The notes beneath the pieces were generated by a model. That model did not search any database. It saw only the letters and a program-made list of their open reading frames with translations, and had not been told where the DNA came from. Below, in pieces: positions 1-64,000 of a stretch of DNA of 64,000 nt. The stretch lies in assembly GCA_016235345.1 (NCBI GenBank), contig JACRLG010000011.1:1-64000 (forward strand). The letters run 5' to 3'. The position numbers and the translations under genes were made by a program. Each line of letters starts with the position of its first letter. Position 1 is the first letter of the stretch. The stretch is from Deltaproteobacteria bacterium. Its GTDB lineage: Bacteria; Desulfobacterota; Desulfobacteria; Desulfobacterales; Desulfatibacillaceae.

Positions 1-44
1 GTGCGTTCTTTCTGCTGTTGCCACCCGGGGACGGGCGCTGCGGG

Positions 45-117
45 AGCGGGAGACGGGTCTCGAACCCGCAACATTCAGCTTGGAAGGCTGAAGCTCTACC
101 AACTGAGCTACTCCCGC
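45..117 (-). tRNA. tRNA-Gly(TCC)
   Basis: On the minus strand the acceptor arms GCGGGAG/CTCCCGC pair perfectly, the anticodon loop is C-T-TCC-A-A, and the T-loop is a normal TTCGAGA. The discriminator is U, as expected for bacterial tRNA-Gly, and no CCA is encoded. It is the last complete member of the local Thr-Tyr-Gly array. In many bacteria the array continues into tRNA-Thr(GGT) and tuf, which would lie off the left edge here (inference). Confidence 0.95.
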
Positions 118-283
118 CCGATTTTTCTGATCAAACTAGATTCTGAACGCTCGCATCCACATGCATCCTTGCATCGCCGCGCCACAAATGAAAACCGCGA
201 TGCGTAATGCTCTTGCTGGCAGCCATGTAGTCAGAAGCGACTCCGAAAACGGATTCTCCTACATTGAGCATAATTCCAATGAG

Positions 284-369
284 TGGTGGTGGGGGGAGGA
301 TTCGAACCTCCGAAGGCTATAGCCGACAGATTTACAGTCTGTTCCCTTTGGCCACTCGGGAACCCCACC
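284..369 (-). tRNA. tRNA-Tyr(GTA), copy nearer the left edge
   Basis: Minus-strand tRNA with GGTGGGG acceptor, anticodon loop CTGTAAA (anticodon GTA), the long variable arm typical of tRNA-Tyr, T-loop TTCGAAT and an encoded CCA. It lies only 12 bp downstream of the chimeric tRNA at 382-457. It is almost the same as the Tyr copy at 588-673, pointing to a tandem duplication of the array. Confidence 0.95.
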
Positions 370-381
370 GTATGCATCTAT

Positions 382-457
382 TGGAGCCAGCGGAGGGACT
401 CGATCCCACGACCCACTGATTACAAATCAGTAGCTCTACCAACTGAGCTACTCCCGC
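382..457 (-). pseudogene. Chimeric tRNA: Gly-type 5' half joined to Thr(TGT)-type 3' half
   Basis: On the minus strand the first 25 or so bases (acceptor GCGGGAG and D-arm) are those of tRNA-Gly(TCC) at 45-117. From the anticodon stem to CCA it is the tRNA-Thr(TGT) sequence seen intact at 44517-44592. The acceptor stem therefore has two mismatches and one G-U pair, and the T-loop begins ATCG instead of TTCG. The anticodon reads TGT. The simplest origin is deletion between a Gly and a Thr gene of a duplicated Thr-Tyr-Gly unit, using the shared D-arm bases. It is probably inactive. Confidence 0.85.
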
Positions 458-587
458 CCTTCATAACTTCTTTCGCCCTGCCAAAACCCGGCCGCTTTCA
501 CCGGTTTCCGCAAAAAACCCTCTTACTTCGAGCCGAAAGACGCGCAGTGCGAAAGCCTTATTCTCCTGCATGTCTTCGCGCCGTGGC

Positions 588-673
588 TGGTGGTGGGGGG
601 AGGATTTGAACCTCCGAAGGCATTAGCCGACAGATTTACAGTCTGTTCCCTTTGGCCACTCGGGAACCCCACC
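588..673 (-). tRNA. tRNA-Tyr(GTA), second copy
   Basis: Same GGTGGGG acceptor, CTGTAAA anticodon loop and long variable arm as the copy at 284-369, with an encoded CCA. The T-loop reads TTCAAAT here, and a few variable-arm bases differ. It is the tRNA immediately downstream of the tRNA-Thr 3' fragment at 898-943. In the uninterrupted array it would have followed the intact tRNA-Thr now found at 44517-44592. Confidence 0.95.
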
Positions 674-897
674 TCTTTGTCGCGTTCCGGCTGAGATGCC
701 GCATGGAAACGCGATAGCGAGAACTTTTATGTTTCAGGCCGCCGGGCCGATGTCCGAAAGAGCCTTTTTCCCGGCCTGGCCGGTCTTTGAAAGAAGCCTT
801 CGTAACGCGCCGCAGCCCTTCCATCGCCGAACGGGCTTCCTCATATGCAAAACCGCAGAAAAAAGCAAAGAACTTTTTTGCCTCGGGCAAAAATAAT

Positions 898-943
898 TGG
901 AGCCAGCGGAGGGACTCGAACCCACTACCCACTGATTACAAAT
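898..943 (-). pseudogene. 3' fragment of tRNA-Thr(TGT); presumed att-site duplicate of a genomic island
   Basis: These 46 bases match the anticodon-to-CCA part of the intact tRNA-Thr at 44517-44562 with one mismatch, then diverge abruptly at the anticodon stem. The D-arm and 5' acceptor are absent, so no tRNA can form. A duplicated tRNA 3' half is the usual scar left by an integrase that uses a tRNA gene as attB. The fragment lies upstream of tRNA-Tyr, exactly where the Thr gene belongs in this array. Confidence 0.85.
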
Positions 944-1531
944 GCTGTCCCCCAGGCTTTCTAACTTCCCCGATTTTGCTTAGGAACTTGGAATCATTAA
1001 GAAAAAGAAATTCCAGATTTTTCGTTTTCCGGGTCTTTTCCCCACATTTCGCCCAAATTCCCACATGGATTCACACACGGAACCCCACATAAGAAGGCCT
1101 TGTTTGCCTGATTTTTTCGGCCTTGTCAACCCCATATTTTGTATGGGCCTAAAATTCTTTTTTGTTTGGGTCAAATTACAGACTGTTTTATTCCGCTACT
1201 GTTATTACCAGGAGCGCAAATTATTTCCATTTTTCGTTTCCCAAAAATTGGCGGAGGGAGGAAGACCGGGGCATTTCTTCCCTTTGCCGGATTTTTTAAA
1301 AATGGAAAAGAACCATACTCCGCTTAATATCGTAGTTTTTTTTGCCTTTCACCCGATACTATTTCTGATGCCAGGCCTCTCTTGAGTTTTTCAGCATTAC
1401 CTCAAAGAAAATAAGCCTCCCTCTGCACTGTTTTTGATTTTCGCAACAGATGACCAAGCGGGTCAAATTCGCTACCCATCTCTCGGTGATTGGCGGCTAT
1501 ACTCCGCAGATAGTTATTCAGGTCCAAATTT
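944..1531. other. Non-coding left end of the island
   Basis: No reading frame here gives a recognisable protein. The stretch is comparatively A+T-rich with many T-runs. It contains one copy (1058-1080) of a 21-23 bp repeat found twice more near the right island end. It probably holds integrase-binding or decayed sequence. I see no terminator or promoter I can support. Confidence 0.5.
1058..1080 (+). repeat. Island-end direct repeat, copy R1
   Basis: Core CCCACATGGATTCACACAC, two bases different from copies R2 (44143-44167) and R3 (44448-44472). All three have the same orientation and lie within about 400 bp of an island end. They could be arm-type integrase sites or scars of earlier insertions. 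Confidence 0.6.
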
Positions 1532-2194
1532 TCAGTACTTATGTATTGCGGAACATGATGCGAACCGTCCGTCGTGACTGAGCGAAATGATGAAGGGAAG
1601 CGGACTGCCATGATGGAAGGCCCGGGGCGGGCCCGAACGCCGTGGGCAGGGCGGTCTGTAAATGCTGATTTCTTCCGGGCGGATATGCGCGATGGATGAG
1701 ATAAGGCTTGCCGCAAGAGTGCGGGCGCGGCGGGAATCGTCTCCCAGGCCGGGCCATTCACCCACCAGGGATCGGACCTTGGAAAGAGAACCGAATCCTC
1801 CGGTGACGCCTGTGCAATGGACGTGTTCTTCGGATATGCTCGCGGAAAGGAAAACGGGTTCTGCGAAGGTGGCAGCCATCCCGAAAAGCTCCTTTTCCTT
1901 GAGGGATGATTGCCATTTAACCTCAAAATTTCGAGGCATTCCGGGAGCCTTGGGGTACCTTTGGGACAAGGCCTTGTAAGCGGCCTCCTTTCCGGCCCAA
2001 AATGCCCATAAAAGGCCGTCACCGCCGCCCATCCGCTCAAACGCCTCCTCTTCCGCCATGTTCAGCACTCTTTGGATGAAGCGCCTGTCTCCGCACCTCC
2101 CCAGGGCCTGAGGCAGGCGCAGATCAACGATGTCGTTTCCCACGCATTCCATAACAGGCTGACGAAAAACGCCATCATCTGTGTTTTGCATCAA
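1532..2194 (-). CDS. 4'-phosphopantetheinyl transferase (holo-ACP synthase type)
   Basis: Predicted to transfer phosphopantetheine from CoA to the serine of an acyl carrier protein. The N-terminal region carries the magnesium-binding GNDIVDL motif and, about 50 residues later, the WAGKEAAYKA signature (W-x2-K-E-A) of the AcpS/Sfp fold. The rest, about 220 residues in all, ends with a short SLSHDGRFA segment resembling the SxSH motif of the superfamily. The start may instead be the internal ATG at 2152 directly before the first motif. It is the last gene of the fab operon, beyond a hairpin repeat that follows the ACP gene; presumably it activates that ACP. Family assignment is firm, the partner is inferred. 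Confidence 0.85.
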   Translation of the reverse strand: MMQNTDDGVFRQPVMECVGNDIVDLRLPQALGRCGDRRFIQRVLNMAEEEAFERMGGGDGLLWAFWAGKEAAYKALSQRYPKAPGMPRNFEVKWQSSLKEKELFGMAATFAEPVFLSASISEEHVHCTGVTGGFGSLSKVRSLVGEWPGLGDDSRRARTLAASLISSIAHIRPEEISIYRPPCPRRSGPPRAFHHGSPLPFIISLSHDGRFASCSAIHKY

Positions 2195-2220
2195 AGTCTA
2201 CCCTGCAACTTTAATACCCC

Positions 2221-2351
2221 GGACGTGAGGGACTGAAAGCGATGAAATGGAAGAAACGCAAACGGCCAATGAAGGAGCGTTCGCTTTTGTATGTGAGTGA
2301 AATTGGCCTTGATGCGTAACACTTAAGTTCGCGCTTTCAGTCCCTCACGTC
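2221..2351 (-). repeat. Gene-3'-end palindromic element, copy A
   Basis: Perfect 20-bp outer arms (2222-2241 and 2332-2351) enclose a nested hairpin with CGGCCAAT/ATTGGCC arms around a GGAGCGTTCGCTTTTGTATG core. It abuts the ACP stop codon. Copies B (50022-50145) and C (49757-49860) share the core, whereas their outer arms differ in sequence but still pair. It may limit transcription from ACP into the phosphopantetheinyl transferase gene. Confidence 0.8.
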
Positions 2352-2600
2352 TTAGTTGAGTTTGGATTTGACCATTTTAAGAACATCCCCAACCGTGTCG
2401 ATGCGTTCCGCCTCGTCATCGGAAATGCGGATGTTGAAAACATCCTCAAAGGAGATAATTATGTCCACCAGACGAGCGGAATTGATTTTCAGGTCTTCCA
2501 CAAGGCGGGTTGAGGCGCTGGCGCTGGTGAGCCTTACCGGGTTTCCGGCATAGGGTTTGACGGCAGCCATCACCCGATTCAAAATTTCCTGTTCCTGCAT
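2352..2600 (-). CDS. Acyl carrier protein
   Basis: An 82-residue, acidic, helical protein of ACP size. The phosphopantetheine attachment serine is Ser41 in KINSARLVDI; the usual Asp before this Ser (the DSL motif) is Asn40. Helix III region VFNIRISDDEAERIDTVGD is typical of ACPs. It carries intermediates for the neighbouring KAS, dehydratase and enoyl reductase, and is probably modified by the phosphopantetheinyl transferase at 1532-2194. It sits between fabF and a hairpin repeat and is most likely co-transcribed from the fabD promoter. The diverged DSL motif suggests a pathway-specific ACP, not the main one of the cell (inference). Confidence 0.9.
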   Translation of the reverse strand: MQEQEILNRVMAAVKPYAGNPVRLTSASASTRLVEDLKINSARLVDIIISFEDVFNIRISDDEAERIDTVGDVLKMVKSKLN

Positions 2601-2610
2601 GTTGTTCTCC

Positions 2611-3891
2611 TTAGGTTTTTTTAAAGACGACGCAGGCGTTGACGTCGCCGAATCCGAAACTGGCTTTGGCCAGGTTTTTCAAGTCCGGTTTTTCAATGAA
2701 ATTCCGGACCACGCTATTTGCAAAGGGTTCGATTTCCGGGTGCAGGTCTTCGCAGTTGAGCGAAGTATGCAAAAAGCCCCCGTAGAGTTCCAAAACAGCG
2801 GCCACGCATTCGATGGCCCCGGCAGCGCCCAGGCAGTGGCCAAAAAGGGATTTGGGCGCATTGATGAAAGGGAAATTTTCAGGCCCCCTCCTAAGGGCCG
2901 CCGCCCAGTTTTGTATCTCCAAAGGGTCGGCGAAGGTGGCGGTAAGGTGTCCTGAAATTGCGTTAAGCTCTTCCGTCAGGATGCCCGAATCCAAAAGCGC
3001 GCCTTTTATGCACCGTTTGACTCCCTCGCGGTTTGGGGCTGTCATGGTGCCGCCGTTGCGCTGCCCGCCCGAATTCAGGCTGCCTCCGGCCACTTCCGCG
3101 TAAATCCGAGCGCCCCGCCTGACGGCGGTTTCATAATCTTCCAAAACCAGGATGCCCGCGCCTGCTCCAGGCACGAAGCCGCAGGCCGAGGCGCTCATGG
3201 GGCGGGAACCCTCTTTGGGTGAGGAATTGAATTTTCGGCACAAAACCATCATGGAATCGAACCCGGCCCAGGTATATGGCGAAGAGCCTTCCGCGCCCCC
3301 TGCCAGCATCCGTTTGGCCGCACCGCACCGGATGTGTCGGGCCGCCTCGATTACGGCCTCGGTGCCTGTTGAGCAGGCCGACGCGTTGGATGACGTGCGG
3401 TTTCCCAGGCCTAGAAGCCCGGCCACCTGGGCGGTGGCGCCGCTGTGCATGACATGCTCGATTATGCGGCTTCCCATACGGCGCACCTGGCCGGCGTTCA
3501 CCAGCGGAACGATTTTGTTGGCTATGGTGTCCATATCGCCTATGCCCGTGCCTATGACGGCCCCGGTGTCCCAGTCAGGCTCGCCGTCCGGGTCGGGTTC
3601 GGAAAGTCCGGCATCCTTCCAGGCCAAAAGGGCTGCGGTACTTCCGTAGGCGATGGAGGCCGGAAGCGAGCCAAGGGCTTCGCCGCCCAGAATTTCACCG
3701 CCCACCGCGTTGAAATCAGGCACAATTCCCGCTATCTGGCAGGCAAAGCCGTTTTCCGACAGCTCCGGGCAAAAACGTATTCCAGACGCGCCCTCTTTTA
3801 GCGCCTTTTCAAAATCGGGCAGGCGGCTTCCTATGGGGCTGACCACCCCAAGGCCTGTAACAACCACTTTTTTCCGGCGATTATCGGGCAA
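2611..3891 (-). CDS. fabF: 3-oxoacyl-ACP synthase II (FabF-type ketosynthase)
   Basis: Condenses acyl groups with malonyl-ACP. Normal KAS II length (426 aa) with the full Cys-His-His-Lys set: Cys173 in SACSTG, His315 in SGHLTAT, Lys347 and His352 in PKSLFGH. The His315 motif is unusual, since most FabF proteins read HGTST there, so substrate or ACP preference may differ. The reading frame overlaps the end of fabZ by 11 bp, so the two are translationally linked. The gene belongs to a fabD-ER-fabZ-fabF-ACP operon. It could also be a ketosynthase of a specialised lipid or polyketide pathway. Confidence 0.9.
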   Translation of the reverse strand: MPDNRRKKVVVTGLGVVSPIGSRLPDFEKALKEGASGIRFCPELSENGFACQIAGIVPDFNAVGGEILGGEALGSLPASIAYGSTAALLAWKDAGLSEPDPDGEPDWDTGAVIGTGIGDMDTIANKIVPLVNAGQVRRMGSRIIEHVMHSGATAQVAGLLGLGNRTSSNASACSTGTEAVIEAARHIRCGAAKRMLAGGAEGSSPYTWAGFDSMMVLCRKFNSSPKEGSRPMSASACGFVPGAGAGILVLEDYETAVRRGARIYAEVAGGSLNSGGQRNGGTMTAPNREGVKRCIKGALLDSGILTEELNAISGHLTATFADPLEIQNWAAALRRGPENFPFINAPKSLFGHCLGAAGAIECVAAVLELYGGFLHTSLNCEDLHPEIEPFANSVVRNFIEKPDLKNLAKASFGFGDVNACVVFKKT

Positions 3892-4354
3892 GGTCCACCC
3901 CCATTCCGGTCAAAATGCCGGAACACGCAGGCTCGCCGTTTTCCAGAGTCACCCGTACACGGGTCTTGATGGTCCGGGCGCGGAAGTAAATTTTTTCGCC
4001 CGTTATAATCGCCCGTGCGCCCGGAGGAACAAGTTTCGTGAACTCCGCCTCCTCCACCCGTGTAAAAACAAACATGCTCCGCCTGATGGTTTCGGGCGGC
4101 GCCCCCTTTTTCAGCATAAGGTATATGGCGTGGGCCACTGCCCCTGTCTGCGCCATGGCTTCTATAAGAATGACTCCCGGCGTGACCGGATGCCCAGGAA
4201 AATGTCCCTTGTAGAAAAATGAGTCCTCCCCGAACCGGCAGACGCCCTCGATTTGCATGTCATCCAAAGAGAGGATGTCATCCAAAAATCGGAACGGGTG
4301 CTGTTGGGGGACCAGGGAAAGTACGAGGCTTTTGTCTGTTTGGTTCGCATCCAT
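3881..4354 (-). CDS. fabZ: 3-hydroxyacyl-ACP dehydratase (FabZ-like hotdog protein)
   Basis: Dehydrates 3-hydroxyacyl-ACP to the 2-enoyl form. The 157-residue hotdog protein shows the active-site segment GHFPGHPVTPG followed by IEAMAQ, giving the catalytic His and, on the central helix, the Glu of FabZ. It is close to the usual FabZ length, so isomerase activity of the FabA type is not indicated. It starts 9 bp after the enoyl reductase stop and overlaps fabF. Confidence 0.9.
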   Translation of the reverse strand: MDANQTDKSLVLSLVPQQHPFRFLDDILSLDDMQIEGVCRFGEDSFFYKGHFPGHPVTPGVILIEAMAQTGAVAHAIYLMLKKGAPPETIRRSMFVFTRVEEAEFTKLVPPGARAIITGEKIYFRARTIKTRVRVTLENGEPACSGILTGMGVDLAR

Positions 4355-4363
4355 GATTTTTCC

Positions 4364-5185
4364 TCAGCCTGCAATGTGCTCTCCTCCATCTGCGTGAAGA
4401 AAGGCCCCGTTGATCCAGGCAGCCTCGTCCGTGGAGAGGAGAAATACGGTGTTTGCCACGTCTTCGGGCCGGGTGAGGCGGCCAAGGGGATTTTTCAGGG
4501 CTGCGCCATGAAGCATTTCCTTATGTCCGGGTATTGCCGCCAGTGCCGGAGTGGGGCATATTCCGGCCTGGATAATGTTGGCGCGAATTCCGTATGGCGC
4601 ATATTCAAAGGCAATGGCCCGCACAAGGGCCTCCAGGGCGGCCTTGGCTGCGGAAACCGCTGCATATCCGCGCCAGGCCAGGGTTGATCCCTGGCTGGTG
4701 AGGCCCAGAACCCTTGCATCGTCGGCGAACATACCCCGCTCGAAAGTATCCCTTGTCCAGTCGGCCAGACTGGTGGACATGGCGTGAATCGTGTGGTCGA
4801 AATCCTCGCGTCTGAGAATTGTTCCGGTTTCCCCTCTCTCTTGTCCGCCCGGCCCGGCAGGAGCCAGCGGCTTCAAGTTTCCGAAAGCTATGGAGTGGAG
4901 CATCGTGCGGATTCTGCCGCTCTTTCCCATGGCGTTTTTGACTTCATCCAGAACCCTTGTACGGCCTTCATCCGAAAGCGCATCGGCATTGAACGCGAAA
5001 ACCTTCACCCCGGTTTGGCGAATTTGGTCGAAACAAAGCGTAATGCGGTCCATGGAGCCTCTCCTGTCCCGGTGGACCAGAACAAGGTTCATGCCGTGGG
5101 CCGCCAGCTTTTGGGCCGTGGCGAGGCCGAACCCGGAAGACGCCCCAAGGATTATCGCAAAGTGGCCGGAGTCGAATCGCATCAT
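4364..5185 (-). CDS. Enoyl-ACP reductase, FabL/FabI-type short-chain dehydrogenase
   Basis: An SDR with the nucleotide-binding motif GASSGFG (residues 14-20). Its active-site spacing is Tyr174-x6-Lys181, the enoyl-reductase pattern, and not the Tyr-x3-Lys of FabG-type ketoreductases. The segment around it, YAAVSAAKAALEALVR, is close to FabL proteins. It ends in a DGGEHIAG tail typical of FabI/FabL. Its ATG overlaps the fabD stop (ATGA), so translation is coupled. It supplies the last reductive step of this mini-FAS; the ketoreductase step has no gene in the cluster. Confidence 0.8.
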   Translation of the reverse strand: MMRFDSGHFAIILGASSGFGLATAQKLAAHGMNLVLVHRDRRGSMDRITLCFDQIRQTGVKVFAFNADALSDEGRTRVLDEVKNAMGKSGRIRTMLHSIAFGNLKPLAPAGPGGQERGETGTILRREDFDHTIHAMSTSLADWTRDTFERGMFADDARVLGLTSQGSTLAWRGYAAVSAAKAALEALVRAIAFEYAPYGIRANIIQAGICPTPALAAIPGHKEMLHGAALKNPLGRLTRPEDVANTVFLLSTDEAAWINGAFLHADGGEHIAG

Positions 5186-6138
5186 CAGGCCGCCTCCCTG
5201 TTTTCAAAGGCCCGCCGGGCCGTGGCAAGGCTGGTTACAGCCCGGGCATCTATGCCGATTGACCGGAAAAAGCCCGAAAGTGGCCGGGCCGGGCCTATTT
5301 CCACCACCTGGGTAGCCTTCTTCATCAGAGCCTCCATGTTGTTTTCCCACAACACCGGCCGCGACACCTGAAGAGTCAGCGCGTCAGTTATGCGCTGGGA
5401 ATCCGGCTCGTGAAAAAGCCCCGTAACGTTCGATGTCACGTTCCGGGCCTTTGCCGTGTCCCAATTGATTTTCGCATCTTCCAGGGCCTCGCCGAAAGGC
5501 GCGCAAACGGGCGCCATAAAACGGCTGTGAAAAGGCGCGCTTACGTTTAAAGGCACGAAGCGCCAGTCACCCCGGTTATCCAAAAGTCCGCCCAATCGTT
5601 TTTCGGCCTCCCCGAATGCCCTCAAAAGCCCGCCTATCACAATCTGGCCGGAATAATTGACATTGGCCACATCAAGAGGCAGGTCCGCCAGAGCGGCCTG
5701 TATTTCCTCCATCCCGATGTTCCGGGCGATTACGGCGGCCATGCCTCCGGTTCCTTGGGGACAGGCCGTTTGCATCAGTTTTCCCCGCAAACTGACCAGT
5801 TGTGCGGCTATGCCCAGGGGCATGACACCCGCCGCCACCAGGGCCGCGTATTCGCCAAGGCTGTGGCCGCCGTAACAGGAGGGTGTTAATCCGTAATGCA
5901 CGCAAAGCCCCCGGAACATGGCGATTTCGGTTGTAAGGATGAGGGGCTGGGCAAACTCGGTCAGGTTCAGCGACGGGTTTTGGCTGAAACACATTGCCGC
6001 AGTGTCCCACATAAGGGCCTCGGATGCCTCTTGGAATGCCGCGCGGCTTTCGGGAAATTGATCGAAAAATTCTTTCCCCATTCCGAAGCATTGGGAGCCC
6101 TGACCCGGAAAGACCACGGCTGTTGATTGTTTTTCCAT
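5185..6138 (-). CDS. fabD: Malonyl-CoA:ACP transacylase
   Basis: Loads malonyl units onto ACP. The N-terminus reads VVFPGQGSQ, the nucleophile is Ser93 in GHSLGEYAAL, and a later PFHSRFM supplies the second-half catalytic His. I chose the ATG at 6138 because AGGAA lies 9 bp upstream and the protein then begins just before the FPGQGSQ motif; an in-frame ATG at 6168 is possible. First gene of the minus-strand fab operon, with a 9-bp inverted repeat about 70-105 bp upstream. Confidence 0.92.
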   Translation of the reverse strand: MEKQSTAVVFPGQGSQCFGMGKEFFDQFPESRAAFQEASEALMWDTAAMCFSQNPSLNLTEFAQPLILTTEIAMFRGLCVHYGLTPSCYGGHSLGEYAALVAAGVMPLGIAAQLVSLRGKLMQTACPQGTGGMAAVIARNIGMEEIQAALADLPLDVANVNYSGQIVIGGLLRAFGEAEKRLGGLLDNRGDWRFVPLNVSAPFHSRFMAPVCAPFGEALEDAKINWDTAKARNVTSNVTGLFHEPDSQRITDALTLQVSRPVLWENNMEALMKKATQVVEIGPARPLSGFFRSIGIDARAVTSLATARRAFENREAA

Positions 6139-6208
6139 TTCCTGTTCCTGTGTTTGATGAGTCCGCAAAAAGCCTCGAAAGGTTTCCTCAACACCTTTAT
6201 GATGTATT

Positions 6209-6243
6209 CATGATACACCATAGCCACAACATATTGTATCATG
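6209..6243. promoter_or_regulatory. Perfect 9-bp inverted repeat between fabD and the sigma-54 activator gene
   Basis: CATGATACA at 6209-6217 is mirrored by TGTATCATG at 6235-6243. It lies about 70-105 bp upstream of the fabD start, in the shared intergenic region. The form and position suit an operator or activator-binding site. I could not find a convincing -24/-12 element for fabD. Confidence 0.45.
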
Positions 6244-6602
6244 GTCTGGATCAAAGAGGCTTTTTACAAGGCTATCGTTGTTTAAGGAGCTTCCCTAAAC
6301 GCCCCAGCACCGATAAACAAAAGCAGGAACCGTGCCGTGGCAGACTTTTATTACTTAATAATTTGATAAAATAAGATAAATTGAGCACCTCCCTGTTGGC
6401 CCCTTCCGGGAAGGAATACTTTGAGAGAGCAAGAAATGTACGGGCCTTGTGCATGGAGTGTATGGAGGCAAATTCATCGATGGGGGAAATGGCGGAAGGC
6501 CGTTTGACAATCGGTTCCGATTCTGGAAATATCGGCGCGGAATTGACCCGACCGTCAACCCGATCCTCCTTTTGTTATTTTTCCGGAGTCCACATTACTC
6601 CC

Positions 6603-8135
6603 ATGAGAACAAAACAAAGCCTCACAGACGCGGAGCGGGAGTTTTTCGCCCTGGTGCAAAAGACCGGCGTGGCCAACCCCTATGGGAAGATCAGGGCCGA
6701 ACTCGAATCGCAGGTGGCGAAATATTGCTCTGACCAAACCTTCGAACCGGGAATCGAGCGAGCCACAAAAGCGGTGAAGGATCGTCTGGCCGCTTTGGAG
6801 GCCCAAGGCGTCCGAAGGATTGAAATGCTTTCGGGCAAGGATCGCGCCCTTCTGGAAAGCGCATATCTCTTTGATTTTTTCTACGAGTTTCGGAAAAAAT
6901 TCGATGAACATATCGTCGAGCAATTGGCGGCCGGTGAAAAAACCGTAAAGCTTTCCTGGGCCGGGGATGGCATAGCCCATCTGGCTTCGCGGGGCTTTGG
7001 CCCGGAAAGGATAACGCGGGCCTTTGAGCTTGGATACCAGTTCCGGCGCGCCTTTTACTTCATCAATCACGGGCTGGCTGGCCGAAGCCCGGTGATGCGC
7101 AAGTTGAAGTTCGACATCTGGAACAACATCTTCACCCACAACGTGAGCCTTTATGAGCGCTATCTGTGGAACCGCATGGAGGATTTTTCAACGCTGCTTC
7201 TGGGTGAAACCGGCACGGGCAAGGGAGCCGCAGCCGGGGCTATCGGGCGGGCGGGCTATATTGCCTTCAACCTCAAAAAACAGCGCTTCGAGGAGAGCTT
7301 CACCAAAAGTTTCATCTCCATAAACCTTTCCAGTTTCCCTGAGACCCTCATCGAGAGCGAGCTTTTCGGGCATAAAAAAGGGGCGTTCACCGGGGCTGTG
7401 GAAAACCACGCCGGCAAGTTCGCACAATGCGGGCCTCACGGAACCCTTTTATTGGACGAAATAGGTGAAATCCCTCACCATATACAGATAAAGCTGCTGC
7501 ACGTACTTCAGGACCGCGAGTTCAACCCGGTGGGAAGCCACAAAGCCGAATCCTTTCACGGACGCGTAATCGCCGCCACCAACAGGCCCATAGACGACCT
7601 TAGAAAGCGAGGAGCCTTCAGGGATGATTTTTATTACCGGCTGTCATCCGATATCATAGTCATGCCGCCATTGCGGCGTCGGCTGCGTGAAGACCCGGCT
7701 GAACTGGACACCCTTCTGAATTTTCTGGTCACGCGAATAATCGGAAAGCCTTCGCCTGAGCTTTGCCGCATGGTGAAGGATGTTATCGGCAAGAATCTGG
7801 GCATGGATTACCCCTGGTACGGAAACGTGCGGGAGCTGGAGCAGTGCGTCAGGCGGGTGCTCCTGAAGCGGGTCTATGAAGGCAAAAGCGGGGATGAGGC
7901 GGACGATATTTTTTCACAACTCGCCCATGCGATGGAATCAGGGGATATACCTGCCCAGAGGCTCTTGTCGGGCTATTGCGTCCTTCTTTACCGGCGTTAC
8001 GGAACCTATGAGGAAGTTGCCAGAAGAACCAGGCTCGACCGCCGCACGGTCGCCAAGTATGTGTCCGACTGGACCGAAGGGAACAACGGAGCGAAAACGC
8101 CGGATGTCTCAGACGATGTCGAAATAGACAAGTGA
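6603..8135 (+). CDS. Sigma-54-dependent transcriptional activator with an unassigned sensor domain
   Basis: An AAA+ activator of sigma-54 RNA polymerase. Domain order: about 200 residues of helical N-terminal region that I cannot assign, then the AAA+ domain with Walker A GETGTGKG, GAFTGA loop and a Walker B-like LLLDEIGE, then a weak C-terminal helix-turn-helix (TYEEVARRTRLDRRTVAKYV). The ATG at 6603 is preferred because the upstream extension to 6381 is low-complexity and unlike protein. Divergent from the fab operon, which it may control; no -24/-12 promoter for fabD was recognised, so the target is open. Confidence 0.85.
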   Translation: MRTKQSLTDAEREFFALVQKTGVANPYGKIRAELESQVAKYCSDQTFEPGIERATKAVKDRLAALEAQGVRRIEMLSGKDRALLESAYLFDFFYEFRKKFDEHIVEQLAAGEKTVKLSWAGDGIAHLASRGFGPERITRAFELGYQFRRAFYFINHGLAGRSPVMRKLKFDIWNNIFTHNVSLYERYLWNRMEDFSTLLLGETGTGKGAAAGAIGRAGYIAFNLKKQRFEESFTKSFISINLSSFPETLIESELFGHKKGAFTGAVENHAGKFAQCGPHGTLLLDEIGEIPHHIQIKLLHVLQDREFNPVGSHKAESFHGRVIAATNRPIDDLRKRGAFRDDFYYRLSSDIIVMPPLRRRLREDPAELDTLLNFLVTRIIGKPSPELCRMVKDVIGKNLGMDYPWYGNVRELEQCVRRVLLKRVYEGKSGDEADDIFSQLAHAMESGDIPAQRLLSGYCVLLYRRYGTYEEVARRTRLDRRTVAKYVSDWTEGNNGAKTPDVSDDVEIDK

Positions 8136-8886
8136 CCGATGAGCCATTCAGGTGCATCCGTCATGGAAGGCCAGAATGTTTGAGTTAAAATGGCCTCCGG
8201 GAAGACCGCCCAGACCGTCTGCCGTCCGCTGGTTCTGGCTTTCCATCCAAAACGCTGGTTTTCCCTAAGCGCGCCCCTTAGATTACAAGCGAAGGTCAGT
8301 CCTCCGCCCGGACCGCGCTCATGGAGTTTCTGGAAAGCCCTCCTGCTGCAAAATTGTCCACATCAATGGTCAAGTTGGGGAGCTTCAAAAGACCCTTGCC
8401 TTTTTAAGCCCAAGGGCCACCATTACCTACCGCCCATCCCGGTTTCCGGGGGCGAACTCGAAGCCCGCGCCTTTGAGCAAATATACCAATCTAAATATCC
8501 CTTAAACCCAGCTTATTGCTCTTCCAGCCATAAGGAATGCCAAGTTTTCATCCTGCTTCGAATCGTGTTGGGTTTTATTTTACGCAACACGGCAGCATCG
8601 TCCGGGTCCTCCATTTTACCCTGGGAAATGGCCAGCCCCTTTTTTCAGTGCCTGGTAATACCTTCATCCAAATCCGGGAAACCCAATTTTTCTGGCTATT
8701 TTCCGGGATGTTTATTCCAGCAGGCTGTTTGCTGATATTCTGAAACCTCAAGGCCCTTCCCCGGCTTACGGATCAGTTCCCTCTCACAGAAGTTTTCCGC
8801 TTCTCCGTCTTCCTCGGCAATCTTAAACCAAACAATCAATTGAAAATAATATAACGCAGCCTAAAACACACCGCATAGGAAATACC
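8136..8886. other. 751-bp region without a recognisable gene
   Basis: Frames here are proline-, serine- and tryptophan-rich and resemble no family. A plus-strand open frame at 8190-8735 lacks a ribosome-binding site and protein-like composition. The stretch separates two modules of the island and may be decayed sequence. The last bases (8820-8886) are A+T-rich and may carry the promoter of the tetR gene. Confidence 0.5.
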
Positions 8887-9462
8887 ATGGGACGAAAAAA
8901 CAACGCCGAGGTCAGACGAAATGAAATCGTCCAGGCGCTATATGCATGCCTTTCGGAAAAAGGGCATGAAAAAGTCACGACCAAGGAAATAGCCCTTCAG
9001 GCCGGATTGGCGCCCGGCGTAATCCACTATTACTTCAAGTCCAAGGATGAAATCGTCACCTGCCTGATGGATCATCTGGCCGGAAAATACCAAGCTCTTT
9101 TTGGAGAAAAAATGCAGGAGCTTTCAAACAGCAGCGAGTTTCTCAAAGCCTTCGCTAATTTTTTATGCGACGAATTTGTTTTTGACCAGGGACTCAATCG
9201 GGTCTTCTACAATCTGGTCCAGATGGGTTTTGAGAGCCAAGTGGTAGTAAAGCCTTTGCGTCTGCTCATGGAAAATTACCGGGCCCGGGGAAACCTGCAC
9301 TTCCGGCAACTCTATTCCCCGATAAAAAACGCCGGGTATCTTGTGGTGGCTTTGATCGAGGGGCTGGCTCTTCAATGGATGATTGAGCCGGATGACAGCC
9401 GAAAAGAGGACATCAGAAATCTTGTCCAATTTACCATGGAGGGAATTTTAAGTGCGGTTTGA
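8887..9462 (+). CDS. TetR/AcrR-family transcriptional regulator
   Basis: A 191-residue one-domain regulator. The N-terminal HTH is clear (residues about 10-55: EIVQALYACLSEKG, then VTTKEIALQAGLAPGVIHYYFKSKDEI in two adjoining parts), and the C-terminal ligand domain ends in VVALIEGLALQWMIE. It stands upstream of ald, the aminotransferases and the amidohydrolase in the same direction and probably controls them. A TetR C-terminal remnant of the same type lies at 10923-11138. Confidence 0.88.
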   Translation: MGRKNNAEVRRNEIVQALYACLSEKGHEKVTTKEIALQAGLAPGVIHYYFKSKDEIVTCLMDHLAGKYQALFGEKMQELSNSSEFLKAFANFLCDEFVFDQGLNRVFYNLVQMGFESQVVVKPLRLLMENYRARGNLHFRQLYSPIKNAGYLVVALIEGLALQWMIEPDDSRKEDIRNLVQFTMEGILSAV

Positions 9463-9704
9463 GCGACACAGTGACTGGACGTTGCCGGGTGGTTGTTCGC
9501 TGGCTGGATGCGGAAAGGCGGGGTCGGTGGCGCTTTGGACGATTCCGATCTGTTCTCTCGCTCTGAACGAAAGAAAAAAGACTAAAAACTTGGCAAAAAG
9601 GTGTGCGGGGTCATTTTTCAGGGATGTCGCTGCATAATATAGGAATAATTGAGAAGCGGGAAATTTTTTCATATGGCTCTAACAAGAAAAACAGGAGGGG
9701 GCGA

Positions 9705-10817
9705 ATGATCGTCGGAGTGCTCAAGGAAATTAAGGCGGAGGAAAACCGCGTGTCCATGACGCCCGCCGGGGCGGAGGTCATGGTCCAGAACGGCCACGAG
9801 GTCTGGGTGGAAAAGAACGCCGGCATCAATTCCGGCCTGCCGGACGAGGCCTATATCCAGGCCGGGGCCTCCATCAAGGACACGCCCGAGGAAATCTTTG
9901 ACGGGGCCGAGATGGTAATGCACGTCAAGGAGCTCCTGCCGCCGGAGTATGGCCTCATCCGGCCCGGCCAGATCGTGTTCACCTACCTGCACCTGGCTGC
10001 GGCCGAAGAGCTGACCCGGGCCCTGATCCAAAGCGATTCGGTGTGCATTGCTTATGAAACCATTCAGAAAACCGACGGGTCCCTCCCCCTGCTCACACCC
10101 ATGAGCGAGGTGGCCGGCCGCATGGCCATCCAGCAGGGGGCCAAGTACCTGGAAATGGAAAAGGGCGGCCACGGTATCCTCCTGGGCGGAGTGCCCGGCG
10201 TGGACCCGGGCACGGTGCTGGTCATCGGCGGTGGAGTGGTTGGCATCAACGCGGCCAAGATGGCCTGCGGCCTGGGTGCCAAGGTCTACCTTCTGGACAT
10301 GTCTCTGTCCCGCCTGCGTTACCTTTCAGATGTCATGCCCGCCAACTGTTTTTTGATCAAGTCCAGCCCCTCGGCCATCCGCAAATACAGCCTGGAAGCC
10401 GACGTTGTGGTGGGCGCGGTGCTCATTCCGGGCACCAAGGCCCCCCGCCTGATCACCCGGGACATGCTGCCTTCCATGAAGCGCGGCGCGGTTCTGGTGG
10501 ACGTTGCAATCGACCAGGGCGGCTGTTTTGAGACATCCAGGGCCACCACCCACTCGGACCCCATCTACATCGTGGATGGGGTTGTGCATTACTGTGTGAC
10601 CAATATGCCCGGGGCCGTGGCCAAGACCTCCACTATGGCCCTGACCAACGCAACCCTGCCCTACGCAGTGGAAATCGCCGACAAGGGCTGGAAAGCCGCC
10701 TGCGAACAAAACCAGGAAATCGCCCTGGGCGCCAACGTGGTCCACGGCAAGATCACCTATCCCGGGGTGGCCGAGGCCTTTGGCCTGGAGTACACGCCCC
10801 TGAAAGAACTGCTATAA
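9705..10817 (+). CDS. ald: Alanine dehydrogenase
   Basis: NAD-dependent oxidative deamination of L-alanine to pyruvate and ammonium. 370 residues, the normal family length. It shows the N-terminal [14 protein letters not shown] segment, Lys in [11 protein letters not shown], His in FTYLHLAA and the Rossmann motif [13 protein letters not shown]. Start chosen at 9705, preceded by an AGGAGGGGG ribosome-binding site. The gene is visibly more G+C-rich than the tetR and aminotransferase genes around it, like the molybdopterin oxidoreductase at 14885. Beside a class III aminotransferase it would regenerate pyruvate as amino acceptor, as in the known Tpa-Ald taurine pathway; the substrate here is unknown. 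Confidence 0.95.
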
Positions 10818-10922
10818 TGGTAAACGGGGGCCCTGATGGCCCCCGTCGCTATAGGAAAAAAAGCCGTTTCTGTGTCGAAGTGGAAACCCGGGATATTTCT
10901 CAGCCAAAAATCAAAAGGGGTT

Positions 10923-11138
10923 ATGCATAGCGGCACCGAGTTTGATCCGGTTCAGGCCGCAATGCTGGTGGCGGTTATTGAGGGCCTTGCGCTGCAAAGG
11001 ATGGTCGACTCCACTGCTTTTAGCCGCAACGAGGCGAGGAGGCAGGTTACCGTAATTGTGGCCGCATGTCTTAACCAGGATCAACCTCAAAAAGGTAAAC
11101 CTAAAGCCGGAAAGGTTAATGATCATGAATGGAACTGA
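10923..11138 (+). pseudogene. C-terminal remnant of a TetR-family regulator
   Basis: An open frame with VAVIEGLALQRMVD followed by a final helix aligns with the end of the intact TetR at 8887-9462 (VALIEGLALQWMIE), but no HTH precedes it. The tail runs past the next gene's start by about 20 bp. It is best read as the stump of a second, paralogous regulator lost when the aminotransferase and ald genes were brought together. Confidence 0.6.
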
Positions 11139-12501
11139 AAAAATGGAACTATCGCCGAAGAAAAAACAGATGCTGGCGAAGTTTGGAACGCACGTATCCA
11201 GGGGACAGATCCGGTTTTTATCGGCCGGCCACCTGGACATCTTCGAAGGAAAAAGAAAGGGCGTTCATTTTTATGAGAGCGTTACCGGAAAGCGATATGT
11301 TGACGGATTTTCCTCGGCCGGCTGTTTCAACGTCGGACGGGGCAATCCGGAGATATTGGACGAACTTCGCGCCGCAGTCCGAGATGGGAGTGACATGGGA
11401 TCCGCAGGGCTCCTTTCGCGGCACAAGGTGGAATTCGCAAAAAAGCTGGTCCAAGCCTGCCCGGGGGACCTCAACCGTGTGATTTTTGCCGGAAGCGGCG
11501 CCGATGCCGTGGATGGAGCCATAAAGCTTGCCCTTGGAGCCACCGGAAGGACCAAGATCCTTTCCATGGTAAAAGCCTATCACGGACACTCCGGGTTCAG
11601 CCTCTCCGCCAACGGCAAGGCTTACTATAAGGAATTGTTCGAGCCTTTGATGCCCAATTTCGATTTCCTGCCATTCGGAGACCTCAATGCCTTTATCCGA
11701 AAGGCGGACACAAATACGGCCGCCGTCATCCTTGAACCCATTCAGGGAGAGGGTGGTATTCATGTGGCTAGCGATGAATACCTCGCCGGACTCCGAAAGC
11801 ATTGCGACAATCTGGGCATACAACTCATCTTCGATGAAATCCAAACCGGCTTCGGCCGCACCGGGAAGCTTTGGGCCTCCGAGCATTCCGGCGTGGTTCC
11901 GGACATCATGGTGCTTGCCAAGGCGATTGGTGGAGGGATCTACCCCAACGGAGCCATCGTCTATCGGGACACGCCTGTATTAACGGATTTTACAGAAAAG
12001 AATCCCTGGTTCCATGTTTCCCTGGGAGGCGGTTCGGACATCGGCTGCCGAATCTCGTCCAAGGTTTTGGACTATATCCTGGAAAACCGGCTTTGGGAGA
12101 ATGCCGAAAGGATGGGCGGTAAAATCCGGAACGGGCTTTTAAAGCTTCAGGAGCAAAATCCTGAAATCATCCTGGAGGTCCGGGGGCGTGGCATGATGAT
12201 GGGCCTGGAATACAAACATGATTTCATGGGCATGCTTATGGCTGAATGTTTGAGTCGCAAGGGCATGTTCGCCGCCTACTCCGGGAACGCCCCCCAGGTG
12301 ATGCGCTTCCAGATTCCCCTCACACTTTCCGAGTCTGAGACGGACGAGGTGATTTCCATTATCGAGGAGGCCCTTAAAATCATGAAGCTCTACCTTATTC
12401 TCCTCATGCCCCTTTCCCGGCTGCCCTTAATCGGAAGGGTCCTGAACAATCAGAAGGTGCTCATCTCTTCGAGCGCTTTTCTAAGAAAGTTTGGATTCTA
12501 A
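11119..12501 (+). CDS. Class III (omega-type) PLP aminotransferase
   Basis: Transfers an amino group between an amine or omega-amino acid and probably pyruvate. It retains the fold-type I class III determinants: AGSGAD phosphate loop (about 125-130), YHGHSG, Asp239 in [13 protein letters not shown] that binds the pyridine nitrogen, and the Schiff-base Lys268 in VLAKAIGGG (codon AAG 11920-11922). A C-terminal extension of about 35 hydrophobic residues ([16 protein letters not shown]) is unusual. Start at 11119 or 11125; GGAAAGG precedes. Its paralogue follows 26 bp downstream. Confidence 0.9.
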
Positions 12502-12527
12502 CATCAAATCCTGATCGGAGGCGAAGC

Positions 12528-13760
12528 ATGATGAACGACATCACATCGGGCCATGAGTTACTGCAAGAAGCCCAGAATTACTTTCCAAAGGCCCTGATTT
12601 CCGGTTTGGCGGCAAAGGGGCATGATTTCTTCGAGTCGGGTTCAGCCGGCGCGTGGTTATATGACGAAAAGAAAAATGCCATTCTGGATGCTTATACATC
12701 CGGTGGAACACACAATCTGGGACGAAGCCGCCCGGAACTCGGGCAGGCATTATTGAATGCGGCTGAAAAAACAGACCAGGGAAATTTTGTCCTGGTTTCA
12801 AAAGAAAAGGTTCGCCTGGTTGAACGGCTGGCCCGTTTTATGCCCTATGATCTTTCTTGTATGCTTTTCACCGTAGTCCGGGGTGAGGCCATGGACGCGG
12901 CATGCAAGGTGGCCAGGGGGCATACGGAAAGAACCGAGCTTATAACCGTGGATGGTGGATGGTATGGTCAGACAGGGTTTGCCATGAGCCTTTCGGATCG
13001 GATAGATAAAGCTGACTATGGCCCCCTGATTCCGGACGTAAAAACCATTCCCTTCGGAGACGGAACCGCCGCGGAAAAAGCGGTGACAGCACGCACTGCA
13101 GCAGTGATTCTGGAACCGGTCCAGGCTGAAAACGGTTGCCGGACAGCTACTCGGGAGTATCTCGGGCAATTGAGGAGGGTCTGCGATCAAAAAGGGGCTC
13201 TCTTGATTCTGGATGAGACTCAGACCGGATTTGGACGCACCGGAACGAAGTTCGCCTGCGAAGGCCTGGGGGCTTCTCCGGATATTCTGATCTTTGGCGA
13301 GGCCCTTGCAGGTGGAATGTTTCCCATGTGCGGGCTCGCCTTCCCTCCCAGAATCAAAGCCTTTTTTGATAAGCACCCGCTCATTCACTTATGCACTTTC
13401 GGTGGGCACGATGTGGGATGCCTTGTGGCCGATAAAGCCCTGGACTTGTATGAAACCCTGAAACCATGGAATAACGCCAAAAGGCAGGGGGAAAGAATCC
13501 TGAATGGGTTGAAGCCCCTGGCGGGAGAATATCCCGATACATTCCGGTCTGTAGCCGGACTGGGCCTTCTTTTATCAATCCAACTGACCTCCACTGAAAA
13601 GGCCTTGGCCTTTTGCAAGGCCGCCAGAACCCAGGGCCTTCTGTGCGTCCCGGGAGAGGTCCTGAAATCCTCTGTTGTGCTCAGGCCGCCCCTCACCTTG
13701 ACGGATGAAGAGTCGAGAAAACTCATAGAAGCCATTCAGAATACGCTTAAAAGAATCTAA
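12528..13760 (+). CDS. Class III aminotransferase homologue lacking the PLP lysine
   Basis: A 410-residue paralogue of the preceding aminotransferase. The position of the Schiff-base lysine is Glu258 (IFGEALAGG; codon GAG at 13299-13301). The phosphate-binding SG(T/A) loop is replaced by VVRGEA (116-121), and the usual YHG reads WYG. The pyridine-binding Asp in [13 protein letters not shown] is kept and the frame is open throughout with normal codon use, so it does not look like simple decay. It may be a non-catalytic partner of the upstream enzyme, a regulatory or ligand-binding protein, or an enzyme with different chemistry. Confidence 0.85.
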   Translation: MMNDITSGHELLQEAQNYFPKALISGLAAKGHDFFESGSAGAWLYDEKKNAILDAYTSGGTHNLGRSRPELGQALLNAAEKTDQGNFVLVSKEKVRLVERLARFMPYDLSCMLFTVVRGEAMDAACKVARGHTERTELITVDGGWYGQTGFAMSLSDRIDKADYGPLIPDVKTIPFGDGTAAEKAVTARTAAVILEPVQAENGCRTATREYLGQLRRVCDQKGALLILDETQTGFGRTGTKFACEGLGASPDILIFGEALAGGMFPMCGLAFPPRIKAFFDKHPLIHLCTFGGHDVGCLVADKALDLYETLKPWNNAKRQGERILNGLKPLAGEYPDTFRSVAGLGLLLSIQLTSTEKALAFCKAARTQGLLCVPGEVLKSSVVLRPPLTLTDEESRKLIEAIQNTLKRI

Positions 13761-13788
13761 CTGAATCCTTGGCTTTGAAGGCTATATC

Positions 13789-14727
13789 ATGAACGAACTG
13801 CGCATCCCAAAATCCCATCCCGTCATCGACGCGCACACTCACATCGGAGACATATTAACCAGGGGCGGGGGCGAAATCATCTGGAACATGGGAGTAGGCA
13901 AACCTCTGATTTTTGATCCCATCACTCTCTGGGGATTGGTGGGTTATCGCAATTTCGGCCTTGGAAACCTGCTATACCGTCTTTCTCTCAGCCAGGCCAT
14001 CACGGCCGAACAGGTTCGCAGCCGGACCGCAACCCTGGAAAATCTCCGAAAATCCATGGATCGATTGGGCATAACACATAGCGCCTGCATGCCAGTCCAT
14101 CCTTACGTGGTCTATGGCGATCTGGCGGAAGCCGCCGCCCAGGACCCCGGCGTGATCCCGTTTACCACCGTGGATTTGGCGGTGGGCGGCGATTTTGAAG
14201 CACAGCTTACGGCGGACAAGGCGGGTGGAGCAAAGGGACTCAAGCTCCACGGCATAATCCAGAAGGTGGCCCTGGACGATCCGCGCACCCACAAAGCGGT
14301 GGAAGCCGCGGGCAAGGCGGGGCTTGCCGTGCTGTTCCACTGCGGCATTTCCAATTATTATAAAGGGGAAGAGAAAGACAGGAATATCCCGGAATACGGC
14401 GCCGTTGATTACGCCGTGCGCTTGGTGCGGGAACATCCGGACGTGCGTTTTGTAGTGGGCCACGCCGGCATGTACGAAGTGAAGGAAGTCATGGAAAAAC
14501 TGGCCGCCTTCAAAAATGTCTGCGTGGACACCTCGATCCAGTCCGCGGCCAATATAAGGAAACTGATTAAGGTTTTAGGCCCAGACCGGGTGCTTTTTGC
14601 TTCGGACTGGCCCTTTGGCGATGCCTGGGCCGCCCTGGCCTGTGCGCGTAAAGCCTGCAAAGGAGACGGGCCTCTGCTTCGGAAAGTTTTATACGAAAAC
14701 GCGGCAAGGGTTTACGGCATTGGGTAA
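13789..14727 (+). CDS. Amidohydrolase-2 family metal-dependent hydrolase
   Basis: A TIM-barrel hydrolase or decarboxylase of the Amidohydro_2 family. Metal-site motifs in order: DAHTHIG (15-21), GLKLHG, LFHCG, VGHAG and the terminal ASDWPFG. The last Asp is the catalytic acid/base. Members hydrolyse C-N or C-O bonds or decarboxylate beta-keto and aromatic acids, so the exact reaction cannot be read from sequence. It starts 28 bp after the second aminotransferase and probably belongs to the same transcript. Confidence 0.85.
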   Translation: MNELRIPKSHPVIDAHTHIGDILTRGGGEIIWNMGVGKPLIFDPITLWGLVGYRNFGLGNLLYRLSLSQAITAEQVRSRTATLENLRKSMDRLGITHSACMPVHPYVVYGDLAEAAAQDPGVIPFTTVDLAVGGDFEAQLTADKAGGAKGLKLHGIIQKVALDDPRTHKAVEAAGKAGLAVLFHCGISNYYKGEEKDRNIPEYGAVDYAVRLVREHPDVRFVVGHAGMYEVKEVMEKLAAFKNVCVDTSIQSAANIRKLIKVLGPDRVLFASDWPFGDAWAALACARKACKGDGPLLRKVLYENAARVYGIG

Positions 14728-14780
14728 AAATCGTAGAAGGGTATAAGGTGGCTCCCAGCCGAAAAGAGGGACCCTTTTGG

Positions 14781-14870
14781 ATGACGAAGCCCAAGAGGTA
14801 TTCAGGCGAATTTGAGGCGACGGTGGCCTTGGCGGCGATGAAGGGTGATCAGACGATAGCGCAGCCTTAA
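14781..14870 (+). pseudogene. IS3-family transposase orfA stub
   Basis: The 29-codon frame reads MTKPKRYSGEFEATVALAAM then KGDQTIAQP and a stop. This is the conserved beginning of IS3-family OrfA proteins (the xEFxxxVALxAxxGxxTxAxLA pattern). Nothing further of the element is left, and the molybdopterin oxidoreductase begins 14 bp later. It marks a rearrangement junction upstream of that gene. Confidence 0.75.
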
Positions 14871-14884
14871 CAAAGGAGGAACCC

Positions 14885-17389
14885 ATGGAAAAATGGCATC
14901 AGACCGGCTGCGTCCTTTGCTCCCAAAACTGCGGCATCGAGGTTCTTGTGCGGGACAACCGCATGGTCAAGATCCGGCCGGACAAAACCAATCCCCGAAG
15001 CCGGGGATACATATGCCGCAAGGGCTTGAACGTCTTTCACCACCAGCACAACGCGGACCGGCTTACCCACCCCCTCAAACGCCACGGCAAGGGATTTCAA
15101 AAGATCACCTGGGAGCAGGCCTTTTCCGAGATCGCCGGGAAGCTGTCAAACATTCTGGAAAAACACGGGCCAAGGTCCTTTGCCTACATGGGCGGCGGCG
15201 GCCAGGGCTGCCATTTTGATGCACCCTTCGGAATCTGTTTTATGCGGGCCCTGGGCTCTCAATACCACTACAACGCCCTTGCTCAGGAACTGACGGGCTA
15301 TTACTGGGTCAACGGCCGCATGCTGGGCCGCCAGAACCGCGTCCCCGTGCCCGACGAGGACCGCTCGGACATGCTCATTGCCTGGGGCTGGAACGGCATG
15401 CAGAGCCACCAGATGCCCCGGGCCCCCCTGGTCCTGAAGGAGTTTGCCGACAATCCGGACAAAATCCTTGCCGCGGTGGACCCCAGAAAATCCCAAACCG
15501 CAACAACCGCCAACATCCACCTTGCCCTCAGGCCCGGGACCGACGCCCTGTTAATCCGGGCTCTCATCAGCCTGATCCTGGAAATGGGCTGGGAGGACAA
15601 GGACTACATCCGGCAGCACGTTTCAGGGTGGGACAAGGTGAGGCCCTGGTTTACCGGCTTTGACGTAAAGGGAGCCTTGAAGGTCTGCGGGCTGGAATAT
15701 CAGGAGGTCGAGGACTTCTGCCTGCTTCTTTCCACCCGCAAATGGTGCGTGCATCCGGACCTTGGCCTGATCATGAACCGCCACTCCACCCTGGCCTCCT
15801 ACCTCCTGAATCTCCTGGCGACTGTATGCGGGCGCTTTTGCGTGCCCGGTGGCAACCACCTGCCGCCCATTGTCCTGCCCCTGGGTCTGGACTCCGACGA
15901 GCGCGCCCCCGGGACCTGGCGAACCATGGAGACTGGTTTTTTCGCCATCAACGGGTATTTTCCGCCCAACGTCCTTCCAGAGGAAATACTTGCCGACAAG
16001 CCCGAGCGAGTGCGGGTCGTGCTGACCTGTGGCTCCAACCCCTTGCGCTCCTACGCCGACACTTCGGCTTACGAAAAGGCTTTCAGGGAACTGGACCTAT
16101 TGGTGACCGTGGAACTGGCAATGACCGAGACCGCTCGAATGGCCCATTACGTCCTGCCTGCGCGCTCGGCCTATGAATCCTATGACGGTACGTTTTTCCC
16201 CTGGACGCCCAAGTCGTTTTTCCAGATGCGACGGCCCATTGTGGAGCCCGAGGGCGAGCCTTTGGAATGCGGCGAAATATTCACCGGCCTGGCCGACGCC
16301 ATGGGCCTCATCCCGCCCATTCCGGACTCCCTTTACCAGGCCGCCCAAAAGGGCCCCATGGATTTTTCCCTGGCAGCGGCCCCCTGGATCCAGAACACCC
16401 CCCAGGCTCTTCAGAGGCTTCCCTTTATTCTGGCCAAGACCCTGGGCCGGGAGATGGGCTCGGCCCACCTGGCCATGCTATTCGGCCTCCTGCAGCAGCG
16501 GCTGGCCGCCTACAAGGACCCGGATGGGAGGATCCTGGAGCCCATGGACCTATTTGACCGGATCCTTAATGGCCGGGGACTCCTGCCCGAGTATCCGGGC
16601 CTGCTGGCCAAGGGCCCTGAAAGCCTTAAAAAGCACTGGAGCACCCTCTACGGCCTTTCCCGCGTGCGACCCACATCTGCCGTGGCCGAGGCCGACCGTC
16701 AGGGTTTTTCCACGGCCAGGGCCGTAATAAAGGCCCTCGCTCCCGACCGTGTAGTTAAAGTACTCCAGGCCGCTGTCAGGCAGCGCAGCTACCTGCCACT
16801 TATGGAACTCTCGCCCACGGCGGTTCTGGCCCAGGAGATGTTCCAGGCCATTTTGGATCACCCCGAAGGCGTCTGGTTGGGTGAGGGCCATCCGGACAAC
16901 TTCCGGGAAATAAGGACCCCTGATGGCAAGATCCAAGTCCATGTTCCTGAACTCAAGGACTGGCTCCTTGGCCTTTCGCCCGAAGCCGAGACAAAGGCGC
17001 TCGCCCCGGACCCGGACTTCCCCTTTGTTCTCCTGGCGGGACGGCACGTCAAAACCAACGCCAACACCCTCATGCGAAATCCGGAATGGAACAAAAAGCT
17101 CCGGGATTGCACACTCCTGATGAACCCGGCCGACGCCGAAAAATTAAATCTGTCGGACGGCCAGATGGTGCGCGTCCGCACCCATGCCGGTCACGAGGTC
17201 CTGGAACTTGAGGTCACCGATTCGGCCAGGCCAGGCCAGGTGGCCATGCCCCACGGGTCCGGACTTCAATACGACGGCCGGGTCCACGGCGCCAACGTTA
17301 ACCGGCTGACAAGCAACACTCACCGTGACCCCCTGGCAGGCACGCCCCTGCACCGCTACGTGCCTTGTCGGGTGGAGGCGGCTGAATAG
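14885..17389 (+). CDS. Molybdopterin (bis-MGD) oxidoreductase, single catalytic subunit
   Basis: An 834-residue catalytic subunit of the DMSO-reductase superfamily. The N-terminus has a [4Fe-4S] motif CVLCSQNC with the fourth Cys in YICRKG, followed by the Molybdopterin and Molydop_binding domains (C-terminal LLAGRHVKTNANTLMRN, then SDGQMVRVRT). No Tat signal is present, so it should be cytosolic. AAAGGAGG lies upstream of the ATG. No electron-transfer subunit follows. High G+C is shared with ald. It could oxidise an aldehyde or acid released by the neighbouring enzymes, or be a formate dehydrogenase-like protein; the sequence does not decide. Confidence 0.85.
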   Translation: MEKWHQTGCVLCSQNCGIEVLVRDNRMVKIRPDKTNPRSRGYICRKGLNVFHHQHNADRLTHPLKRHGKGFQKITWEQAFSEIAGKLSNILEKHGPRSFAYMGGGGQGCHFDAPFGICFMRALGSQYHYNALAQELTGYYWVNGRMLGRQNRVPVPDEDRSDMLIAWGWNGMQSHQMPRAPLVLKEFADNPDKILAAVDPRKSQTATTANIHLALRPGTDALLIRALISLILEMGWEDKDYIRQHVSGWDKVRPWFTGFDVKGALKVCGLEYQEVEDFCLLLSTRKWCVHPDLGLIMNRHSTLASYLLNLLATVCGRFCVPGGNHLPPIVLPLGLDSDERAPGTWRTMETGFFAINGYFPPNVLPEEILADKPERVRVVLTCGSNPLRSYADTSAYEKAFRELDLLVTVELAMTETARMAHYVLPARSAYESYDGTFFPWTPKSFFQMRRPIVEPEGEPLECGEIFTGLADAMGLIPPIPDSLYQAAQKGPMDFSLAAAPWIQNTPQALQRLPFILAKTLGREMGSAHLAMLFGLLQQRLAAYKDPDGRILEPMDLFDRILNGRGLLPEYPGLLAKGPESLKKHWSTLYGLSRVRPTSAVAEADRQGFSTARAVIKALAPDRVVKVLQAAVRQRSYLPLMELSPTAVLAQEMFQAILDHPEGVWLGEGHPDNFREIRTPDGKIQVHVPELKDWLLGLSPEAETKALAPDPDFPFVLLAGRHVKTNANTLMRNPEWNKKLRDCTLLMNPADAEKLNLSDGQMVRVRTHAGHEVLELEVTDSARPGQVAMPHGSGLQYDGRVHGANVNRLTSNTHRDPLAGTPLHRYVPCRVEAAE

Positions 17390-17612
17390 ACAGACGTCCT
17401 TTCGGGTTGCATTCGGACGCGGACCAAGGCGGCAAGGAGCCTGCGATATACCGTCAGCCCTGAAGAATTTGCCTTTTTCCCAACAGGGGATTCCAGCACA
17501 TCCGGTCCAGAGTGGTTTACAACCTATTGAAGAGTTTCTCCAGCAGGGCGCTGGACTGGAGGAGCACAAGCCACACCGGTTAGCTTGGTTGTTTGACCGC
17601 ATCATAGCCCGC

Positions 17613-18260
17613 CTAAAACCCCACATGTTGTGGCGCCCGGAAAGCCCGGGAGTGGGCTGTGGAATAGCAGATTGGAAATACTCGATCCTGGGGTTTGAAG
17701 CCGAGTTCCGAAATAAATTTTTCAAGCCGATCAGCGACTTTCTGTGGAATAAAGACGCCTTCGCCTTCGCGTTTGCTTTTGGGAGCCACAAGGTTCAGCT
17801 TGGTCCCCTTGACATCCATTACCCTCCGTTTCAAGACCTCACCCACCCTCATGCCGCCCCGGGCCATGAGTTTCAAAATCAGACGGGTACGGACATTCTC
17901 GGTCCGAAAGATCATTTCATCCACAACATCTTTGGGAAAGTTGTCCCTCTTTGGTATACCGGAATATCGGAAAAGTTTTCTAAGGACCGGGGAGTCACAT
18001 GGATTGGGGAAGCTATGGTTGGCTGTTTCTCGGACGAAATTGAAAAGGCACGGACTTGGCCAAAACGGTTTTTCTTGGTGGATGCCTTTTTGCCTTCTAC
18101 CAGCGGGGTAAGGAATGCAAGGATTTCTTCGGTGTTGATAGACTCGGCTTCTCTTGGACCGAATTGCTTGGCGAGCCTCACGAAGGTGTACTTATAGGTT
18201 TGGACGGTTTTTTTCCCCCGAATTGGCCCTGTGGCAGGCCAAGCAGAGATTAACGGCTTG
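17613..18260 (-). pseudogene. Tyrosine recombinase/integrase, frameshifted and truncated
   Basis: On the minus strand a SAM-like N-terminal domain (KQFGPREAESINTEEILAFL) is followed, after a one-base deletion in a T-run near 18050, by the continuing frame FVRETANHSF to KDVVDEMI. The core-domain start LMARGGMRVGEVLKRR holds the first catalytic Arg. The remaining catalytic residues (HxxR and the Tyr nucleophile) are missing. Flanking sequence at 17390-17612 shows no further homology. It is probably the former integrase of this island or of an element within it. Confidence 0.8.
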
Positions 18261-18376
18261 CGCGACTTTCATTTTCGTACCTCCCATTTCGGTTTTTTCC
18301 TTGAAGCTGCCCCGACCAGGAAAGAAACGCCAGTTCGCTTGCGTATTTCGGACTTCTGGGCCAGGCCAGGAAGTCG

Positions 18377-18829
18377 ATTTTTCTGACAAGCCCCTATTTC
18401 ATCCCGGATGAACCGATGTTATACGCGATAGAGTGCGCCGCCATGCGGGGAGTTGATGTAAGGCTTCTGGTTCCAGCAAGGGGGGATGTCGCCCTTGTGT
18501 CAAAAGCGGCTCGTTCCTACTACCCAGCTGTGCTGCGTTCGGGGGCGAGGGTTTACGAATATCTTCCTTCCATGCTCCACGCCAAAACGGTGGTTATGGA
18601 TGGCATGTGGTGCATAGTTGGCTCCGCAAATCTTGACATCAGAAGTTTCAGGCTGAACTTTGAACTGGGTATCCTCGTGAGGGACTCAAGTTTCGGAAGG
18701 CTTATGGAAGAACGCTTCTTTTCCGATCTTCGAAAAAGCCGGGAACTCAAGGCCGGAGATATGGAATCCGAAGGGCGCTGGAATAAAATGATACAGCGCA
18801 TCGCCCGACTCGTTTCACCCATGCTCTGA
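18377..18829 (+). pseudogene. Cardiolipin synthase (phospholipase D superfamily), C-terminal fragment
   Basis: The frame contains LTSPYFIPDE and then the second HKD motif HAKTVVMDGMWCIVGSANLD followed by RSFRLNFE, matching the last 150 residues of ClsA-type proteins. The membrane N-terminus and first HKD motif (about 320 residues) are absent, since homology begins abruptly near 18377. One HKD motif alone cannot catalyse transphosphatidylation unless it dimerises. It lies between the broken integrase and the P-type ATPase. Confidence 0.8.
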
Positions 18830-18887
18830 TACCGGATTGAGTGACGGAAAAACTAAAACATCCAATCTGCAGGAAAGATAAGGATCA

Positions 18888-21674
18888 ATGGGCACGAAAA
18901 ACAGCCCTGCGCTGCCTGGCCCTGAAAGAATTGAACCATCCGTCTGGGCCGGTCTCAGTCCTGAAGAAGCAGCCGGAAGGCTTACGACCGCTATAGAGGA
19001 GGGTCTTGATCCCGAAGAGGCCCAAAAGAGGCTGGAACTGTACGGCCCGAACGTTTTGAAGGAGGTCGGAAAACGGTCGGTCCTGCGGATGTTCGCGGAT
19101 CAGTTCGTGAGCGCTTTGGTTCTTGTCCTCCTCATCGCCGTTCTCGTTTCTCTTCTGGTGGGCAGCGTCAAGGACGCCATCGCGATACTCACGGTTTTGT
19201 TTCTTAACGGTATTTTGGGGTTCGCCCAGGATTTCAGAGCTGAAAAGGCCATCGCCGCGCTGCGGAAGCTTTCCACGCCAATGGTGCGCGTAAGGCGCGG
19301 AGGCGTTGTCACCGAAATGGCTTCATCCGGCCTCGTACCCGGAGATGTGGTCATGATCGAGGCCGGCAACATAGTACCGGCCGACGGCCGTATTGTGGAG
19401 TCCGCAGGACTCAAGATTTCCGAGGCGGTCCTTACCGGGGAATCGGAGCCCGCCGAAAAGGAGTCCGGCAGTCTTCCGGGGGAAGGCCCATTGTCTTTGG
19501 GTGATCTTAAAAATTTCTGCTTCATGGGCACCACGGTTACTTACGGAAGGGGCCGGTTCCTGGTGACCGTAACCGGAATGGACACCGAGCTCGGACTTAT
19601 CGCGGGGCTGATTCAAAGCGTAGACCGCGTGAAATCCCCCTTGCAGAAGAAGCTCGACTCGCTGGGCCACGCCCTGGCCATTGCCGCCCTCATCGTTCTT
19701 TCCGCAGTTTTCGGTCTCGGCCTTCTGATCGGCGAAGACTGGAAACTGATGCTCATGACCTCAGTCAGCATGGCCGTGGCGGTCATACCCGAAGGCCTAC
19801 CTGCGGTGGTAACCATCGCTCTCGCCCTGGGAGCGCAGAGGATGCTCAGGCGAAACATTCTTATCCGCAGGCTTCCGGCGGTCGAGACCCTGGGCTCCGT
19901 CACCGTTATCTGTTCGGACAAAACCGGAACCCTTACAGAAAACCGGATGACCGTTACAGTTCTTGATCTTGCGGGCCACAGGCTGGATTTGTCGGAGGAA
20001 ATGAACCATTCCGGGCCTTCGACCATTGTTTTCGACAACCAGGCGGAAATACTGAAAAAAGAGCCTGCCCTATCCCTTCTGCTGATGGGTTCGGCCCTGT
20101 GCAATGACGCTGTTCTGCGCGCCTCCGGCAATTCACGGGAGCGTTTCCGGGCAATTGGAGACCCCACCGAAGGCGCACTGGTTATAGCAGCCGCCAGGTT
20201 CGGCCTCTTCAAGGACAGTCTTGACGCGGCCTATCCAAGGGTGGGCGAAATTCCTTTCGATTCGGACAGAAAGCTGATGACCACTGTTCATCGTGTCGAA
20301 GACTGCCGGGCGTGGATCGGGGAATGCGCCGAAATAGAAGCGGAAAAGCTTCTGGTCTTCACCAAGGGAGCTCCCGACGAGCTTCTCAAGGTTTGCGGCC
20401 GGGCCTTTCTCAGCGGAAAAGAAGCGCCGATGAACGATGAGTATCTTGAAAGAATCCGGTCCGCCAATGAGAACCTGGCCATGGGTGGAATGAGGGTTTT
20501 GGGCGCGGCTTTCAAGTCCACCGGAAAAGAGGCTTTAAATACCGCGCTTTCGCCGGATGATCTTGAAAACGATCTCGTTTTCATAGGCATGGTCGGCATG
20601 CTCGACCCGCCCAGAGCCGACGTCAAGACATCCGTTGCAACCTGCATTTCGGCTGGAATCAGGCCGGTGATGATAACGGGAGATCATCCTCTGACCGCCA
20701 GACGAATAGCCTCCGACCTTGGCATACTTATGGATGGCGGAGTTCTGACCGGGGCCGAAATGGAGGAGATTCCGCCTGAGCTTTTCAGCGAAAAGGTGGA
20801 GGAAGTTTCAGTTTTTGCGAGAGTTGCGCCCGAACGAAAACTGAAAATAGTTGAAGCGCTCCAGCAAAAGGGTCACGTGGTGGCGATGACGGGAGACGGA
20901 GTCAACGACGCTCCGGCCCTGCGGCGTGCAGACATTGGAGTCGCCATGGGAATAACCGGAACCGACGTTTCCAAGGAAGCGGCGTCCATGGTGCTGCTTG
21001 ATGACAATTTTTCGAGCATCGTGTCGGCTGTTGAAGAAGGCCGGGCGATATTCGACAATATTCTGCGTTTTATCAAATTTTCCCTTGCCGGAAACGTCGG
21101 CAAGGTTCTGCTTGTCCTTCTCGCCCCGCTTTTCGGTCTTCCGGTTCCGCTGACGCCATTTCAGATTCTTTGGCTGAATCTTGTGACGGACGGCGTATTG
21201 GGACTGGGAATAGGAATGGAGCCCGCCGATCCCGGCGCCATGAAAAGGCCGCCAAGGAATCCATCAGAAGGAATCATGTCCGGCGGGACCGGTCTTTCGA
21301 TCTTTCTCCTGGGTTCTCTCCTGGGCGCGGTCAATCTGGGCGTCGCCTTCTGGGCTTGTCAACAATCGGAAGCTCCGGCGACAATTATTATAATGACCAC
21401 CGTGGTGATTCTCCAGATTGTGGAGGCCCATGTCCTTCGGTCAAACTCGCGGTCCGTTTTTTTTATGAATCCCCTTTCAAACAAGCCCCTTTTAGCTGCC
21501 ACCCTCGTTGTCATTGTTTTGCAGGCCCTTGTGATAACCCTGCCTCCTATAGGAAGCATTTTTGAAACAGGCGTAATGTCCCCTGACCTGATGGCCGTGC
21601 CTTTGATTGCGGGTGGAGTGGTGCTGGTGATTCTGGAGGCGATGAAGTGGATATTTAACCGAAAGCGAAAATAA
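18888..21674 (+). CDS. P2-type cation-transporting ATPase (Ca2+-ATPase-like)
   Basis: ATP-driven membrane cation pump, 928 aa. An N-terminal cation ATPase domain is followed by TM pairs, the actuator TGES (183-186), the M4 site IPEGLPA (300-306), phosphorylated Asp344 in DKTGTLT, a GDGVNDAPAL hinge and M5-M10. The M4 and M6 motifs (PEGLP and NLVTDG) are those of SERCA/PMR1-type Ca2+ or Mn2+ pumps, not of heavy-metal P1B pumps; there is no CPC. The ribosome-binding site GGAAAGATAAGGA precedes the ATG. Export of Ca2+ or Mn2+ is the likely role; some relatives move Na+ or K+. Confidence 0.9.
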   Translation: MGTKNSPALPGPERIEPSVWAGLSPEEAAGRLTTAIEEGLDPEEAQKRLELYGPNVLKEVGKRSVLRMFADQFVSALVLVLLIAVLVSLLVGSVKDAIAILTVLFLNGILGFAQDFRAEKAIAALRKLSTPMVRVRRGGVVTEMASSGLVPGDVVMIEAGNIVPADGRIVESAGLKISEAVLTGESEPAEKESGSLPGEGPLSLGDLKNFCFMGTTVTYGRGRFLVTVTGMDTELGLIAGLIQSVDRVKSPLQKKLDSLGHALAIAALIVLSAVFGLGLLIGEDWKLMLMTSVSMAVAVIPEGLPAVVTIALALGAQRMLRRNILIRRLPAVETLGSVTVICSDKTGTLTENRMTVTVLDLAGHRLDLSEEMNHSGPSTIVFDNQAEILKKEPALSLLLMGSALCNDAVLRASGNSRERFRAIGDPTEGALVIAAARFGLFKDSLDAAYPRVGEIPFDSDRKLMTTVHRVEDCRAWIGECAEIEAEKLLVFTKGAPDELLKVCGRAFLSGKEAPMNDEYLERIRSANENLAMGGMRVLGAAFKSTGKEALNTALSPDDLENDLVFIGMVGMLDPPRADVKTSVATCISAGIRPVMITGDHPLTARRIASDLGILMDGGVLTGAEMEEIPPELFSEKVEEVSVFARVAPERKLKIVEALQQKGHVVAMTGDGVNDAPALRRADIGVAMGITGTDVSKEAASMVLLDDNFSSIVSAVEEGRAIFDNILRFIKFSLAGNVGKVLLVLLAPLFGLPVPLTPFQILWLNLVTDGVLGLGIGMEPADPGAMKRPPRNPSEGIMSGGTGLSIFLLGSLLGAVNLGVAFWACQQSEAPATIIIMTTVVILQIVEAHVLRSNSRSVFFMNPLSNKPLLAATLVVIVLQALVITLPPIGSIFETGVMSPDLMAVPLIAGGVVLVILEAMKWIFNRKRK

Positions 21675-21762
21675 TTAAAAATGTTGGATAGTTATACGTT
21701 TACTTGAACGGATAATCCGGAAAGACGAGGTATTCACGAAAAAGGCGAGAGCAGGCTGCTTC

Positions 21763-22998
21763 TCAGTGTATGATCCGGATATCGGCCAATTTTATGAGGT
21801 CGCCTGGGGATGAAAGCAATGGCAGAACTTTTCCGGCAAGGCCTGTTGACGCCCTTTTGGCAAGCCTAAAGGCCCTCCCGGCCTTCCAGCCGGGGTCGAA
21901 TTTCAGCATGACCGCCTGGTAAACAGCCTCCTTTACAAATGAAAGCGCGGGACCTGAAACACAGAAGGATTTTGAAACAAGAAAAGTGGAAAGGTGCCCG
22001 AAGGTCACAAGGGTGGGTTTGGATGAAGGCTTAAAATCGAGTGGGGTTTTCCCTTTTGCGCAAAGGATGACGTTTTTAGCGGCTCTTTCGCCCATGTCAA
22101 CTGCGTGATAAGCCTGCTTTCCCACAGGCTTTTCGGTCAAGGCCGAATCCCCCGCGACAAATATGTTGGAATATATGACATGTTGAAGACTGTCTTTTAC
22201 ACCGGCCCATTTTCCACGGCTCTCGGCAAGCCCCCATTTGAAAAGATCGTCACGGGGTTTTACTCCGCCTGTCCATATGACCATGTCCGCCGCAATTGAT
22301 TCATCATCGGACAGAATCACCCTGTTTTCGTAAACAGCCTTCACCGACCTTTGCATGTGGAAAAGAACAGGCAGGTTTCGGCAAAGCCTCACCAACTCAT
22401 CGTGAAGGCCGGGAGGCCCGAAACTCAAGGTTCTTGGCTGCCCGTCAACCAGATGGATCAGAAGGCCGTCGTGTTCGCCGAATTTCCGCAGCACCTCGCC
22501 CATGGATTCAACACCCTCTATGCCGCCTCCCACTATCACCAGGGAAAAACCTTTTCTTTTGGAAGCAAGGGCTTCGAGGGCCTTTCCTATGGAATGGCAG
22601 TCCCTCACGCTCTTGAAATCAAAGGCTATCTCCTCGGCACCCGGCACTCCAAAAAAATTTGAAACACCGCCTATGGCGCATATTGCGAAATCGTATGACA
22701 ACCAGTCACCTTTTTGGGTTTTAAGCCTGTTTTTATTCGGCTCTCATTCCGATACTCTGTCTTCAAGGTGCCGGTGACCCATGTTCTCGACTATTTTCTT
22801 TCTTGAAAGCCTCAGTTGCCGGGGCTTTTTTACGGCACTCACCAACTCGTGGATGTTGGGAAGAAATTCGAAATAAGGCCAGGGGTCGATAACCGTAACA
22901 TCGAAATCGGTAGTCAGAATCTTGGCCGCTGAAAGCCCGGCGAATCCGGCCCCCACTATCACAACCTTTTTCTTTGACTTTTTTCCGAATATTTTCAT
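21763..22998 (-). pseudogene. Type II NADH dehydrogenase-like flavoprotein interrupted by an in-frame TGA
   Basis: The minus-strand frame begins MKIFGKKSKKKVVIVGAGFA with an FAD-binding GxGxxG. It stops at TGA 22746-22744 and continues in the same frame through YDFAICAIGG, the NAD-binding VIVGGGIEGVE, and the second FAD motif IFVAGDSAL. Without the TGA the product is about 411 aa, normal for NDH-2. It lacks the C-terminal membrane-anchoring consensus I would expect. A single nonsense change (or sequencing error) is likely; selenocysteine is improbable because this position is not redox-active in the family. Confidence 0.75.
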
Positions 22999-23095
22999 GC
23001 AGCAGACCTGTTATTGGGGGTAGGAATGACGGTTTGTATCTTTTGAAATTAACGGATTGCCAACGTGTTTCATTCTTTGCATTATGAACACCATG

Positions 23096-23581
23096 TCAGA
23101 AATTCAATTTTGCGATGGAAAAGTTGAGCCAGGCAGCAAACCCTGTCCATAACGCGTAAGGAACCATCATTACCGCAGCAGCAGGCGAAACTCTCCGGAA
23201 AGAAAAAATGCAGGCAAGTATGATGAAAAAGAGCGCGGCTATGTCCAAAAGGGCAAGCCAAGGAAGTCTGAGCTTAAAATACAGAAGAGTCCAAAAACCG
23301 TTCAGCAGCAGTTGAGCGGTATAAAGACTCATGGGAAGACGGCGGGAACCTGGTTTCCCGTTGATCCAGACCAGCCAGCCTGAAACGGCGATCAAAATGT
23401 AAAGGACAGTCCAGACAGGTCCGAAAAGCCAGCCCGGAGGAGCCCAGCCCGGCCTATTGACCTGCTGATACATGGGCTCAACGTTTGGGCCGGTGAAAAG
23501 GCCGCCAACCGCCGCCGTCAAAAAAACGGCGGCCAAGAATACGAGCAGGGCGTAAATATTCCTTCGGCTGTACCGGGTCAT
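23096..23581 (-). CDS. tspO: TspO/MBR family membrane protein
   Basis: A 161-residue five-helix membrane protein. It has the family signature RPGWAPPGWLFGPVWTVLYI followed by an AVSGWLVW helix, and the C-terminal PYALWTGFAAWLNFSIAKLN. TspO proteins bind porphyrins and other ligands and act in stress or tetrapyrrole responses. It is followed on the same strand by none of its usual partners; upstream is the PNPOx-like gene on the same strand, 79 bp away. Confidence 0.92.
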   Translation of the reverse strand: MTRYSRRNIYALLVFLAAVFLTAAVGGLFTGPNVEPMYQQVNRPGWAPPGWLFGPVWTVLYILIAVSGWLVWINGKPGSRRLPMSLYTAQLLLNGFWTLLYFKLRLPWLALLDIAALFFIILACIFSFRRVSPAAAVMMVPYALWTGFAAWLNFSIAKLNF

Positions 23582-23660
23582 TGTTCGGATCTTCTCAATT
23601 ATTATTCAAAAGGGCCGGAAAAATTTTATGCCGATCTTTCGCTTCGCAAAAAAAGGCTTT

Positions 23661-24488
23661 TCAGACATCATCCTCGTCAGCGCCGATAAGGGGCAGCACC
23701 CTTTCAACTTTAAAGCAAACAATTAAAACCTTTTTCATTGTCTTTCCTGGTTTTTCACGCCTTCTAAGACGCGCCGCAAGGTCCTGGTCGTCGGATTCCC
23801 CAACCATTGAAAGGGCCAGACGCTTTCCCGAATAACCGGGGCCGTCCTCCCGAAAAAGATAGTGGGCCTTTCCCGTTTCGCGCACATTTTTAAGGTTTAA
23901 GCGATCCTGCATCAGAAAGGCCAGTGATCCGTCATCCATAAAATGTGGCCTTCCATAGACGGCAGCGTTGACTTCACCGTCTTTTCCGGCGCTCGAGAGA
24001 ACCCCGAACCCTTTTGTTTCCTCAAAATAGCGTGAAAGCTCTTCCATTTCGTATTCCTTATCGAAGAAAAAAGTGCGGGCGTTTTGGGGACCATCGAGAA
24101 ACAAAGCCTTTTTGATTTCTATGTGAAGCAAAACAAGGCCGAAATCGTTCAGAAAGCCTGAAAGGTCGGGGTTAGCTTTACACAGAAGTTCCCTCGCGCC
24201 TTGTAATTCTTCCTTAGGAATGCGAATCGCCCGCCCGCTTAATGAAAGCGCCTTGACCGCCGACAAATCCCGGTCCTGGCTCTCCAGTCTTGTATCCACA
24301 AGAACGCTTACATTGGGGTTCAGTGATATGTTGCTGAATTTTTTGGTATTTGCTCCTGTCGCTACTATAAGAGACCTTCGTTTTTCGTCAAAAGCGCAGG
24401 CCATGAGGGAAGTGTGAGGAACGCCTCCGGATTCCGTGGCAAGCACGCAAATTCGAGTCCTGTTAAGTATTTCAAAAAATTCCTTCAT
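23661..24488 (-). CDS. Pyridoxamine-5'-phosphate-oxidase-like FMN-binding protein with two split barrels
   Basis: 275 residues in two similar halves. The first (1-130) begins LNRTRICVLATESGGVPHTS and the second (about 145-245) begins FEETKGFGVLSSAGKDGEVN. Both are PNPOx-like split-barrel strands in which R/G/N residues contact flavin or F420 phosphate. The C-terminal tail LRRREKPGKTMKKVLIVCFKVERVLPLIG (listed here in overview: basic linker then a barrel strand) closes the second domain. Substrate is unknown; such proteins reduce small electrophiles or bind flavin as sensors. Confidence 0.75.
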   Translation of the reverse strand: MKEFFEILNRTRICVLATESGGVPHTSLMACAFDEKRRSLIVATGANTKKFSNISLNPNVSVLVDTRLESQDRDLSAVKALSLSGRAIRIPKEELQGARELLCKANPDLSGFLNDFGLVLLHIEIKKALFLDGPQNARTFFFDKEYEMEELSRYFEETKGFGVLSSAGKDGEVNAAVYGRPHFMDDGSLAFLMQDRLNLKNVRETGKAHYLFREDGPGYSGKRLALSMVGESDDQDLAARLRRREKPGKTMKKVLIVCFKVERVLPLIGADEDDV

Positions 24489-24583
24489 ACAGAGTCCTGT
24501 TCATTAAAACGTTCCGAAATAACGGAGCGGCAACCAGCAACCCTGTGTACCATATCTTTTGCCAGAATTCCCACAAGAAAACA

Positions 24584-24928
24584 TCAGACGTTTGCCCTGT
24601 CTTTTCCCAGGAGCAGCACTTTCATGTCTCCGTTTGCCTTGAAACTGGCAAAAAGAAGGTAAGGGGCGAGAAACATGATGCCCCCGAAAAATCCGAGTAC
24701 ACCCAGCATGATTCCCCTGGCTGAAAAATTATTGCGCCACGCGACCCACAAGCCGGAAAGCGCAAGCAGGCACGTGAAGTCAAAATTGAACTGCCCGGCC
24801 CAGGTCATGGCCGCCATATCTCCAAAGAAAACGGGGAGGAGGTTCCAGCCGTGGCTGTAAATAACCGGCCCGGTGTAGCAGATAATGGCTACAATAAAGA
24901 AGCCCAAAAGAATCCTGAAAGCAGTCAT
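24584..24928 (-). CDS. Small three-helix membrane protein of unknown function
   Basis: 114 residues with three hydrophobic segments: ILLGFFIVAIICYTGPVIY, FTCLLALSGLWVAW and IMLGVLGFFGGIMFLAPYLL. I do not recognise a family with certainty. ATG at 24928 is chosen because GGAAAAG precedes it; a longer open frame upstream has no supported start. It is divergent from the XRE regulator gene starting 90 bp away, which makes it the likely target of that regulator. Confidence 0.7.
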   Translation of the reverse strand: MTAFRILLGFFIVAIICYTGPVIYSHGWNLLPVFFGDMAAMTWAGQFNFDFTCLLALSGLWVAWRNNFSARGIMLGVLGFFGGIMFLAPYLLFASFKANGDMKVLLLGKDRANV

Positions 24929-25018
24929 TGTCTTTTCCTTTCCAATTGAGTTGACCTTGCTTTTCGGGAATGATAGCTGTTTGAGGTAATGATGTCCATT
25001 ACCTTGGAGGTAAAATTC

Positions 25019-25825
25019 ATGATCAATTTTGTCCAAAAGAAAAATAAACACGAATCTGCTGGAGACATGTTGCGCTTCTGGCGAAAGCTCAATAAAGTCA
25101 GTCAGATGGACTTAGCCTTGGATGCCGGGATTTCTTCGAAACATTTAAGTTTCGTGGAAACGGGAAGATCGCAGCCCAGCCGCAGCTTGATCTTGAAAAT
25201 CTCCGACTGCCTGAAATTGCCCCTAAGACAGAGAAACGCCTTTTTAATGGCGGCGGGTTTTGCGTCGGAGTTTAAAGAGGAACCCTTCAACGGGGAAAAG
25301 ATGGAAATTGTCAGGAGCGCGTTAACCAGGATGCTGGAAAAGCACGAGCCATACCCTGCCATGCTTATCAACGCAGCCTATGATATTTTGATGCACAATT
25401 CCGGCTACCAGAAAGTCATGAAAGCCCTCGCAGGCGAAGAAGTATTTTTGAAACACAAAAATGTGTATAAAATGGTGTTTGCCGAAAACGGTTTGCGAAA
25501 TTATATCGATAACTGGCCGGTTGTTGAGAAATTCATGTTGAACCGCCTTCTTGGAGAAGCAGCCGCAACACAGAACCAGAAACTGTTTGATTTATATAAT
25601 GATGTTACACAACTTCGTTCCAGCGATAGTACGGGTCTTGAAGAAATCGATCCTAACATGCCGGTAATAGTTATCAGGTTCAAGAAAGATTCCATAGCCG
25701 CCAGTTTCTTTACAACAATAACAACACTCGGCACGCCTCTTGATTTGACAACGCAGGAGCTTAGATTGGAGCTTCTTTTTCCTGCTGATGAGGAAACCAG
25801 GAGATTATTTTCCGGGCAAACTTGA
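25019..25825 (+). CDS. XRE-family regulator with MmyB-like ligand domain
   Basis: 268 residues. The N-terminal Cro/C1 HTH (about 12-65: MLRFWRKLNKVSQMDLALDA, then GISSKHLSFVETGRS) is followed by a PAS-like MmyB domain (110-265) that in relatives binds a fatty acid or similar ligand. TTGGAGGT lies 8 bp before the ATG at 25019. MmyB-type regulators usually control an adjacent, divergent gene, which here is the small membrane protein at 24584-24928. Confidence 0.85.
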   Translation: MINFVQKKNKHESAGDMLRFWRKLNKVSQMDLALDAGISSKHLSFVETGRSQPSRSLILKISDCLKLPLRQRNAFLMAAGFASEFKEEPFNGEKMEIVRSALTRMLEKHEPYPAMLINAAYDILMHNSGYQKVMKALAGEEVFLKHKNVYKMVFAENGLRNYIDNWPVVEKFMLNRLLGEAAATQNQKLFDLYNDVTQLRSSDSTGLEEIDPNMPVIVIRFKKDSIAASFFTTITTLGTPLDLTTQELRLELLFPADEETRRLFSGQT

Positions 25826-25889
25826 GTATGGTTGCAGATCCATCCCAATAATAAAGCAACACTCCGTTGTCTGAGTAAAGGAAACCGAT

Positions 25890-27227
25890 ATGACCATAAG
25901 CATCAGAAACTCTTTGGCGCTTGGCGGAAATGCTCTGAAACACGCGGATCTGTTTTTTCGCCAAAGTTCCGCGCGGGACATAGGGCCGGAAAAACCTTGC
26001 GAAAAAAAGCCCGCCACCGAAAAACCTGCAGGGATTCCGCAAATTCCCCAAGGCCGAACCCTCTTGGTAATCGGCCAGGCGACGGAGCCAAACGTGACCC
26101 GGTCCATGAGCGATTACACAGCCGCAATGGGCCGCCCAGGCGGGTACTCCTTTTACCTCATCTTAAGCGGCGATGAGGCACGGACCAAACGGGAACTTGC
26201 CACCATGGGCGCGTTTCTAAGCCGCTACCCCGGAACGGCGCTGCTCCTGGCGGTTGGTTACGGCGCAAACCTTACGGGCAACATCAGGGAATCCCAACTG
26301 CTGCTTAAAGGCCGGTTCGACCTGGAACTGGATGCCCTTGCAGCCTGGCTAAAAAGCCTGGACAGGGCCGCGTTTGTCCGCCCCTTGTATGAGTTCGACC
26401 GTCTGGGGATGACCTACGGCGGGCCGGACCTGTTCAAAAGCGCCTACCGCTATTTCGTTGACAGGGTTCGCGGCAAAGGCGCGGACAATACCGCTTGGAT
26501 ATGGCACTCGGCAGGCCCGGTATGGCGGCTGGTGGATTCGGCGGCAAAGTATGCCATCACATCCGCGACACTTCGGAATCAGGCGCTTGCTGACTGGTAC
26601 GTTAACCGTTATTTTAAAAATCCGGTGAAGGATCGGGTTCCAATCAGCCGGTTTTTTCCCGGAAGGGGATACGCCGATTACTTCGCCATATCCTATTGGG
26701 ACGGTTCACCGGGCTTGGGGGACCTTACCCCGGCCGGACGCGAAGTGTACCGGGCTGAAACCAGGCGCTTGTTCAGCGAGGCCCAGGACCTGGGCCTTCC
26801 CCTGGCAATCGCGGAATCCAATCCCGCCTATATCGGCACGTTCAGCGGCCCAAAAAGCGAGGGGTGGCTCGAAACCTATTTCGACCTGATAGAAAAGTTC
26901 GATATCCGTCTTGCCGCATACATCGCAGCCGAGTTTTTCGAGGAGGGTGGCGTATGGGGAAGCCCGATATTCAACGGGTTCTGGCCCAGGGACTGCCGCA
27001 TCCATGCATACCCGGCAATCAGGCGGCTGTTCGAACGCCGCGTGGCCTCTCCCCGATATATTCTTGAAGAGCGCGAATCCGTCAACGGCGCTTTGGGCTT
27101 CACTCCTTCGCCAGCGCCCTGGAAGGAGGACGCCCTTCCCCTGCCCGAACGTCCGCGCCTTCGCTGGCCCCATTGCAACCCGCCGGAATACCCGGGAATG
27201 GGGGGCTGGTGCCTGCCAAGGCTTTGA
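25890..27227 (+). CDS. TIM-barrel glycosidase-like protein (GH26-like)
   Basis: 445 residues, no signal peptide visible. After a 55-residue linker-like N-terminus the barrel begins RTLLVIGQATEPNV. Segments FVRPLYEFDRLGM and TAWIWHSAG match the acid/base strand region of GH26-type mannanases, and LAIAESNPAYIGTF resembles the nucleophile strand with its Glu. AAAGGA precedes the ATG. The family call rests on motif resemblance only; GH39 or GH5-like folds are possible. Lack of a signal suggests an intracellular role or non-enzymatic descendant. Confidence 0.5.
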   Translation: MTISIRNSLALGGNALKHADLFFRQSSARDIGPEKPCEKKPATEKPAGIPQIPQGRTLLVIGQATEPNVTRSMSDYTAAMGRPGGYSFYLILSGDEARTKRELATMGAFLSRYPGTALLLAVGYGANLTGNIRESQLLLKGRFDLELDALAAWLKSLDRAAFVRPLYEFDRLGMTYGGPDLFKSAYRYFVDRVRGKGADNTAWIWHSAGPVWRLVDSAAKYAITSATLRNQALADWYVNRYFKNPVKDRVPISRFFPGRGYADYFAISYWDGSPGLGDLTPAGREVYRAETRRLFSEAQDLGLPLAIAESNPAYIGTFSGPKSEGWLETYFDLIEKFDIRLAAYIAAEFFEEGGVWGSPIFNGFWPRDCRIHAYPAIRRLFERRVASPRYILEERESVNGALGFTPSPAPWKEDALPLPERPRLRWPHCNPPEYPGMGGWCLPRL

Positions 27228-27370
27228 GTCCGGGCAGCTAAAACTCATCAAAGTCGCTGATATTTGCAGCCCTTCAAGAGCCGCCATTTTAAGTCGATCA
27301 ATGTGCAGGGTGTTATTACTCGGGTCATGATTTAGTTCCATTTTTCGTGCCCTGCCTTTTTTGACGACGC

Positions 27371-27399
27371 TTGACCCTTAAAAAATAACAATGTTATGT
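27371..27399 (+). promoter_or_regulatory. Sigma-70-type promoter with overlapping palindrome upstream of tetR
   Basis: TTGACC (27371-27376), 17-bp spacer, TTATGT (27394-27399). An inverted arrangement around TGTTAACA spans the -10 region, a typical site for TetR autorepression of the gene starting at 27441. Confidence 0.5.
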
Positions 27400-27440
27400 T
27401 AACAGTATTATGATGAATATGCCTTTTACGGAGCCAAACA

Positions 27441-28121
27441 ATGCCAAAAAAAAAGCGTACTCCTGAGCAGGTTGAAGCAGTGCGTTCTGATATTCTATCC
27501 CATGCTGTCGCGCTTTTTGTGGAAGAAGGTTTTACCGGCTTCAGCATGCGTAAGCTCGCCTCCCGGCTGGGAGTGGCGGTGGTGACCATTTACAGCTACT
27601 TCCGCAACAAGGACGATCTTTATCTCGCCATAGTTGTCCGGGGTCTTTCCATGCTCTCGGCGAGAATGAACGCCAAGGTGGCTTGCCATGATCTCTCGCC
27701 TCTGGACAGAGTACGGGCGCTAATCACCGCGTATGTTGATTTCGGGTTGGACGAGCCGCATATTTACAGTCTCTTGTTTACCCTGCCTGTGCCGAAGTAT
27801 CATGATTATGTTGGCACTCCCCTTGAGAAGTCCGCCCTTCAAGCCCTCATTGAAGGCGTGAAGGTAGTCGACATTTTCAGAACTGCCGAAAGGGAATTGG
27901 TTAAAAACCTGCCGGCAGAGGCGGAGGACTTCGCGTTCATGCGGCTAACCTATTTCTGGATAATTCTGCACGGGTTCGTCTCCTCCTATAACAGTCGCGC
28001 CCTGCAATATATATATTCCGGAAAAATCTCCATTAAGGAGCAGGTGATCAATGAGGTGATGAGGGGTATCGAAAAGGATGTGGCTCTGGCCGATCGCATC
28101 GAGGGGCAGTCCGTCCGATGA
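27441..28121 (+). CDS. TetR/AcrR-family regulator
   Basis: 226 residues. HTH at about 15-62 (ILSHAVALFVEEGFTGFSMR, then KLASRLGVAVVTIYSYFRNKD), followed by a C-terminal domain with a long WIILHGFVSS helix. A promoter overlapped by a palindrome lies 40-70 bp upstream, suggesting autoregulation. Neighbours are the glycosidase-like gene upstream and a convergent TRAP gene downstream, so its target is not evident. Confidence 0.88.
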   Translation: MPKKKRTPEQVEAVRSDILSHAVALFVEEGFTGFSMRKLASRLGVAVVTIYSYFRNKDDLYLAIVVRGLSMLSARMNAKVACHDLSPLDRVRALITAYVDFGLDEPHIYSLLFTLPVPKYHDYVGTPLEKSALQALIEGVKVVDIFRTAERELVKNLPAEAEDFAFMRLTYFWIILHGFVSSYNSRALQYIYSGKISIKEQVINEVMRGIEKDVALADRIEGQSVR

Positions 28122-28257
28122 ATTTATGCTTTTGCCTTCATATTGTGCGCATGGACCGTCAACGATTTTATCGTACCCGGAAAGCCCGATGAGATGGTCT
28201 CATAATAAGCTTTATAAAATAAAGAGTTGGGCCTGTCCCTGTAGGACGTGGAAACAA

Positions 28258-28322
28258 CCGACGGCTTCGCATAAAAGGCCTGATAATGAGTCATGCATCA
28301 CGCCTTTTTGCGAGGCCGTCGG
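28258..28322. terminator. Bidirectional hairpin between convergent tetR and dctP genes
   Basis: A roughly 20-bp stem (CCGACGGC-TTCGCA-AAAGGC pairing with GCCTTTTTGCGAGGCCGTCGG) has A- and T-runs beside it on both strands and lies between two convergent genes. It has two small imperfections. Confidence 0.7.
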
Positions 28323-28335
28323 GAAAACGCCGGAT

Positions 28336-29709
28336 TCACTGTTCCTGGATATCAAGCGAACGAAGGAGCCTTCGATCTATGGAGCCTGACTGGGCAAATC
28401 CCTTGTCGCTCTGGTATTTCATGACGGCTTCCTGGGTGATGGGCCCGAAAACGCCATCTACGGTTGAAGCATAGTATCCAAGGGCGGAAAGCTTTTCCTG
28501 CACGGCCCGGACCTGAATTTTCCTGCGTTCCCAGGCTGACAGCTTCTGAGCGTCCTCTGATTCTTTTGCGGATTCACTGGTGGCCGACTTCCTGGTATCC
28601 TGCTGTTTAGCGGGTCTGGCGGGCGTGTCTTGGGCTTGTGCCTTGCCCTTTGGGGCGGTCTCCTTGAACAGCGGTTTCTTTACGGGTTTGCCTGCGCGGT
28701 AATAATCAAGGTATCTCAAGACTTCTTCCAAAAGATGCTTCGGATAAATCTGACCGGCGCACTGATCCCAGACAGGCCTTGTTGCCTTTATAAAAGCAGC
28801 CTTGTTTTCCTGACTCAGTTCCGCGCGCTTTACCCCGTACTTTATCATGGCCTCCAGGGCCCGGGCATTTTCGTTCCGGCCAGCTTTCACGAAAGCGGCC
28901 TGAACAGCGTCACGACCGGAGTCCAGGTTCTCCTGGTATTCGTCCGGCAAGGCCTCGTAATTATTCCTGTTGATGACTATTATTGCCGGAGCATAGCGTA
29001 TCTTCATCGGATTCACGTACTTGATGACCGTGAAGAGCTGGCTCCCGGCGTAATACATGGCCGGGCCGATTGCAGTATCTGTGAGGCCCGTCTTGAGGCT
29101 GGTGTAAGCCTCGGTGACGTTCGTCGGCACAGGCTGGGCGCCAAGGGCCTTTATGGTGGCTGTTTCAATGGGACCTCCCCAGTTGCCGAATTTCATCTTC
29201 CTGAAATCTTCCAGGCTCACCATCTGATAACGAGTGGAATAGCACTGGTCGAAGTCCTGGTCGATCCACAGAAGCATCTTGAATCCATGCTGGCCGAAAT
29301 AGAAGTCAAAGGTTGAAAACATCATGGTTCGCAGGTAGTCCACCTCCTCATAGCCCTTTATCAGAAAAGGGAGTTCCAGCACGGACATTTCCGGGCAGGC
29401 CAGGTTTACCCCGGATTCGGTTATGCCCGCTCCCTGGAGCTGGCCTATCCGCATCTTCTTAAGGTACTCCGTGTCGTTTCCCATGACGCCGCCCCAGTAG
29501 AACTTGAACCTCAGGTTGTCGTCGGTGGCGTCCCGTATCCACGGGACGACCAGGGTCTGGAACTGCTGGGCCCATCCAACGTTCTTGGGGGCAAGGGAGG
29601 CCATTTTCCAGACAATGGGATTGCCTGCCGCCCCAGCCGAAACCGGTGAAAACAGAAGTATCCAGGCAGTGACTCCGAAAATGCTTTTTAAAAACAGCCG
29701 CCTTATCAT
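28336..29709 (-). CDS. TRAP transporter DctP-type binding protein fused to a peptidoglycan-binding domain
   Basis: 457 residues: Sec signal (MIRRLFLKSIFGVTAWILLF), a DctP solute-binding domain (about 25-340, with VWKMASLAPKN and YYAGSQLFTVIKYVNPMK), a Lys/Ala/Glu/Ser-rich linker (about 345-395), and a C-terminal PG_binding_1 repeat (VQEKLSALGYYASTVDGVFG, then PITQEAVMKYQSDKG). Start at 29709 after GGAGAAACAAA. No DctQ or DctM membrane genes are nearby. The fusion suggests a binding protein tethered to the cell wall rather than a standard free periplasmic one (inference). Second gene of a sigma-54 unit with the ADC-like gene. Confidence 0.85.
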   Translation of the reverse strand: MIRRLFLKSIFGVTAWILLFSPVSAGAAGNPIVWKMASLAPKNVGWAQQFQTLVVPWIRDATDDNLRFKFYWGGVMGNDTEYLKKMRIGQLQGAGITESGVNLACPEMSVLELPFLIKGYEEVDYLRTMMFSTFDFYFGQHGFKMLLWIDQDFDQCYSTRYQMVSLEDFRKMKFGNWGGPIETATIKALGAQPVPTNVTEAYTSLKTGLTDTAIGPAMYYAGSQLFTVIKYVNPMKIRYAPAIIVINRNNYEALPDEYQENLDSGRDAVQAAFVKAGRNENARALEAMIKYGVKRAELSQENKAAFIKATRPVWDQCAGQIYPKHLLEEVLRYLDYYRAGKPVKKPLFKETAPKGKAQAQDTPARPAKQQDTRKSATSESAKESEDAQKLSAWERRKIQVRAVQEKLSALGYYASTVDGVFGPITQEAVMKYQSDKGFAQSGSIDRRLLRSLDIQEQ

Positions 29710-29743
29710 TTTGTTTCTCCTTTCATCGGGTTGTCGTTGACCG

Positions 29744-30526
29744 TCAGGCATCCAGCAAATTCTTTGAATCGAAAAGCATGGCCCTGCTGTAAGGGCTGTA
29801 CTGGTAAGCCAGGGGTGTTTTGCCCAACTCAAGGTCCATCAACGTTTCGCAAAGCTCATGGCCTTCGCCCACTTCCACGGCGGCGCTTTCAGGCATAATG
29901 GACTGGGCGAATTTTTTGGGATCCACGTAGAGATTGGCCATTAAAAGGCGGTCCTCGAACTTCGTATACAATATGGTACGGGTTATCCGGCCTTTCGAGG
30001 TTGAAAGCTTGCGTCCGCGCATTTTTACCAGGCTCCTGCCGTTTACGTTCACCTCGCAGCAAAGGTATCCCGCATCCTCAGTCCATTTGAACTCTGCCAG
30101 GAACTTGGGGTAACCTGACATCTCCACGCCTCCGCGCCGGGCGATTTCGGAATCCACCGGAAGTGAGAGTATGTAGGCCTGCGCCTCGTTGCGCAGTAGC
30201 TGGCCGACTGCGGTAATGAGAGGAAGGCCCTTTTTGGGTTGGCTTACCAGGGCCGCAAGGGAGAATTCGTTGTACGGGCCGATGTCCGATTCCCTGTACT
30301 GAAAGGCCGAGATGGCCACAAGGCACCGGCCGGGGTAAAGTTCCACGGGATGCAGGGTATCGAAAGGCAGGCGCGACCGTACCTTTCGGGTGGAAGCTGA
30401 AAAGATGGCGGTGAGCGAGGTATTGTCGAAATAGAAAATGGGAAGCCTGGCCTGATAATCTTCGATGACCTTTTGATGGATTCCGTCAAAAAATGTATCG
30501 CTTGTTAAAACCGGAGGCTTCATCAT
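29744..30526 (-). CDS. Acetoacetate decarboxylase-like protein
   Basis: 260 residues of the ADC superfamily: a beta-cone fold with the central SGYPKFLAEF segment, whose Lys141 corresponds to the Schiff-base region of ADC. Relatives act as decarboxylases, aldolases or dehydratases, so the reaction is uncertain. First gene of the unit, 34 bp upstream of dctP. It is preceded by a -24/-12 promoter (30647-30662) and a pair of TTTCA-N3-TGAAA sites, linking it to the V4R activator encoded at 30792-32414. Confidence 0.8.
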   Translation of the reverse strand: MMKPPVLTSDTFFDGIHQKVIEDYQARLPIFYFDNTSLTAIFSASTRKVRSRLPFDTLHPVELYPGRCLVAISAFQYRESDIGPYNEFSLAALVSQPKKGLPLITAVGQLLRNEAQAYILSLPVDSEIARRGGVEMSGYPKFLAEFKWTEDAGYLCCEVNVNGRSLVKMRGRKLSTSKGRITRTILYTKFEDRLLMANLYVDPKKFAQSIMPESAAVEVGEGHELCETLMDLELGKTPLAYQYSPYSRAMLFDSKNLLDA

Positions 30527-30646
30527 TACTCTCCTTGGGGTTCAAACCGGTGGGATGGGAAATAGTTCTCGACTTTGGTTGAATAGCAGACTTTTCCGGC
30601 TACCCTGCCGTGGAAGAGTCAATCATCCAGCCTGCTCCCCATGAAA

Positions 30647-30662
30647 AGCATGATATGTGCCA
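30647..30662 (-). promoter_or_regulatory. Sigma-54 promoter of the ADC-like/dctP unit
   Basis: On the minus strand TGGCAC (30662-30657), five bases, then ATGC (30651-30648): a close match to TGGCAC-N5-TTGC. It lies about 120 bp upstream of the 30526 start and about 85-105 bp downstream of two palindromes. Confidence 0.8.
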
Positions 30663-30740
30663 AGAGGGCTGAAATTAATAATATGATAATTATATTAGAT
30701 AGTTGAGAATAAAAGCGCGGGGCCGGTCTTCCAGATGGCA

Positions 30741-30771
30741 TTTCAAAATGAAAAATGGTTTCAAAATGAAT
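30741..30771. promoter_or_regulatory. Two tandem upstream activator sites TTTCA-AAA-TGAAA
   Basis: Perfect site TTTCAAAATGAAA at 30741-30753 and a one-mismatch copy at 30759-30771, 18 bp centre to centre, so on almost the same helix face. They lie 80-100 bp upstream of the -24 element. The same palindrome class occurs at 33896-33908 upstream of the second sigma-54 promoter. Proposed binding site of the V4R activator. Confidence 0.7.
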
Positions 30772-30791
30772 TGGAAGATGGCGGGAGGGGA

Positions 30792-32414
30792 CTATTTCTG
30801 AAGATAACGCCACAAGGTGGTGGTGCCTATTCCGAGTATGCGTGCCGCCTCGGTCTTGTTGCCACTGGTGTGCTCCAATACCATGTTGGCGTAGCGCAGC
30901 TCCAACTCCTCCAAGGAAGGCAGCTCGGACATTATGCTTTGAAGGGGAGACCCTGCACTCTGCGTTATGGAAGAGGGCAAATGGGCGGGGGATATCTTGG
31001 CCTCAGGGGACATCACCAAGGCATACTCCATTGTGTTTTCCAACTCCCGGATATTGCCCGGCCAGGAATGGTTTTCGAGACATCTGACCACCTCAGGCTC
31101 CAAACCGGGGTGGCTTGGTTTCATACGCGAAAGAAAATGGCGGGCGAGTATGAGTATATCCTCTTTCCTGCGCCTAAGGGGTTCGACGTTCAAAGGGAAA
31201 ACCGAAAGGCGGTAAAACAGGTCCTCACGAAAATCACCCTTTTCGATCATCTGTTTCAAATCCCGGTTTGTGGCGGCAACGATACGGACATCAAGGGGCA
31301 TGTTCTGCGAGCCCCCAACCGGACGGACCTCCTTTTCCTGCAGAACTCGAAGGAGCTTCGCCTGCAGGGCAAGGGGCATCTCTCCCACCTCATCCAGAAA
31401 AAACGTCCCCCCGTCGGCATCAAGGAGGAGGCCCTTCCGGTTGCTGTCCGCTCCGGTGAAGGCCCCCTTGGTGTAACCGAAGAGCTCGGTTTCCAAAAGA
31501 TTTGAAGGAAGCGCGGCGCAGTTTATTGCAAAAAAGGGCTTCCGTTTGCGCCCGGAATGATCGTGGATAAACCTTGCCACAAGTTCCTTTCCCGTGCCGC
31601 TTTCTCCCTGTATCAGCACAGAAAGATCGGTCGCCGCGATTTTTTCAGCCAGCATCATGAGGTTAGCCATGGATTTGCCGCGATAGACTATCCCGGAAGA
31701 CTGCTTCATTACTCTTGCCTGCTTCTTGAGGCGCGCTATTTCGGCCTCGCTTTTGGCAAGGTCCTCACGGGATTGCTTAAGCTCCGCCTCAAGCCGGGAT
31801 ATGTCGCCTTCCAGTGTTGAAAGCGTGAGGGAATCCCTGAATGCTTTCAGTTCCTCTCCGCCCTCCTCCGGGAAGTAGGCGGAAAACGTGCATTCCGGTG
31901 AGCCTGCCGCCTTGCAGGCTGTCTCCCGCACCAGGATTTCCCGTCCGAAAACCGCGCTGGCGTAGCCGCTTAAAAAACCGGAGAGCAGGTTGCATATCGG
32001 CTGTGGGCTTAAGCCGGTTTTCTTGTTGAGATAGTTAAGGGCCTCGAAAGAGTCGTGCCATATTCCCTCGAAGCGCATCCTGTTCTTTTCCTCCTCATAC
32101 TCCCATCTGGTAATTTCCTGTTCGACAATTCCCGCCACGCGCATAACCACCTTGCAGGCATGAAACCATTCCAGACGCGAGTCGAAGTCATACATATCAC
32201 CGATGACCGCAGCAGCGGTAAGGCCGTTTTCGTAGCCTACCCGTGCCAGTAGCCTTCCCATGCTGTCCAGCCCGAGATGATGGGTGAGATCATCGCCGAA
32301 ACGCCTGAGCGATGAAATACCTGTGATAACTATCCTGTGCGACCCGAACAGGGGAAATCCCTTCTTGGGGTCGATCTTCAAAAGTTCAGTCATGGACAAG
32401 TCTTCAGCGCGCAT
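30792..32414 (-). CDS. Sigma-54 activator with XylR-N/V4R sensor domain (DmpR/XylR-like)
   Basis: 540 residues. The sensor (1-185) ends in a V4R domain with Cys141, Cys167 and Cys175. Then come a coiled-coil linker (200-235), AAA+ domain with Walker A GESGTGKE (270-277) and GAFTGA (317-322), and a Fis-type HTH at the end (NKTEAARILGIGTTTLWRYL). V4R activators such as DmpR and XylR bind small, often aromatic, effectors directly. I chose the ATG at 32414 as it begins the conserved sensor. Two -24/-12 promoters with shared palindromes flank it, so both neighbouring units are likely targets. Confidence 0.92.
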   Translation of the reverse strand: MRAEDLSMTELLKIDPKKGFPLFGSHRIVITGISSLRRFGDDLTHHLGLDSMGRLLARVGYENGLTAAAVIGDMYDFDSRLEWFHACKVVMRVAGIVEQEITRWEYEEEKNRMRFEGIWHDSFEALNYLNKKTGLSPQPICNLLSGFLSGYASAVFGREILVRETACKAAGSPECTFSAYFPEEGGEELKAFRDSLTLSTLEGDISRLEAELKQSREDLAKSEAEIARLKKQARVMKQSSGIVYRGKSMANLMMLAEKIAATDLSVLIQGESGTGKELVARFIHDHSGRKRKPFFAINCAALPSNLLETELFGYTKGAFTGADSNRKGLLLDADGGTFFLDEVGEMPLALQAKLLRVLQEKEVRPVGGSQNMPLDVRIVAATNRDLKQMIEKGDFREDLFYRLSVFPLNVEPLRRRKEDILILARHFLSRMKPSHPGLEPEVVRCLENHSWPGNIRELENTMEYALVMSPEAKISPAHLPSSITQSAGSPLQSIMSELPSLEELELRYANMVLEHTSGNKTEAARILGIGTTTLWRYLQK

Positions 32415-32567
32415 TTTCGGACCCTTAAGGAAAACCGGCTTACAGGAAGGAATGTTCGGATGGATTTGTAAGTGTAACCTTCGGCTGTCCCATAAATCAA
32501 GAGACAAAGGAAAATCTCTGCCGGACCCTGCCTTTAAGGATGAAAAATTTACAGGGGAAAATTTTTC

Positions 32568-32596
32568 TTGACGAATAAAAAGAACAGTGTTATAAG
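32568..32596 (+). promoter_or_regulatory. Sigma-70 promoter of the lipase gene
   Basis: TTGACG (32568-32573), 17 bp, TATAAG (32591-32596), about 120 bp before the lipase ATG. It differs from the -24/-12 promoters around it, so the lipase is probably outside the sigma-54 regulon. Confidence 0.7.
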
Positions 32597-32717
32597 AACA
32601 TTATTCTTTTTAATTGCCGTCGCTTCAACCGGATGGAATCAGTCTCATGGCAGGCTGGGGGCAAGGCCTCAAGCCGACATTAGTCGTGTCAAAACAAGGA
32701 AAAAGGGGGGGCTGAAA

Positions 32718-33629
32718 ATGAAAAAGGCAATGAAAAGCGTGCTGATTCTTTCGGGGCTGATTTTGATGTTAATGACGGCAATGCCGGGCGCCGCCCTTTG
32801 CGGAGGAAGCGGAAGCCTTAAGTGCGACACCCGCTACCCCGTGGTGCTGGCTCACGGAATGGGCGCCACCGCCGAGATGTTCGGATTCGTGGAGTACTGG
32901 TACGGCATACCTGAAGCCCTTAGAGATCAGGGCGCCGACGTTTATGCGGTCTCAGTTAACGCAATGGGCTCAACCGAAACCAAGGCCGCCCAGTTCAAGA
33001 CCCAGCTGCTGCAGATTCTGGCGGTCACTGGAAAGGCCAAGGCCAATGTTATCGGTCATTCCCACGGAGGCATCTATCCACGGTACGCCATCACAAACAT
33101 GGGTTTGGCCTCCAAGGTTGCGAGCCTGACCTCCATCGGCGCGCCCCACCGGGGCAGCACCGTGGTGGATGTAATGGTTTCCGGCCTGCCCGGCTCAATC
33201 TTCGCCTTGGGCTCCGATCTCACAAACTTCATGTATGCCTTCATCTGTGGCGACACCAACCCGGACTTTGCCACCAACGCAATCCAGCTGACCACGGGCT
33301 ACATGAGGAACATCTTCAACCCCAATACCCCCAACGTGTCCGGCGTCTATTACCAGAGCTACAACGGCAAGGTGAAGGTGGCCTGCCCCTTTGCCCTGAT
33401 ACAGCCTTGCTGGCTCCTGCTTCTGGCCACCGAGGGCGAAAGCGACGGAGCCACCAGCACCTATAGCGCCAAGTGGGGCACATGGAAAGGAACAGTGAGC
33501 GGAGCCTGGTACTCTCCCGGTGTGGATCATCTGGGCGAAGTTGGCCAGCTTTTGGGAGCCACTCCCGGCTTTGACGCCCCTGGCTTCTACGTTGGAATGG
33601 TGGGTGATCTTAAGGCGGCGGGCTTCTAA
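32718..33629 (+). CDS. Secreted triacylglycerol lipase (family I type)
   Basis: 303 residues with a clear signal peptide (MKKAMKSVLILSGLILMLMT and an AALC/G-rich cleavage region). The alpha/beta-hydrolase begins YPVVLAHGMGA (oxyanion hole), the nucleophile is Ser115 in GHSHGG, the acid Asp243 in GESDGATS and the base His271 in GVDHLGEVGQ, matching Pseudomonas/Burkholderia-type lipases. Those usually need a Lif foldase; none is visible nearby. AAGGGGGG precedes the chosen ATG. Fatty acids released could feed the acyl-CoA operon downstream (inference). Confidence 0.9.
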   Translation: MKKAMKSVLILSGLILMLMTAMPGAALCGGSGSLKCDTRYPVVLAHGMGATAEMFGFVEYWYGIPEALRDQGADVYAVSVNAMGSTETKAAQFKTQLLQILAVTGKAKANVIGHSHGGIYPRYAITNMGLASKVASLTSIGAPHRGSTVVDVMVSGLPGSIFALGSDLTNFMYAFICGDTNPDFATNAIQLTTGYMRNIFNPNTPNVSGVYYQSYNGKVKVACPFALIQPCWLLLLATEGESDGATSTYSAKWGTWKGTVSGAWYSPGVDHLGEVGQLLGATPGFDAPGFYVGMVGDLKAAGF

Positions 33630-33671
33630 TTTAAGCTCTCCAGGAAGTTCGGAAGCTTTTGTAAAAATCTG

Positions 33672-33728
33672 CGGCGGTGGATGGGAGCGTATCGGATACG
33701 CGCCTTTCCATCGCCGTTTGTTTTTCAG
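33672..33728 (+). terminator. Rho-independent terminator of the lipase gene
   Basis: CGGCGGTGGATGG and CCATCGCCG arms with an inner GCGTATC/GATACGC stem, followed by TTTGTTTTT. It lies about 45 bp downstream of the lipase stop. Confidence 0.75.
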
Positions 33729-33895
33729 CGATTGTCACAGGTCCGCCGCGCTGGTTTTGGGAAAGGCGTTCCGGAAATTGTTATGGATTTTTCGGGCATC
33801 TTCCAATTCATCCTTTGAAATCACTCTACGGCTGAAGAATTTTTCCCCCCCCGATTCACTCCCGAAATCCGCTGTCCTTTCGTTTTGAAAAACTA

Positions 33896-33908
33896 TTTCA
33901 AATTGAAA
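33896..33908. promoter_or_regulatory. Upstream activator site TTTCA-AAT-TGAAA
   Basis: Perfect 5-bp arms, identical in arms and spacing to the sites at 30741-30771, and about 80 bp upstream of the -24 element at 33986. Further TGAAA/TTTCA half-sites lie at 33886-33900 and 33951-33975. Confidence 0.7.
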
Positions 33909-33985
33909 CGGAGTGAACGCTGCTCATTTTTCTTTCGGCATGATAAACATTTGAAATAAAATGAAATAATTTCATTGCGCCTTTT

Positions 33986-34001
33986 TGGCACGAACCGTGC
34001 T
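33986..34001 (+). promoter_or_regulatory. Sigma-54 promoter of the acyl-CoA catabolic operon
   Basis: TGGCAC (33986-33991), five bases, GTGC (33997-34000), matching TGGCAC-N5-TTGC with one difference. About 65 bp upstream of the first dehydrogenase start. Confidence 0.8.
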
Positions 34002-34063
34002 TCATAGTTTGCTGAGTCTGGCTGACAATTCGGCCTTATAAAAATCAAAAAGGAAACCGCCGC

Positions 34064-35572
34064 ATGAGCCTTTCAATATCAAACCAAAGGTTAACAACCA
34101 TGGAGGACTGGTTCGACGACAATTCCGCAAGCCTTAAGGCCATATCCTCCCAGCCCGGGGCAATGGCCGGAGAAATTATGGAGGTTGTGAACCTTGCGAG
34201 AAAGTTCAAGGAGGAATTCATAAGGCCCCAAGCCATCGAGATGGACAAGAGAATCCAGGAAGACCATTCTTACCTGCCGGAGGAATGGGTTGATGAGGCT
34301 TGCAGGCGGGGCTTTTTCACATTGTGCGTTCCCAAGATATTCGGGGGGCAGGGCTATTGCTTTCCCGCACTGTCCTATTTCATGGAGGAAATCGCCTCCG
34401 TGTGCCTGGGGATGGCCAATATCATAGGTGCGCACTACCTGGGTCTGGGCACCCTCATCTGCACCTGGAACCTCCCCCTGATCGCAAGGGTCTGCCGGGA
34501 GATCGTCGAAGGTGAACGCAGCGGCAAGGCCTGCATGGTAAGCCTTGCCATGACCGAGCCCACCTCCGGTTCGGACACCCCGGAGCCCGATCTTCTCGAC
34601 AAGGGCCAGGTGGCCTGCCTGGCAAAAAAGGAAGATGGCGGTTACCGGGTTAACGGTTCCAAGATCTTCATATCGAACGGCCATTTTTCAACCTGGCACA
34701 TGACAGTGGCCTTCGAGGACCTTGCGCGCCCTTCCGAAACTGCGGTGATCCTGGCGGTGCGCAATGGCGCCAAGGGCTTCCAGGTCGCCGGCAAGGAATC
34801 CAAGATGGGCCAGTTGGCCTGCCCCGCGAGCGAACTCGTTTTCAACGACTGTTTCATCCCAAACGAGCAGGTGGCGCTGTCTCCCGACATGACCAGAGGA
34901 TATTCCAGGACCCACAGGGAAATATACCAACATTTATTCGACGACCTTTGCTCCATATCCAGGGCGGGCGTATGCGCCTTAAGCGCCGGGGCGGCCCGGG
35001 GCGCATACGAGAGCGCTCTTGCTTTCGCTGCTATGGCGAAAAAAAAGGGAGATTACCTCATAAACTCGGAATGGGTGCAGTGCCGGCTGGCGGAGATGTA
35101 CAAGAACGCAGTCGTTGCGAGGCTTCTTTACATAGAAGCCAACTACGCAAACGGCAATCACGGCATTTACAAGGGCCTTCAGGCAAAGCCGGTCTATTAC
35201 GCCTTAAGGTACCTTCCGAAATCATTCCTGTCCTGGGGTCTTGGCAAAGCGCTTGGATTGGAATGGCTTACCGGGCTCATCCGCAAAAGGCAGCTTTCAG
35301 GCTTCAACCCGGGCATGGTGCAGCGCACCGCAGGTTTAGGGGCTCTGGCCAAATTCGCCAGCTCGGACGCGGCCTGTGAAAACGCACAGCTGGCCATGGA
35401 GATGATGGGGGCAAAAGGGTTGAGGCACGAGCTGGGCACAGAAAAACGCCTCAGGGACATAAAGCTCCTTCAGATTTACGAGGGCACCAACCAGATATGC
35501 CGTATGGACCTTTTCAGAAACCTGATAGCCCGCCGCCTGCCACAGGCAAAGCTCTATGAGGAATGCGTCTAA
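34064..35572 (+). CDS. Acyl-CoA dehydrogenase, catalytic subunit
   Basis: 502 residues, longer than the usual 380 at both ends of the core. FAD/substrate motifs CMVSLAMTEPTSGSD and NGSKIFISNG are intact, and the catalytic base is Glu473 in IYEGTNQICR, the medium/short-chain ACAD position. It introduces an alpha,beta double bond into an acyl-CoA, passing electrons to ETF or a dedicated acceptor. First gene of the sigma-54 operon; the ATG follows AAAAAGGAAACCGCCGC. A second, Glu-less ACAD starts 13 bp after it and may be its partner. Confidence 0.92.
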   Translation: MSLSISNQRLTTMEDWFDDNSASLKAISSQPGAMAGEIMEVVNLARKFKEEFIRPQAIEMDKRIQEDHSYLPEEWVDEACRRGFFTLCVPKIFGGQGYCFPALSYFMEEIASVCLGMANIIGAHYLGLGTLICTWNLPLIARVCREIVEGERSGKACMVSLAMTEPTSGSDTPEPDLLDKGQVACLAKKEDGGYRVNGSKIFISNGHFSTWHMTVAFEDLARPSETAVILAVRNGAKGFQVAGKESKMGQLACPASELVFNDCFIPNEQVALSPDMTRGYSRTHREIYQHLFDDLCSISRAGVCALSAGAARGAYESALAFAAMAKKKGDYLINSEWVQCRLAEMYKNAVVARLLYIEANYANGNHGIYKGLQAKPVYYALRYLPKSFLSWGLGKALGLEWLTGLIRKRQLSGFNPGMVQRTAGLGALAKFASSDAACENAQLAMEMMGAKGLRHELGTEKRLRDIKLLQIYEGTNQICRMDLFRNLIARRLPQAKLYEECV

Positions 35573-35584
35573 AGGAGACCAATC

Positions 35585-36712
35585 ATGCAAGCCGATAAGG
35601 TTGCCAAAGAATATCAAATGCTTGAAAAGTCGGTGCGGGAGTTTGCGGCCAAGATGCTCCGCCCCCGGCTGGAGGAAAACGACCGTTATCCGGTAAGCGA
35701 CGATTTCGCAAAAGCAGTGGAAAAGGCGATGGAGCTTGAGTACTTTTCAGTGATGCTTCCGGAAGATATGAACGGCTTCGGCGGAAAGACACTTCCTCTG
35801 GGTATTGTGCTTTCGTGCATTTCGGAAACCGACGCCGCCATGGGCGCAATGATTCTCACAAACGCCGTGGCCCAGGAAATAATGCTTACAGCCGGAGAAA
35901 CGGATATCGTAAGGGATATTTGCGGCAAGGCCGACTGGAGCCGCGAGCTTCTCATCGCGTTCCCCCTTTTGACGGATCCGGAGGAGGACGAAATCCTCCT
36001 TTCCGCAAAAAAAGAGGACGGAAAATACCGGCTGTCTGGAACGGCTGAGTACGTGGTGATGGGACCGATGGCCCGAAGGGCTCTTGTTCCCGCAAAGCTT
36101 GGAAACGAGCCGGGATACGGGTTTTTCCTGGTGGATTTGGACCTGCCGGAGTCAAGCTCCCAAGGAGCCATATCGAGCGCAGGTCTGCACGCCTGCCCGG
36201 CCTCCGATATCAAATTCATGGGCGCCCAGGCGCGTCTCATGGGGAGGATGGAGGACGGCCCCCGTTATTATGAGCAAACGTGCATTAAAATGCTCCCGGC
36301 CGCCGCCGCAGTGGCGGGCGGCCTTATGCAGGGCTCCATGAAGGAAGCCCTCTCGTACTGCAAAAAGCGCAGGCAGGGCGGCAGAAGGATCATTGACTGG
36401 TCGGAACTGCGCCTGATTCTCTCTGATATGCTCCTTGCGGCCAACACCGGCCGGATACTTCTCGACAACGCCTTCCGGGCGGTTGACGCCCATTCGGCCA
36501 AATGGGCCGAAGACGCTCTTACTGCATCCGTCTACGTCCTTGAAACAGCGTGCAGGCAGACATCCGACGGCATCCAGGCCCTTGGCGGCTACGGCTACAC
36601 AAAGCATTCCTTTCAGGAGCGCCGTTTCCGGGACGCCCAGCATTTGAGGTCAATTTTCGGAAGCGCTGTCCCACGAAGGCTTGCATACGCAAAACTTGGT
36701 CTCAATTGCTGA
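35585..36712 (+). CDS. Acyl-CoA dehydrogenase-like subunit lacking the catalytic Glu
   Basis: 375 residues, normal ACAD length and fold: N-terminal helical domain, C-terminal GGYGYTKHSFQERRFRDAQ. The segment that should read IYEGT is IFGSA, so the catalytic Glu is Gly359, and the substrate-loop TEP..GSD region is replaced by LLTDPEEDE. The reading frame is intact, which argues for function as a partner subunit. Heteromeric ACADs made of one active and one degenerate chain are known in steroid catabolism of actinobacteria (ChsE-type); here it would pair with the upstream enzyme. Confidence 0.85.
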   Translation: MQADKVAKEYQMLEKSVREFAAKMLRPRLEENDRYPVSDDFAKAVEKAMELEYFSVMLPEDMNGFGGKTLPLGIVLSCISETDAAMGAMILTNAVAQEIMLTAGETDIVRDICGKADWSRELLIAFPLLTDPEEDEILLSAKKEDGKYRLSGTAEYVVMGPMARRALVPAKLGNEPGYGFFLVDLDLPESSSQGAISSAGLHACPASDIKFMGAQARLMGRMEDGPRYYEQTCIKMLPAAAAVAGGLMQGSMKEALSYCKKRRQGGRRIIDWSELRLILSDMLLAANTGRILLDNAFRAVDAHSAKWAEDALTASVYVLETACRQTSDGIQALGGYGYTKHSFQERRFRDAQHLRSIFGSAVPRRLAYAKLGLNC

Positions 36713-36768
36713 AAATGAGGCCCAAAGCCATCCATTGAAGAATTTTTCCATAAATATGGAGAAGACAT

Positions 36769-37599
36769 ATGAAATCCCTGAAAGACAAGGTGGCCGTGGT
36801 GACGGGGGCCGCATCCGGCATAGGCCGCGAATTGTCGAAAGTCCTGGCCTCTGAGGGCTGCCATTTGGCCGTGGCGGATAAAAACGCCGAAGGTTTGCTG
36901 GAAACCGCTGGCATGCTGGAAAAAATCGGCGTCCGCACACTTTCGAGCCAGGTGGATGTCTCCAGCGCCGGGGATGTGGAGAAATTCGCGGCTCAGGTCA
37001 TGGAACAGTTCGGACGTGTGGATATTATAATCAACAACGCTGGCATCGCCGTAGTGGCCCATATTGACCAAACGAACACTCCCGCATTCCAGAATGTCAT
37101 GAACGTAAACTTCTGGGGCGTCTACAACGGGGTGACAGCCTTTCTTCCTTATCTGAAGAAACAGGGCTTTGGGCACATCGTCAACATATCCAGTGTGTTC
37201 GGACTGTGGGGCATACCCACCCAGGCCGCATACAACTGCAGCAAGTTCGCGGTGCGGGGGCTTTCGGAGTCCCTGGCCCAGGAGCTTTCGGGAACCGGCA
37301 TAAAAGTCTCCTGCGTCTATCCGGGCGGAATCAGGACTAATATTGCAAAAAGCGCCGGGTTCAATCAGTCTTTCGGGCCGTTTAAGGACAAGGAAACCTT
37401 CCGGAAGCTTTTCGACGAGCACCTGGCCATTACCTCCCCGGAAAAGGCGGCCCTGTGCATAGTCAGGGGCATAAAGGCAAACCGCGCGAGGATACTCATC
37501 GGCCCGGACGCCTACCTTATGGATTATACCCAGAGGCTTTTCCCAAGGCTTTACCAGAACATCATCCCGGCGGCCATAAAACTGATGGGGAGGAAATGA
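36769..37599 (+). CDS. Short-chain dehydrogenase/reductase
   Basis: 276 residues, classical SDR: cofactor motif TGAASGIG (12-19), NNAGIA, Ser141/142, Tyr155-x3-Lys159 (YNCSK) and a CVYPGGIRT segment after it. Asp37 in VADKN points to NAD(H). In this operon it most likely oxidises a 3-hydroxyacyl-CoA. Its stop overlaps the start of the thiolase gene (ATGA). A C-terminal helical tail beyond residue 240 is longer than in small SDRs. Confidence 0.88.
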   Translation: MKSLKDKVAVVTGAASGIGRELSKVLASEGCHLAVADKNAEGLLETAGMLEKIGVRTLSSQVDVSSAGDVEKFAAQVMEQFGRVDIIINNAGIAVVAHIDQTNTPAFQNVMNVNFWGVYNGVTAFLPYLKKQGFGHIVNISSVFGLWGIPTQAAYNCSKFAVRGLSESLAQELSGTGIKVSCVYPGGIRTNIAKSAGFNQSFGPFKDKETFRKLFDEHLAITSPEKAALCIVRGIKANRARILIGPDAYLMDYTQRLFPRLYQNIIPAAIKLMGRK

Positions 37600-38855
37600 A
37601 AGAAATGTCGCAAGACGTTTACATAATCGGAACGGCCATGACCAAGTTCGGCAAATACCTGGAAAAAGGGGTGAAGACCCTTGCCGGCGAAGCCCTTGAC
37701 CTGGTTCTTAAGGATGCGGGTCTTTCGCGTGGCGATATCGAGGCCGCTTGGTTTTCAAACTCAGGATGGGGCTACCACTCATTCCAGCACGCCGTGCGGG
37801 GCCAGGTGGCGCTTTCCGCAGGCGGCCTGGAAGGCCTTCCCATCGTTAATGTGGAAAACGCCTGCGCAAGCGGATCCACCGCCCTTCACTCCGCCTGGGC
37901 GGCTGTAAAAGCCGGAATATACGACTGTGTTTTGGCCCTGGGGGCTGAAAAGATGTACGACGCCGACAAGGCCAAAACCATGATGATGTTCATGTCAGGC
38001 TCGGATGTGGAGGAGCTTTCGGTCTTCATGGAAAAATTCCGGGAGGCTGAGCAGAAACGAAAAGAAAAAGAGGCCCGCGAAAAGGGCCTGGAACCGCCGA
38101 AACCCGGCGGCGGCGGGCACTCGGCCTTCGTGGATCTATATTCCATAGGCGCCCGCATGCACATGGAAAAATACGGAACCACCCAGCGCCAATACGCAGT
38201 CATCGCGGCCAAGGCGCACATGAACTCCGTCATGAATCCCTACGCCCAATACACCTTTCCCATGACCGTGGAGGAAGTTCTGGCAGACCGGGAGGTCAGC
38301 TTTCCCCTGACCCGCGCCATGTGTGCACCCGTGGGGGATGGGGCTGCTGCGGTGATTTTGTGCGGCGAAAACTTTCTTAAGCGCCGGGGAACCCGAAGAA
38401 GCCTGCGTATCCGCGCCTCGGTTTTAAAGTCGGGAACCCGCACCGGCGACAACGATATATGCGCCCGTGCTTCCCGGGCTGCATACGAGATGGCCGGGTT
38501 GGGGCCGGAAGACATACACGTGGTGGAAGTCCATGACGCCACGGCCTTCGGGGAGCTTCACCAGTGCGAGCAGATGGGCTTCTGCCCTGTGGGGGAAGGC
38601 GGCCCCTTTGCCGAAAGCGGAGCAACAGCCATCGGGGGGAAGATTCCCATCAATCCCGGAGGCGGGCTCATCGCCCGTGGCCATCCAGTGGGAGCTTCCG
38701 GGCTTGCCCAGGTCTTCGAGCTTGCCGCGCACTTAAACGGCGAGGCGGGGAAAAGGCAGGTAACAGGCGCACGCATGGCGCTTGCGGAAAACGGCGGCGG
38801 ATTCCTTGGCACGGGCGAGGCTGCCATGGCGGTCCACATACTGGAAAAGGTTTAG
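37596..38855 (+). CDS. Thiolase (SCP2/lipid-transfer type)
   Basis: 419 residues. Cys90 in ENACASGS is the acyl-binding nucleophile and His363 in GLIARGHPVGASG is the base. The C-terminal second Cys of classical thiolases is missing (AENGGGFLGTGEA), which is the pattern of SCP2-type thiolases and of non-cleaving relatives. A Lys/Glu/Arg-rich insertion (about 150-175) is unusual. It would cleave a 3-ketoacyl-CoA with CoA, completing beta-oxidation in this operon. Start overlaps the SDR stop. Confidence 0.85.
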   Translation: MKEMSQDVYIIGTAMTKFGKYLEKGVKTLAGEALDLVLKDAGLSRGDIEAAWFSNSGWGYHSFQHAVRGQVALSAGGLEGLPIVNVENACASGSTALHSAWAAVKAGIYDCVLALGAEKMYDADKAKTMMMFMSGSDVEELSVFMEKFREAEQKRKEKEAREKGLEPPKPGGGGHSAFVDLYSIGARMHMEKYGTTQRQYAVIAAKAHMNSVMNPYAQYTFPMTVEEVLADREVSFPLTRAMCAPVGDGAAAVILCGENFLKRRGTRRSLRIRASVLKSGTRTGDNDICARASRAAYEMAGLGPEDIHVVEVHDATAFGELHQCEQMGFCPVGEGGPFAESGATAIGGKIPINPGGGLIARGHPVGASGLAQVFELAAHLNGEAGKRQVTGARMALAENGGGFLGTGEAAMAVHILEKV

Positions 38856-38864
38856 GGGGCTGAT

Positions 38865-39596
38865 ATGTCCGAGACCGGCAAGGATAATCGAGACGCTTTT
38901 CTGGAAAAGCTTAAGGCCGAGTTCACGGAAACAGAGAAAGTGATCTTAAGCCGCAGAAGCGTCCGCCAGTTCAAAAAGGAACAGGTCCCGGAGTTCATGG
39001 TGAAAAGAATTCTGGAGGCTGGCAGGTTCGCCCCCTCCGCCGGTAACTTCCAGCCCTGGAAATTCATCGTGGTGAGGGATCAGGAGATAATCGGCGGCAT
39101 CACAAAAACCGTGATGGACACCTGCCGCTCCTTTACAAGGATAGTGGACTACAGGGCCGGGGGCTCGCCCTTTATTCGCAGCATGGCCAAGTTTTTAACC
39201 TGGCTTAAGCCCAACGAACTGCATCCCATGCCTTTTTCAGCTCTGCCCCTGGTGGCCGCTGGGAAGCTTTCACTTTTTCACGGCGCGCCCACGGTCATCA
39301 TCATATTGAAAGATGTCCGGGGTGTGTCGAAGCCGGACCTCGATTGCGGCATAGCGGGCCAGAATATGGTGCTGGCTGCTCACAGCATGGGGCTGGGAAC
39401 CTGTTGGGTGGGCTTTTCCAAGCTGGCCCTGGACAGGAACACCCAATGGAAAAAAAGGCTTGGAATAAAATACCCGTACAGGTTCGCCTCAAGCCTCGCC
39501 ATAGGCTGGCCGAAGGGCAATCCCGACGGGATGGTTCCCAGACAACTCCATGCAATTGACTGGCACGAGAACGGCGGCATCCAAACCGTCTACTGA
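38865..39596 (+). CDS. Nitroreductase-family FMN oxidoreductase
   Basis: 243 residues. N-terminal RRSVRQFKKEQV and RFAPSAGNFQPWKF are the FMN-phosphate and dimer motifs; GLGTCWVG precedes the C-terminal end. The protein starts after a GGGGGCT ribosome-binding site. A ferredoxin gene follows 15 bp later. Members act on nitro, quinone or enoate substrates. In this setting it is more likely a dedicated electron-transfer or acyl-CoA-linked reductase using the ferredoxin, but that is inference. Confidence 0.85.
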   Translation: MSETGKDNRDAFLEKLKAEFTETEKVILSRRSVRQFKKEQVPEFMVKRILEAGRFAPSAGNFQPWKFIVVRDQEIIGGITKTVMDTCRSFTRIVDYRAGGSPFIRSMAKFLTWLKPNELHPMPFSALPLVAAGKLSLFHGAPTVIIILKDVRGVSKPDLDCGIAGQNMVLAAHSMGLGTCWVGFSKLALDRNTQWKKRLGIKYPYRFASSLAIGWPKGNPDGMVPRQLHAIDWHENGGIQTVY

Positions 39597-39611
39597 CAAG
39601 AAAGGGCTGCT

Positions 39612-39929
39612 ATGGGAGCCTTCGGCTTTCTGGACCGATTCCGAATCCCGACATATGACGATCCTTTTCAAATGCGATACGGATCGGTTGAAATAGATCC
39701 CGATAAATGTATCGGCTGCGCCCTGTGCGCAGGGGCATGCCCGGCGGACGCCATTTTCATGGAGTGTGAAAAAGCGCGGCCCAGGCTCGCCAAAGAGAAC
39801 TTTTGCGCCTTCTGCGGAGACTGCGCGGCCATATGCCCAAAAGGGGCGGTCACGCTTATAAGCCCTTACGGATTTTCAAGGTTTTTCAAAACGTTGGACC
39901 GCGAAGGCCTGAGTCTTCCGAGGCTTTGA
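39612..39929 (+). CDS. 2[4Fe-4S] ferredoxin
   Basis: 105 residues with two clusters: Cys33, 36, 39, 43 (CIGCALCAGACP) and Cys65, 68, 71, 75 (CAFCGDCAAICP). A basic N-terminal extension precedes. It sits between the nitroreductase-like protein and the CoA ligase and most likely carries electrons for the former or for the acyl-CoA dehydrogenase pair. Confidence 0.92.
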   Translation: MGAFGFLDRFRIPTYDDPFQMRYGSVEIDPDKCIGCALCAGACPADAIFMECEKARPRLAKENFCAFCGDCAAICPKGAVTLISPYGFSRFFKTLDREGLSLPRL

Positions 39930-39956
39930 CATTTCAAGAAAAAAGGAACAGACACC

Positions 39957-41552
39957 ATGAGCCATGAACGGATGGCTATTCCGCAGAAAACGTCCTACTG
40001 GTCCGAAGAGCTGGAAAGACAGGCCGAGATCAACAAAGACAAGGCCTTCCTGTACCTGGTGCAGGAAAGGCGCTCGGTTTCATACGGAAAGATGAACGAA
40101 AACGCCAACCGCCTGGCCAACTTTCTGCTCTCGAAGGGAGCAAGGCCCGGCGACGGGCTGGCGACCCTCATGGGGAACTCCGCCATGTTTCTGGACGCCT
40201 TTTTCGGAATCCAGAAGATAGGAATGTACATAAACCCGGTCAACACCGGCCTTAGGGGCGAGGGCCTCTCCTTCATCATAGACAACTGCGACGCCCGCTT
40301 CCTGATGGTGGATTACGACAAGCTGGACCTTTATCAAAGCGTTCGGGGGGCCACCCCGAAAATAACGCATGTGATAGTGAACACCTTTGGAGCCCCTGAT
40401 GATTTCAAGGTTCCGAAAGGAATGCTGGACCTTAAGGAGGCCTACTCCGCCGACGTTTCCTGCGCGAAACCAAGGGTTGATTTTTGCCTCAATTCGCTGC
40501 TTCTCATAATGTACACCTCCGGCACAACGGGGCTCCCCAAGGGGGTCGTCTTCAGATACAACAAAAATCTGGTTGAAAAGATAAGGCTGCTTTCCCAGTT
40601 CGTGATGACTCCCGATTCGATCTATTACTCACCCCTGGCGCTGTTTCACGGAAACGCCCTTTTCGTGGCCATGACCCAGGTGCTGGTTGCCGGGGCCACC
40701 CTTGCGCTTTCCACTAAATTTTCCGCCTCCAGGTTCTGGGAGGAGGTTTCCGAGTCTTGCGCCACAATATTCAATACTGTGGGAGCGATTATTCCAATTC
40801 TCCTCAAGCAGCCGGCAAGCCCCTTTGAAAAGACCCACCGCGTAAAGTTCATCATCTCGGCGGGATGTCCTGCTGACATGTGGGAGCCCTTCGAAAAAAG
40901 GTTCGGCGTCACCATCTACGAAGCGTACGGTTCCATTGACGGCACCGGCTCCATCATGAACCTTGGGAATGCGCCCAAGGGCTCCGTTGGACAGACTCTG
41001 TTATCCGACATCCGGCTGGTTGATGAGAAGGGCTGCGATGTCCCGGTTGGAACTGCTGGCGAGCTCCTCTTTCGGGTCAATCCCGACAGGAAGAGTACAG
41101 TTGAATACTACAAAAACGACGACGCCACCATATCCAAGACCAGGGGTGAATGGGAGCACACCGGAGACTACATGTACAGGGACTGCGCGGGCTATCTTTA
41201 TTTTGTAGGCCGCAAGACGGATTCCATGCGAAGGCGCGGTGAGAATGTTTCAGCCTACGAGGTGGAAAAGGTAATTCTTAACAACCCCATGATACAGGAG
41301 TGCGCCGTCTACGGGGTTCCCTCCGAAATGACCGAGGACGAGATCATGGCCTCTGTGACTCTGGTGAACGGCAGTCGGATGCTCCCGTCGGAGCTTCGTG
41401 ACTTTTTGAAGGACAAACTCGCCCGGTACGCCATTCCACGTTACATAAGGATAGTGGACGATTTCCCGCGAACCGAGACCTTCCGCATAAAGAAAAACGA
41501 ACTCAAGGCCCTGGGCGTTACGCAGGATACCTGGGACGCGGAAAATCCATGA
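39957..41552 (+). CDS. AMP-forming acyl-CoA synthetase/ligase
   Basis: 531 residues. The P-loop YTSGTTGLPKGV, the A-domain segment YEAYGSIDGTG, the hinge and C-terminal SMRRRGENVSAYEVE, and Lys in FRIKKNELK are all present. The RRRGENVSAYEVE block is typical of the CaiC/carnitine-CoA-ligase-like branch, but the acid substrate cannot be named. It activates the operon's starting acid to its CoA ester at the cost of ATP, later partly regained by Ptb and Buk. Confidence 0.9.
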   Translation: MSHERMAIPQKTSYWSEELERQAEINKDKAFLYLVQERRSVSYGKMNENANRLANFLLSKGARPGDGLATLMGNSAMFLDAFFGIQKIGMYINPVNTGLRGEGLSFIIDNCDARFLMVDYDKLDLYQSVRGATPKITHVIVNTFGAPDDFKVPKGMLDLKEAYSADVSCAKPRVDFCLNSLLLIMYTSGTTGLPKGVVFRYNKNLVEKIRLLSQFVMTPDSIYYSPLALFHGNALFVAMTQVLVAGATLALSTKFSASRFWEEVSESCATIFNTVGAIIPILLKQPASPFEKTHRVKFIISAGCPADMWEPFEKRFGVTIYEAYGSIDGTGSIMNLGNAPKGSVGQTLLSDIRLVDEKGCDVPVGTAGELLFRVNPDRKSTVEYYKNDDATISKTRGEWEHTGDYMYRDCAGYLYFVGRKTDSMRRRGENVSAYEVEKVILNNPMIQECAVYGVPSEMTEDEIMASVTLVNGSRMLPSELRDFLKDKLARYAIPRYIRIVDDFPRTETFRIKKNELKALGVTQDTWDAENP

Positions 41553-41564
41553 GCTCCAGAAATA

Positions 41565-42509
41565 ATGGCGGTTCTAATGATCAGAAACTTTAAGGAGCTT
41601 CTGGCCGAAGCGCGGGCGACGCCTCCCATCACCGTTTCCGTAGCCGCAGCCGACGAGGGCGAGACCTTGAAGGCCGTGGTGGAGGCGGCCAAGATTGGGC
41701 TTGCGAAAGCGGTCCTTGCAGGTGACCGGAACATCATCGAGGAAATGCTGGCGCGGGAGTCCGTCCCCGCCCAAACTTTCGAGATACTCCACGAAAAAAA
41801 CCCCGTAAAGGCTGCGGCCCTTGCTGTCCAGGCGGTCAGCGGCGGGCGCGCCGACATATTAATGAAGGGAGGGGTTTCCACCTCCAAATTTTTGCAGTCG
41901 GCCCTTTCCGCCCAAGGGGGCCTCCGGCGCGGGCTTTTCAGCGATGTTGCCGTTTACGAGGACCAGCGGTCGGAAGCAAGGCTGGTGCTGGTTTCGGACG
42001 GCGGGGTCAATATCCTGCCAACCATAAGGCAGAAGCTGGAAATTATTGGAAACGCCGTGAGAGTCGCCCATCGCCTGGGTATCAAAAGCCCAAAGGTGGC
42101 TCTTCTCTCCGGGTCCGAGAAGGTTCACCCGGATTTCGGCTCCACAATAGATGCGGTGGCCCTGGTGAAAATCTGCCAGGACAGCCCGGTGGAAGGCTGC
42201 GTGGTGGACGGGCCCTTCGCACTTGATAACGCCATAGACGAGGCATCTGCCAGAAAAAAGGGCATAGAATCGCCGGTGGCCGGGCGCGCCGACATCCTGA
42301 TCGTGCCCAGCCTCGAGGCTGGAAACATCTTCACAAAGGGTCTTCAGTATTATGCAGGAAAAATGCTGATCCACGTTGGAATGGGTGCCTTGGCGCCCAT
42401 TCTCATAGACTCGCGCTCGGCCACATACGCTGAAAAGATGCTCTCCCTGGCCCTGGCGAAGCTCATGTGCGGAAAAGATTCTTACGGAAACGGACCGTCC
42501 GATGATTGA
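41565..42509 (+). CDS. ptb: Phosphate butyryltransferase (phosphate acyltransferase)
   Basis: 314 residues of the PTA/PTB family. SGGRADILMKGGVSTSKFLQ carries the phosphate/acyl-binding strand. It converts an acyl-CoA (short chain such as butyryl-CoA) and phosphate to acyl phosphate. The end overlaps the ACT gene, and butyrate kinase follows, so the pair gives substrate-level phosphorylation. ATG at 41565 or 41577. Confidence 0.85.
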   Translation: MAVLMIRNFKELLAEARATPPITVSVAAADEGETLKAVVEAAKIGLAKAVLAGDRNIIEEMLARESVPAQTFEILHEKNPVKAAALAVQAVSGGRADILMKGGVSTSKFLQSALSAQGGLRRGLFSDVAVYEDQRSEARLVLVSDGGVNILPTIRQKLEIIGNAVRVAHRLGIKSPKVALLSGSEKVHPDFGSTIDAVALVKICQDSPVEGCVVDGPFALDNAIDEASARKKGIESPVAGRADILIVPSLEAGNIFTKGLQYYAGKMLIHVGMGALAPILIDSRSATYAEKMLSLALAKLMCGKDSYGNGPSDD

Positions 42510-42951
42510 AGACAGCGACTATATGATACCCCAGCTATCGGTTTTCATCGAAAACAGGCTTGCAAGTCTTTCAGAGCTTGCGCGCCGCCTGGCGGATGAA
42601 AACATCAATCTTCGAGGATTTACTCTCGCCGAATCAAGGGAGTTCGGAACCGTTCGCATCATAGTGGCGGAGGTGGAGGCCTGTAAGGTTGCGTTGAATA
42701 AGGCGGGCTACCACTACGTGGAAACCCCGGTGCTGGCTGTGGAAGTCACGGACAGGCCGGGAGGCATGGCCAATGTTCTTGAACACCTTGCCTGTTCACA
42801 CATAAACGTGGACTACGCATACGCCATGACAGAAAAGCACGGACTGAGCGCCGTAATCATTTTGCGGGTGGATGATTTGAAAAAGGCCGTCATGGTCTTG
42901 AAGAAGACGAATGTTCGGCTGCTTTCGCGGAAGGACATTACACTGATATGA
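42502..42951 (+). CDS. Tandem ACT-domain protein
   Basis: 149 residues forming two ACT folds (about 8-72 and 77-145: LSVFIENRLASLSELARRLA and LAVEVTDRPGGMANVLEHLA). Free-standing ACT proteins bind amino acids or similar small ligands and tune neighbouring enzymes. Its position between ptb and buk, with overlapping starts on both sides, suggests it regulates that pair allosterically. The ligand is unknown. Confidence 0.88.
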   Translation: MIEDSDYMIPQLSVFIENRLASLSELARRLADENINLRGFTLAESREFGTVRIIVAEVEACKVALNKAGYHYVETPVLAVEVTDRPGGMANVLEHLACSHINVDYAYAMTEKHGLSAVIILRVDDLKKAVMVLKKTNVRLLSRKDITLI

Positions 42952-44033
42952 AGACCCAAGGCAAGGACGCGGGCGGGTTCCGAATACTCGTAATCAATCC
43001 CGGAAGCACATCCACCAAGGTTGCGCTGTTTCACGGCGAAATATGTGTGGCGTCCAGCACCCTCAATCATTCAGGCGAAGAGCTTGCGGTGTTCAATAAG
43101 GTAATGGACCAGTTGGATATGAGGACGGAGGCCGTTCTTGCGTTCTGCTCGGAAAACGGAATTTTGAGGGCGGACGCCGTTGTGGGACGCGGCGGTCTTC
43201 TAAGGCCCGTTGCCGGAGGAACTTTTCGGGTGAACCACGCCATGATCCGGGACCTTATGGAATCAAGGTTCGGAGAGCACGCATCAAATTTGGGGCCCAT
43301 CCTTGCAGATAGGTTCGGGGAAAAGTTTGGCGCCCCGGCGTTCATCGTGGACCCTGTAAGCGTGGACGAGTATGAGCCTTGCTCAAGGATTTCGGGCTTT
43401 CCCGGCATTGAGAGGCGATGCCGCACCCATGCCCTTAACATAAAGGCGGTTGCACGCAGGTGCGCGGAGGAACTCAACAAGCCTCTTCGGGATACGAATT
43501 TCGTGGTGGCGCATTTGGGAGGCGGTATCTCAGTATGCGCCCTTGCTGGCGGACGGATAATTGATTCCACCGACGGCCTTCTGGGCGAAGGGCCTTTTTC
43601 CATGGAGCGGGCCGGGACCCTTCCGATTAGCGGGGTCATTGACCTTTGCTTCGATAAGGGGCTTTCGAAAAAGGAGGTGCTCCACCTCTTTTCAAGATGC
43701 TCCGGTTTTTTTGGATACACCGGGATTGGTAGTTTTAAGGATATATTAGAGCTGATTGAAGCAGGCGACAGGACGGCGCTTCTGGTTTTCGAGGCAATGG
43801 TAAGGCAGGTGGTAAAATGGATCGCCGCAATGGCGGCCCTTTTCAAGGGGGCTGCAGACTCGATAATCCTCACGGGCGGGATGGCAAACTCTCTTCTTTT
43901 AACCTACGCCATACAGGAGTACATCGGGCACCTGGCCCGCGTGATTGTATATCCGGGCGAGTTCGAGATGGAGGCTCTGGCCGGGGGCGTTTGCCGAATC
44001 CTTAAAAAATCCGAACCTGAATTGGATTACTGA
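42948..44033 (+). CDS. buk: Butyrate kinase
   Basis: 361 residues of the acetokinase family. ASKHA motifs: ILVINPGSTSTKVALF (phosphate 1), GRGGLLRPV, VVAHLGGGISVCAL and the C-terminal IILTGGMANS adenosine motif. It forms ATP from butyryl phosphate (or branched/medium homologues). The ATG overlaps the stop of the ACT gene. Last gene of the sigma-54 operon. Confidence 0.92.
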   Translation: MKTQGKDAGGFRILVINPGSTSTKVALFHGEICVASSTLNHSGEELAVFNKVMDQLDMRTEAVLAFCSENGILRADAVVGRGGLLRPVAGGTFRVNHAMIRDLMESRFGEHASNLGPILADRFGEKFGAPAFIVDPVSVDEYEPCSRISGFPGIERRCRTHALNIKAVARRCAEELNKPLRDTNFVVAHLGGGISVCALAGGRIIDSTDGLLGEGPFSMERAGTLPISGVIDLCFDKGLSKKEVLHLFSRCSGFFGYTGIGSFKDILELIEAGDRTALLVFEAMVRQVVKWIAAMAALFKGAADSIILTGGMANSLLLTYAIQEYIGHLARVIVYPGEFEMEALAGGVCRILKKSEPELDY

Positions 44034-44142
44034 GGCGCACCCGGCCCGCGGCTGATTGAGTCCGGGCTGTCTTGTCCATCAGCGTGTTTCGGACTGGCTT
44101 CGGAACGCGAAGCTATCAATGTTTTCGAGGCTTTCCGGGAAA

Positions 44143-44167
44143 AGTCCCACACGGATTCACACACGGG
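44143..44167 (+). repeat. Island-end direct repeat, copy R2
   Basis: Contains CCCACACGGATTCACACAC; same orientation as R1 and R3, 350 bp inside the right end of the island. Confidence 0.6.
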
Positions 44168-44447
44168 GGCGGGAAACCCGTCGCTTGGAGCTGGTTCAGA
44201 CGCCGGTTCGGAAAATCTTAGGCGCTTGCCAGTGGTAAAATCGGCTCCGATCACCGGAGAAAAATCGTGCCAGACCGCAAAGGCCCAGAACGGCGGAAAA
44301 CCTTGATACCACTACATATAGGAACGCCGAGTCACGGTTGGGCGGACTGTCCGTTTCGGGTAGCCCCATCTGCGCAAATGTTTGGTTTATTGATGGAAAA
44401 AGGTATGAAAATTCAACGGAGTCGCGGTTTTACTGCATCTATGCAAA

Positions 44448-44472
44448 AGTCCCACACGGATTCACACACAGC
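44448..44472 (+). repeat. Island-end direct repeat, copy R3
   Basis: Contains CCCACACGGATTCACACAC, identical in core to R2, and lies 45 bp from the 3' end of the intact tRNA-Thr. Confidence 0.6.
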
Positions 44473-44516
44473 AAAAAAATGGGTCACGACCGTAAGCCGT
44501 AACCCATTGATTTTAC

Positions 44517-44592
44517 TGGAGCCAGCGGAGGGACTCGAACCCACGACCCACTGATTACAAATCAGTAGCTCTGCCAACTGAGCTACGCTGGC
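44517..44592 (-). tRNA. tRNA-Thr(TGT), intact
   Basis: Acceptor GCCAGCG/CGCTGGC pairs fully, anticodon loop TTTGTAA gives TGT, T-loop TTCGAGT, discriminator U and encoded CCA. Its 3' half (44517-44562) is duplicated at 898-943, so it is the presumed regenerated attachment site of the island. Confidence 0.95.
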
Positions 44593-45153
44593 TTTGTCCG
44601 TCCGCCCTTTGTCCGCCTGTTGCCCGCAGCGGCCAAGAAACGACATGTCTAATCGCAGAACTCAAAAATTACAATACCTGAATTTTATCATATTCAACCA
44701 TTTTTTCAGATTATTTCAAGTTATAATCAAAAATTACTTATATGGTCCTATTATATCAGTTTTTCATCGAAAATCAAAATCCAGACCCTCTTTTATTGAC
44801 AAGCGGCACATCCCCTGTTAAAGGACGGAAAATCAGGATGGCTCGCCCTCAACCGGCGGAACAACAACCTGACCCCCTTGGCGGCTCGGCCTTCATCAAT
44901 ATATAGTTGTTCGCCATTCCGCCAATCGTCTGTTTCGGCTGCCCCGGCCCCGAAACGGACCATTGGAATAATCTTTCCACTTGCCATTTCGACCCGTTAT
45001 CTTTCTCTCCGCGAGAACCTGGGGGACCGTCCCTTTGGAGCGACACATCTTCGCCTCAGATAGCCACATCAGAACAAAATGCGTCCTTCCTTTTCCGTCG
45101 AGAGCATCCGATTCGCAAATTATCGCCAACCACCATAAAGCCACAGGAACGCC
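44593..45153. other. Intergenic region between tRNA-Thr and mltD
   Basis: No gene visible. 44640-44810 is strongly A+T-rich and should hold the tRNA array promoter (minus strand); the rest has only short frames without family resemblance. Confidence 0.5.
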
Positions 45154-47238
45154 ATGAAAAAAGCAATACTTGTTACAATTTTCGTTTTCGCCGCCTCCAT
45201 TTTACTGTGCGGCGCATCGCTGGCCGCAGCCGGCAAACCGGCCCCAGGAAGCGCATCCGGCGTCTCGGACAGCACCATTCCGGCAGACCTCGACCTTTCG
45301 TGCCCCATAACCGAGGAGGACCTGCCCGCCGAGGATATGGCCAGGCTTTCCCCCTCCGCCAGGGCCGCCCTTTTATCCATTCGCAAGGGCGAATTTTACT
45401 GCACCCGCGCCCAGGAGCTCTGGGAGCAGGGCGACGTGGACGGCGCGGTCCAGAGCCTTGACATGGCCTACCAGCTCCTTTTGCGGGCCGACGCCCAGGA
45501 CAAGGGCAAGTCCGTCGAACTCATACAGCTTAAGGAAGACCTTCGGGTCATCATCTCCCAGCGCCTGGTGGAAATCTACGCCACCCGGTACGTCACGGCC
45601 CAGGGGGAAAACAACGGCATCCTGATGCCGGGCACCGACAACAAGTACGTCAATTACGAAATCGGCCTTTTAACCGGAATCGAAAGCGGCTTCTTCAAAA
45701 GGAGCTACGCCAGAAGCGGCATGTACCGCCCCATGATTCTGGAAAAACTCAAGAGGGCCGGGCTTCCCGAAGAACTTTCATGGCTGCCCCTAATCGAAAG
45801 CGGGTTCAAGGACTCGGCCTTTTCGCCCGCCCGCGCCCTGGGGCTGTGGCAGTTCATCCCCTCGACGGGCATCCGTTTCGGCCTTAGCCGTGACAAGTTC
45901 ATTGACGAGCGCATGGACCCGGAAAAGGCCACCGACGCCGCCATCAAATATCTCCAGGCCCTTCACAACATGTTCGGGGACTGGATCACCTGCCTTGCGG
46001 CCTACAACTGCGGCGAGGGCCGGATAATAAGGGAGATCAACAAGAAAAAGATACCCTACCTGGACAATTTCTGGGACCTGTACGAAAACCTTCCCCGCGA
46101 GACCGCCCGGTACGTGCCCAGATTCTTCGCAACCCTGATGATAATCAAGGACCCGGCCAAGTACGGCATGGAGCTTCCGGCCCTGATTCCGCCGCCCAGG
46201 TACAAGGTTCACCGGCTCACCCGTCAGGTGCACCTTATGCAGATAGCGCGCGCAATAGGTTTCGAGGAGGCCGACCTGGTCACCTTAAACCCTGAGTTAA
46301 AGCTCAGGATGACTCCCTCGGAACCCTACGACTTAAGACTTCCCCAGGCTTTTGACGGCGACCTCCTGGCCATGCTGGACGCGGTCCCGGAATACAACCC
46401 GCCCAAGCCCACCTACACCTACCACACGGTTCAGGTGGGGGACACCCTCACCAACCTTTCGCGCAGATACGGGATTTCCGTAAGCACTATCTGCCTTCTT
46501 AACGGCCTTCGCGCCGAAGCCAGCCTTTACAAGGGAAAGGTGCTGAAAATTCCGTCTGCCGTCTGCGAGCCCCCGGTTCTTTTGGCCTCCGCGGATGGCT
46601 CGACACCGGAGCAGCCGGTTCTTGCCGATCAGCCCGCCGAGAAAGTGACCGTACCGCCCCCTGCTCCGAAACCGGAGCCTCACGAAGCTGTCCAGTCCAG
46701 TCAGCCCGATGAGGTCCAGCCCGTTCTGCCTGAGCCCGCGAAGCCTGATTACAAGTCCAAGGCCGCAAAGGCCAGGGAAAGGGCCGAACGCGAAAGAAAG
46801 GCCGCCCTTGAGGAAAAGGAGAGGCTGAAGAAGGAAAAAGAGAAGGAAAAGGAGAAGGAAAGGCTCAGGAAGGAAAAGGAGAAGGAGGAGCGCGCCAGAA
46901 AGGCCGCCGCCAAGCCCAGGACCTCAATCTTGAGCCACACGGTGGAAAAGGGCGACACCATCTTCAACCTGGCCCAGCGCTACAACACCACCATCCCGGC
47001 CATAGTGAAGGCCAACGACCTTCCCTCCAAGCGCATAAAAATCGGCCAGACCTTAAAGGTCCCCACCTCCAAGCCGCCCGAGGAGAAAAAGGCCCCCAAG
47101 ACCTACAAGGTCAAAAAGGGCGACACGGCCATATCCATAGCCCGCAAGCACGACATGACCCTGAGCGATTTTCTGAAGCTCAACAAGTTCACGAAAAAGA
47201 CCAAGGTCAAGCGCGGCGAGACAGTAAAGGTGGAATGA
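45154..47238 (+). CDS. mltD: LysM-containing lytic murein transglycosylase (MltD type)
   Basis: 694 residues: Sec signal (MKKAILVTIFVFAASILLCG), helical region, SLT lysozyme-like domain (about 200-330) with catalytic Glu215 in LPLIESGFKDSAFSP, GLWQFIPSTG and AAYNCGEGR, then three LysM repeats (starting YHTVQVGDTL near 424, SHTVEKGDTI near 595 and YKVKKGDTAI near 650). A long Lys/Glu/Arg-rich helix (about 525-590) separates LysM 1 from 2. It cleaves peptidoglycan in the periplasm. A strong terminator follows directly. Confidence 0.92.
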   Translation: MKKAILVTIFVFAASILLCGASLAAAGKPAPGSASGVSDSTIPADLDLSCPITEEDLPAEDMARLSPSARAALLSIRKGEFYCTRAQELWEQGDVDGAVQSLDMAYQLLLRADAQDKGKSVELIQLKEDLRVIISQRLVEIYATRYVTAQGENNGILMPGTDNKYVNYEIGLLTGIESGFFKRSYARSGMYRPMILEKLKRAGLPEELSWLPLIESGFKDSAFSPARALGLWQFIPSTGIRFGLSRDKFIDERMDPEKATDAAIKYLQALHNMFGDWITCLAAYNCGEGRIIREINKKKIPYLDNFWDLYENLPRETARYVPRFFATLMIIKDPAKYGMELPALIPPPRYKVHRLTRQVHLMQIARAIGFEEADLVTLNPELKLRMTPSEPYDLRLPQAFDGDLLAMLDAVPEYNPPKPTYTYHTVQVGDTLTNLSRRYGISVSTICLLNGLRAEASLYKGKVLKIPSAVCEPPVLLASADGSTPEQPVLADQPAEKVTVPPPAPKPEPHEAVQSSQPDEVQPVLPEPAKPDYKSKAAKARERAERERKAALEEKERLKKEKEKEKEKERLRKEKEKEERARKAAAKPRTSILSHTVEKGDTIFNLAQRYNTTIPAIVKANDLPSKRIKIGQTLKVPTSKPPEEKKAPKTYKVKKGDTAISIARKHDMTLSDFLKLNKFTKKTKVKRGETVKVE

Positions 47239-47250
47239 TCCATTTTCCTC

Positions 47251-47294
47251 CCAGGCATCCTGCAGCCAGTGGCGCAGGATGCCTGGATGTTTTT
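47251..47294 (+). terminator. Rho-independent terminator after mltD
   Basis: Perfect 13-bp arms CCAGGCATCCTGC (47251-47263) and GCAGGATGCCTGG (47274-47286) with a 10-base loop and a following T-run. Confidence 0.9.
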
Positions 47295-47300
47295 CCCCTG

Positions 47301-47328
47301 TTGCATTCCGCGAACAAAGCGGTATAAT
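47301..47328 (+). promoter_or_regulatory. Sigma-70-type promoter upstream of the outer-membrane barrel gene
   Basis: TTGCAT (47301-47306), 16-bp spacer, TATAAT (47323-47328). It implies a leader of about 170 bases. Confidence 0.6.
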
Positions 47329-47502
47329 GTCCACCCATCGGCGATATATTATTATGGGGAGCAGGCCCTCAGTTCCATTTTTCAAACTCCAAAAAACGTT
47401 GGAGGAGAAGTCTGGTATTTCTCCCCCCGGCCTGGCTCCCTTGAAGAATGAAAAAAACCATGCTTGGCTTAATAGTTACAGACACCCCGCTTGGAGGAAA
47501 CC

Positions 47503-48141
47503 ATGAAAAATCGGCTCGCGTGTATAATTGCCACAGGCATCCTGTTTTTCGGCCTGACCGGAGCCCTGGCCGCTGAAACCGGGGACAAGGCCCAGCGTCA
47601 CGGCAAGATTTCCGTGGGAGCGCGGGCGGGCTACAACCAGTTCGAGGGCGGAGAGCTTGACGGCAACGAAGTGGAAATCGATCCGTCCGGCTGTTACGGG
47701 GTCAACGCCTCTTATTTTGTCTGGAAGGACCTTTCGGTCGAAGGCGCTCTCGAGTACGGCAGATACCGCTTCAACCTCAAGCCGCCGGGAGAGAAGCTGG
47801 CCCAGGAGATAGGCGACGTCGAGCAGGTGGGCTTTTTGTGCACCATCCGCTATCAGCCGCTTATGTTCAAGGACGTGATGCCTTACGTGGGCGTGGGCGC
47901 GGGCTATTACGCCCACGACTTCGACCATTTCGTCCAGGGCGTCGAGGTAAAGCTTGCGGACGACTTCGGGTTTCACGTGGCCGCAGGTGGCGATTACCAC
48001 GCCCAGGGCCCGGTATGGCTCACCCTTGACATGCGCTACACCTGGAACGATACCCATGAAGAGGACCCGACAATCAAGAATCCCCAGGATATCTGCCTGG
48101 ACGTTTTCCAGGCCTTTGTGGGCATGAAGCTTTATTTCTGA
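47503..48141 (+). CDS. Outer-membrane beta-barrel protein (OmpW-like)
   Basis: 212 residues with a signal peptide (MKNRLACIIATGILFFGLTG, ending AAAET). The mature part is rich in alternating aromatic/polar strands (ISVGARAGYNQFEGGEL, YVGVGAGYYAHDF) and ends in KLYF with a terminal Phe, as expected for BAM-inserted barrels. The ligand is unknown. GGAGGAAACC precedes the ATG at 47503. Confidence 0.8.
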   Translation: MKNRLACIIATGILFFGLTGALAAETGDKAQRHGKISVGARAGYNQFEGGELDGNEVEIDPSGCYGVNASYFVWKDLSVEGALEYGRYRFNLKPPGEKLAQEIGDVEQVGFLCTIRYQPLMFKDVMPYVGVGAGYYAHDFDHFVQGVEVKLADDFGFHVAAGGDYHAQGPVWLTLDMRYTWNDTHEEDPTIKNPQDICLDVFQAFVGMKLYF

Positions 48142-48235
48142 TCCGGATTGCGTTTCCGGTCGTTCGGGAAAAACCCGAAAAGGCGGCGGATGCCCTGATA
48201 GCGGCGTCCGCCGCCCTTTTTATTGGGGCCGGGCG

Positions 48236-48811
48236 TCAGGCAAGCTCGCGGTGGCGGAAGCAGTCGGTTGTGTGATCGTTCACCATCCCAACCGACTGCA
48301 TGAAGGCGTAGCAGGCAATCGGCCCCACAAAGGAGAAGCCCCGGCGCTTCATGTCCCGGCTCATGGCCTCGGATTCCGGGGTGCGGGCCGGAACCTCCGA
48401 AATATGCCCGAACCTGTTGACAATGGGCCTGTTTCCGACGAAAGACCAGAGGTAGTCCGCCAAAGAGCCGAATTCCTCAATCACTTCCAGCGCCCTTTTT
48501 GCGTTGTTCACTGCGGCCTCTATCTTTTTCCGGTTGCGCACGATGCCTGGGTCCTTCATGAGGGCCTCCACCCGGTCGTGTCCGAACCGGGCCACCTTTT
48601 CGGGATCGAAGCCCGCAAAGGCCGCCCGGTAAGCCTCGCGCTTTTTCAGAATGGTGATCCAGGAAAGCCCGGCCTGGGAGCATTCCAGGACCAGAAACTC
48701 GAAAAGGACCCGGTCGTCCCGAATCGGCTCGCCCCATTCCCTGTCGTGGTAATCTATGTAAAGAGGGTCGCCGGTCACCCAGGCGCAGCGTGTAAAATTT
48801 CGGTCCTGCAT
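48236..48811 (-). CDS. tag: DNA-3-methyladenine glycosylase I
   Basis: 191 residues. It removes N3-methyladenine from DNA. CAWVTGDPLYIDYHDREWG begins the fold with the zinc Cys and His, and HTTDCFRH supplies the other two ligands. The ATG at 48811 is preferred since it directly precedes the conserved RCAW block; an open frame upstream lacks support. Confidence 0.92.
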   Translation of the reverse strand: MQDRNFTRCAWVTGDPLYIDYHDREWGEPIRDDRVLFEFLVLECSQAGLSWITILKKREAYRAAFAGFDPEKVARFGHDRVEALMKDPGIVRNRKKIEAAVNNAKRALEVIEEFGSLADYLWSFVGNRPIVNRFGHISEVPARTPESEAMSRDMKRRGFSFVGPIACYAFMQSVGMVNDHTTDCFRHRELA

Positions 48812-48924
48812 TGTTTTCCCCCGCAGAAGAAATATGATAAACTTGCAAGCGGACAATCTTTGTGGGTCCGACTCAAATACCGGATGGCCGCTGTAGCCAT
48901 CCGCACTTTCCAACGGAGGATACC

Positions 48925-49731
48925 ATGAAAAGATCACTCATGCGAATCGTTACGGCGGCCTTGGTTTCACTTTTCCTTTTCGCCTGCACCCACGCACCCA
49001 TAACGGGGCGCAGCCAGCTAAGCCTCGTGTCCGGCTCCGAGATGCTCTCCATGAGCCAGAGCGAATACAAGAAATTCATGGCTTCCGCAAAGCCTTCCTC
49101 GCGGGCCGCCGACACGGCAATGGTGAAGAGGGTGGGCGCGCGCATACAGGCCGCCGTGGAAACATGGTACAGACAGAACAACATGGCCGCCGAGCTTAAA
49201 TCCTACGCCTGGGAATTCAACCTTGTGGAAGGCAAGGACGTCAACGCATGGTGCATGCCCGGCGGCAAGGTGGTGGTCTACGAGGGGCTCCTGCCCGTCA
49301 GCCGGGACGAGGCGGGCCTCGCGGTGGTGATGGGCCACGAGATAGCCCACGCCGTGGCCAACCACGGAGGCGAGCGCATGAGCCAGCAGCTTTTGGTGCA
49401 GATGGGCGGAACGGCCCTTTCCGTGGCCCTTAAGGACAAACCCAAACAGACCCAGTCCATCTGGCTTTCCGCCTTCGGCATAGGGGCCACCGTTGGGGCG
49501 ATTTTGCCATACAGCCGCCTGCACGAGAGCGAGGCCGACCGGCTGGGCCTCATCTTCATGGCCATGGCTGGCTACGACCCGCACGCGGCCACAGATTTCT
49601 GGCAGCGCATGGCCAAGATGAAACAGGGAGCCGCCCCGCCTCAAATTTTGAGCACCCACCCCTCGGACGCGAACCGCATAAACGACATCAACAAGCATAT
49701 GGCGGAGGCGATGAAATACTATAAGCCCTGA
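48925..49731 (+). CDS. M48-family metalloprotease lipoprotein (LoiP/YcaL-like)
   Basis: 268 residues. The signal ends in LFLFAC, so Cys21 is the likely lipidated residue. Zinc motif HEIAH at 138-142 with third ligand Glu201/203 in HESEADR. Such periplasmic proteases take part in outer-membrane protein quality control. GGAGG lies 7 bp before the chosen ATG. The gene ends before palindromic repeat copy C. Confidence 0.9.
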   Translation: MKRSLMRIVTAALVSLFLFACTHAPITGRSQLSLVSGSEMLSMSQSEYKKFMASAKPSSRAADTAMVKRVGARIQAAVETWYRQNNMAAELKSYAWEFNLVEGKDVNAWCMPGGKVVVYEGLLPVSRDEAGLAVVMGHEIAHAVANHGGERMSQQLLVQMGGTALSVALKDKPKQTQSIWLSAFGIGATVGAILPYSRLHESEADRLGLIFMAMAGYDPHAATDFWQRMAKMKQGAAPPQILSTHPSDANRINDINKHMAEAMKYYKP

Positions 49732-49756
49732 CGACAGCCCGTCTGTCAGCCCGTCT

Positions 49757-49860
49757 AAAAACGCGAACTGCTGTGTCAAGCGTCAAAGCCAATTTCGGTC
49801 ACGTACAGAAGAGTACGCTCCCTCATTGGCTTTTAGCTTTCCTTGCATTTCATCGTTTTT
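49757..49860 (+). repeat. Gene-3'-end palindromic element, copy C
   Basis: In the sense of the upstream plus gene the order is reversed relative to A and B: AAAAACG (49757-49763) pairs with CGTTTTT (49854-49860), with inner AGCCAATTT/CATTGGCTT arms and the GTACAGAAGAGTACGCTCC core (reverse of GGAGCGTACGCTTTTGTAC with changes). Confidence 0.7.
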
Positions 49861-49927
49861 ATCCAGGCTGCATATCCAGTTTTCTTCAATTCCGGAAAAT
49901 GCCGGGACAATGCCCTAATGGCTTTTC

Positions 49928-49975
49928 AAAAGGACGCCGGATGAGAAATTTAGACCTCTCATCCGGCGTCCTTTT
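49928..49975. terminator. Bidirectional terminator, 19-bp perfect stem
   Basis: AAAAGGACGCCGGATGAGA (49928-49946) pairs perfectly with 49957-49975; A- and T-runs lie on both sides. It can stop transcription from both neighbouring convergent genes. Confidence 0.85.
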
Positions 49976-50021
49976 TTGGCATCCGAAAATCCGACTGCCA
50001 AAGCCTGTATTCCATCTCGGC

Positions 50022-50145
50022 CTGGGGGGCTGCAAGCGATGAGCCGCAAGGCGCGCGAGCGAGTGGTGAGGGAGCGTACGCTTTTGTACGTGACCGAAGC
50101 GCGAGGCGACGCGCAACACAGCGGATCGCGCTTGCAGCCCCCCAG
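50022..50145 (-). repeat. Gene-3'-end palindromic element, copy B
   Basis: Perfect 17-bp arms, CTGGGGGGCTGCAAGCG (50022-50038) and its complement (50129-50145), around a core GGAGCGTACGCTTTTGTACG shared with copy A. It ends 5 bp before the stop codon of the CsgD-like gene. Confidence 0.8.
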
Positions 50146-50150
50146 AGGGG

Positions 50151-50825
50151 TTAGAGGTATTTGGCCACCCACAGGGCCGCCTGGAGGCGGTTGGGCACGT
50201 CGATCTTCTTGAAGATGTTGTATATGTGGCTTTTTACGGTGTGGAGGCTGATGAAGAGGTCTTCGCCGATTTCCTGGTTGCTGGAACCGGCCGCGATGCG
50301 GAGGAGGATTTCCCTCTCCCTGGCGGTGAGGGTCTTGGCCACCTGTTCGGGAAGCGTGGCTTCGTGCTCCGGCTCAAGCAGAAAGGTGGTGAGGGTTTCG
50401 CGGGAATACCACAGCTCCCCTGAAAGAATGGCCTTTATGCCCTTTAAAATGATCGGGAGCGGCATGTTGTCGTAGAAGACCCCCCTCATGCCCCGGCTCA
50501 TGGCCTCGCGGGTGAGTTTCCTCTCCTTGCCCACGTTGAACAGGGCCAGGTAGTCGCCGCCGTTTTTGGGGTCCTTGATTTCTATCCCGGCGGCCCACAG
50601 GGGAAGGCCGGTGGCGTTCAGGCAATCCAGAAGCACGAGCCTTGGCGAGTCCGGGGGAGAGGAAAGGGGTGCGTAATCGACGCCCGTGGTGCAGTCGAGC
50701 CTGGATTCGTTTTTGATGAACCAGGAGAAAAGCTCGTTTTGAAGGCGGTGGGGGCCTACGACGTGCACCGATCCGCAAGAGGCGGACTCACCTGTGGATT
50801 CCATCCGGGAATCTTTGTGAGCCAT
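50151..50825 (-). CDS. LuxR/CsgD-like transcriptional regulator
   Basis: 224 residues. N-terminal receiver-like half without a clear phosphoacceptor Asp, including GVFYDNMPLPIILKGIKAIL and GELWYSRETLTTFLLE, which resembles CsgD-type regulators. The C-terminal LuxR HTH is clear: LTAREREILLRIAAGSSNQE followed by IGEDLFISLHTVKSHIYNIF. No curli genes are visible in this window, so its target is unknown. The ATG at 50825 or 50804. Confidence 0.85.
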   Translation of the reverse strand: MAHKDSRMESTGESASCGSVHVVGPHRLQNELFSWFIKNESRLDCTTGVDYAPLSSPPDSPRLVLLDCLNATGLPLWAAGIEIKDPKNGGDYLALFNVGKERKLTREAMSRGMRGVFYDNMPLPIILKGIKAILSGELWYSRETLTTFLLEPEHEATLPEQVAKTLTAREREILLRIAAGSSNQEIGEDLFISLHTVKSHIYNIFKKIDVPNRLQAALWVAKYL

Positions 50826-50908
50826 GTCGGAAACTCGCGCACCGTTAGAAAAGGACAGGGACTACCGGTAAGGGTGGACAGGGGGTGCTTTCCACCGGCC
50901 TTGGATCA

Positions 50909-51238
50909 TCAGGGCAGGGGAGCCAGCCGGAACCTGCGGTCAAAACGGATGGCCATGCCCCGTGCGTCGGACCTCACCACAACGCCAGCCAGCTTCACCC
51001 GCGCACCCGTTCGACCGAGCTTTTTCAGGCCGGGCACGGGAATGAGAAGCCCCACCTCCACGCGGGTATCCACGCTCAAGGGGGTCTCGCACGGGAAATA
51101 TCCGCCGCCCGAAGACACGTCGCGGGTTCCCAGCGCAAGGGGCCGATTGTTCCTTGGCCCTCCCACCACGGAGACTATGGCTGGGAGATTCAAATCGTAA
51201 CGCGGGAAATTTCTTTTTTCGCTGTTCATCGTGGCCAT
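50909..51238 (-). CDS. PilZ-domain protein
   Basis: 109 residues, almost only a PilZ domain. KRNFPRYDL provides the RxxxR c-di-GMP motif (the spacing is R-x3-R) and RDVSSGGGYF the D/NxSxxG motif. Likely a c-di-GMP receptor; no partner domain. ATG at 51229 is the alternative start. Confidence 0.8.
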   Translation of the reverse strand: MATMNSEKRNFPRYDLNLPAIVSVVGGPRNNRPLALGTRDVSSGGGYFPCETPLSVDTRVEVGLLIPVPGLKKLGRTGARVKLAGVVVRSDARGMAIRFDRRFRLAPLP

Positions 51239-51359
51239 GTCATTAATCCCCGAACGCGGCAGGGCGCATGAAAGCTCCTTGCCCGCGCATCAAGAGAAGA
51301 AACCGAAGGCTTCAATTCTTCGGCATTTAAATCCTTTTACTCCCCGGAACCCCTTTTCG

Positions 51360-52250
51360 TCAAATACTTTTTCCCCGAACCGGGTTGGCGTAGCAGTAAA
51401 GGCAGCCGTGGGGGCAGGGATGGAGGCCGTAGTCGCCCACGTCGCGGCTTTCGTGACATCCGCAGCCCGCCTGCCTCCGCTGGCCCGCATCCGCCCTTCC
51501 GGAAAGCCTGGCACCCCAGAGGTGTTCCAGAAGGGAGTGATCGACGCAGGCCCCGGAAGGGACCCCGGCCAGTGCGGCGGTTTCTTTCTCGCAACAGCAA
51601 AAAAGGCCGATGCCACGATTTTTAAGCCTGGCTTCGAGGTCCTTCAGCAACATGACCTTTTCCGCCTCGCAGGGTGAAACGAGGCGAAGGCCGTGGAGGG
51701 CCGAAACCCGCCGCATGACCTTGGGGTAGTGATCCAGAAAACTCGTGGTGCACCGCCCGACTCCGGCTTCGGACGCGGCCTCCGCTATGGCGTCGAAATC
51801 GTCAAGGTTACCAAGGACCGGGCCTTCATTTACGGTGTAATGGCAGATGGGATCGAACCTCCAGTTGACCGCGCCTTTTCCGGCAAGGGCCGCGAGCTCG
51901 GCGAACTGTTCGAGGCGAAGTTCAAGGGGCGGAAGATTGGGTTCAAAAAGCGGGTTTTTGGAATTCACGGTGAAATGAAAATAAAGTTTAAGCCCCATGT
52001 CCAGAAGGCGCAGTCCGTAGGCTCCATCCAGGAAGGGCCGGTAATTTTTCGACCAGAACACTATTCCCGCCACTTGGCCCGGCGGAACTGGTATGATATG
52101 AGTCTTTTGGTTATAGGGATTGGTAAGGGAGAAAAACCCGGCCTTCATGCGCTTCATGAACCAGTCCATGAAAAAGGCGGGTATGTCCGTGCGCCGGGAC
52201 GCGGACAGGACCGTAAGATCGCTGGTGCCGGTTGAAGGAAGGGTTTCCAT
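51360..52250 (-). CDS. DUF1848-family protein
   Basis: 296 residues. The N-terminal LSASRRTDIPAFFMDWFMKR and the region VFWSKNYRPFL, WRFDPICHYTVNE match DUF1848 proteins. The C-terminus contains a Cys-rich cluster (CGCHESRDVGDYG, then CPHGCLYCYAN) that probably binds Fe-S, as in radical-SAM-like enzymes; function is not established. The start codon at 52250 overlaps the asnS start on the other strand by two bases. Confidence 0.8.
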   Translation of the reverse strand: METLPSTGTSDLTVLSASRRTDIPAFFMDWFMKRMKAGFFSLTNPYNQKTHIIPVPPGQVAGIVFWSKNYRPFLDGAYGLRLLDMGLKLYFHFTVNSKNPLFEPNLPPLELRLEQFAELAALAGKGAVNWRFDPICHYTVNEGPVLGNLDDFDAIAEAASEAGVGRCTTSFLDHYPKVMRRVSALHGLRLVSPCEAEKVMLLKDLEARLKNRGIGLFCCCEKETAALAGVPSGACVDHSLLEHLWGARLSGRADAGQRRQAGCGCHESRDVGDYGLHPCPHGCLYCYANPVRGKSI

Positions 52251-53622
52251 GGCGGCCAATATACCACGGCGCATGAAGATAAGGGCGCTTTTTGAGGCGG
52301 ACGGGGAAAATCCCGACGTCCTGGCAAAGGGATGGGTTCGCACGGTGCGCGACCACAGGGACTTCGTTTTCGTAGAGATTAACGACGGCTCCTGTTTAAC
52401 CAGCCTTCAGGCGGTGGCGGACGCCGGAAGCCCGGCCTACGGGGTCTTGAGCGGGCTTTCCACGGGCAGCTCGGTTGCGGTGCGCGGAGCCCTTGTCCCC
52501 TCCCCGGCCAAGGGCCAGAAATGGGAGCTTAGGGCCCTAAGCGCCGAAAAGCTGGGGGATGCGCCCGAAGACTTCCCTCTCCAGAAAAAGCGCCATTCGG
52601 ACGAATTTTTGCGCACCATAGCGCACCTCCGGCCCCGCACCAACAAGTTCTCGGCGGTTTTCCGGGTGCGCTCGGCCCTTGCGCTTTCCATTCACGATTT
52701 TTTCCGGGACCGGGGCTTCTTCTACATCCACACCCCCATAATTACCGCCTCGGACTGCGAGGGCGCAGGCGACATGTTCAGGGTCAGCACCCTTTCGCCC
52801 GGCGAGCCTAACGAAAACGACTTCTTCGGACGCCCGGCCCATCTTACGGTATCGGGCCAGCTTGCGGCGGAGATGTTCGCCTGCGCACTTTCGGACGTCT
52901 ATACTTTCGGCCCAACCTTTCGGGCCGAGAACTCCAACACCGCCCGGCACGCGGCTGAATTCTGGATGGTGGAGCCGGAATCGGCCTTTTCGGATGCCGT
53001 TGACAACATGGCCCTGGCCGAGGACTTCCTGCGCCACCTTGCAAACTTCGCACTTACCGAATGCGGCGAGGACCTCTCGCTTTTTTCGCGCTTCGTGGAC
53101 CCAAGGCTCATTCCCACCCTTACGGCAATAGCAAGCGGCCCCTTCGCCCGGATTTCCTACACCCAAGCCATCGACATCCTTCAGAAATCCGGCGAAAAAT
53201 TCCAGTACCCGCCCGTTTGGGGAAATGACCTGGCCACAGAGCACGAGAGGTTTCTCGCCGAGACCCACGTGAAAGGCCCGGTGATCGTCTTCGATTATCC
53301 CAAAAGCCTCAAGCCCTTCTACATGAGGCTTAACGACGATGGCAAAACCGTGGCTGCCATGGACGTTTTGGTTCCACGGATAGGGGAGATAATCGGCGGA
53401 AGCCAGAGGGAGGAGAGGGGCGAGGTCCTTTCCGGGCGCATGAAAGAGGCCGGGCTCAATTCGGACGAATACTCCTGGTACGCGGATTCCCGCCGCTACG
53501 GCTCGGTGATTCACAGCGGCTTCGGCCTGGGCTTTGAAAGGCTCGTGATGCTGGTGACCGGGGTTTCCAACATAAGGGACGTCATCCCCTACCCCAGGAC
53601 TCCGGGGTCCATAGCGTTTTGA
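52249..53622 (+). CDS. asnS: Asparaginyl-tRNA synthetase
   Basis: 457 residues, class II, with an N-terminal OB-fold (VLAKGWVRTVRDHRDFVFVE) and catalytic motifs: motif 2 FRAENSNTARHAAEFWMVEP and motif 3 GLGFERLVML. The TARHAAEF segment, with GDMFRVSTL, fits AsnS better than AspS. GGAAGG stands 7 bp before the ATG at 52249; 52273 is possible. Its promoter must lie inside the divergent DUF1848 gene. Confidence 0.93.
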   Translation: MAANIPRRMKIRALFEADGENPDVLAKGWVRTVRDHRDFVFVEINDGSCLTSLQAVADAGSPAYGVLSGLSTGSSVAVRGALVPSPAKGQKWELRALSAEKLGDAPEDFPLQKKRHSDEFLRTIAHLRPRTNKFSAVFRVRSALALSIHDFFRDRGFFYIHTPIITASDCEGAGDMFRVSTLSPGEPNENDFFGRPAHLTVSGQLAAEMFACALSDVYTFGPTFRAENSNTARHAAEFWMVEPESAFSDAVDNMALAEDFLRHLANFALTECGEDLSLFSRFVDPRLIPTLTAIASGPFARISYTQAIDILQKSGEKFQYPPVWGNDLATEHERFLAETHVKGPVIVFDYPKSLKPFYMRLNDDGKTVAAMDVLVPRIGEIIGGSQREERGEVLSGRMKEAGLNSDEYSWYADSRRYGSVIHSGFGLGFERLVMLVTGVSNIRDVIPYPRTPGSIAF

Positions 53623-53707
53623 ACCTGCCGCATTTTTTTGATTAGAACTCATCTCAAAAATATTTTCGTCATGAGATTGAGCGAAAAATTCAAGGGGAAG
53701 GTTGCCA

Positions 53708-53759
53708 GGCGCAAAAGGACCGGAGGCATGGTTATTCCATGTTGAGGACCTTTTGCGCC
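53708..53759. repeat. Nested hairpin with 11-bp perfect outer stem
   Basis: GGCGCAAAAGG (53708-53718) pairs with CCTTTTGCGCC (53749-53759), enclosing an inner CATGG/CCATG arm. It lies 90 bp downstream of asnS, without a T-run at its end, so a structural repeat or small mobile palindrome is more likely than a plain terminator. Confidence 0.6.
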
Positions 53760-53855
53760 GATGACGCAGCCATTGGATTTTGCAGCCAATCGTAATAGAA
53801 ACGGCAGGAGCTTCAAGGAGCCTTTTCCATAAAAATTCAAAAAGGACAGTCGGGC

Positions 53856-54659
53856 ATGAGAATCCCTTTAAAACAAGCCGCAAAGAACCGCTGCGCCGGA
53901 ATCCTTCTTCCGGCCTTGGCAGCATTGATTTTACTGGGGCTTTACGCTCCCGCCCCGGCCTGCGCCTGAGGGGGCGCATTCTCAGTGCTGACCGTGGACG
54001 TCAGCCCGGCATTCTCCGGCGATGTGCTGGTTAACGGAACAGCCTCCCCCCCTTATCCCCACACCTACCCGGACATCCCCTCCGGCTCCCATCCGCGCCT
54101 CACAACGGACGCCGCCGACGGCTTCGTCTTTTCCCACTGGACCGGGGCCTATAACGGGGTGGCCGAAACCGTCGATCTCACCCTCTCCTGCGACCAGTCC
54201 ATCACCGCCCACTTCGCACCCGGCATGGGCGTCATCAAGGGCACGGCCTTTGCCGACCAGGACGGAGACGGCCTGCGCGACCCTTCCGAAACCGGGGTGG
54301 AAGGCATCACCGCAAGCGCCTTCGGCCCGGACGGAGCCTTTCTGGCAAGCTCGGTCACCACTAATCAGGGTGGCTTCCGCATCGCCGTGGCCGAGCCCGG
54401 AAACTACTCCCTGGCCTTCTCCGCCCCGGACGGCGCGAAATTCAGCGTAAACTGGCACGGAACAGACAACGCCCTGGACTCGGACCCGGACCCTTCAAGC
54501 GGCCACACCCGACTGATGGCGATAAGCGACGCCGCGCCCGAAGCGGTGCTGGACGCGGGCTACATAGTTGTCCCAGCGCCTGTCCCGATTTCCGATCCGG
54601 TTCCGCCCGCCTCGGATTCGGGAGGAGGGGGAGGCTGCTTTGTCAGAACGATTTTTTAG
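53856..54659 (+). pseudogene. Secreted repeat-domain protein, interrupted by an in-frame TGA after the signal peptide
   Basis: The ATG at 53856 opens a signal peptide of 37 codons (ILLPALAALILLGLYAPAPA, then CA). TGA follows at 53967-53969 and the same frame continues to 54659 without other stops. The mature part has a bacterial_repeat-type domain (FVFSHWTGAYNG), a GXXFxDxDGDGxxDxxE segment (GTAFADQDGDGLRDPSETGV) of the SdrD-B/CARDB-type, and a C-terminal GGGGGC tail. A start at the GTG 53985 would lose the signal peptide. Nonsense mutation, sequencing error or recoding are all possible. Confidence 0.65.
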
Positions 54660-54786
54660 CAGACGATAGAATAAGGCCGCCCAGGAGCCGCCAATTACGG
54701 CCCCTGGGCGCGGGAAGCGGGAAGGCAGGGGGCTTGTGCTTTGGCAGGCTTACTGAAAATCTGCCTCCGGTTACCGGATTCCGGCG

Positions 54787-55239
54787 TCAGGCGTCTTCTT
54801 CGGGACTTTCTTCAGGAGCCTCTTCGGGAGCTTCCTGCAAAGCTTCTTCTGATACCTCCGCCACGGGATCGGGCGCGGGCTTTTTCATTCGCTGGCCGCA
54901 GTTCTTGCACTCCCTGGCCGGAAGCTGTTTCGTTCCGCAGTGGGGGCAGCAGACGGCCTTCCAGGGCCCTTCGACGACCGGCTCCTTATCCACGGCGCAT
55001 CCCGGCTCATCCGAGGTGACGGTGACCACCGCGCCCGCCCGGAAAAGGGCCAGCCGAAGAGTCATGGCGGTTTCCTTGTCAGCATTGGCCAACACCACGG
55101 TGGCCTCGTCCATCAGAAACAGCCCGGCCTCCTCCAGGGTAAGGCCAAGGGCCGCGCCCATGAGGCCGCGCACCTTCTCCGGGTCGTGGCCGTCCATCAC
55201 CTGGCCCTCGTAAATCACCGTATAGAGCTTTCCGGGCAT
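54787..55239 (-). CDS. Zinc-ribbon protein with an N-terminal alpha/beta domain
   Basis: 150 residues. The N-terminal 75 residues (LYTVIYEGQVMDGHDPEKVR, then GLMGAALGLTLEEAG) form a small domain seen in front of several bacterial membrane or zinc-ribbon proteins; I know no function. Then comes a Cys4 ribbon CPHCGTKQLPARECKNCG and a long acidic tail (EEAPEESPEE). It could be an adaptor or nucleic-acid-binding protein. Same orientation and 7 bp from the SCP2-like gene. Confidence 0.65.
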   Translation of the reverse strand: MPGKLYTVIYEGQVMDGHDPEKVRGLMGAALGLTLEEAGLFLMDEATVVLANADKETAMTLRLALFRAGAVVTVTSDEPGCAVDKEPVVEGPWKAVCCPHCGTKQLPARECKNCGQRMKKPAPDPVAEVSEEALQEAPEEAPEESPEEDA

Positions 55240-55246
55240 GCGGTCC

Positions 55247-55816
55247 TCACGTGAAAAGCGGCTGGAGGGTCATGGCGAAGGCTATGTCGCCGGTTATCTT
55301 GAGACTCCCCTTCATGAACATTTCCACCGGGTTGCTCTGCCTTGCGAACATCTTCCGGGCCTCGGTGATGTCAAGGGCAAGGGTGGCGCGGGGGCTATTT
55401 TTCCCGTTGAAAACAGCAGTGATTACAGAAACGCTTCCGTCCTCGTTTTTCAGCTCGAACCTGGCCTCGCCGCCCAGCTTGTTCACGAGATCGTATTTTT
55501 CCCTGGTGAGGCTTGTGGGAATGACAAGGAGCATGTCGGCGTTTTTGGGGTTGATGAGGGGAACCAGGTCGGAAATGCTCATGGACACCCTTGCGGTGGG
55601 CCGCTCCATGTCGCCCAGGCGGGCCGTGACGGACGAGGCGTCCTTGGCGGTAAAGCTGTAGGCCCTGCCCTCCACATCCAGAACCAGGGACGCCTCGGTG
55701 CCGGAAAGAGCGCCGGACGCCCCGGATATTGCCAGAAAGGCCGTGGCCATCTTTGGAATGAAATCCACCATAATCTCATCAAGGCTGAAAGACAGGCTGA
55801 TCATTGGTCCTTCCAT
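55247..55816 (-). CDS. SCP2 sterol-carrier-like protein
   Basis: 189 residues; the C-terminal half has the SCP2 features (MFMKGSLKITGDIAFAMTLQ), and the N-terminal half shows a long hydrophobic helix. Such proteins bind fatty acyl chains in a hydrophobic tunnel. The ATG is at 55816 or 55804. It precedes the zinc-ribbon gene and follows the patatin gene, all on the minus strand, so they may form an operon for lipid handling. Confidence 0.75.
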   Translation of the reverse strand: MEGPMISLSFSLDEIMVDFIPKMATAFLAISGASGALSGTEASLVLDVEGRAYSFTAKDASSVTARLGDMERPTARVSMSISDLVPLINPKNADMLLVIPTSLTREKYDLVNKLGGEARFELKNEDGSVSVITAVFNGKNSPRATLALDITEARKMFARQSNPVEMFMKGSLKITGDIAFAMTLQPLFT

Positions 55817-55857
55817 GGTGGCCTCCCTGTATTAATGTAACACAGCGTTATATTCTT

Positions 55858-57312
55858 TTATAAGGGTCTTTCCTCCACGCGCTCCCCTTCAGGCGACAGC
55901 TTTTCCAGGCAACTTTCAAAGCACCGGCTTATGCGGGTCTGGTTCCTGATTCTCTCCACCTGGGACCAGGACGCCCTCTCCCCAAGCCTTACGAAGAACT
56001 CGAACTGCTCCTCCGTGGGGTTGGCCAGGACCATCCTGTACATGGGCGCGGAAAAGGGAAGGTGGATGTTGATGTCGCCCGAATACTGCTGCCCGGCCAC
56101 CGCGTACATCTGGTCCAGGATGGGCCGCCAGGGGTTCTGCTGGACCCTCTGCCGGGCCACGTCCAGAACCTGCATCACCTGGCCCTGGACCATGCTGGCA
56201 GCGAGGTCCACAACGAAGGGCGTGAAACCCCTGCGGTGGCGGTAGCCGAAAAAGGGAATCACGTGGGGGTTGGCCTGGCTCACTATATAATGGTTGACGT
56301 TGTGCAGCCTGGAAAGCCGCATTATGGGGATGTCCTCCCGCAGAGTGCCGTCCACCCACTTTTCGTTGGCCATGTAGGGGACCATCTGGCCCGCTCTGTC
56401 CTTGGCCATGAGCTTGGCGGGGGGGAAGACTCCGGGCACCGCCGACGAGGCGCAGGCCGCCGAGGCTATGGTGACGTTGGGGGCGGTTATGTAGTTCAAG
56501 ACCCTTGGCTTTATTCCCATGCGTGTGGGTGAGACCGAGATGTTCAGAATCCTGCCTGTCCGTGCGTAGGCCTCGGCGAAGGTGTATTCGCCCACGTTCG
56601 TCTGGATGTTCTTCAAAAGCTGCTTCTGGTCCATGAGGCTTTTTTCGCGCCACATGGCGGAAGGGGGAAGCCACCTTAGGGCGTTGCGGTTTAAGGGCCT
56701 GGTCCTGTCGTGGATGGCCTGGATTTCGGTGTCGGTCCGGGTGCAGGTTCCGGCGGCGATTATGGCCCCCATGCTGGAGCCTGAAATCACCCTTGGAAGG
56801 AGCTTGTGATCCCAGAGGGTGCGCACAACCCCCAGGTGAAAAATGCCGAAGGTGGCCCCGCCCGAAAGCATGAGGGCGCTACGCCCGAAATTATGGGCCG
56901 CCTGGGAGAAAAGCCGCAGCTTCTTGTCCGGCAAAAGGTGCGGGAAATCGTTGTCGCACAGATAATTCAGGCCCTTTTCGGCTTCGGCCAGGTATTCCTC
57001 TATAAGATGCTTGGTGCCGGTCAGGGCCTTGTCGTAAAGGTTCGGATGCCCCACGTCGCCCAGGTTGCGCCGGAGGCTGTCGTGCAGAAGGTCCAATAGC
57101 CTGTAAACATTGGCCGTCTCCCGGTACTCCCTCATCTGCTCCATGTCCCGCCGGACAAGGCGGTAATTGTAGTAGGGGGAGGAATCGTCCTTGCGCCAGG
57201 CGTCCATGCCGAGGGCCCGGTCCAGTTCGCCTGCGGCGTCCAGCCATTCGCCGTAGGTCTCGGCCCGCAAAAGGGCCTCCCTCAGCTTTTTTACGCGAAA
57301 CATTTTGAGCAT
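55858..57312 (-). CDS. Patatin-like phospholipase with DUF3336 N-terminal domain
   Basis: 484 residues. DUF3336-like helical domain (about 1-150), patatin domain with the oxyanion GGATFGIFHLG, nucleophile Ser in GSSMGAIIA and Asp dyad in WVDGTLREDIP. Same architecture as bacterial homologues of yeast Tgl3/4/5. It hydrolyses acyl esters of glycerolipids. Alternative ATG at 57303. Together with the SCP2-like protein it suggests neutral-lipid turnover. Confidence 0.9.
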   Translation of the reverse strand: MLKMFRVKKLREALLRAETYGEWLDAAGELDRALGMDAWRKDDSSPYYNYRLVRRDMEQMREYRETANVYRLLDLLHDSLRRNLGDVGHPNLYDKALTGTKHLIEEYLAEAEKGLNYLCDNDFPHLLPDKKLRLFSQAAHNFGRSALMLSGGATFGIFHLGVVRTLWDHKLLPRVISGSSMGAIIAAGTCTRTDTEIQAIHDRTRPLNRNALRWLPPSAMWREKSLMDQKQLLKNIQTNVGEYTFAEAYARTGRILNISVSPTRMGIKPRVLNYITAPNVTIASAACASSAVPGVFPPAKLMAKDRAGQMVPYMANEKWVDGTLREDIPIMRLSRLHNVNHYIVSQANPHVIPFFGYRHRRGFTPFVVDLAASMVQGQVMQVLDVARQRVQQNPWRPILDQMYAVAGQQYSGDINIHLPFSAPMYRMVLANPTEEQFEFFVRLGERASWSQVERIRNQTRISRCFESCLEKLSPEGERVEERPL

Positions 57313-57542
57313 GAAGAGCCCGATCCCTCATGTATGTGAAAGGCCGCAACAAGACATGGGCCGCGATGTTTTTTGACTATTGAAAACGCGCGGACAATTG
57401 TCAAGAAACCTTCTTTAGCAGCCTGGTAAAAAGGCTTGAAGTGAAGCCTGGATATCAATTTCGATATCCTCGATGAAGCCTGATGCACGTGGCGGACCGC
57501 GCCGTAAAGCCTGACACGGCGATTCGCGTTTTAGACAGGCTG

Positions 57543-57974
57543 TTACGAGTTGGTGATGGTCACCGTGAGCAGGTCCCCCTTGCGCGAGACCGGGAAAAGG
57601 GTGATGGGGTGCTTTCCCGGACCGTGGATGGATTTTCCCTCGTAGTTGAAGGTGGTGGCGTTGACCGAGCAGCACTGGACGCTTCCTCCGCCCGGCACGG
57701 GGTCCAGGCGGCGGTGGCCTAAGTGGGTGCACCGGTTGTGATAGGCCCGGAAGTTGCCCGAATCGTCCCTTATCACCAGCACCCTAAGGGGCAGGCCGCC
57801 GCCCTCGCAGCGAAGCGCGCCGCCTGCCTTTGAAAGGGCCTCTGCGCGCTTGAGATCGACGGTGATGACATTTCCCGAATAGCTCCAGCAGCCGGGATCA
57901 GCAGGCGTTCCCGTGGCGGGAATGCCCAGTATGCGCTGGAAAATGCTGCGTTTCAGTTTCTTCGGTTTGGACAT
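57543..57974 (-). CDS. Rieske-fold protein missing the second cluster His
   Basis: 143 residues. The fold is recognisable: VLVIRDDSGNFRAYHNRCTH (Cys82, His84), LGHRRLD, then VQCCSVNATTFNYEGK with Cys101/102 where Rieske proteins have C-x2-H; the His position is Asn105. The cluster cannot be a normal Rieske centre. It could bind a different cofactor or be structural. Start at 57974 after the basic KKLKRS tail; upstream extension is possible. Confidence 0.7.
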   Translation of the reverse strand: MSKPKKLKRSIFQRILGIPATGTPADPGCWSYSGNVITVDLKRAEALSKAGGALRCEGGGLPLRVLVIRDDSGNFRAYHNRCTHLGHRRLDPVPGGGSVQCCSVNATTFNYEGKSIHGPGKHPITLFPVSRKGDLLTVTITNS

Positions 57975-58053
57975 GGCCTTTTTCCTTTTTCGTGATTTGA
58001 TTGCCCCCAAAAAATTCTCTGGCGGAAGAATGAAAGATGCGCGGCCCGCCCGG

Positions 58054-59061
58054 TCACTTGCACTTGCCCAGGGCCCGCGCGCCTTTCAAAAACATGCATT
58101 CGCCAAGGTCGCAGGCCTTGTGGAGGTCCTTGCAGGCCGCATCAACCTTGTCCAGGATCATGTAGGCATAGGCCCGCGCCGCGTAGGCCCTGGTGAAATC
58201 GGGTTTTAATGCTATGGCCCTGGTGAAGTCCTTAACCGCCAGGTCCGGCCTTCCACACTGGCCGAAGGTGACCCCCCTGTCCTGGAAAAGGTCCGGGTCC
58301 TTGGGGCTTAGGGAAATCGCCTTGGTGAAATCATCCACCGCATCGGTGTACCTGGTCTGGGAAAGATGCACCAGGGCCTGGCAGGCCCAGGCGTCGGCGT
58401 AGCCCTCGTCCAGACGGGCCGCGCCTTCATAGTATTTCATGGCCTTTCCCAGGTCCGCCCCCTTCCCCTCTTTCAGGTACTCGTCATGGGCCATGTACAT
58501 CAGGCTCACTGCGGCGAGCTTTGCGGCAAGCCCTCCGTAGCCTTCAACCAGCTCCTTTTCGGCGGCCCTGTCCTCGCCGGGGGAAAGTGAGGCCAGGCGT
58601 TTTTCCAGGTCCTGGGCCTTGCCCAGAAAGAAGCCCTCCCGTTTGCCCACCCTGGCGTACCTGGACACGAGAACCGGGTCCGCCAGAAGCAGGGGGAGGC
58701 TCTTTTTCACTTCGCCGTCCGATATCGAGGCGGAGAGCGTTATCCGGTTGACCCCCGATCCGGGCGCGTTTCCCTGGCCCTTGGCGTGGACCTTCACCAA
58801 AGCCGCAGCCAGGGCCGCGAGGCCTTCCGGGTCGGTGTAGGCGGTCTTTACCCCGGCAAAGGCGGACAGCCACGAGCCGACTTCGGAGAGAACCGCCCGG
58901 CGCGCGCGGGCCAGGGCAACCACCTCCTCGTCCTTGGGCGAAAAGACCCCGGTGCGAAGGGGCGTCACCTCACGCGAAAAGGCCCGGTCCTTGGCCTGGG
59001 CCACGGCTGACGGCTGTATCGCAAGCAGAAGCGCCAGAATGAAGAGGGAGAAAAAGCGCAC
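58054..59061 (-). CDS. Secreted TPR-repeat protein
   Basis: 335 residues. Signal peptide (MRFFSLFILALLLAIQPSAV), an unassigned N-terminal domain (30-185), and TPR repeats from about 205 (AMKYYEGAARLDEGYADAWA, AVDDFTKAISLSPKDPDLFQ, AVKDFTRAIALKPDFTRAYA). The C-terminus is Cys-rich (DAACKDLHKACDLGECMF). Probably a periplasmic scaffold; no enzymatic motif. Six bases after the cyclase gene's stop, on the same strand. Confidence 0.8.
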   Translation of the reverse strand: MRFFSLFILALLLAIQPSAVAQAKDRAFSREVTPLRTGVFSPKDEEVVALARARRAVLSEVGSWLSAFAGVKTAYTDPEGLAALAAALVKVHAKGQGNAPGSGVNRITLSASISDGEVKKSLPLLLADPVLVSRYARVGKREGFFLGKAQDLEKRLASLSPGEDRAAEKELVEGYGGLAAKLAAVSLMYMAHDEYLKEGKGADLGKAMKYYEGAARLDEGYADAWACQALVHLSQTRYTDAVDDFTKAISLSPKDPDLFQDRGVTFGQCGRPDLAVKDFTRAIALKPDFTRAYAARAYAYMILDKVDAACKDLHKACDLGECMFLKGARALGKCK

Positions 59062-59067
59062 GGTCCG

Positions 59068-60846
59068 TCACTCCACCAGCCGATAAACGCCAACCCATCC
59101 CTTGGGCGGGGAATTCCTCAAAAAAGCCGCGCACCGGCCAAGGTAGATGTCGGTCACCCGGTCAAAGGGCATGTGGCTTTTCAGCTTTTCGAACATTCGG
59201 AGGGCCTGGGTGAACTCGCCCGCCCTGTATTTTTCCACCGCGTCCTTGAAGGCCCCGATGCACTGGGTCTTGGCGGCCCGGACTCCGTCGGGATCGGCGT
59301 TTATCACCTCATACACCGAAAAGGTCTTTTCAAGTCCGGGCAGCTCCACAAGATCGATCTCCCTGAAAGTGAACAGGGACCGGTTTTTGAGGCTGGCCAC
59401 GAAACGCTCGGAAACCGCCACCTTGATGCCGAAACGCTTGGTGAGCCTTTCCATGCGTGAGGCCGCCGTGACGGTATCGCCGATAACCGTGGATATGAGG
59501 CCGGAATCGAAGCCGATGACGCCAAGGGTGAGGGGCCCCACGCAAAGGCCCATGCCCACGGCCACGGGAAGTCTTAGGGCGTCCTCCTGGACCCTGGAGA
59601 ACTCCCCCACCTTTTTCTGGATGTCGATGGCGGCTTTCAGGGCGTTGTCAGCCACGCCCGTTTTCGTTTCGGGGAAAAGGATCATCTGCCCGTCACCCAC
59701 CCACTGGGCCACGAAGCCGCCGTAACGGGCGACCACCGGCCTTATGCACTTCACGTACCTTGTGAGGAAATCCACGTTCTGGCGCGGGTTCATGCTTCCC
59801 ATGTGCTCGGAAAAAGACCGTATGTCAGAAAAAAGCACCGCCATGTTCTCGTGGCAGGCGTCCCCCGGTTCAAGGGTCGAACCCTGCATCTTCCCGAAAC
59901 AGTCCATGAGGCTTTCGGGTATTCCCATCTCCTTCGCCTCGTCGCCGGGGCTTCTTGGGGCATCCTTGGGGGGCGGGGTGGCGGGCGGTTCGGAGGGTAT
60001 ATTGAGCGCGCCGGATTCAAGCCCTATGGAGAAGGGTTCGGACGAGGCCGTAACCGCTTCCGGCAGGGGCATTTCCGCCCTTAGCTGCTCCATCTTTCTG
60101 GCCGATACTATGGCGCTTGCGGCCTGGGAGGCAAGGAGATTGAGAAGGCGCTGATCTGCGGCCCTGTAGTTCATTGGGCGGGCGGATGACACGTTTATGG
60201 CCCCTATGACATCCTCTTTGAACACGATGGGTTCGCACATGAGGGAGGATATCTTGTAGCTGCCAGGCACGAAACGGGCGTCCGACTGGGCGTCGTTGAC
60301 TATTTCGCCCCTGCCGGTAAGGATCACCTCTCCCACTATGCCCACTCCGGGCTTCAGAACCGGGCGGGGGGAGAACTTCTTTCCGAAGGCGGCCACAATT
60401 TCGAGCTTGCCGGTCTTCTCGTTGATGAGCATCACCGAGGCCCCGGTGCTCTCGATGGCTGCGGTGGCCTCGTCCACCACGCAGGCGGCCACCTCGGTGA
60501 GGTCCTCCGCGTCCGCCATTTTCTCGGCCATTTCCTTTAAAAGGCGAATGTCCGAGTCCTTGTCGAGCGCCTCGGTGACCAGGCGCTTTTTCCTGATCTC
60601 CTCCTCCAGAAGAAAGGACAGCAGGTTGGCGGCGGGGGCGGCGGCCCTGCTTCCCCTCACCTTTCCTATCACCTTGCCTTCAAGGCTCACCGCAGCCTCG
60701 GCGCATTCGCACCCGGCCTCGACTCCGGCCAGAAGCATTCCGCAACTATCGTATATTCCTGCCGCGCAGCCCATGAGGCGCAGGATTTCCCGCACGGCGG
60801 GGGCTGCGTCCTTTTTTATCAGCCGATTGAGATGGGATCGGGACAT
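59068..60846 (-). CDS. GAF-domain class III nucleotidyl cyclase
   Basis: 592 residues: N-terminal helical domain, GAF domain (about 115-252; CEPIVFKEDVIGAINVSSAR), proline-rich linker, and class III cyclase domain (about 330-510) with both metal Asp: Asp341 (VLFSDIRSF) and Asp385 (WVGDGQMILF). The catalytic Asn is replaced (GDTVTAASRME, Thr460), while the transition-state Arg464 is kept. This weakens activity if not compensated. C-terminal helical TPR-like region. The neighbouring gene on the minus strand is a kinase with a cyclic-nucleotide-binding domain. Confidence 0.85.
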   Translation of the reverse strand: MSRSHLNRLIKKDAAPAVREILRLMGCAAGIYDSCGMLLAGVEAGCECAEAAVSLEGKVIGKVRGSRAAAPAANLLSFLLEEEIRKKRLVTEALDKDSDIRLLKEMAEKMADAEDLTEVAACVVDEATAAIESTGASVMLINEKTGKLEIVAAFGKKFSPRPVLKPGVGIVGEVILTGRGEIVNDAQSDARFVPGSYKISSLMCEPIVFKEDVIGAINVSSARPMNYRAADQRLLNLLASQAASAIVSARKMEQLRAEMPLPEAVTASSEPFSIGLESGALNIPSEPPATPPPKDAPRSPGDEAKEMGIPESLMDCFGKMQGSTLEPGDACHENMAVLFSDIRSFSEHMGSMNPRQNVDFLTRYVKCIRPVVARYGGFVAQWVGDGQMILFPETKTGVADNALKAAIDIQKKVGEFSRVQEDALRLPVAVGMGLCVGPLTLGVIGFDSGLISTVIGDTVTAASRMERLTKRFGIKVAVSERFVASLKNRSLFTFREIDLVELPGLEKTFSVYEVINADPDGVRAAKTQCIGAFKDAVEKYRAGEFTQALRMFEKLKSHMPFDRVTDIYLGRCAAFLRNSPPKGWVGVYRLVE

Positions 60847-60919
60847 GGGGATTTTCCGGGTGAGATTATTTATTGAACCGGCGCGGAAGGCGTCCTGGCC
60901 GGTGGGCGGGATTCGCCTT

Positions 60920-62209
60920 TCATTCCTGCTTGTTGAAGAACATGGAAAAGCGCTTTACCAGAAACTTGGCGAAATTCTTGAAAAAAAGAAGCTGGATGGG
61001 GCCTGGGGCCCGGTCCAGTATGGTGGCCGAAATCTTCATGAGAACCAGGTCGGTGTCCGCCACCACGGTGGCCACGCGGGCCTGGCCGCCTATATAGGCC
61101 ATTTCGCCGAAACATTCCCCCATGCCCACGCGGGCTATGATCTGGCCGTCCTTTTCTATGCGGGCGGAACCGGACAGGATGATGAAAAAGGTGTCGTCGA
61201 TCTCGCCCTGGGCCACCACCACCTTGCCCTTTTTCACCTTCAGTATGTCGCTTGCCTGAAAAAGCTCCTCAAGCTGCCTGGGAGTGAAGTTGGCGAAAAA
61301 AGGCACGTAGCGTATGTATTCCAGGGCGCTCTTGGGCTTTTCGGGCGCGGCTAAAGTTTCAGCCGCAAGGCCCCGCACCGCCACCCGAAGGTCGTAGGCG
61401 AAATCAAGGCAGCTCTGGTAACGGACCGTCGGGTCCTTGGCAAGGGCCTTTTGGATGACGTCCCCGAAAATTTTCGGAAGCTCCGGCCTCAGGCGCAGGA
61501 TGGGCGGTGGGTCTGATTCAACGATCTTTTTGATGATGGAGGAGAAATCCTCGCCGCCGAAGGCGGGCACCCCCGTAAGAAGCTCGAAAAGCACGCAGCC
61601 CGCCGAAAAGATGTCGGTGTTGTCCTTTATGGGCTCGCCCTTCACCTGCTCCGGGGACATGTAGCTGGGAGTCCCCCTTATGACCCGCATGGTGCTTAAG
61701 CCCTTGATACGGGCGATGCCGAAATCGGCGATTTTGACGTCCCCGTTTTTGTCCAGCATGATGTTGGAGGGCTTTATGTCCCGGTGGATCACCCCCTGCT
61801 TGTGGGCGTAATCGAGGGCGTTCAGCACCGAAAACACGATCTCCGCAGCCTTTTTGGGGGGCAGGAGGTTTTCGGGCTGGCAGTAACGGTCCAGGGTATG
61901 GCCTTCCACAAGCTCCATGGCTATGTAGCAGAAACGCCCGTGTACGCCTGCGTCGTAGACCGCAACCAGGTTGGGGTGGTTGAGCCTTCCCGCGCTCTGG
62001 GCCTCCACGAAGAACTGGGTCTTTTCCTCCTCGGTGTGGGGCCGGCTCATCTTAATGGCCACCTGCCTCTGGATGTAGGGGTCGCGCCCCAGAAAGACCA
62101 CGGCCATGCCGCCGCGCCCCAATTCCTTTGTGACGGTGTAGCGGCCAACGTGGGTGATCCCGGAAAGCTCGGCAAAAAATGAGGAGTCGGCGATGGGGGA
62201 TACTTTCAT
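60920..62209 (-). CDS. Ser/Thr protein kinase with C-terminal cyclic-nucleotide-binding domain
   Basis: 429 residues from the ATG at 62209; 62278 is a possible longer start. Kinase domain with GRGGM glycine loop (31-35), Lys53 in VAIK, catalytic Asp144 (HRDIKPSN), DFG Asp162 and GTPSYMSPEQ activation segment. A cNMP-binding domain follows from about 305 (FFANFTPRQLEELFQASDIL, EGEIDDTFFIILSG-like fold, MGECFGEMAYIGG, then RVATVVADTDLVLMKI). The cyclase gene lies downstream on the same strand, so the product cNMP probably controls this kinase. Confidence 0.9.
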   Translation of the reverse strand: MKVSPIADSSFFAELSGITHVGRYTVTKELGRGGMAVVFLGRDPYIQRQVAIKMSRPHTEEEKTQFFVEAQSAGRLNHPNLVAVYDAGVHGRFCYIAMELVEGHTLDRYCQPENLLPPKKAAEIVFSVLNALDYAHKQGVIHRDIKPSNIMLDKNGDVKIADFGIARIKGLSTMRVIRGTPSYMSPEQVKGEPIKDNTDIFSAGCVLFELLTGVPAFGGEDFSSIIKKIVESDPPPILRLRPELPKIFGDVIQKALAKDPTVRYQSCLDFAYDLRVAVRGLAAETLAAPEKPKSALEYIRYVPFFANFTPRQLEELFQASDILKVKKGKVVVAQGEIDDTFFIILSGSARIEKDGQIIARVGMGECFGEMAYIGGQARVATVVADTDLVLMKISATILDRAPGPIQLLFFKNFAKFLVKRFSMFFNKQE

Positions 62210-62495
62210 GGCCCTCTTTCCCAGGATGGTCGAATATGTCCGAAAATCGCCCGAAACGCGGGTTTCGGCTCCGTTCATGCCGCCAGCCCGCAAAAACGGG
62301 GGCTGATCAATATTTTTGATACGTTCGGTAAAATTTCATTCTACGAAAAGGCGGGGAGCGCGTCAAGAACCGAGTCGCACGTACACGGAAGGATCGGGCC
62401 GGACGGCCATCGAACTCCAATATCTGTTGTTTCCGCGCCCCATCCGTGAGAAAAGGAGGCCCTGACCAGAACCCTCTTGCCGGGAAGGCCCGAAG

Positions 62496-62993
62496 ATGAA
62501 AATACGCGAAGCCGCCATATCGGACATGCCGCTTCTTTCAGCCCACCACAGGATGATGTTCGAGGAAATCTGGCTGGAAAAGGGCCAGCGCCTCGACCCG
62601 GAGGCCGCCGCCAAAATTGAAGCGGCCTACGCCGAAAAACTTGCGTCCGAAATGCCGGGCGGCGTCTGCCGGGCCTGGGTCATGGAGGATGGCGGCCAGC
62701 CCGTTTCAAGTTGCGCGATCACCAATATCAGTCTCACCCCCAACCCTTACGACCTGTCGTCCAGGGTGGTCTTTTTGCACAGCGTGTTCACCGAAAAGAC
62801 CCACCGTAACAGGGGCTGCGCCCAGACAATGGTAAGGGCCGCAGAGGAATGGTGCAGGGAAAACGGGATAAGGCGGATCATTCTTTCAGCCAGCGACGCC
62901 GGGCGGCCTGTCTACCGGAAACTGGGATTTTGCGACGCGCCCGAAATGATGCGGCTTTTCATCGAAATCGAAGATACGGAGGAGGCCCCGTAA
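62496..62993 (+). CDS. GNAT-family N-acetyltransferase
   Basis: 165 residues. It starts KIREAAISDMPLL, and the acetyl-CoA P-loop region is VFTEKTHRNRGCAQTMVRAA with the C-terminal RPVYRKLGFCDAPEMM beta strands. Substrate is unknown. GGGAAGG precedes the ATG. It is followed after 3 bp by the methyltransferase gene, so the two are co-transcribed. Confidence 0.85.
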   Translation: MKIREAAISDMPLLSAHHRMMFEEIWLEKGQRLDPEAAAKIEAAYAEKLASEMPGGVCRAWVMEDGGQPVSSCAITNISLTPNPYDLSSRVVFLHSVFTEKTHRNRGCAQTMVRAAEEWCRENGIRRIILSASDAGRPVYRKLGFCDAPEMMRLFIEIEDTEEAP

Positions 62994-62996
62994 ACC

Positions 62997-63803
62997 ATGC
63001 ACGATTCATACGTCCACGGCTATGACCCGCGTGAAAACGAGAGATTGAGCGATCAGGCCGGAACCCTGGCCGATCTTCTGCACCACGACACGATCTATCC
63101 TGACGGAAGCCTCGTCCTGGAAGCAGGCTGCGGCGTGGGCGCGCAGACGGTGACCCTTGCGAAAATGAGCCCCGGCGCAGGATTCGTCTCCATCGATATC
63201 TCCCCCGATTCCGTGGCCGAAGCCGAAAGAAGAACCAAGGAAGCAGGGTTCTCCAACGTCTCCTTCCAACAGGCCGACATCTTTAAGCTCCCCTTTGCGC
63301 CGGAATCCTTCGACCACGTCTTCGTCTGCTTTGTGCTGGAGCACCTGCCCGAACCGGTGAAGGCCCTTGGCATCCTAAAGGGGCTTTTGAAGCCGGGCGG
63401 CACCATAACGGTGATCGAGGGCGACCACGGCTCGGCCTATTTTCACCCGGAAAGCGCGGCGGCGCGGGCCGCCATAAACTGCCAGGTATTGCTTCAGGCA
63501 AGGGCGGGCGGAAACGCCGACATAGGCCGCCAAGTGTACCCCATAATGAAGGACGCCGGATTTGCAGGAGTTCGCGTGTCGCCCCGCATGGTTTACGTGG
63601 ACGACTCCCGCCCCCACCTTATCGAGGGCTTCACAAAAAAGACCTTCACCGCCATGATAGAGGGCGTTCGCGGCCCCGCACTTTCCGCCGGGCTCATGGA
63701 GCCGGAAAGGTTCGACCAGGGCATCCGCGACCTTTACAGGACCGCCGAACCGGGCGGCGTTTTCTGCTACACCTTTTTTAAAGGCCTGGGCCGGAAACCC
63801 TGA
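62997..63803 (+). CDS. SAM-dependent class I methyltransferase
   Basis: 268 residues. SAM motif VLEAGCGVGAQTVTLA (about 40-55), acidic loop ISIDISPDS at strand 2, QADIFKLPFAPESFD and the post-III FVLEHLPEP. Substrate cannot be told. Transcriptionally linked with the GNAT gene. Confidence 0.88.
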   Translation: MHDSYVHGYDPRENERLSDQAGTLADLLHHDTIYPDGSLVLEAGCGVGAQTVTLAKMSPGAGFVSIDISPDSVAEAERRTKEAGFSNVSFQQADIFKLPFAPESFDHVFVCFVLEHLPEPVKALGILKGLLKPGGTITVIEGDHGSAYFHPESAAARAAINCQVLLQARAGGNADIGRQVYPIMKDAGFAGVRVSPRMVYVDDSRPHLIEGFTKKTFTAMIEGVRGPALSAGLMEPERFDQGIRDLYRTAEPGGVFCYTFFKGLGRKP

Positions 63804-63883
63804 CAGCCTGCCTGAAAAGCCTTTCCTTCCAATCTTAAGCCATGATATATCGTGGCATCTCAAAACCAAGGAGAGCCAATCGG

Positions 63884-64000
63884 ATGAAAAAATGGGCATT
63901 AATCGCATTATCTGCAACCATTGTCTTGGTTGCGGCAATTGCTGCGGGGACATATTTCGTTCGCGGGGTGATGACGGGCGGTGATGACGGATCCAAACCG
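63884..64000 (+). CDS. Membrane-anchored protein, cut by the window edge
   Basis: The first 39 codons are visible. MKKWALIALSATIVLVAAIA then AGTYFVRGVM form a signal anchor. AAGGAG lies 9 bp upstream. The remainder lies outside the window, so no family can be given. Confidence 0.6.
   Translation, partial: MKKWALIALSATIVLVAAIAAGTYFVRGVMTGGDDGSKP

Follow-up and report, generated by a model that had tools for sequence, protein, structure and literature searches.

Why is a gene for a class III aminotransferase followed directly by a paralogue that lacks the PLP lysine? The two genes are found in a window of 64,000 nucleotides, which is contig C11 of the 4.0-Mb genome G000. The upstream gene (11119–12501, plus strand) encodes a Lys268-bearing protein of 460 aa, here called subunit A. 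The downstream gene (12528–13760, plus strand) encodes a Lys-less homologue of 410 aa, here called subunit B, in which the loop HPLIHLCTFGG is kept. The genes are in tandem, and the 26-base gap after A contains a ribosome-binding site for B, GGAGG (12517–12521, plus strand), as judged from its letters. A and B share 32% identity.

Both proteins belong to the class III aminotransferase family by homology. They match the whole domain of the PF00202 profile with 284.1 bits (A) and 238.8 bits (B), against a cut-off of 30.5. For both, the nearest solved relative by sequence is the E. coli putrescine aminotransferase YgjG (PatA), with PigE close behind. YgjG is also the nearest solved relative of B by fold: the predicted monomer model of B is aligned to YgjG (4UOY) with a TM-score of 0.87 and a Z-score of about 42, corresponding to a YgjG-like fold type I. 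The AlphaFold model of A is poor (mean pLDDT 59) and too weak for fold comparison. Neither protein reaches the curated cut-offs for PatA, with scores of 304.9 (A) and 203.4 bits (B) for PRK11522, whose cut-off is 612, and of 249.3 and 178.6 bits for TIGR03372, whose cut-off is 658.65.

To compare active sites, 34 A/B pairs, 18 members of a related tandem pair (C/D, see below), and other controls were aligned to YgjG. The codon GAG at 13299–13301 (plus strand) encodes Glu258 of B, as the preliminary description had read it, and the alignment places it at YgjG Lys300 and A Lys268. The same description is borne out for the phosphate loop, where the SG motif is replaced by Arg118-Gly119-Glu120 (12879–12887, plus strand) in the sequence VVRGEA, with Arg118 at the position of YgjG Gly150, and for the pyridine Asp, which is present as Asp229 in an open frame. 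Gln232 and Glu201 are also retained. All 34 B proteins have Glu for Lys300 and Arg for Gly150, and all have lost Arg426. Besides Arg118 and Glu258, Asn86 is an invariant particular to B.

Thr332 of YgjG shows the opposite pattern. In the crystal structure of YgjG, Gly150, Thr151, and Thr332 hold the PLP phosphate, Thr332 being contributed by the other subunit (PMC4244111). Phe327, on the same lent loop, helps to form the entrance for the substrate (PMC4244111). The lent Thr is kept in 34/34 B proteins; here it is Thr290, encoded by ACT at 13395–13397 (plus strand). In A, the codon AAG at 11920–11922 (plus strand) encodes Lys268, which the preliminary description had named and which is aligned to YgjG Lys300, and the rest of the site includes the P-loop GSGADA, YHG, Asp239, Gln242, Glu211, and Arg396. 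However, A is not intact despite its lysine, a point missing from that description. At the position of the lent Thr332 (PMC4244111), the alignment places Leu302, encoded by CTG at 12022–12024 (plus strand). Lys and Arg426 are conserved in 34/34 A proteins, whereas Thr332 is found in 0/34. The residues seen there are Tyr (8), Ser (5), Ile (5), Leu (4), Phe (4), His (4), Met (2), Cys (1), and Trp (1), so that 29/34 have neither Thr nor Ser. Among the 47 Lys-bearing controls, Thr occupies this position in 36 and Ser in the other 11. The difference between A and the controls corresponds to a Fisher p of about 3e-17, a value that ignores the relatedness of the sequences.

A one-gene homodimeric class III aminotransferase has both the Schiff-base lysine and the lent phosphate Thr/Ser. 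A has the former and lacks the latter in most cases (Thr 0/34, Ser 5/34); B has the latter in 34/34 and Glu instead of the former in all. Jointly, the pair contains a complete set of PLP-site residues across one interface in 34/34 pairs, judged by sequence: Lys, Asp, Gln, Glu, and Arg from A and Thr from B. Because an A2 dimer would be without Thr and a B2 dimer without Lys, a complete site would be present only in A:B. A and B thus very probably constitute an obligate heteromeric class III aminotransferase with one working site per A:B dimer. The complementary loss itself, Lys in B and the donated Thr in A, was absent from the preliminary description.

The sequence features, the single origin, the joint inheritance, the purifying selection, and the complementary conservation are direct results; the physical A:B heterodimer, its PLP stoichiometry, and its reaction and substrate we infer. 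The enzyme could be an A:B dimer or A2B2, with a single functional site per A:B. A would provide the Schiff-base lysine, the phosphate loop, the pyridine Asp, and the Glu/Arg pair for the substrate. B would lend the loop HPLIHLxTFGG, in which Thr290 would close the PLP phosphate in the site of A, and the remaining residues of this loop would line the substrate entrance of the same site. The reciprocal pocket, composed of B residues and the altered loop of A, would be without Lys, phosphate loop, Arg426, and lent Thr, and would be incapable of PLP catalysis. The 5 A proteins with Ser, and several with Tyr or His, run counter to this proposal, as these residues might still touch the phosphate.

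The conservation of whole windows shows the same division. Residues 283–295 of B (HPLIHLCTFGGHD; 13374–13412, plus strand) correspond to YgjG 325–337, and this loop is predicted to enter the active site of A. It is ranked first among 368 windows of 13 residues in B, with an entropy of 0.27 against a mean of 1.37. In A, the same loop shows average conservation (1.21 against a mean of 1.08). The windows most strongly biased to B are this loop and YgjG 113–130, while those more conserved in A are 390–405 and 415–428, which is A's own Arg426 lid. In the region matching YgjG 113–130, Phe89' of SpuC comes from the other subunit (PMC6308316). Phe87 of B (34/34) is aligned to the lent Phe88/89 of omega-transaminases in our own sequence alignment. 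This pattern indicates that selection acts in B on the parts given to the partner, and in A on the parts of its own site. The idea for the window test came from the motif table, and the two are not independent in the Thr column, although the test uses whole windows.

It could be considered that B acts on an A homodimer as a distinct, non-catalytic regulator (an activator, inhibitor, or chaperone) or as a sensor of a ligand, with no shared active site. Asp229, Gln232, and Glu201 in the pocket of B, together with the invariants Arg118, Glu258, and Asn86, fit a remodelled ligand site. However, such an A homodimer would be without the phosphate Thr/Ser in 29/34 cases, and B is most strongly conserved in the segment that reaches into the neighbouring site rather than in the lid of its own pocket. 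A separate regulator is considered very improbable.

B could also be read as a catalyst of another type, PMP-dependent or cofactor-free, working through Glu258. PMP enzymes with His for Lys, such as ColD and E1, are known from other PLP folds. Position 258 of B is invariantly Glu, not merely non-Lys, and Asp229, Glu201, and Gln232 remain. On the other hand, B has lost Arg426 as well as the phosphate loop, in which Gly150 is changed to Arg, and A lends no Thr to this site, so the site of B is without an obvious phosphate anchor. A catalytic role of B through Glu258 is considered very improbable.

The proposed heterodimer also has to account for this pocket, since Asp229, Gln232, and Glu201 are more than a wholly dead site needs. 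With B's own invariant Arg118 and Glu258, their retention indicates that the pocket may have a second role. It can tentatively be speculated, though we doubt it, that the old site of B has been rebuilt, and that Arg118, Glu258, Asp229, Glu201, Gln232, and usually Trp145 form a site for another ligand, different from PLP, which switches the site of A across the interface. The result would be a two-gene allosteric class III aminotransferase originating from a symmetric homodimer. A has a C-terminal extension (aa 422–460; 12382–12498, plus strand). It is hydrophobic or amphipathic, seen in all A proteins, and absent from B, C/D, and YgjG. These approximately 40 residues could make contact with B or a membrane, or with a hydrophobic substrate.

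Nine B homologues were recovered by scanning named genomes, in Desulfatibacillaceae, Desulfosudis, Spirochaetes, and Hydrogenedentes, with A upstream wherever the contig permits. Surveys with a B profile recovered B in 16/389 genomes of the class of the window, in 9/68 genomes of Hydrogenedentota (the phylum of L013), and at 12 loci in 11/198 genomes of Spirochaetota (the phylum of L012). The weaker matches in these surveys are Lys-bearing C/D relatives. Every B recovered (36 genomes, three phyla) has Glu at the position of the PLP lysine. Surveys with an A profile returned the same genomes: 15 A against 16 B in the class, 9/9 in Hydrogenedentota, and 12/12 loci in Spirochaetota. No A without B was seen in the class or in the two phyla. 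The sole B without A, in G202, is at a contig edge, and the pairs of G079 and G391 are each split over two contigs. The two genes are adjacent, often with a 4-base start/stop overlap. A fused A-B protein (a Rosetta-stone case) was sought and not found; of the open frames with A, the longest has 693 aa, owing to an upstream extension. The Spirochaetota genome G499 contains two distinct A/B pairs, L076 and L087, on different contigs and with different neighbours.

The dN/dS of B is 0.13–0.19, near the value of A; one pair, in which synonymous sites are saturated, gives 0.10. The lost lysine is the one feature that a decaying pseudogene or a sequencing artefact would explain. The presence of Glu in every B homologue across three phyla indicates that it is not a sequencing error, and together with a dN/dS of about 0.1–0.2, open frames, and conserved pairing it leaves this explanation with nearly no probability; it was rejected. 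The preliminary description had allowed that a corrected read might give AAG, or that Lys might stand at this position in every other genome, either of which would have refuted its reading. All homologues have Glu, and no B with Lys was seen. It had also asked whether the Lys-less form is conserved as a clade and whether it always lies beside a Lys form. B is one clade with Glu throughout, and A adjoins it wherever the contig allows.

In the phylogeny from a quick IQ-TREE search, the A proteins form one clade and the B proteins another (support 100 for both). The two clades are sisters with moderate support (86), and B is on a long branch. Outside A+B are C (98) and D (94), and outside all of these are YgjG and other aminotransferases. 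The mirror-tree correlation between A and B is r = 0.76, where permutations reached at most 0.20, and the two trees have 21 of 31 splits in common. Most simply, each loss, Lys in B and Thr in A, was one event at the base of the clade and has been held since. Transfers between phyla seem to have involved both genes of the A/B pair together; the pairs of Spirochaetota and Desulfobacterota, for instance, intermix in both trees. These features fit the claim of the preliminary description that B is a selected, non-catalytic partner: purifying selection, a single old clade, constant pairing with A, and co-evolution with A.

C and D are encoded by another tandem class III pair, found in Desulfobacterota and Spirochaetota (L033–L045, L059–L064, L099, and L100). 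An SCP2-like gene is located between or beside them, followed by an amino acid (APC) permease. C and D both keep Lys and Thr/Ser, D having Ser at the position of the lent Thr. The C/D pair looks like the state before the A/B losses. The A/B system originated once, most likely by tandem duplication of a PatA-like gene, after which each copy would have lost what the other retained.

The neighbours of A/B vary by lineage, so the substrate is not fixed by the gene context. Alanine dehydrogenase, a TetR-family regulator, and an Amidohydro_2 protein are seen near 8, 14, and 8 of the surveyed loci, respectively, in Desulfobacterota and some Spirochaetota. Other Spirochaetota have rho and sigma genes there. 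In Hydrogenedentota, a Zn-alcohol dehydrogenase follows the pair, with overlapping genes in some. In the window, these recurrent neighbours are the TetR-family regulator (8887–9462), alanine dehydrogenase (9708–10817), and the Amidohydro_2 (PF04909) protein (13789–14727), all on the plus strand. A molybdopterin oxidoreductase (14885–17389, plus strand) adjoins A/B in some Desulfobacterota loci. Where alanine dehydrogenase is a neighbour, it suggests pyruvate/L-alanine as the amino partner. The class III enzyme TamH, which is related to YgjG and PigE, uses C7–C14 aldehydes as substrates, prefers L-Glu, and accepts L-Ala (PMC9594044). At the loci with alanine dehydrogenase, the likely reaction is a transamination in which a primary amine or an aldehyde is paired with pyruvate/L-alanine.

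Several remnants and a separate cluster are seen around the pair. Immediately before A is a TetR C-terminal domain remnant (10824–11135, plus strand), with 44% identity over 68 aa to the TetR protein directly preceding A in L009. The remnant and the full TetR gene at 8887–9462 suggest that alanine dehydrogenase came to lie at this place through a rearrangement or duplication. A short ORF, MTKPKRYSGEFEATVALAAMKGDQTIAQP (14781–14870, plus strand), is located between the amidohydrolase and the molybdopterin oxidoreductase; it presumably resembles the start of an IS3-type transposase OrfA. A phage-integrase-like fragment under the Pfam cut-off (17613–17924, minus strand) and a PLD-domain fragment (18416–18829, plus strand) are probably truncated genes. 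Upstream is a small fatty-acid/polyketide-like cluster (2611–6168, minus strand) of a ketoacyl synthase, a FabA-like dehydratase, an SDR, and an acyltransferase, adjoined by a sigma-54-dependent regulator (6381–8135).

Class III aminotransferases are textbook symmetric enzymes, and no heterodimeric member was found among the open-licence papers searched. Annotation pipelines would probably label both A and B "aminotransferase", and A expressed alone would probably show little or no activity. One of the surveyed genomes, G031, is a single-contig 3.94-Mb chromosome, so there may be a cultured host.

YgjG/PatA, PigE, and TamH have the map of the PLP site in common with A/B. YgjG, however, forms a homodimer whose two sites are equivalent and draw all their residues from one gene, and A/B score far under the PatA cut-off. 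GcvPA/GcvPB, the two-subunit glycine decarboxylase P-protein, are bacterial tandem PLP-enzyme paralogues with the lysine in one only, although they belong to another family and catalyse another reaction. In the serine palmitoyltransferase SPT1/SPT2 (LCB1/LCB2), a heterodimer, one paralogue is without the PLP lysine and a single site is at the interface (PMC6148460). The co-occurrence of a Lys-less paralogue with a Lys-bearing one is likewise seen in A/B, whose putative dimer would be another paralogue heterodimer in a PLP family of homodimers. SPT1/SPT2 differ in being eukaryotic alpha-oxoamine synthases with other chemistry. Unlike in SPT1/SPT2, the Lys-bearing A has also lost what it would lend, and the two losses are complementary. 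The closest relatives, C/D, are similarly tandem class III paralogues, but each retains both residues and could therefore still be a full enzyme. With the ancestor-like C/D pair in related bacteria, A/B is a clean test case for how obligate heteromers evolve by complementary loss.

Follow-up and report, generated by a model that had tools for sequence, protein, structure and literature searches.

Heteromeric steroid acyl-CoA dehydrogenases are encoded by adjacent gene pairs, with the catalytic glutamate missing from one of the two subunits. Phosphotransacylase (Ptb) and butyrate kinase (Buk) enzymes form a route known from clostridial butyrate metabolism and, as HpdJ/HpdK, from that of 4-hydroxyphenylacetate; characterized Ptb and Buk homologs are reported to yield ATP from branched-chain and aryl-acetyl-CoA (PMC13285125). 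The window, by which we mean the whole 64-kb stretch of DNA analyzed here, comes from the 4.01-Mb, 97% complete genome of a probable sulfate-reducer-type bacterium, a genome that carries dsrA above the curated cutoff. It holds a locus that shares with the Ptb-Buk route the two enzyme families, the adjacency of their genes, and the expected chemistry, but it differs in having an ACT-domain gene between ptb and buk, in clade-specific Ptb residues, and in having no adjacent 2-oxo acid ferredoxin oxidoreductase. We read this locus, with a probability of about 0.45, as a sigma-54-controlled catabolic operon with a joined ligase-Ptb-ACT-Buk cassette that would act as a regulated switch among acid, acyl-CoA, and acyl phosphate.

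Gene calling and profile searches place ten genes on the plus strand at positions 34064 to 44033, with the families and the order that the initial annotation had predicted. These genes and the candidate regulatory features beside them are as follows.

29744 to 30526, minus strand: acetoacetate decarboxylase (ADC)-family gene, by Pfam; a 61% homolog lies inside the L094 cluster
30647 to 30663, minus strand: second sigma-54-type site, before the ADC-family gene
30792 to 32507, minus strand: sigma-54-dependent activator with XylR_N, V4R, AAA, and Fis HTH domains, by Pfam; GAFTGA read in the translation
33985 to 34001, plus strand: sigma-54-type -24/-12 site, TTGGCACGAACCGTGCT; the operon's first ATG follows after 62 nt
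34064 to 35572, plus strand: ACAD1, acyl-CoA dehydrogenase, 502 aa; catalytic Glu (YEGT) kept
35585 to 36712, plus strand: ACAD2, acyl-CoA-dehydrogenase-like, 375 aa; N and C domains match, middle domain has no match, Glu lost
36769 to 37599, plus strand: SDR, short-chain dehydrogenase/reductase, by profile match
37596 to 38855, plus strand: SCP2-type thiolase; nucleophile Cys kept, HDAT replaces HDCF
38865 to 39596, plus strand: nitroreductase-family flavoprotein, by profile match
39612 to 39929, plus strand: two-[4Fe4S] ferredoxin, by profile match
39957 to 41552, plus strand: AMP-forming acyl-CoA ligase, PRK06155-like, by profile match
41565 to 42509, plus strand: Ptb, phosphotransacylase of the ACT-linked clade, by profile match and tree
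42502 to 42951, plus strand: ACT-domain pair, ACT_8 (PF19571); DxPGG ligand-loop motif kept in domain 2
42948 to 44033, plus strand: Buk, butyrate-kinase-family acyl kinase, by curated profile match

In gene order, the intergenic gaps measure 12, 56, -4, 9, 15, 27, 12, -8, and -4 nt, and the spacers that set off the block are 434 nt on its upstream side and 1120 nt on its downstream side. Spacing this tight (-8 to 56 nt) between flanks of this size makes a single transcript for the ten genes plausible, and the co-transcription claimed by the initial annotation is probable on the basis of this spacing. The overlapping starts that it had noted around the ACT gene are likewise present, with 8 nt shared between ptb and the ACT gene and 4 nt (ATGA) between the ACT gene and buk. 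The 4-nt overlap recurs in the ORF coordinates of two relative loci (L114 and L118); ORFs in relatives' loci were chosen by length and GC3, with approximate starts and some merged in-frame neighbors.

The activator beside the operon has the XylR_N, V4R, AAA, and Fis HTH domains of XylR/DmpR-type sigma-54 regulators and likewise has sites on both flanks, but it adjoins acyl-CoA genes rather than an aromatic hydrocarbon operon. Of all -24/-12 sites in the window, the two strongest have the activator gene between them, one standing ahead of the operon and the other ahead of the ADC-family gene. These sites are consensus matches, two found against 0.54 expected; at least two arose in 8 of 100 shuffles, and the weight therefore rests on their position. 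A site matching at 12 of 13 positions precedes the most similar cluster (L094:10831-10847), whose genome encodes a 71% homolog of the regulator on another contig. No sigma-54-type site was found in the 20 kb around that homolog, and the neighbors of regulator homologs in two other genomes indicated no pathway. Because a homolog of the ADC-family gene is found inside the L094 cluster, this gene probably belongs to the operon's pathway. Both parts of a putative sigma-54 regulon, a -24/-12 element and a GAFTGA activator, can thus be read in the window, and the operon appears to lie under a predicted sigma-54-type promoter beside an XylR_N/V4R activator.

The first two genes of the operon resemble the steroid enzymes in forming an adjacent pair whose second member, ACAD2, likewise lacks the catalytic glutamate. 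In the alignments, this residue is kept in all six ACAD1 rows that reach the position and is gone from ACAD2 in six of six homolog rows, which rules out two ordinary dehydrogenases. With one protein keeping the glutamate and the other having lost it, a heteromeric dehydrogenase with an inert subunit is suggested, and ACAD2 is probably the noncatalytic partner of ACAD1. The locus departs from the steroid systems at its thiolase, for which a Pfam scan of 16 window proteins revealed no DUF35 partner. The thiolase nucleophile is conserved (14 of 14 rows), and in all 13 rows that reach the site, HDAT replaces the HDC of the matched SCP2 thiolase; the neighbors of this enzyme in the searches include thiolases and DUF35-complex enzymes alike. 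The active site also varies among thiolase-like aldolases, according to one report (PMC12329534), and together with the HDAT variant this means that the reaction may not be a plain beta-ketothiolase step.

A complete beta-oxidation operon would bring together a dehydrogenase, a hydratase, a 3-hydroxyacyl-CoA dehydrogenase, and a thiolase, and here the hydratase is missing. Pfam recognized no enoyl-CoA hydratase among the ten genes, and three crotonase queries found no match in the 64 kb; two MaoC hydratase queries also found no match in the window, a weaker exclusion in that the control retrieved only the queries themselves. The initial annotation had placed all steps in one transcript, a claim that goes too far for a block in which no hydratase was found and ACAD2 is without its catalytic base. 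The ferredoxin and the nitroreductase probably work together, since a ferredoxin equivalent is fused to the nitroreductase in L111 and L135 and apparently also in the C2 cluster of the window genome. The ligase had no match in the PDB at 1e-50. No 2-oxoacid:ferredoxin oxidoreductase of the kind found in Stickland-type Ptb/Buk operons occurs among the ten genes and six scanned neighbors.

Whether the ten genes form one conserved block was checked, as the initial annotation had proposed, by seeking the block in genomes of the order and the phylum. No other genome in these searches yielded the full set, which rules out a single conserved block; its halves occur separately in other genomes. Thiolase homologs at E ≤ 1e-70 are present in 58 of 242 order genomes, and 20 stretches around them were taken for gene-order comparison. 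Several of these group the thiolase, nitroreductase, ferredoxin, ligase, ACAD1, and ACAD2 genes, some with the SDR gene (L096, L098, L102, and L103), and others carry subsets of the catabolic set (L095, L099, L100, L101, and L105). Ptb, ACT, and Buk are absent from all of the clusters named here. The window copy shares its gene families with this order-wide cluster, a related set of which lies at C7 in the window genome itself, but it adds Ptb, ACT, and Buk and has a predicted sigma-54-type promoter. A paralogous ligase lies beside a thiolase in eight of eight family genomes searched, the C7 copy included, and the window ligase is nearer to that of the Prado116 MAG (76%) than to the C7 copy (51%).

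The closest catabolic cluster is L094, from G117, another genome of the order (thiolase, 83%; SDR, 72%; ACAD1, 69%; ADC, 61%; ACAD2, 57%), and it has no ligase, nitroreductase, or ferredoxin. The Prado116 MAG locus (L114) holds the ligase, an NDP-forming-synthetase-like gene, Ptb (70%), ACT (62%), and Buk (64%). With the core present in the order without Ptb, ACT, and Buk, and ligase-Ptb-ACT-Buk present in another lineage, the operon is, judging from these identities and gene orders, a mosaic of a G117-like catabolic half joined to a Prado116-like ligase-Ptb-ACT-Buk half. The rejection of one conserved block draws on Ptb counts: at E ≤ 1e-40, Ptb occurs in 14 of 242 order genomes including the window's (the 13 others at 33 to 39% identity). 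Among 395 phylum genomes it occurs in 17, two of them close besides the window, and a phylum search around G621 gave 4 of 395 at E ≤ 1e-60.

The sole PTA_PTB match and the sole acetokinase-family match of the window genome both lie in the ten-gene operon. Buk scores above the curated butyrate kinase cutoffs (TIGR02707, 411.1 versus 289.1 bits; NF002834, 438.1 versus 222 bits), which backs the acyl-phosphate chemistry of the initial annotation. That a dsrA-bearing genome has its sole Ptb and Buk here, in this gene order and with this tight spacing, speaks for the account of the initial annotation, incomplete oxidation with substrate-level phosphorylation, as does the ATP yield of the characterized homologs described above. 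The ligase would then activate an acid, the upstream enzymes would shorten it, and Ptb and Buk would release a different, shorter acid and ATP, with ACT incidental or fine-tuning. We regard this account as somewhat doubtful: the block has no recognized hydratase and no adjacent 2-oxoacid oxidoreductase, the core cluster occurs without Ptb-Buk in the other order genomes examined, and the linkage of ACT is left unexplained.

This linkage marks a rare clade of phosphotransacylases. The window Ptb falls under every curated Ptb cutoff (TIGR02706, 282.6 versus 410.5 bits) and exceeds that of Pfam PTA_PTB (147.7 versus 24); its closest solved chain is 7vg9, a phosphate butyryltransferase. A genome scan with two Ptb-only peptide patterns, blind to ACT, found nine relative loci, and an ACT gene directly follows Ptb in all nine (ACT identity, 50 to 62%), although these loci are not fully independent, as L120 and L121 share an identical Ptb. 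The order and phylum searches gave 28 further Ptb loci, and in none of them does an ACT gene lie beside Ptb, although some of these loci end near Ptb (e.g., L036), where an ACT gene could be missed. In all, 38 Ptb loci entered the count; L078 was dropped for want of a Ptb row, and its wider region, L109, holds Buk and Ptb without ACT. Nine of 9 loci against 0 of 28 rules out a chance neighbor, and the ACT protein that the initial annotation had pointed to between ptb and buk proves to be tied specifically to Ptb across relatives' loci. In the Ptb tree, the ten Ptb-ACT phosphotransacylases, the window's included, group together as a single clade with an SH-aLRT of 100, and all ten carry D127, H188, and H270, positions at which the other loci have His (23/28), Asn (24/28), and Gly (26/28), respectively. 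The Ptb-linked ACT proteins also form one clade (SH-aLRT 100) in the ACT tree, apart from ACT proteins linked to PaaK.

The ACT protein matches ACT_8 (PF19571) at 59.3 bits against a gathering cutoff of 23.5, and 2f06, the nearest solved ACT pair, matches its residues 9 to 146 as paired domains; papers on 2f06 touch on it just briefly. The usual ACT ligand loop reads D-x-P-G-G, and this motif is found in the second domain in 40 of 40 ACT rows; the first domain of the window protein deviates at the glycine of the loop. The pair may be a ligand-binding allosteric regulator, and Ptb would be the target of its control. In the mostly open-access literature searched, no paper was found that brings an ACT domain together with a Ptb, a Buk, or a PaaK, and none on a separate ACT protein as allosteric regulator of a Ptb-type phosphotransacylase. 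Tentatively, the distinct Ptb clade and its ACT sensor may constitute an obligate pair that, gated by a metabolite, acts as a valve where acyl-CoA and acyl phosphate interconvert; in some anaerobes this valve would connect a CoA ligase with an acyl kinase and choose between acid activation and ATP.

Buk follows Ptb-ACT in three of the nine relative loci (L114, L118, and L119) and is missing beside it in six, including L122, whose stretch ends about 300 nt past ACT. Six of eight genomes of the Ptb-ACT relatives have a Buk and none was found in two, while in three Ptb-ACT genomes Buk lies elsewhere, beside other, tandem Ptb genes. Since Buk is elsewhere or not found in several such genomes, Ptb-ACT does not necessarily serve ATP synthesis. 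All four loci with Ptb-ACT-Buk have a CoA ligase upstream, namely, the window, L114 (one gene between), and L118 and L119 (ligase directly before); the ligase is PaaK-like by Pfam in L119 (= L108) and by sequence likeness in L118. The presence of a ligase in 4/4 loci, drawn from two ligase families, is consistent with acid scavenging, in which Buk and Ptb would activate the acid at high concentration (one ATP to ADP), the ligase would do so at low concentration, and ACT would choose, much as AckA-Pta and Acs divide acetate. The dsrA gene, which suggests a respiratory organism able to oxidize acids, points the same way. Most descriptions of Buk-type enzymes, however, have them running toward ATP formation, and we consider scavenging unlikely.

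In 28 of 29 relatives' loci, the best-scoring ones among the matches (30 loci entered; PaaK is found in all but L028, and ACT is uncalled in L015), a paralog of the ACT protein comes directly after a PaaK-type CoA ligase, and two more PaaK-ACT pairs lie in the window genome beside Liv-type ABC transporter genes. The PaaK-ACT pairs of the order resemble Ptb-ACT in placing a homologous ACT_8 protein (~40% identity) right after a CoA-ester-forming enzyme, but their partner is an AMP-forming PaaK ligase, and their ACT proteins fall outside the Ptb-ACT clade. As these paralogs are mostly beside ligases, the ligase may be the ACT target; ACT would then regulate the CoA ligase instead of Ptb, as perhaps for PaaK, and its position between ptb and buk would be mere gene order. 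We think this very improbable, given that Ptb-linked ACT proteins form a clade of their own and that, among the six Buk-less Ptb-ACT loci, a ligase was recognized only in L115, as the second gene after ACT (the L116 and L122 stretches end near one side of the Ptb-ACT pair).

In the regulated switch that we favor, the ligase would form acyl-CoA, spending ATP to AMP, and the heteromeric dehydrogenase, with one live and one dead subunit, would process it together with the SDR and the SCP2-type thiolase. The hydratase would be supplied from a gene outside the operon, and the ferredoxin-nitroreductase pair would carry electrons. Ptb and Buk would interconvert acyl-CoA with acid and ATP, serving either ATP recovery from the product or cheap activation. 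The ACT pair would sense a small molecule and gate Ptb, or the CoA-ester step generally, keeping the ligase and Ptb-Buk from opposing each other. Sequence comparison supports the genes, their spacing, the sigma-54-type sites, the mosaic origin, the Ptb-ACT linkage, and the predicted dead dehydrogenase subunit; we infer the direction of Ptb-Buk, Ptb as the ACT target, the ACT ligand, and the substrate, the last probably a branched, cyclic, or aromatic acid.

New here are the predicted sigma-54-type promoter with its XylR_N/V4R neighbor and the linkage of Ptb to ACT in one Ptb clade. By simple arithmetic, a ligase and Ptb-Buk working simultaneously on one acid would convert ADP and Pi to AMP and PPi, a net waste. 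If the proposed switch is correct, it would show how futile cycling is prevented in an anaerobe whose CoA esters are served by an ATP-to-AMP ligase as well as by an ATP-forming Ptb-Buk pair. It would also provide a pair of enzymes and a small sensor that are open to direct expression and assay. The ACT_8 sensors beside PaaK ligases suggest that this may be a wider, uncharacterized regulator of acid activation.

Two Pfam-assigned genes lie on the upstream flank of the operon:
28336-29832 (-): TRAP-type solute-binding protein (DctP) that carries a peptidoglycan-binding domain at its C-terminus
32568-33629 (+): lipase-like alpha/beta hydrolase
The DctP gene is positioned just after the ADC-family gene, and its pairing of domains in one protein appears to be uncommon. 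The hydrolase gene is placed between the sigma-54 activator gene and the operon.

Elsewhere in the window's own genome (L128, G000:C28:298000-317999), a branched-chain-amino-acid-type ABC transporter is flanked by two pairs of a PaaK-type CoA ligase and a paralogous ACT gene. Three of the Ptb-ACT genomes, G621, G627, and G622, carry a tandem of two divergent Ptb genes directly 5' of Buk (loci L141, L142, and L143, respectively), and each contains a separate Ptb-ACT pair besides.

At locus L111, a ferredoxin domain and a nitroreductase form a single ORF adjoining ligase and thiolase genes, as is apparently also the case at L112; at L135, the fused ORF stands alone, without these neighbors. A PFL-like glycyl radical enzyme (1004 aa) and an HpaB-family protein are both encoded near the core cluster of L098 (G239:C6). 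The related cluster of L097 includes an Old-yellow-enzyme-type reductase (9656-12097, -) with an SCP2 domain fused at its C-terminus, a fusion that hints at a lipid-like substrate.
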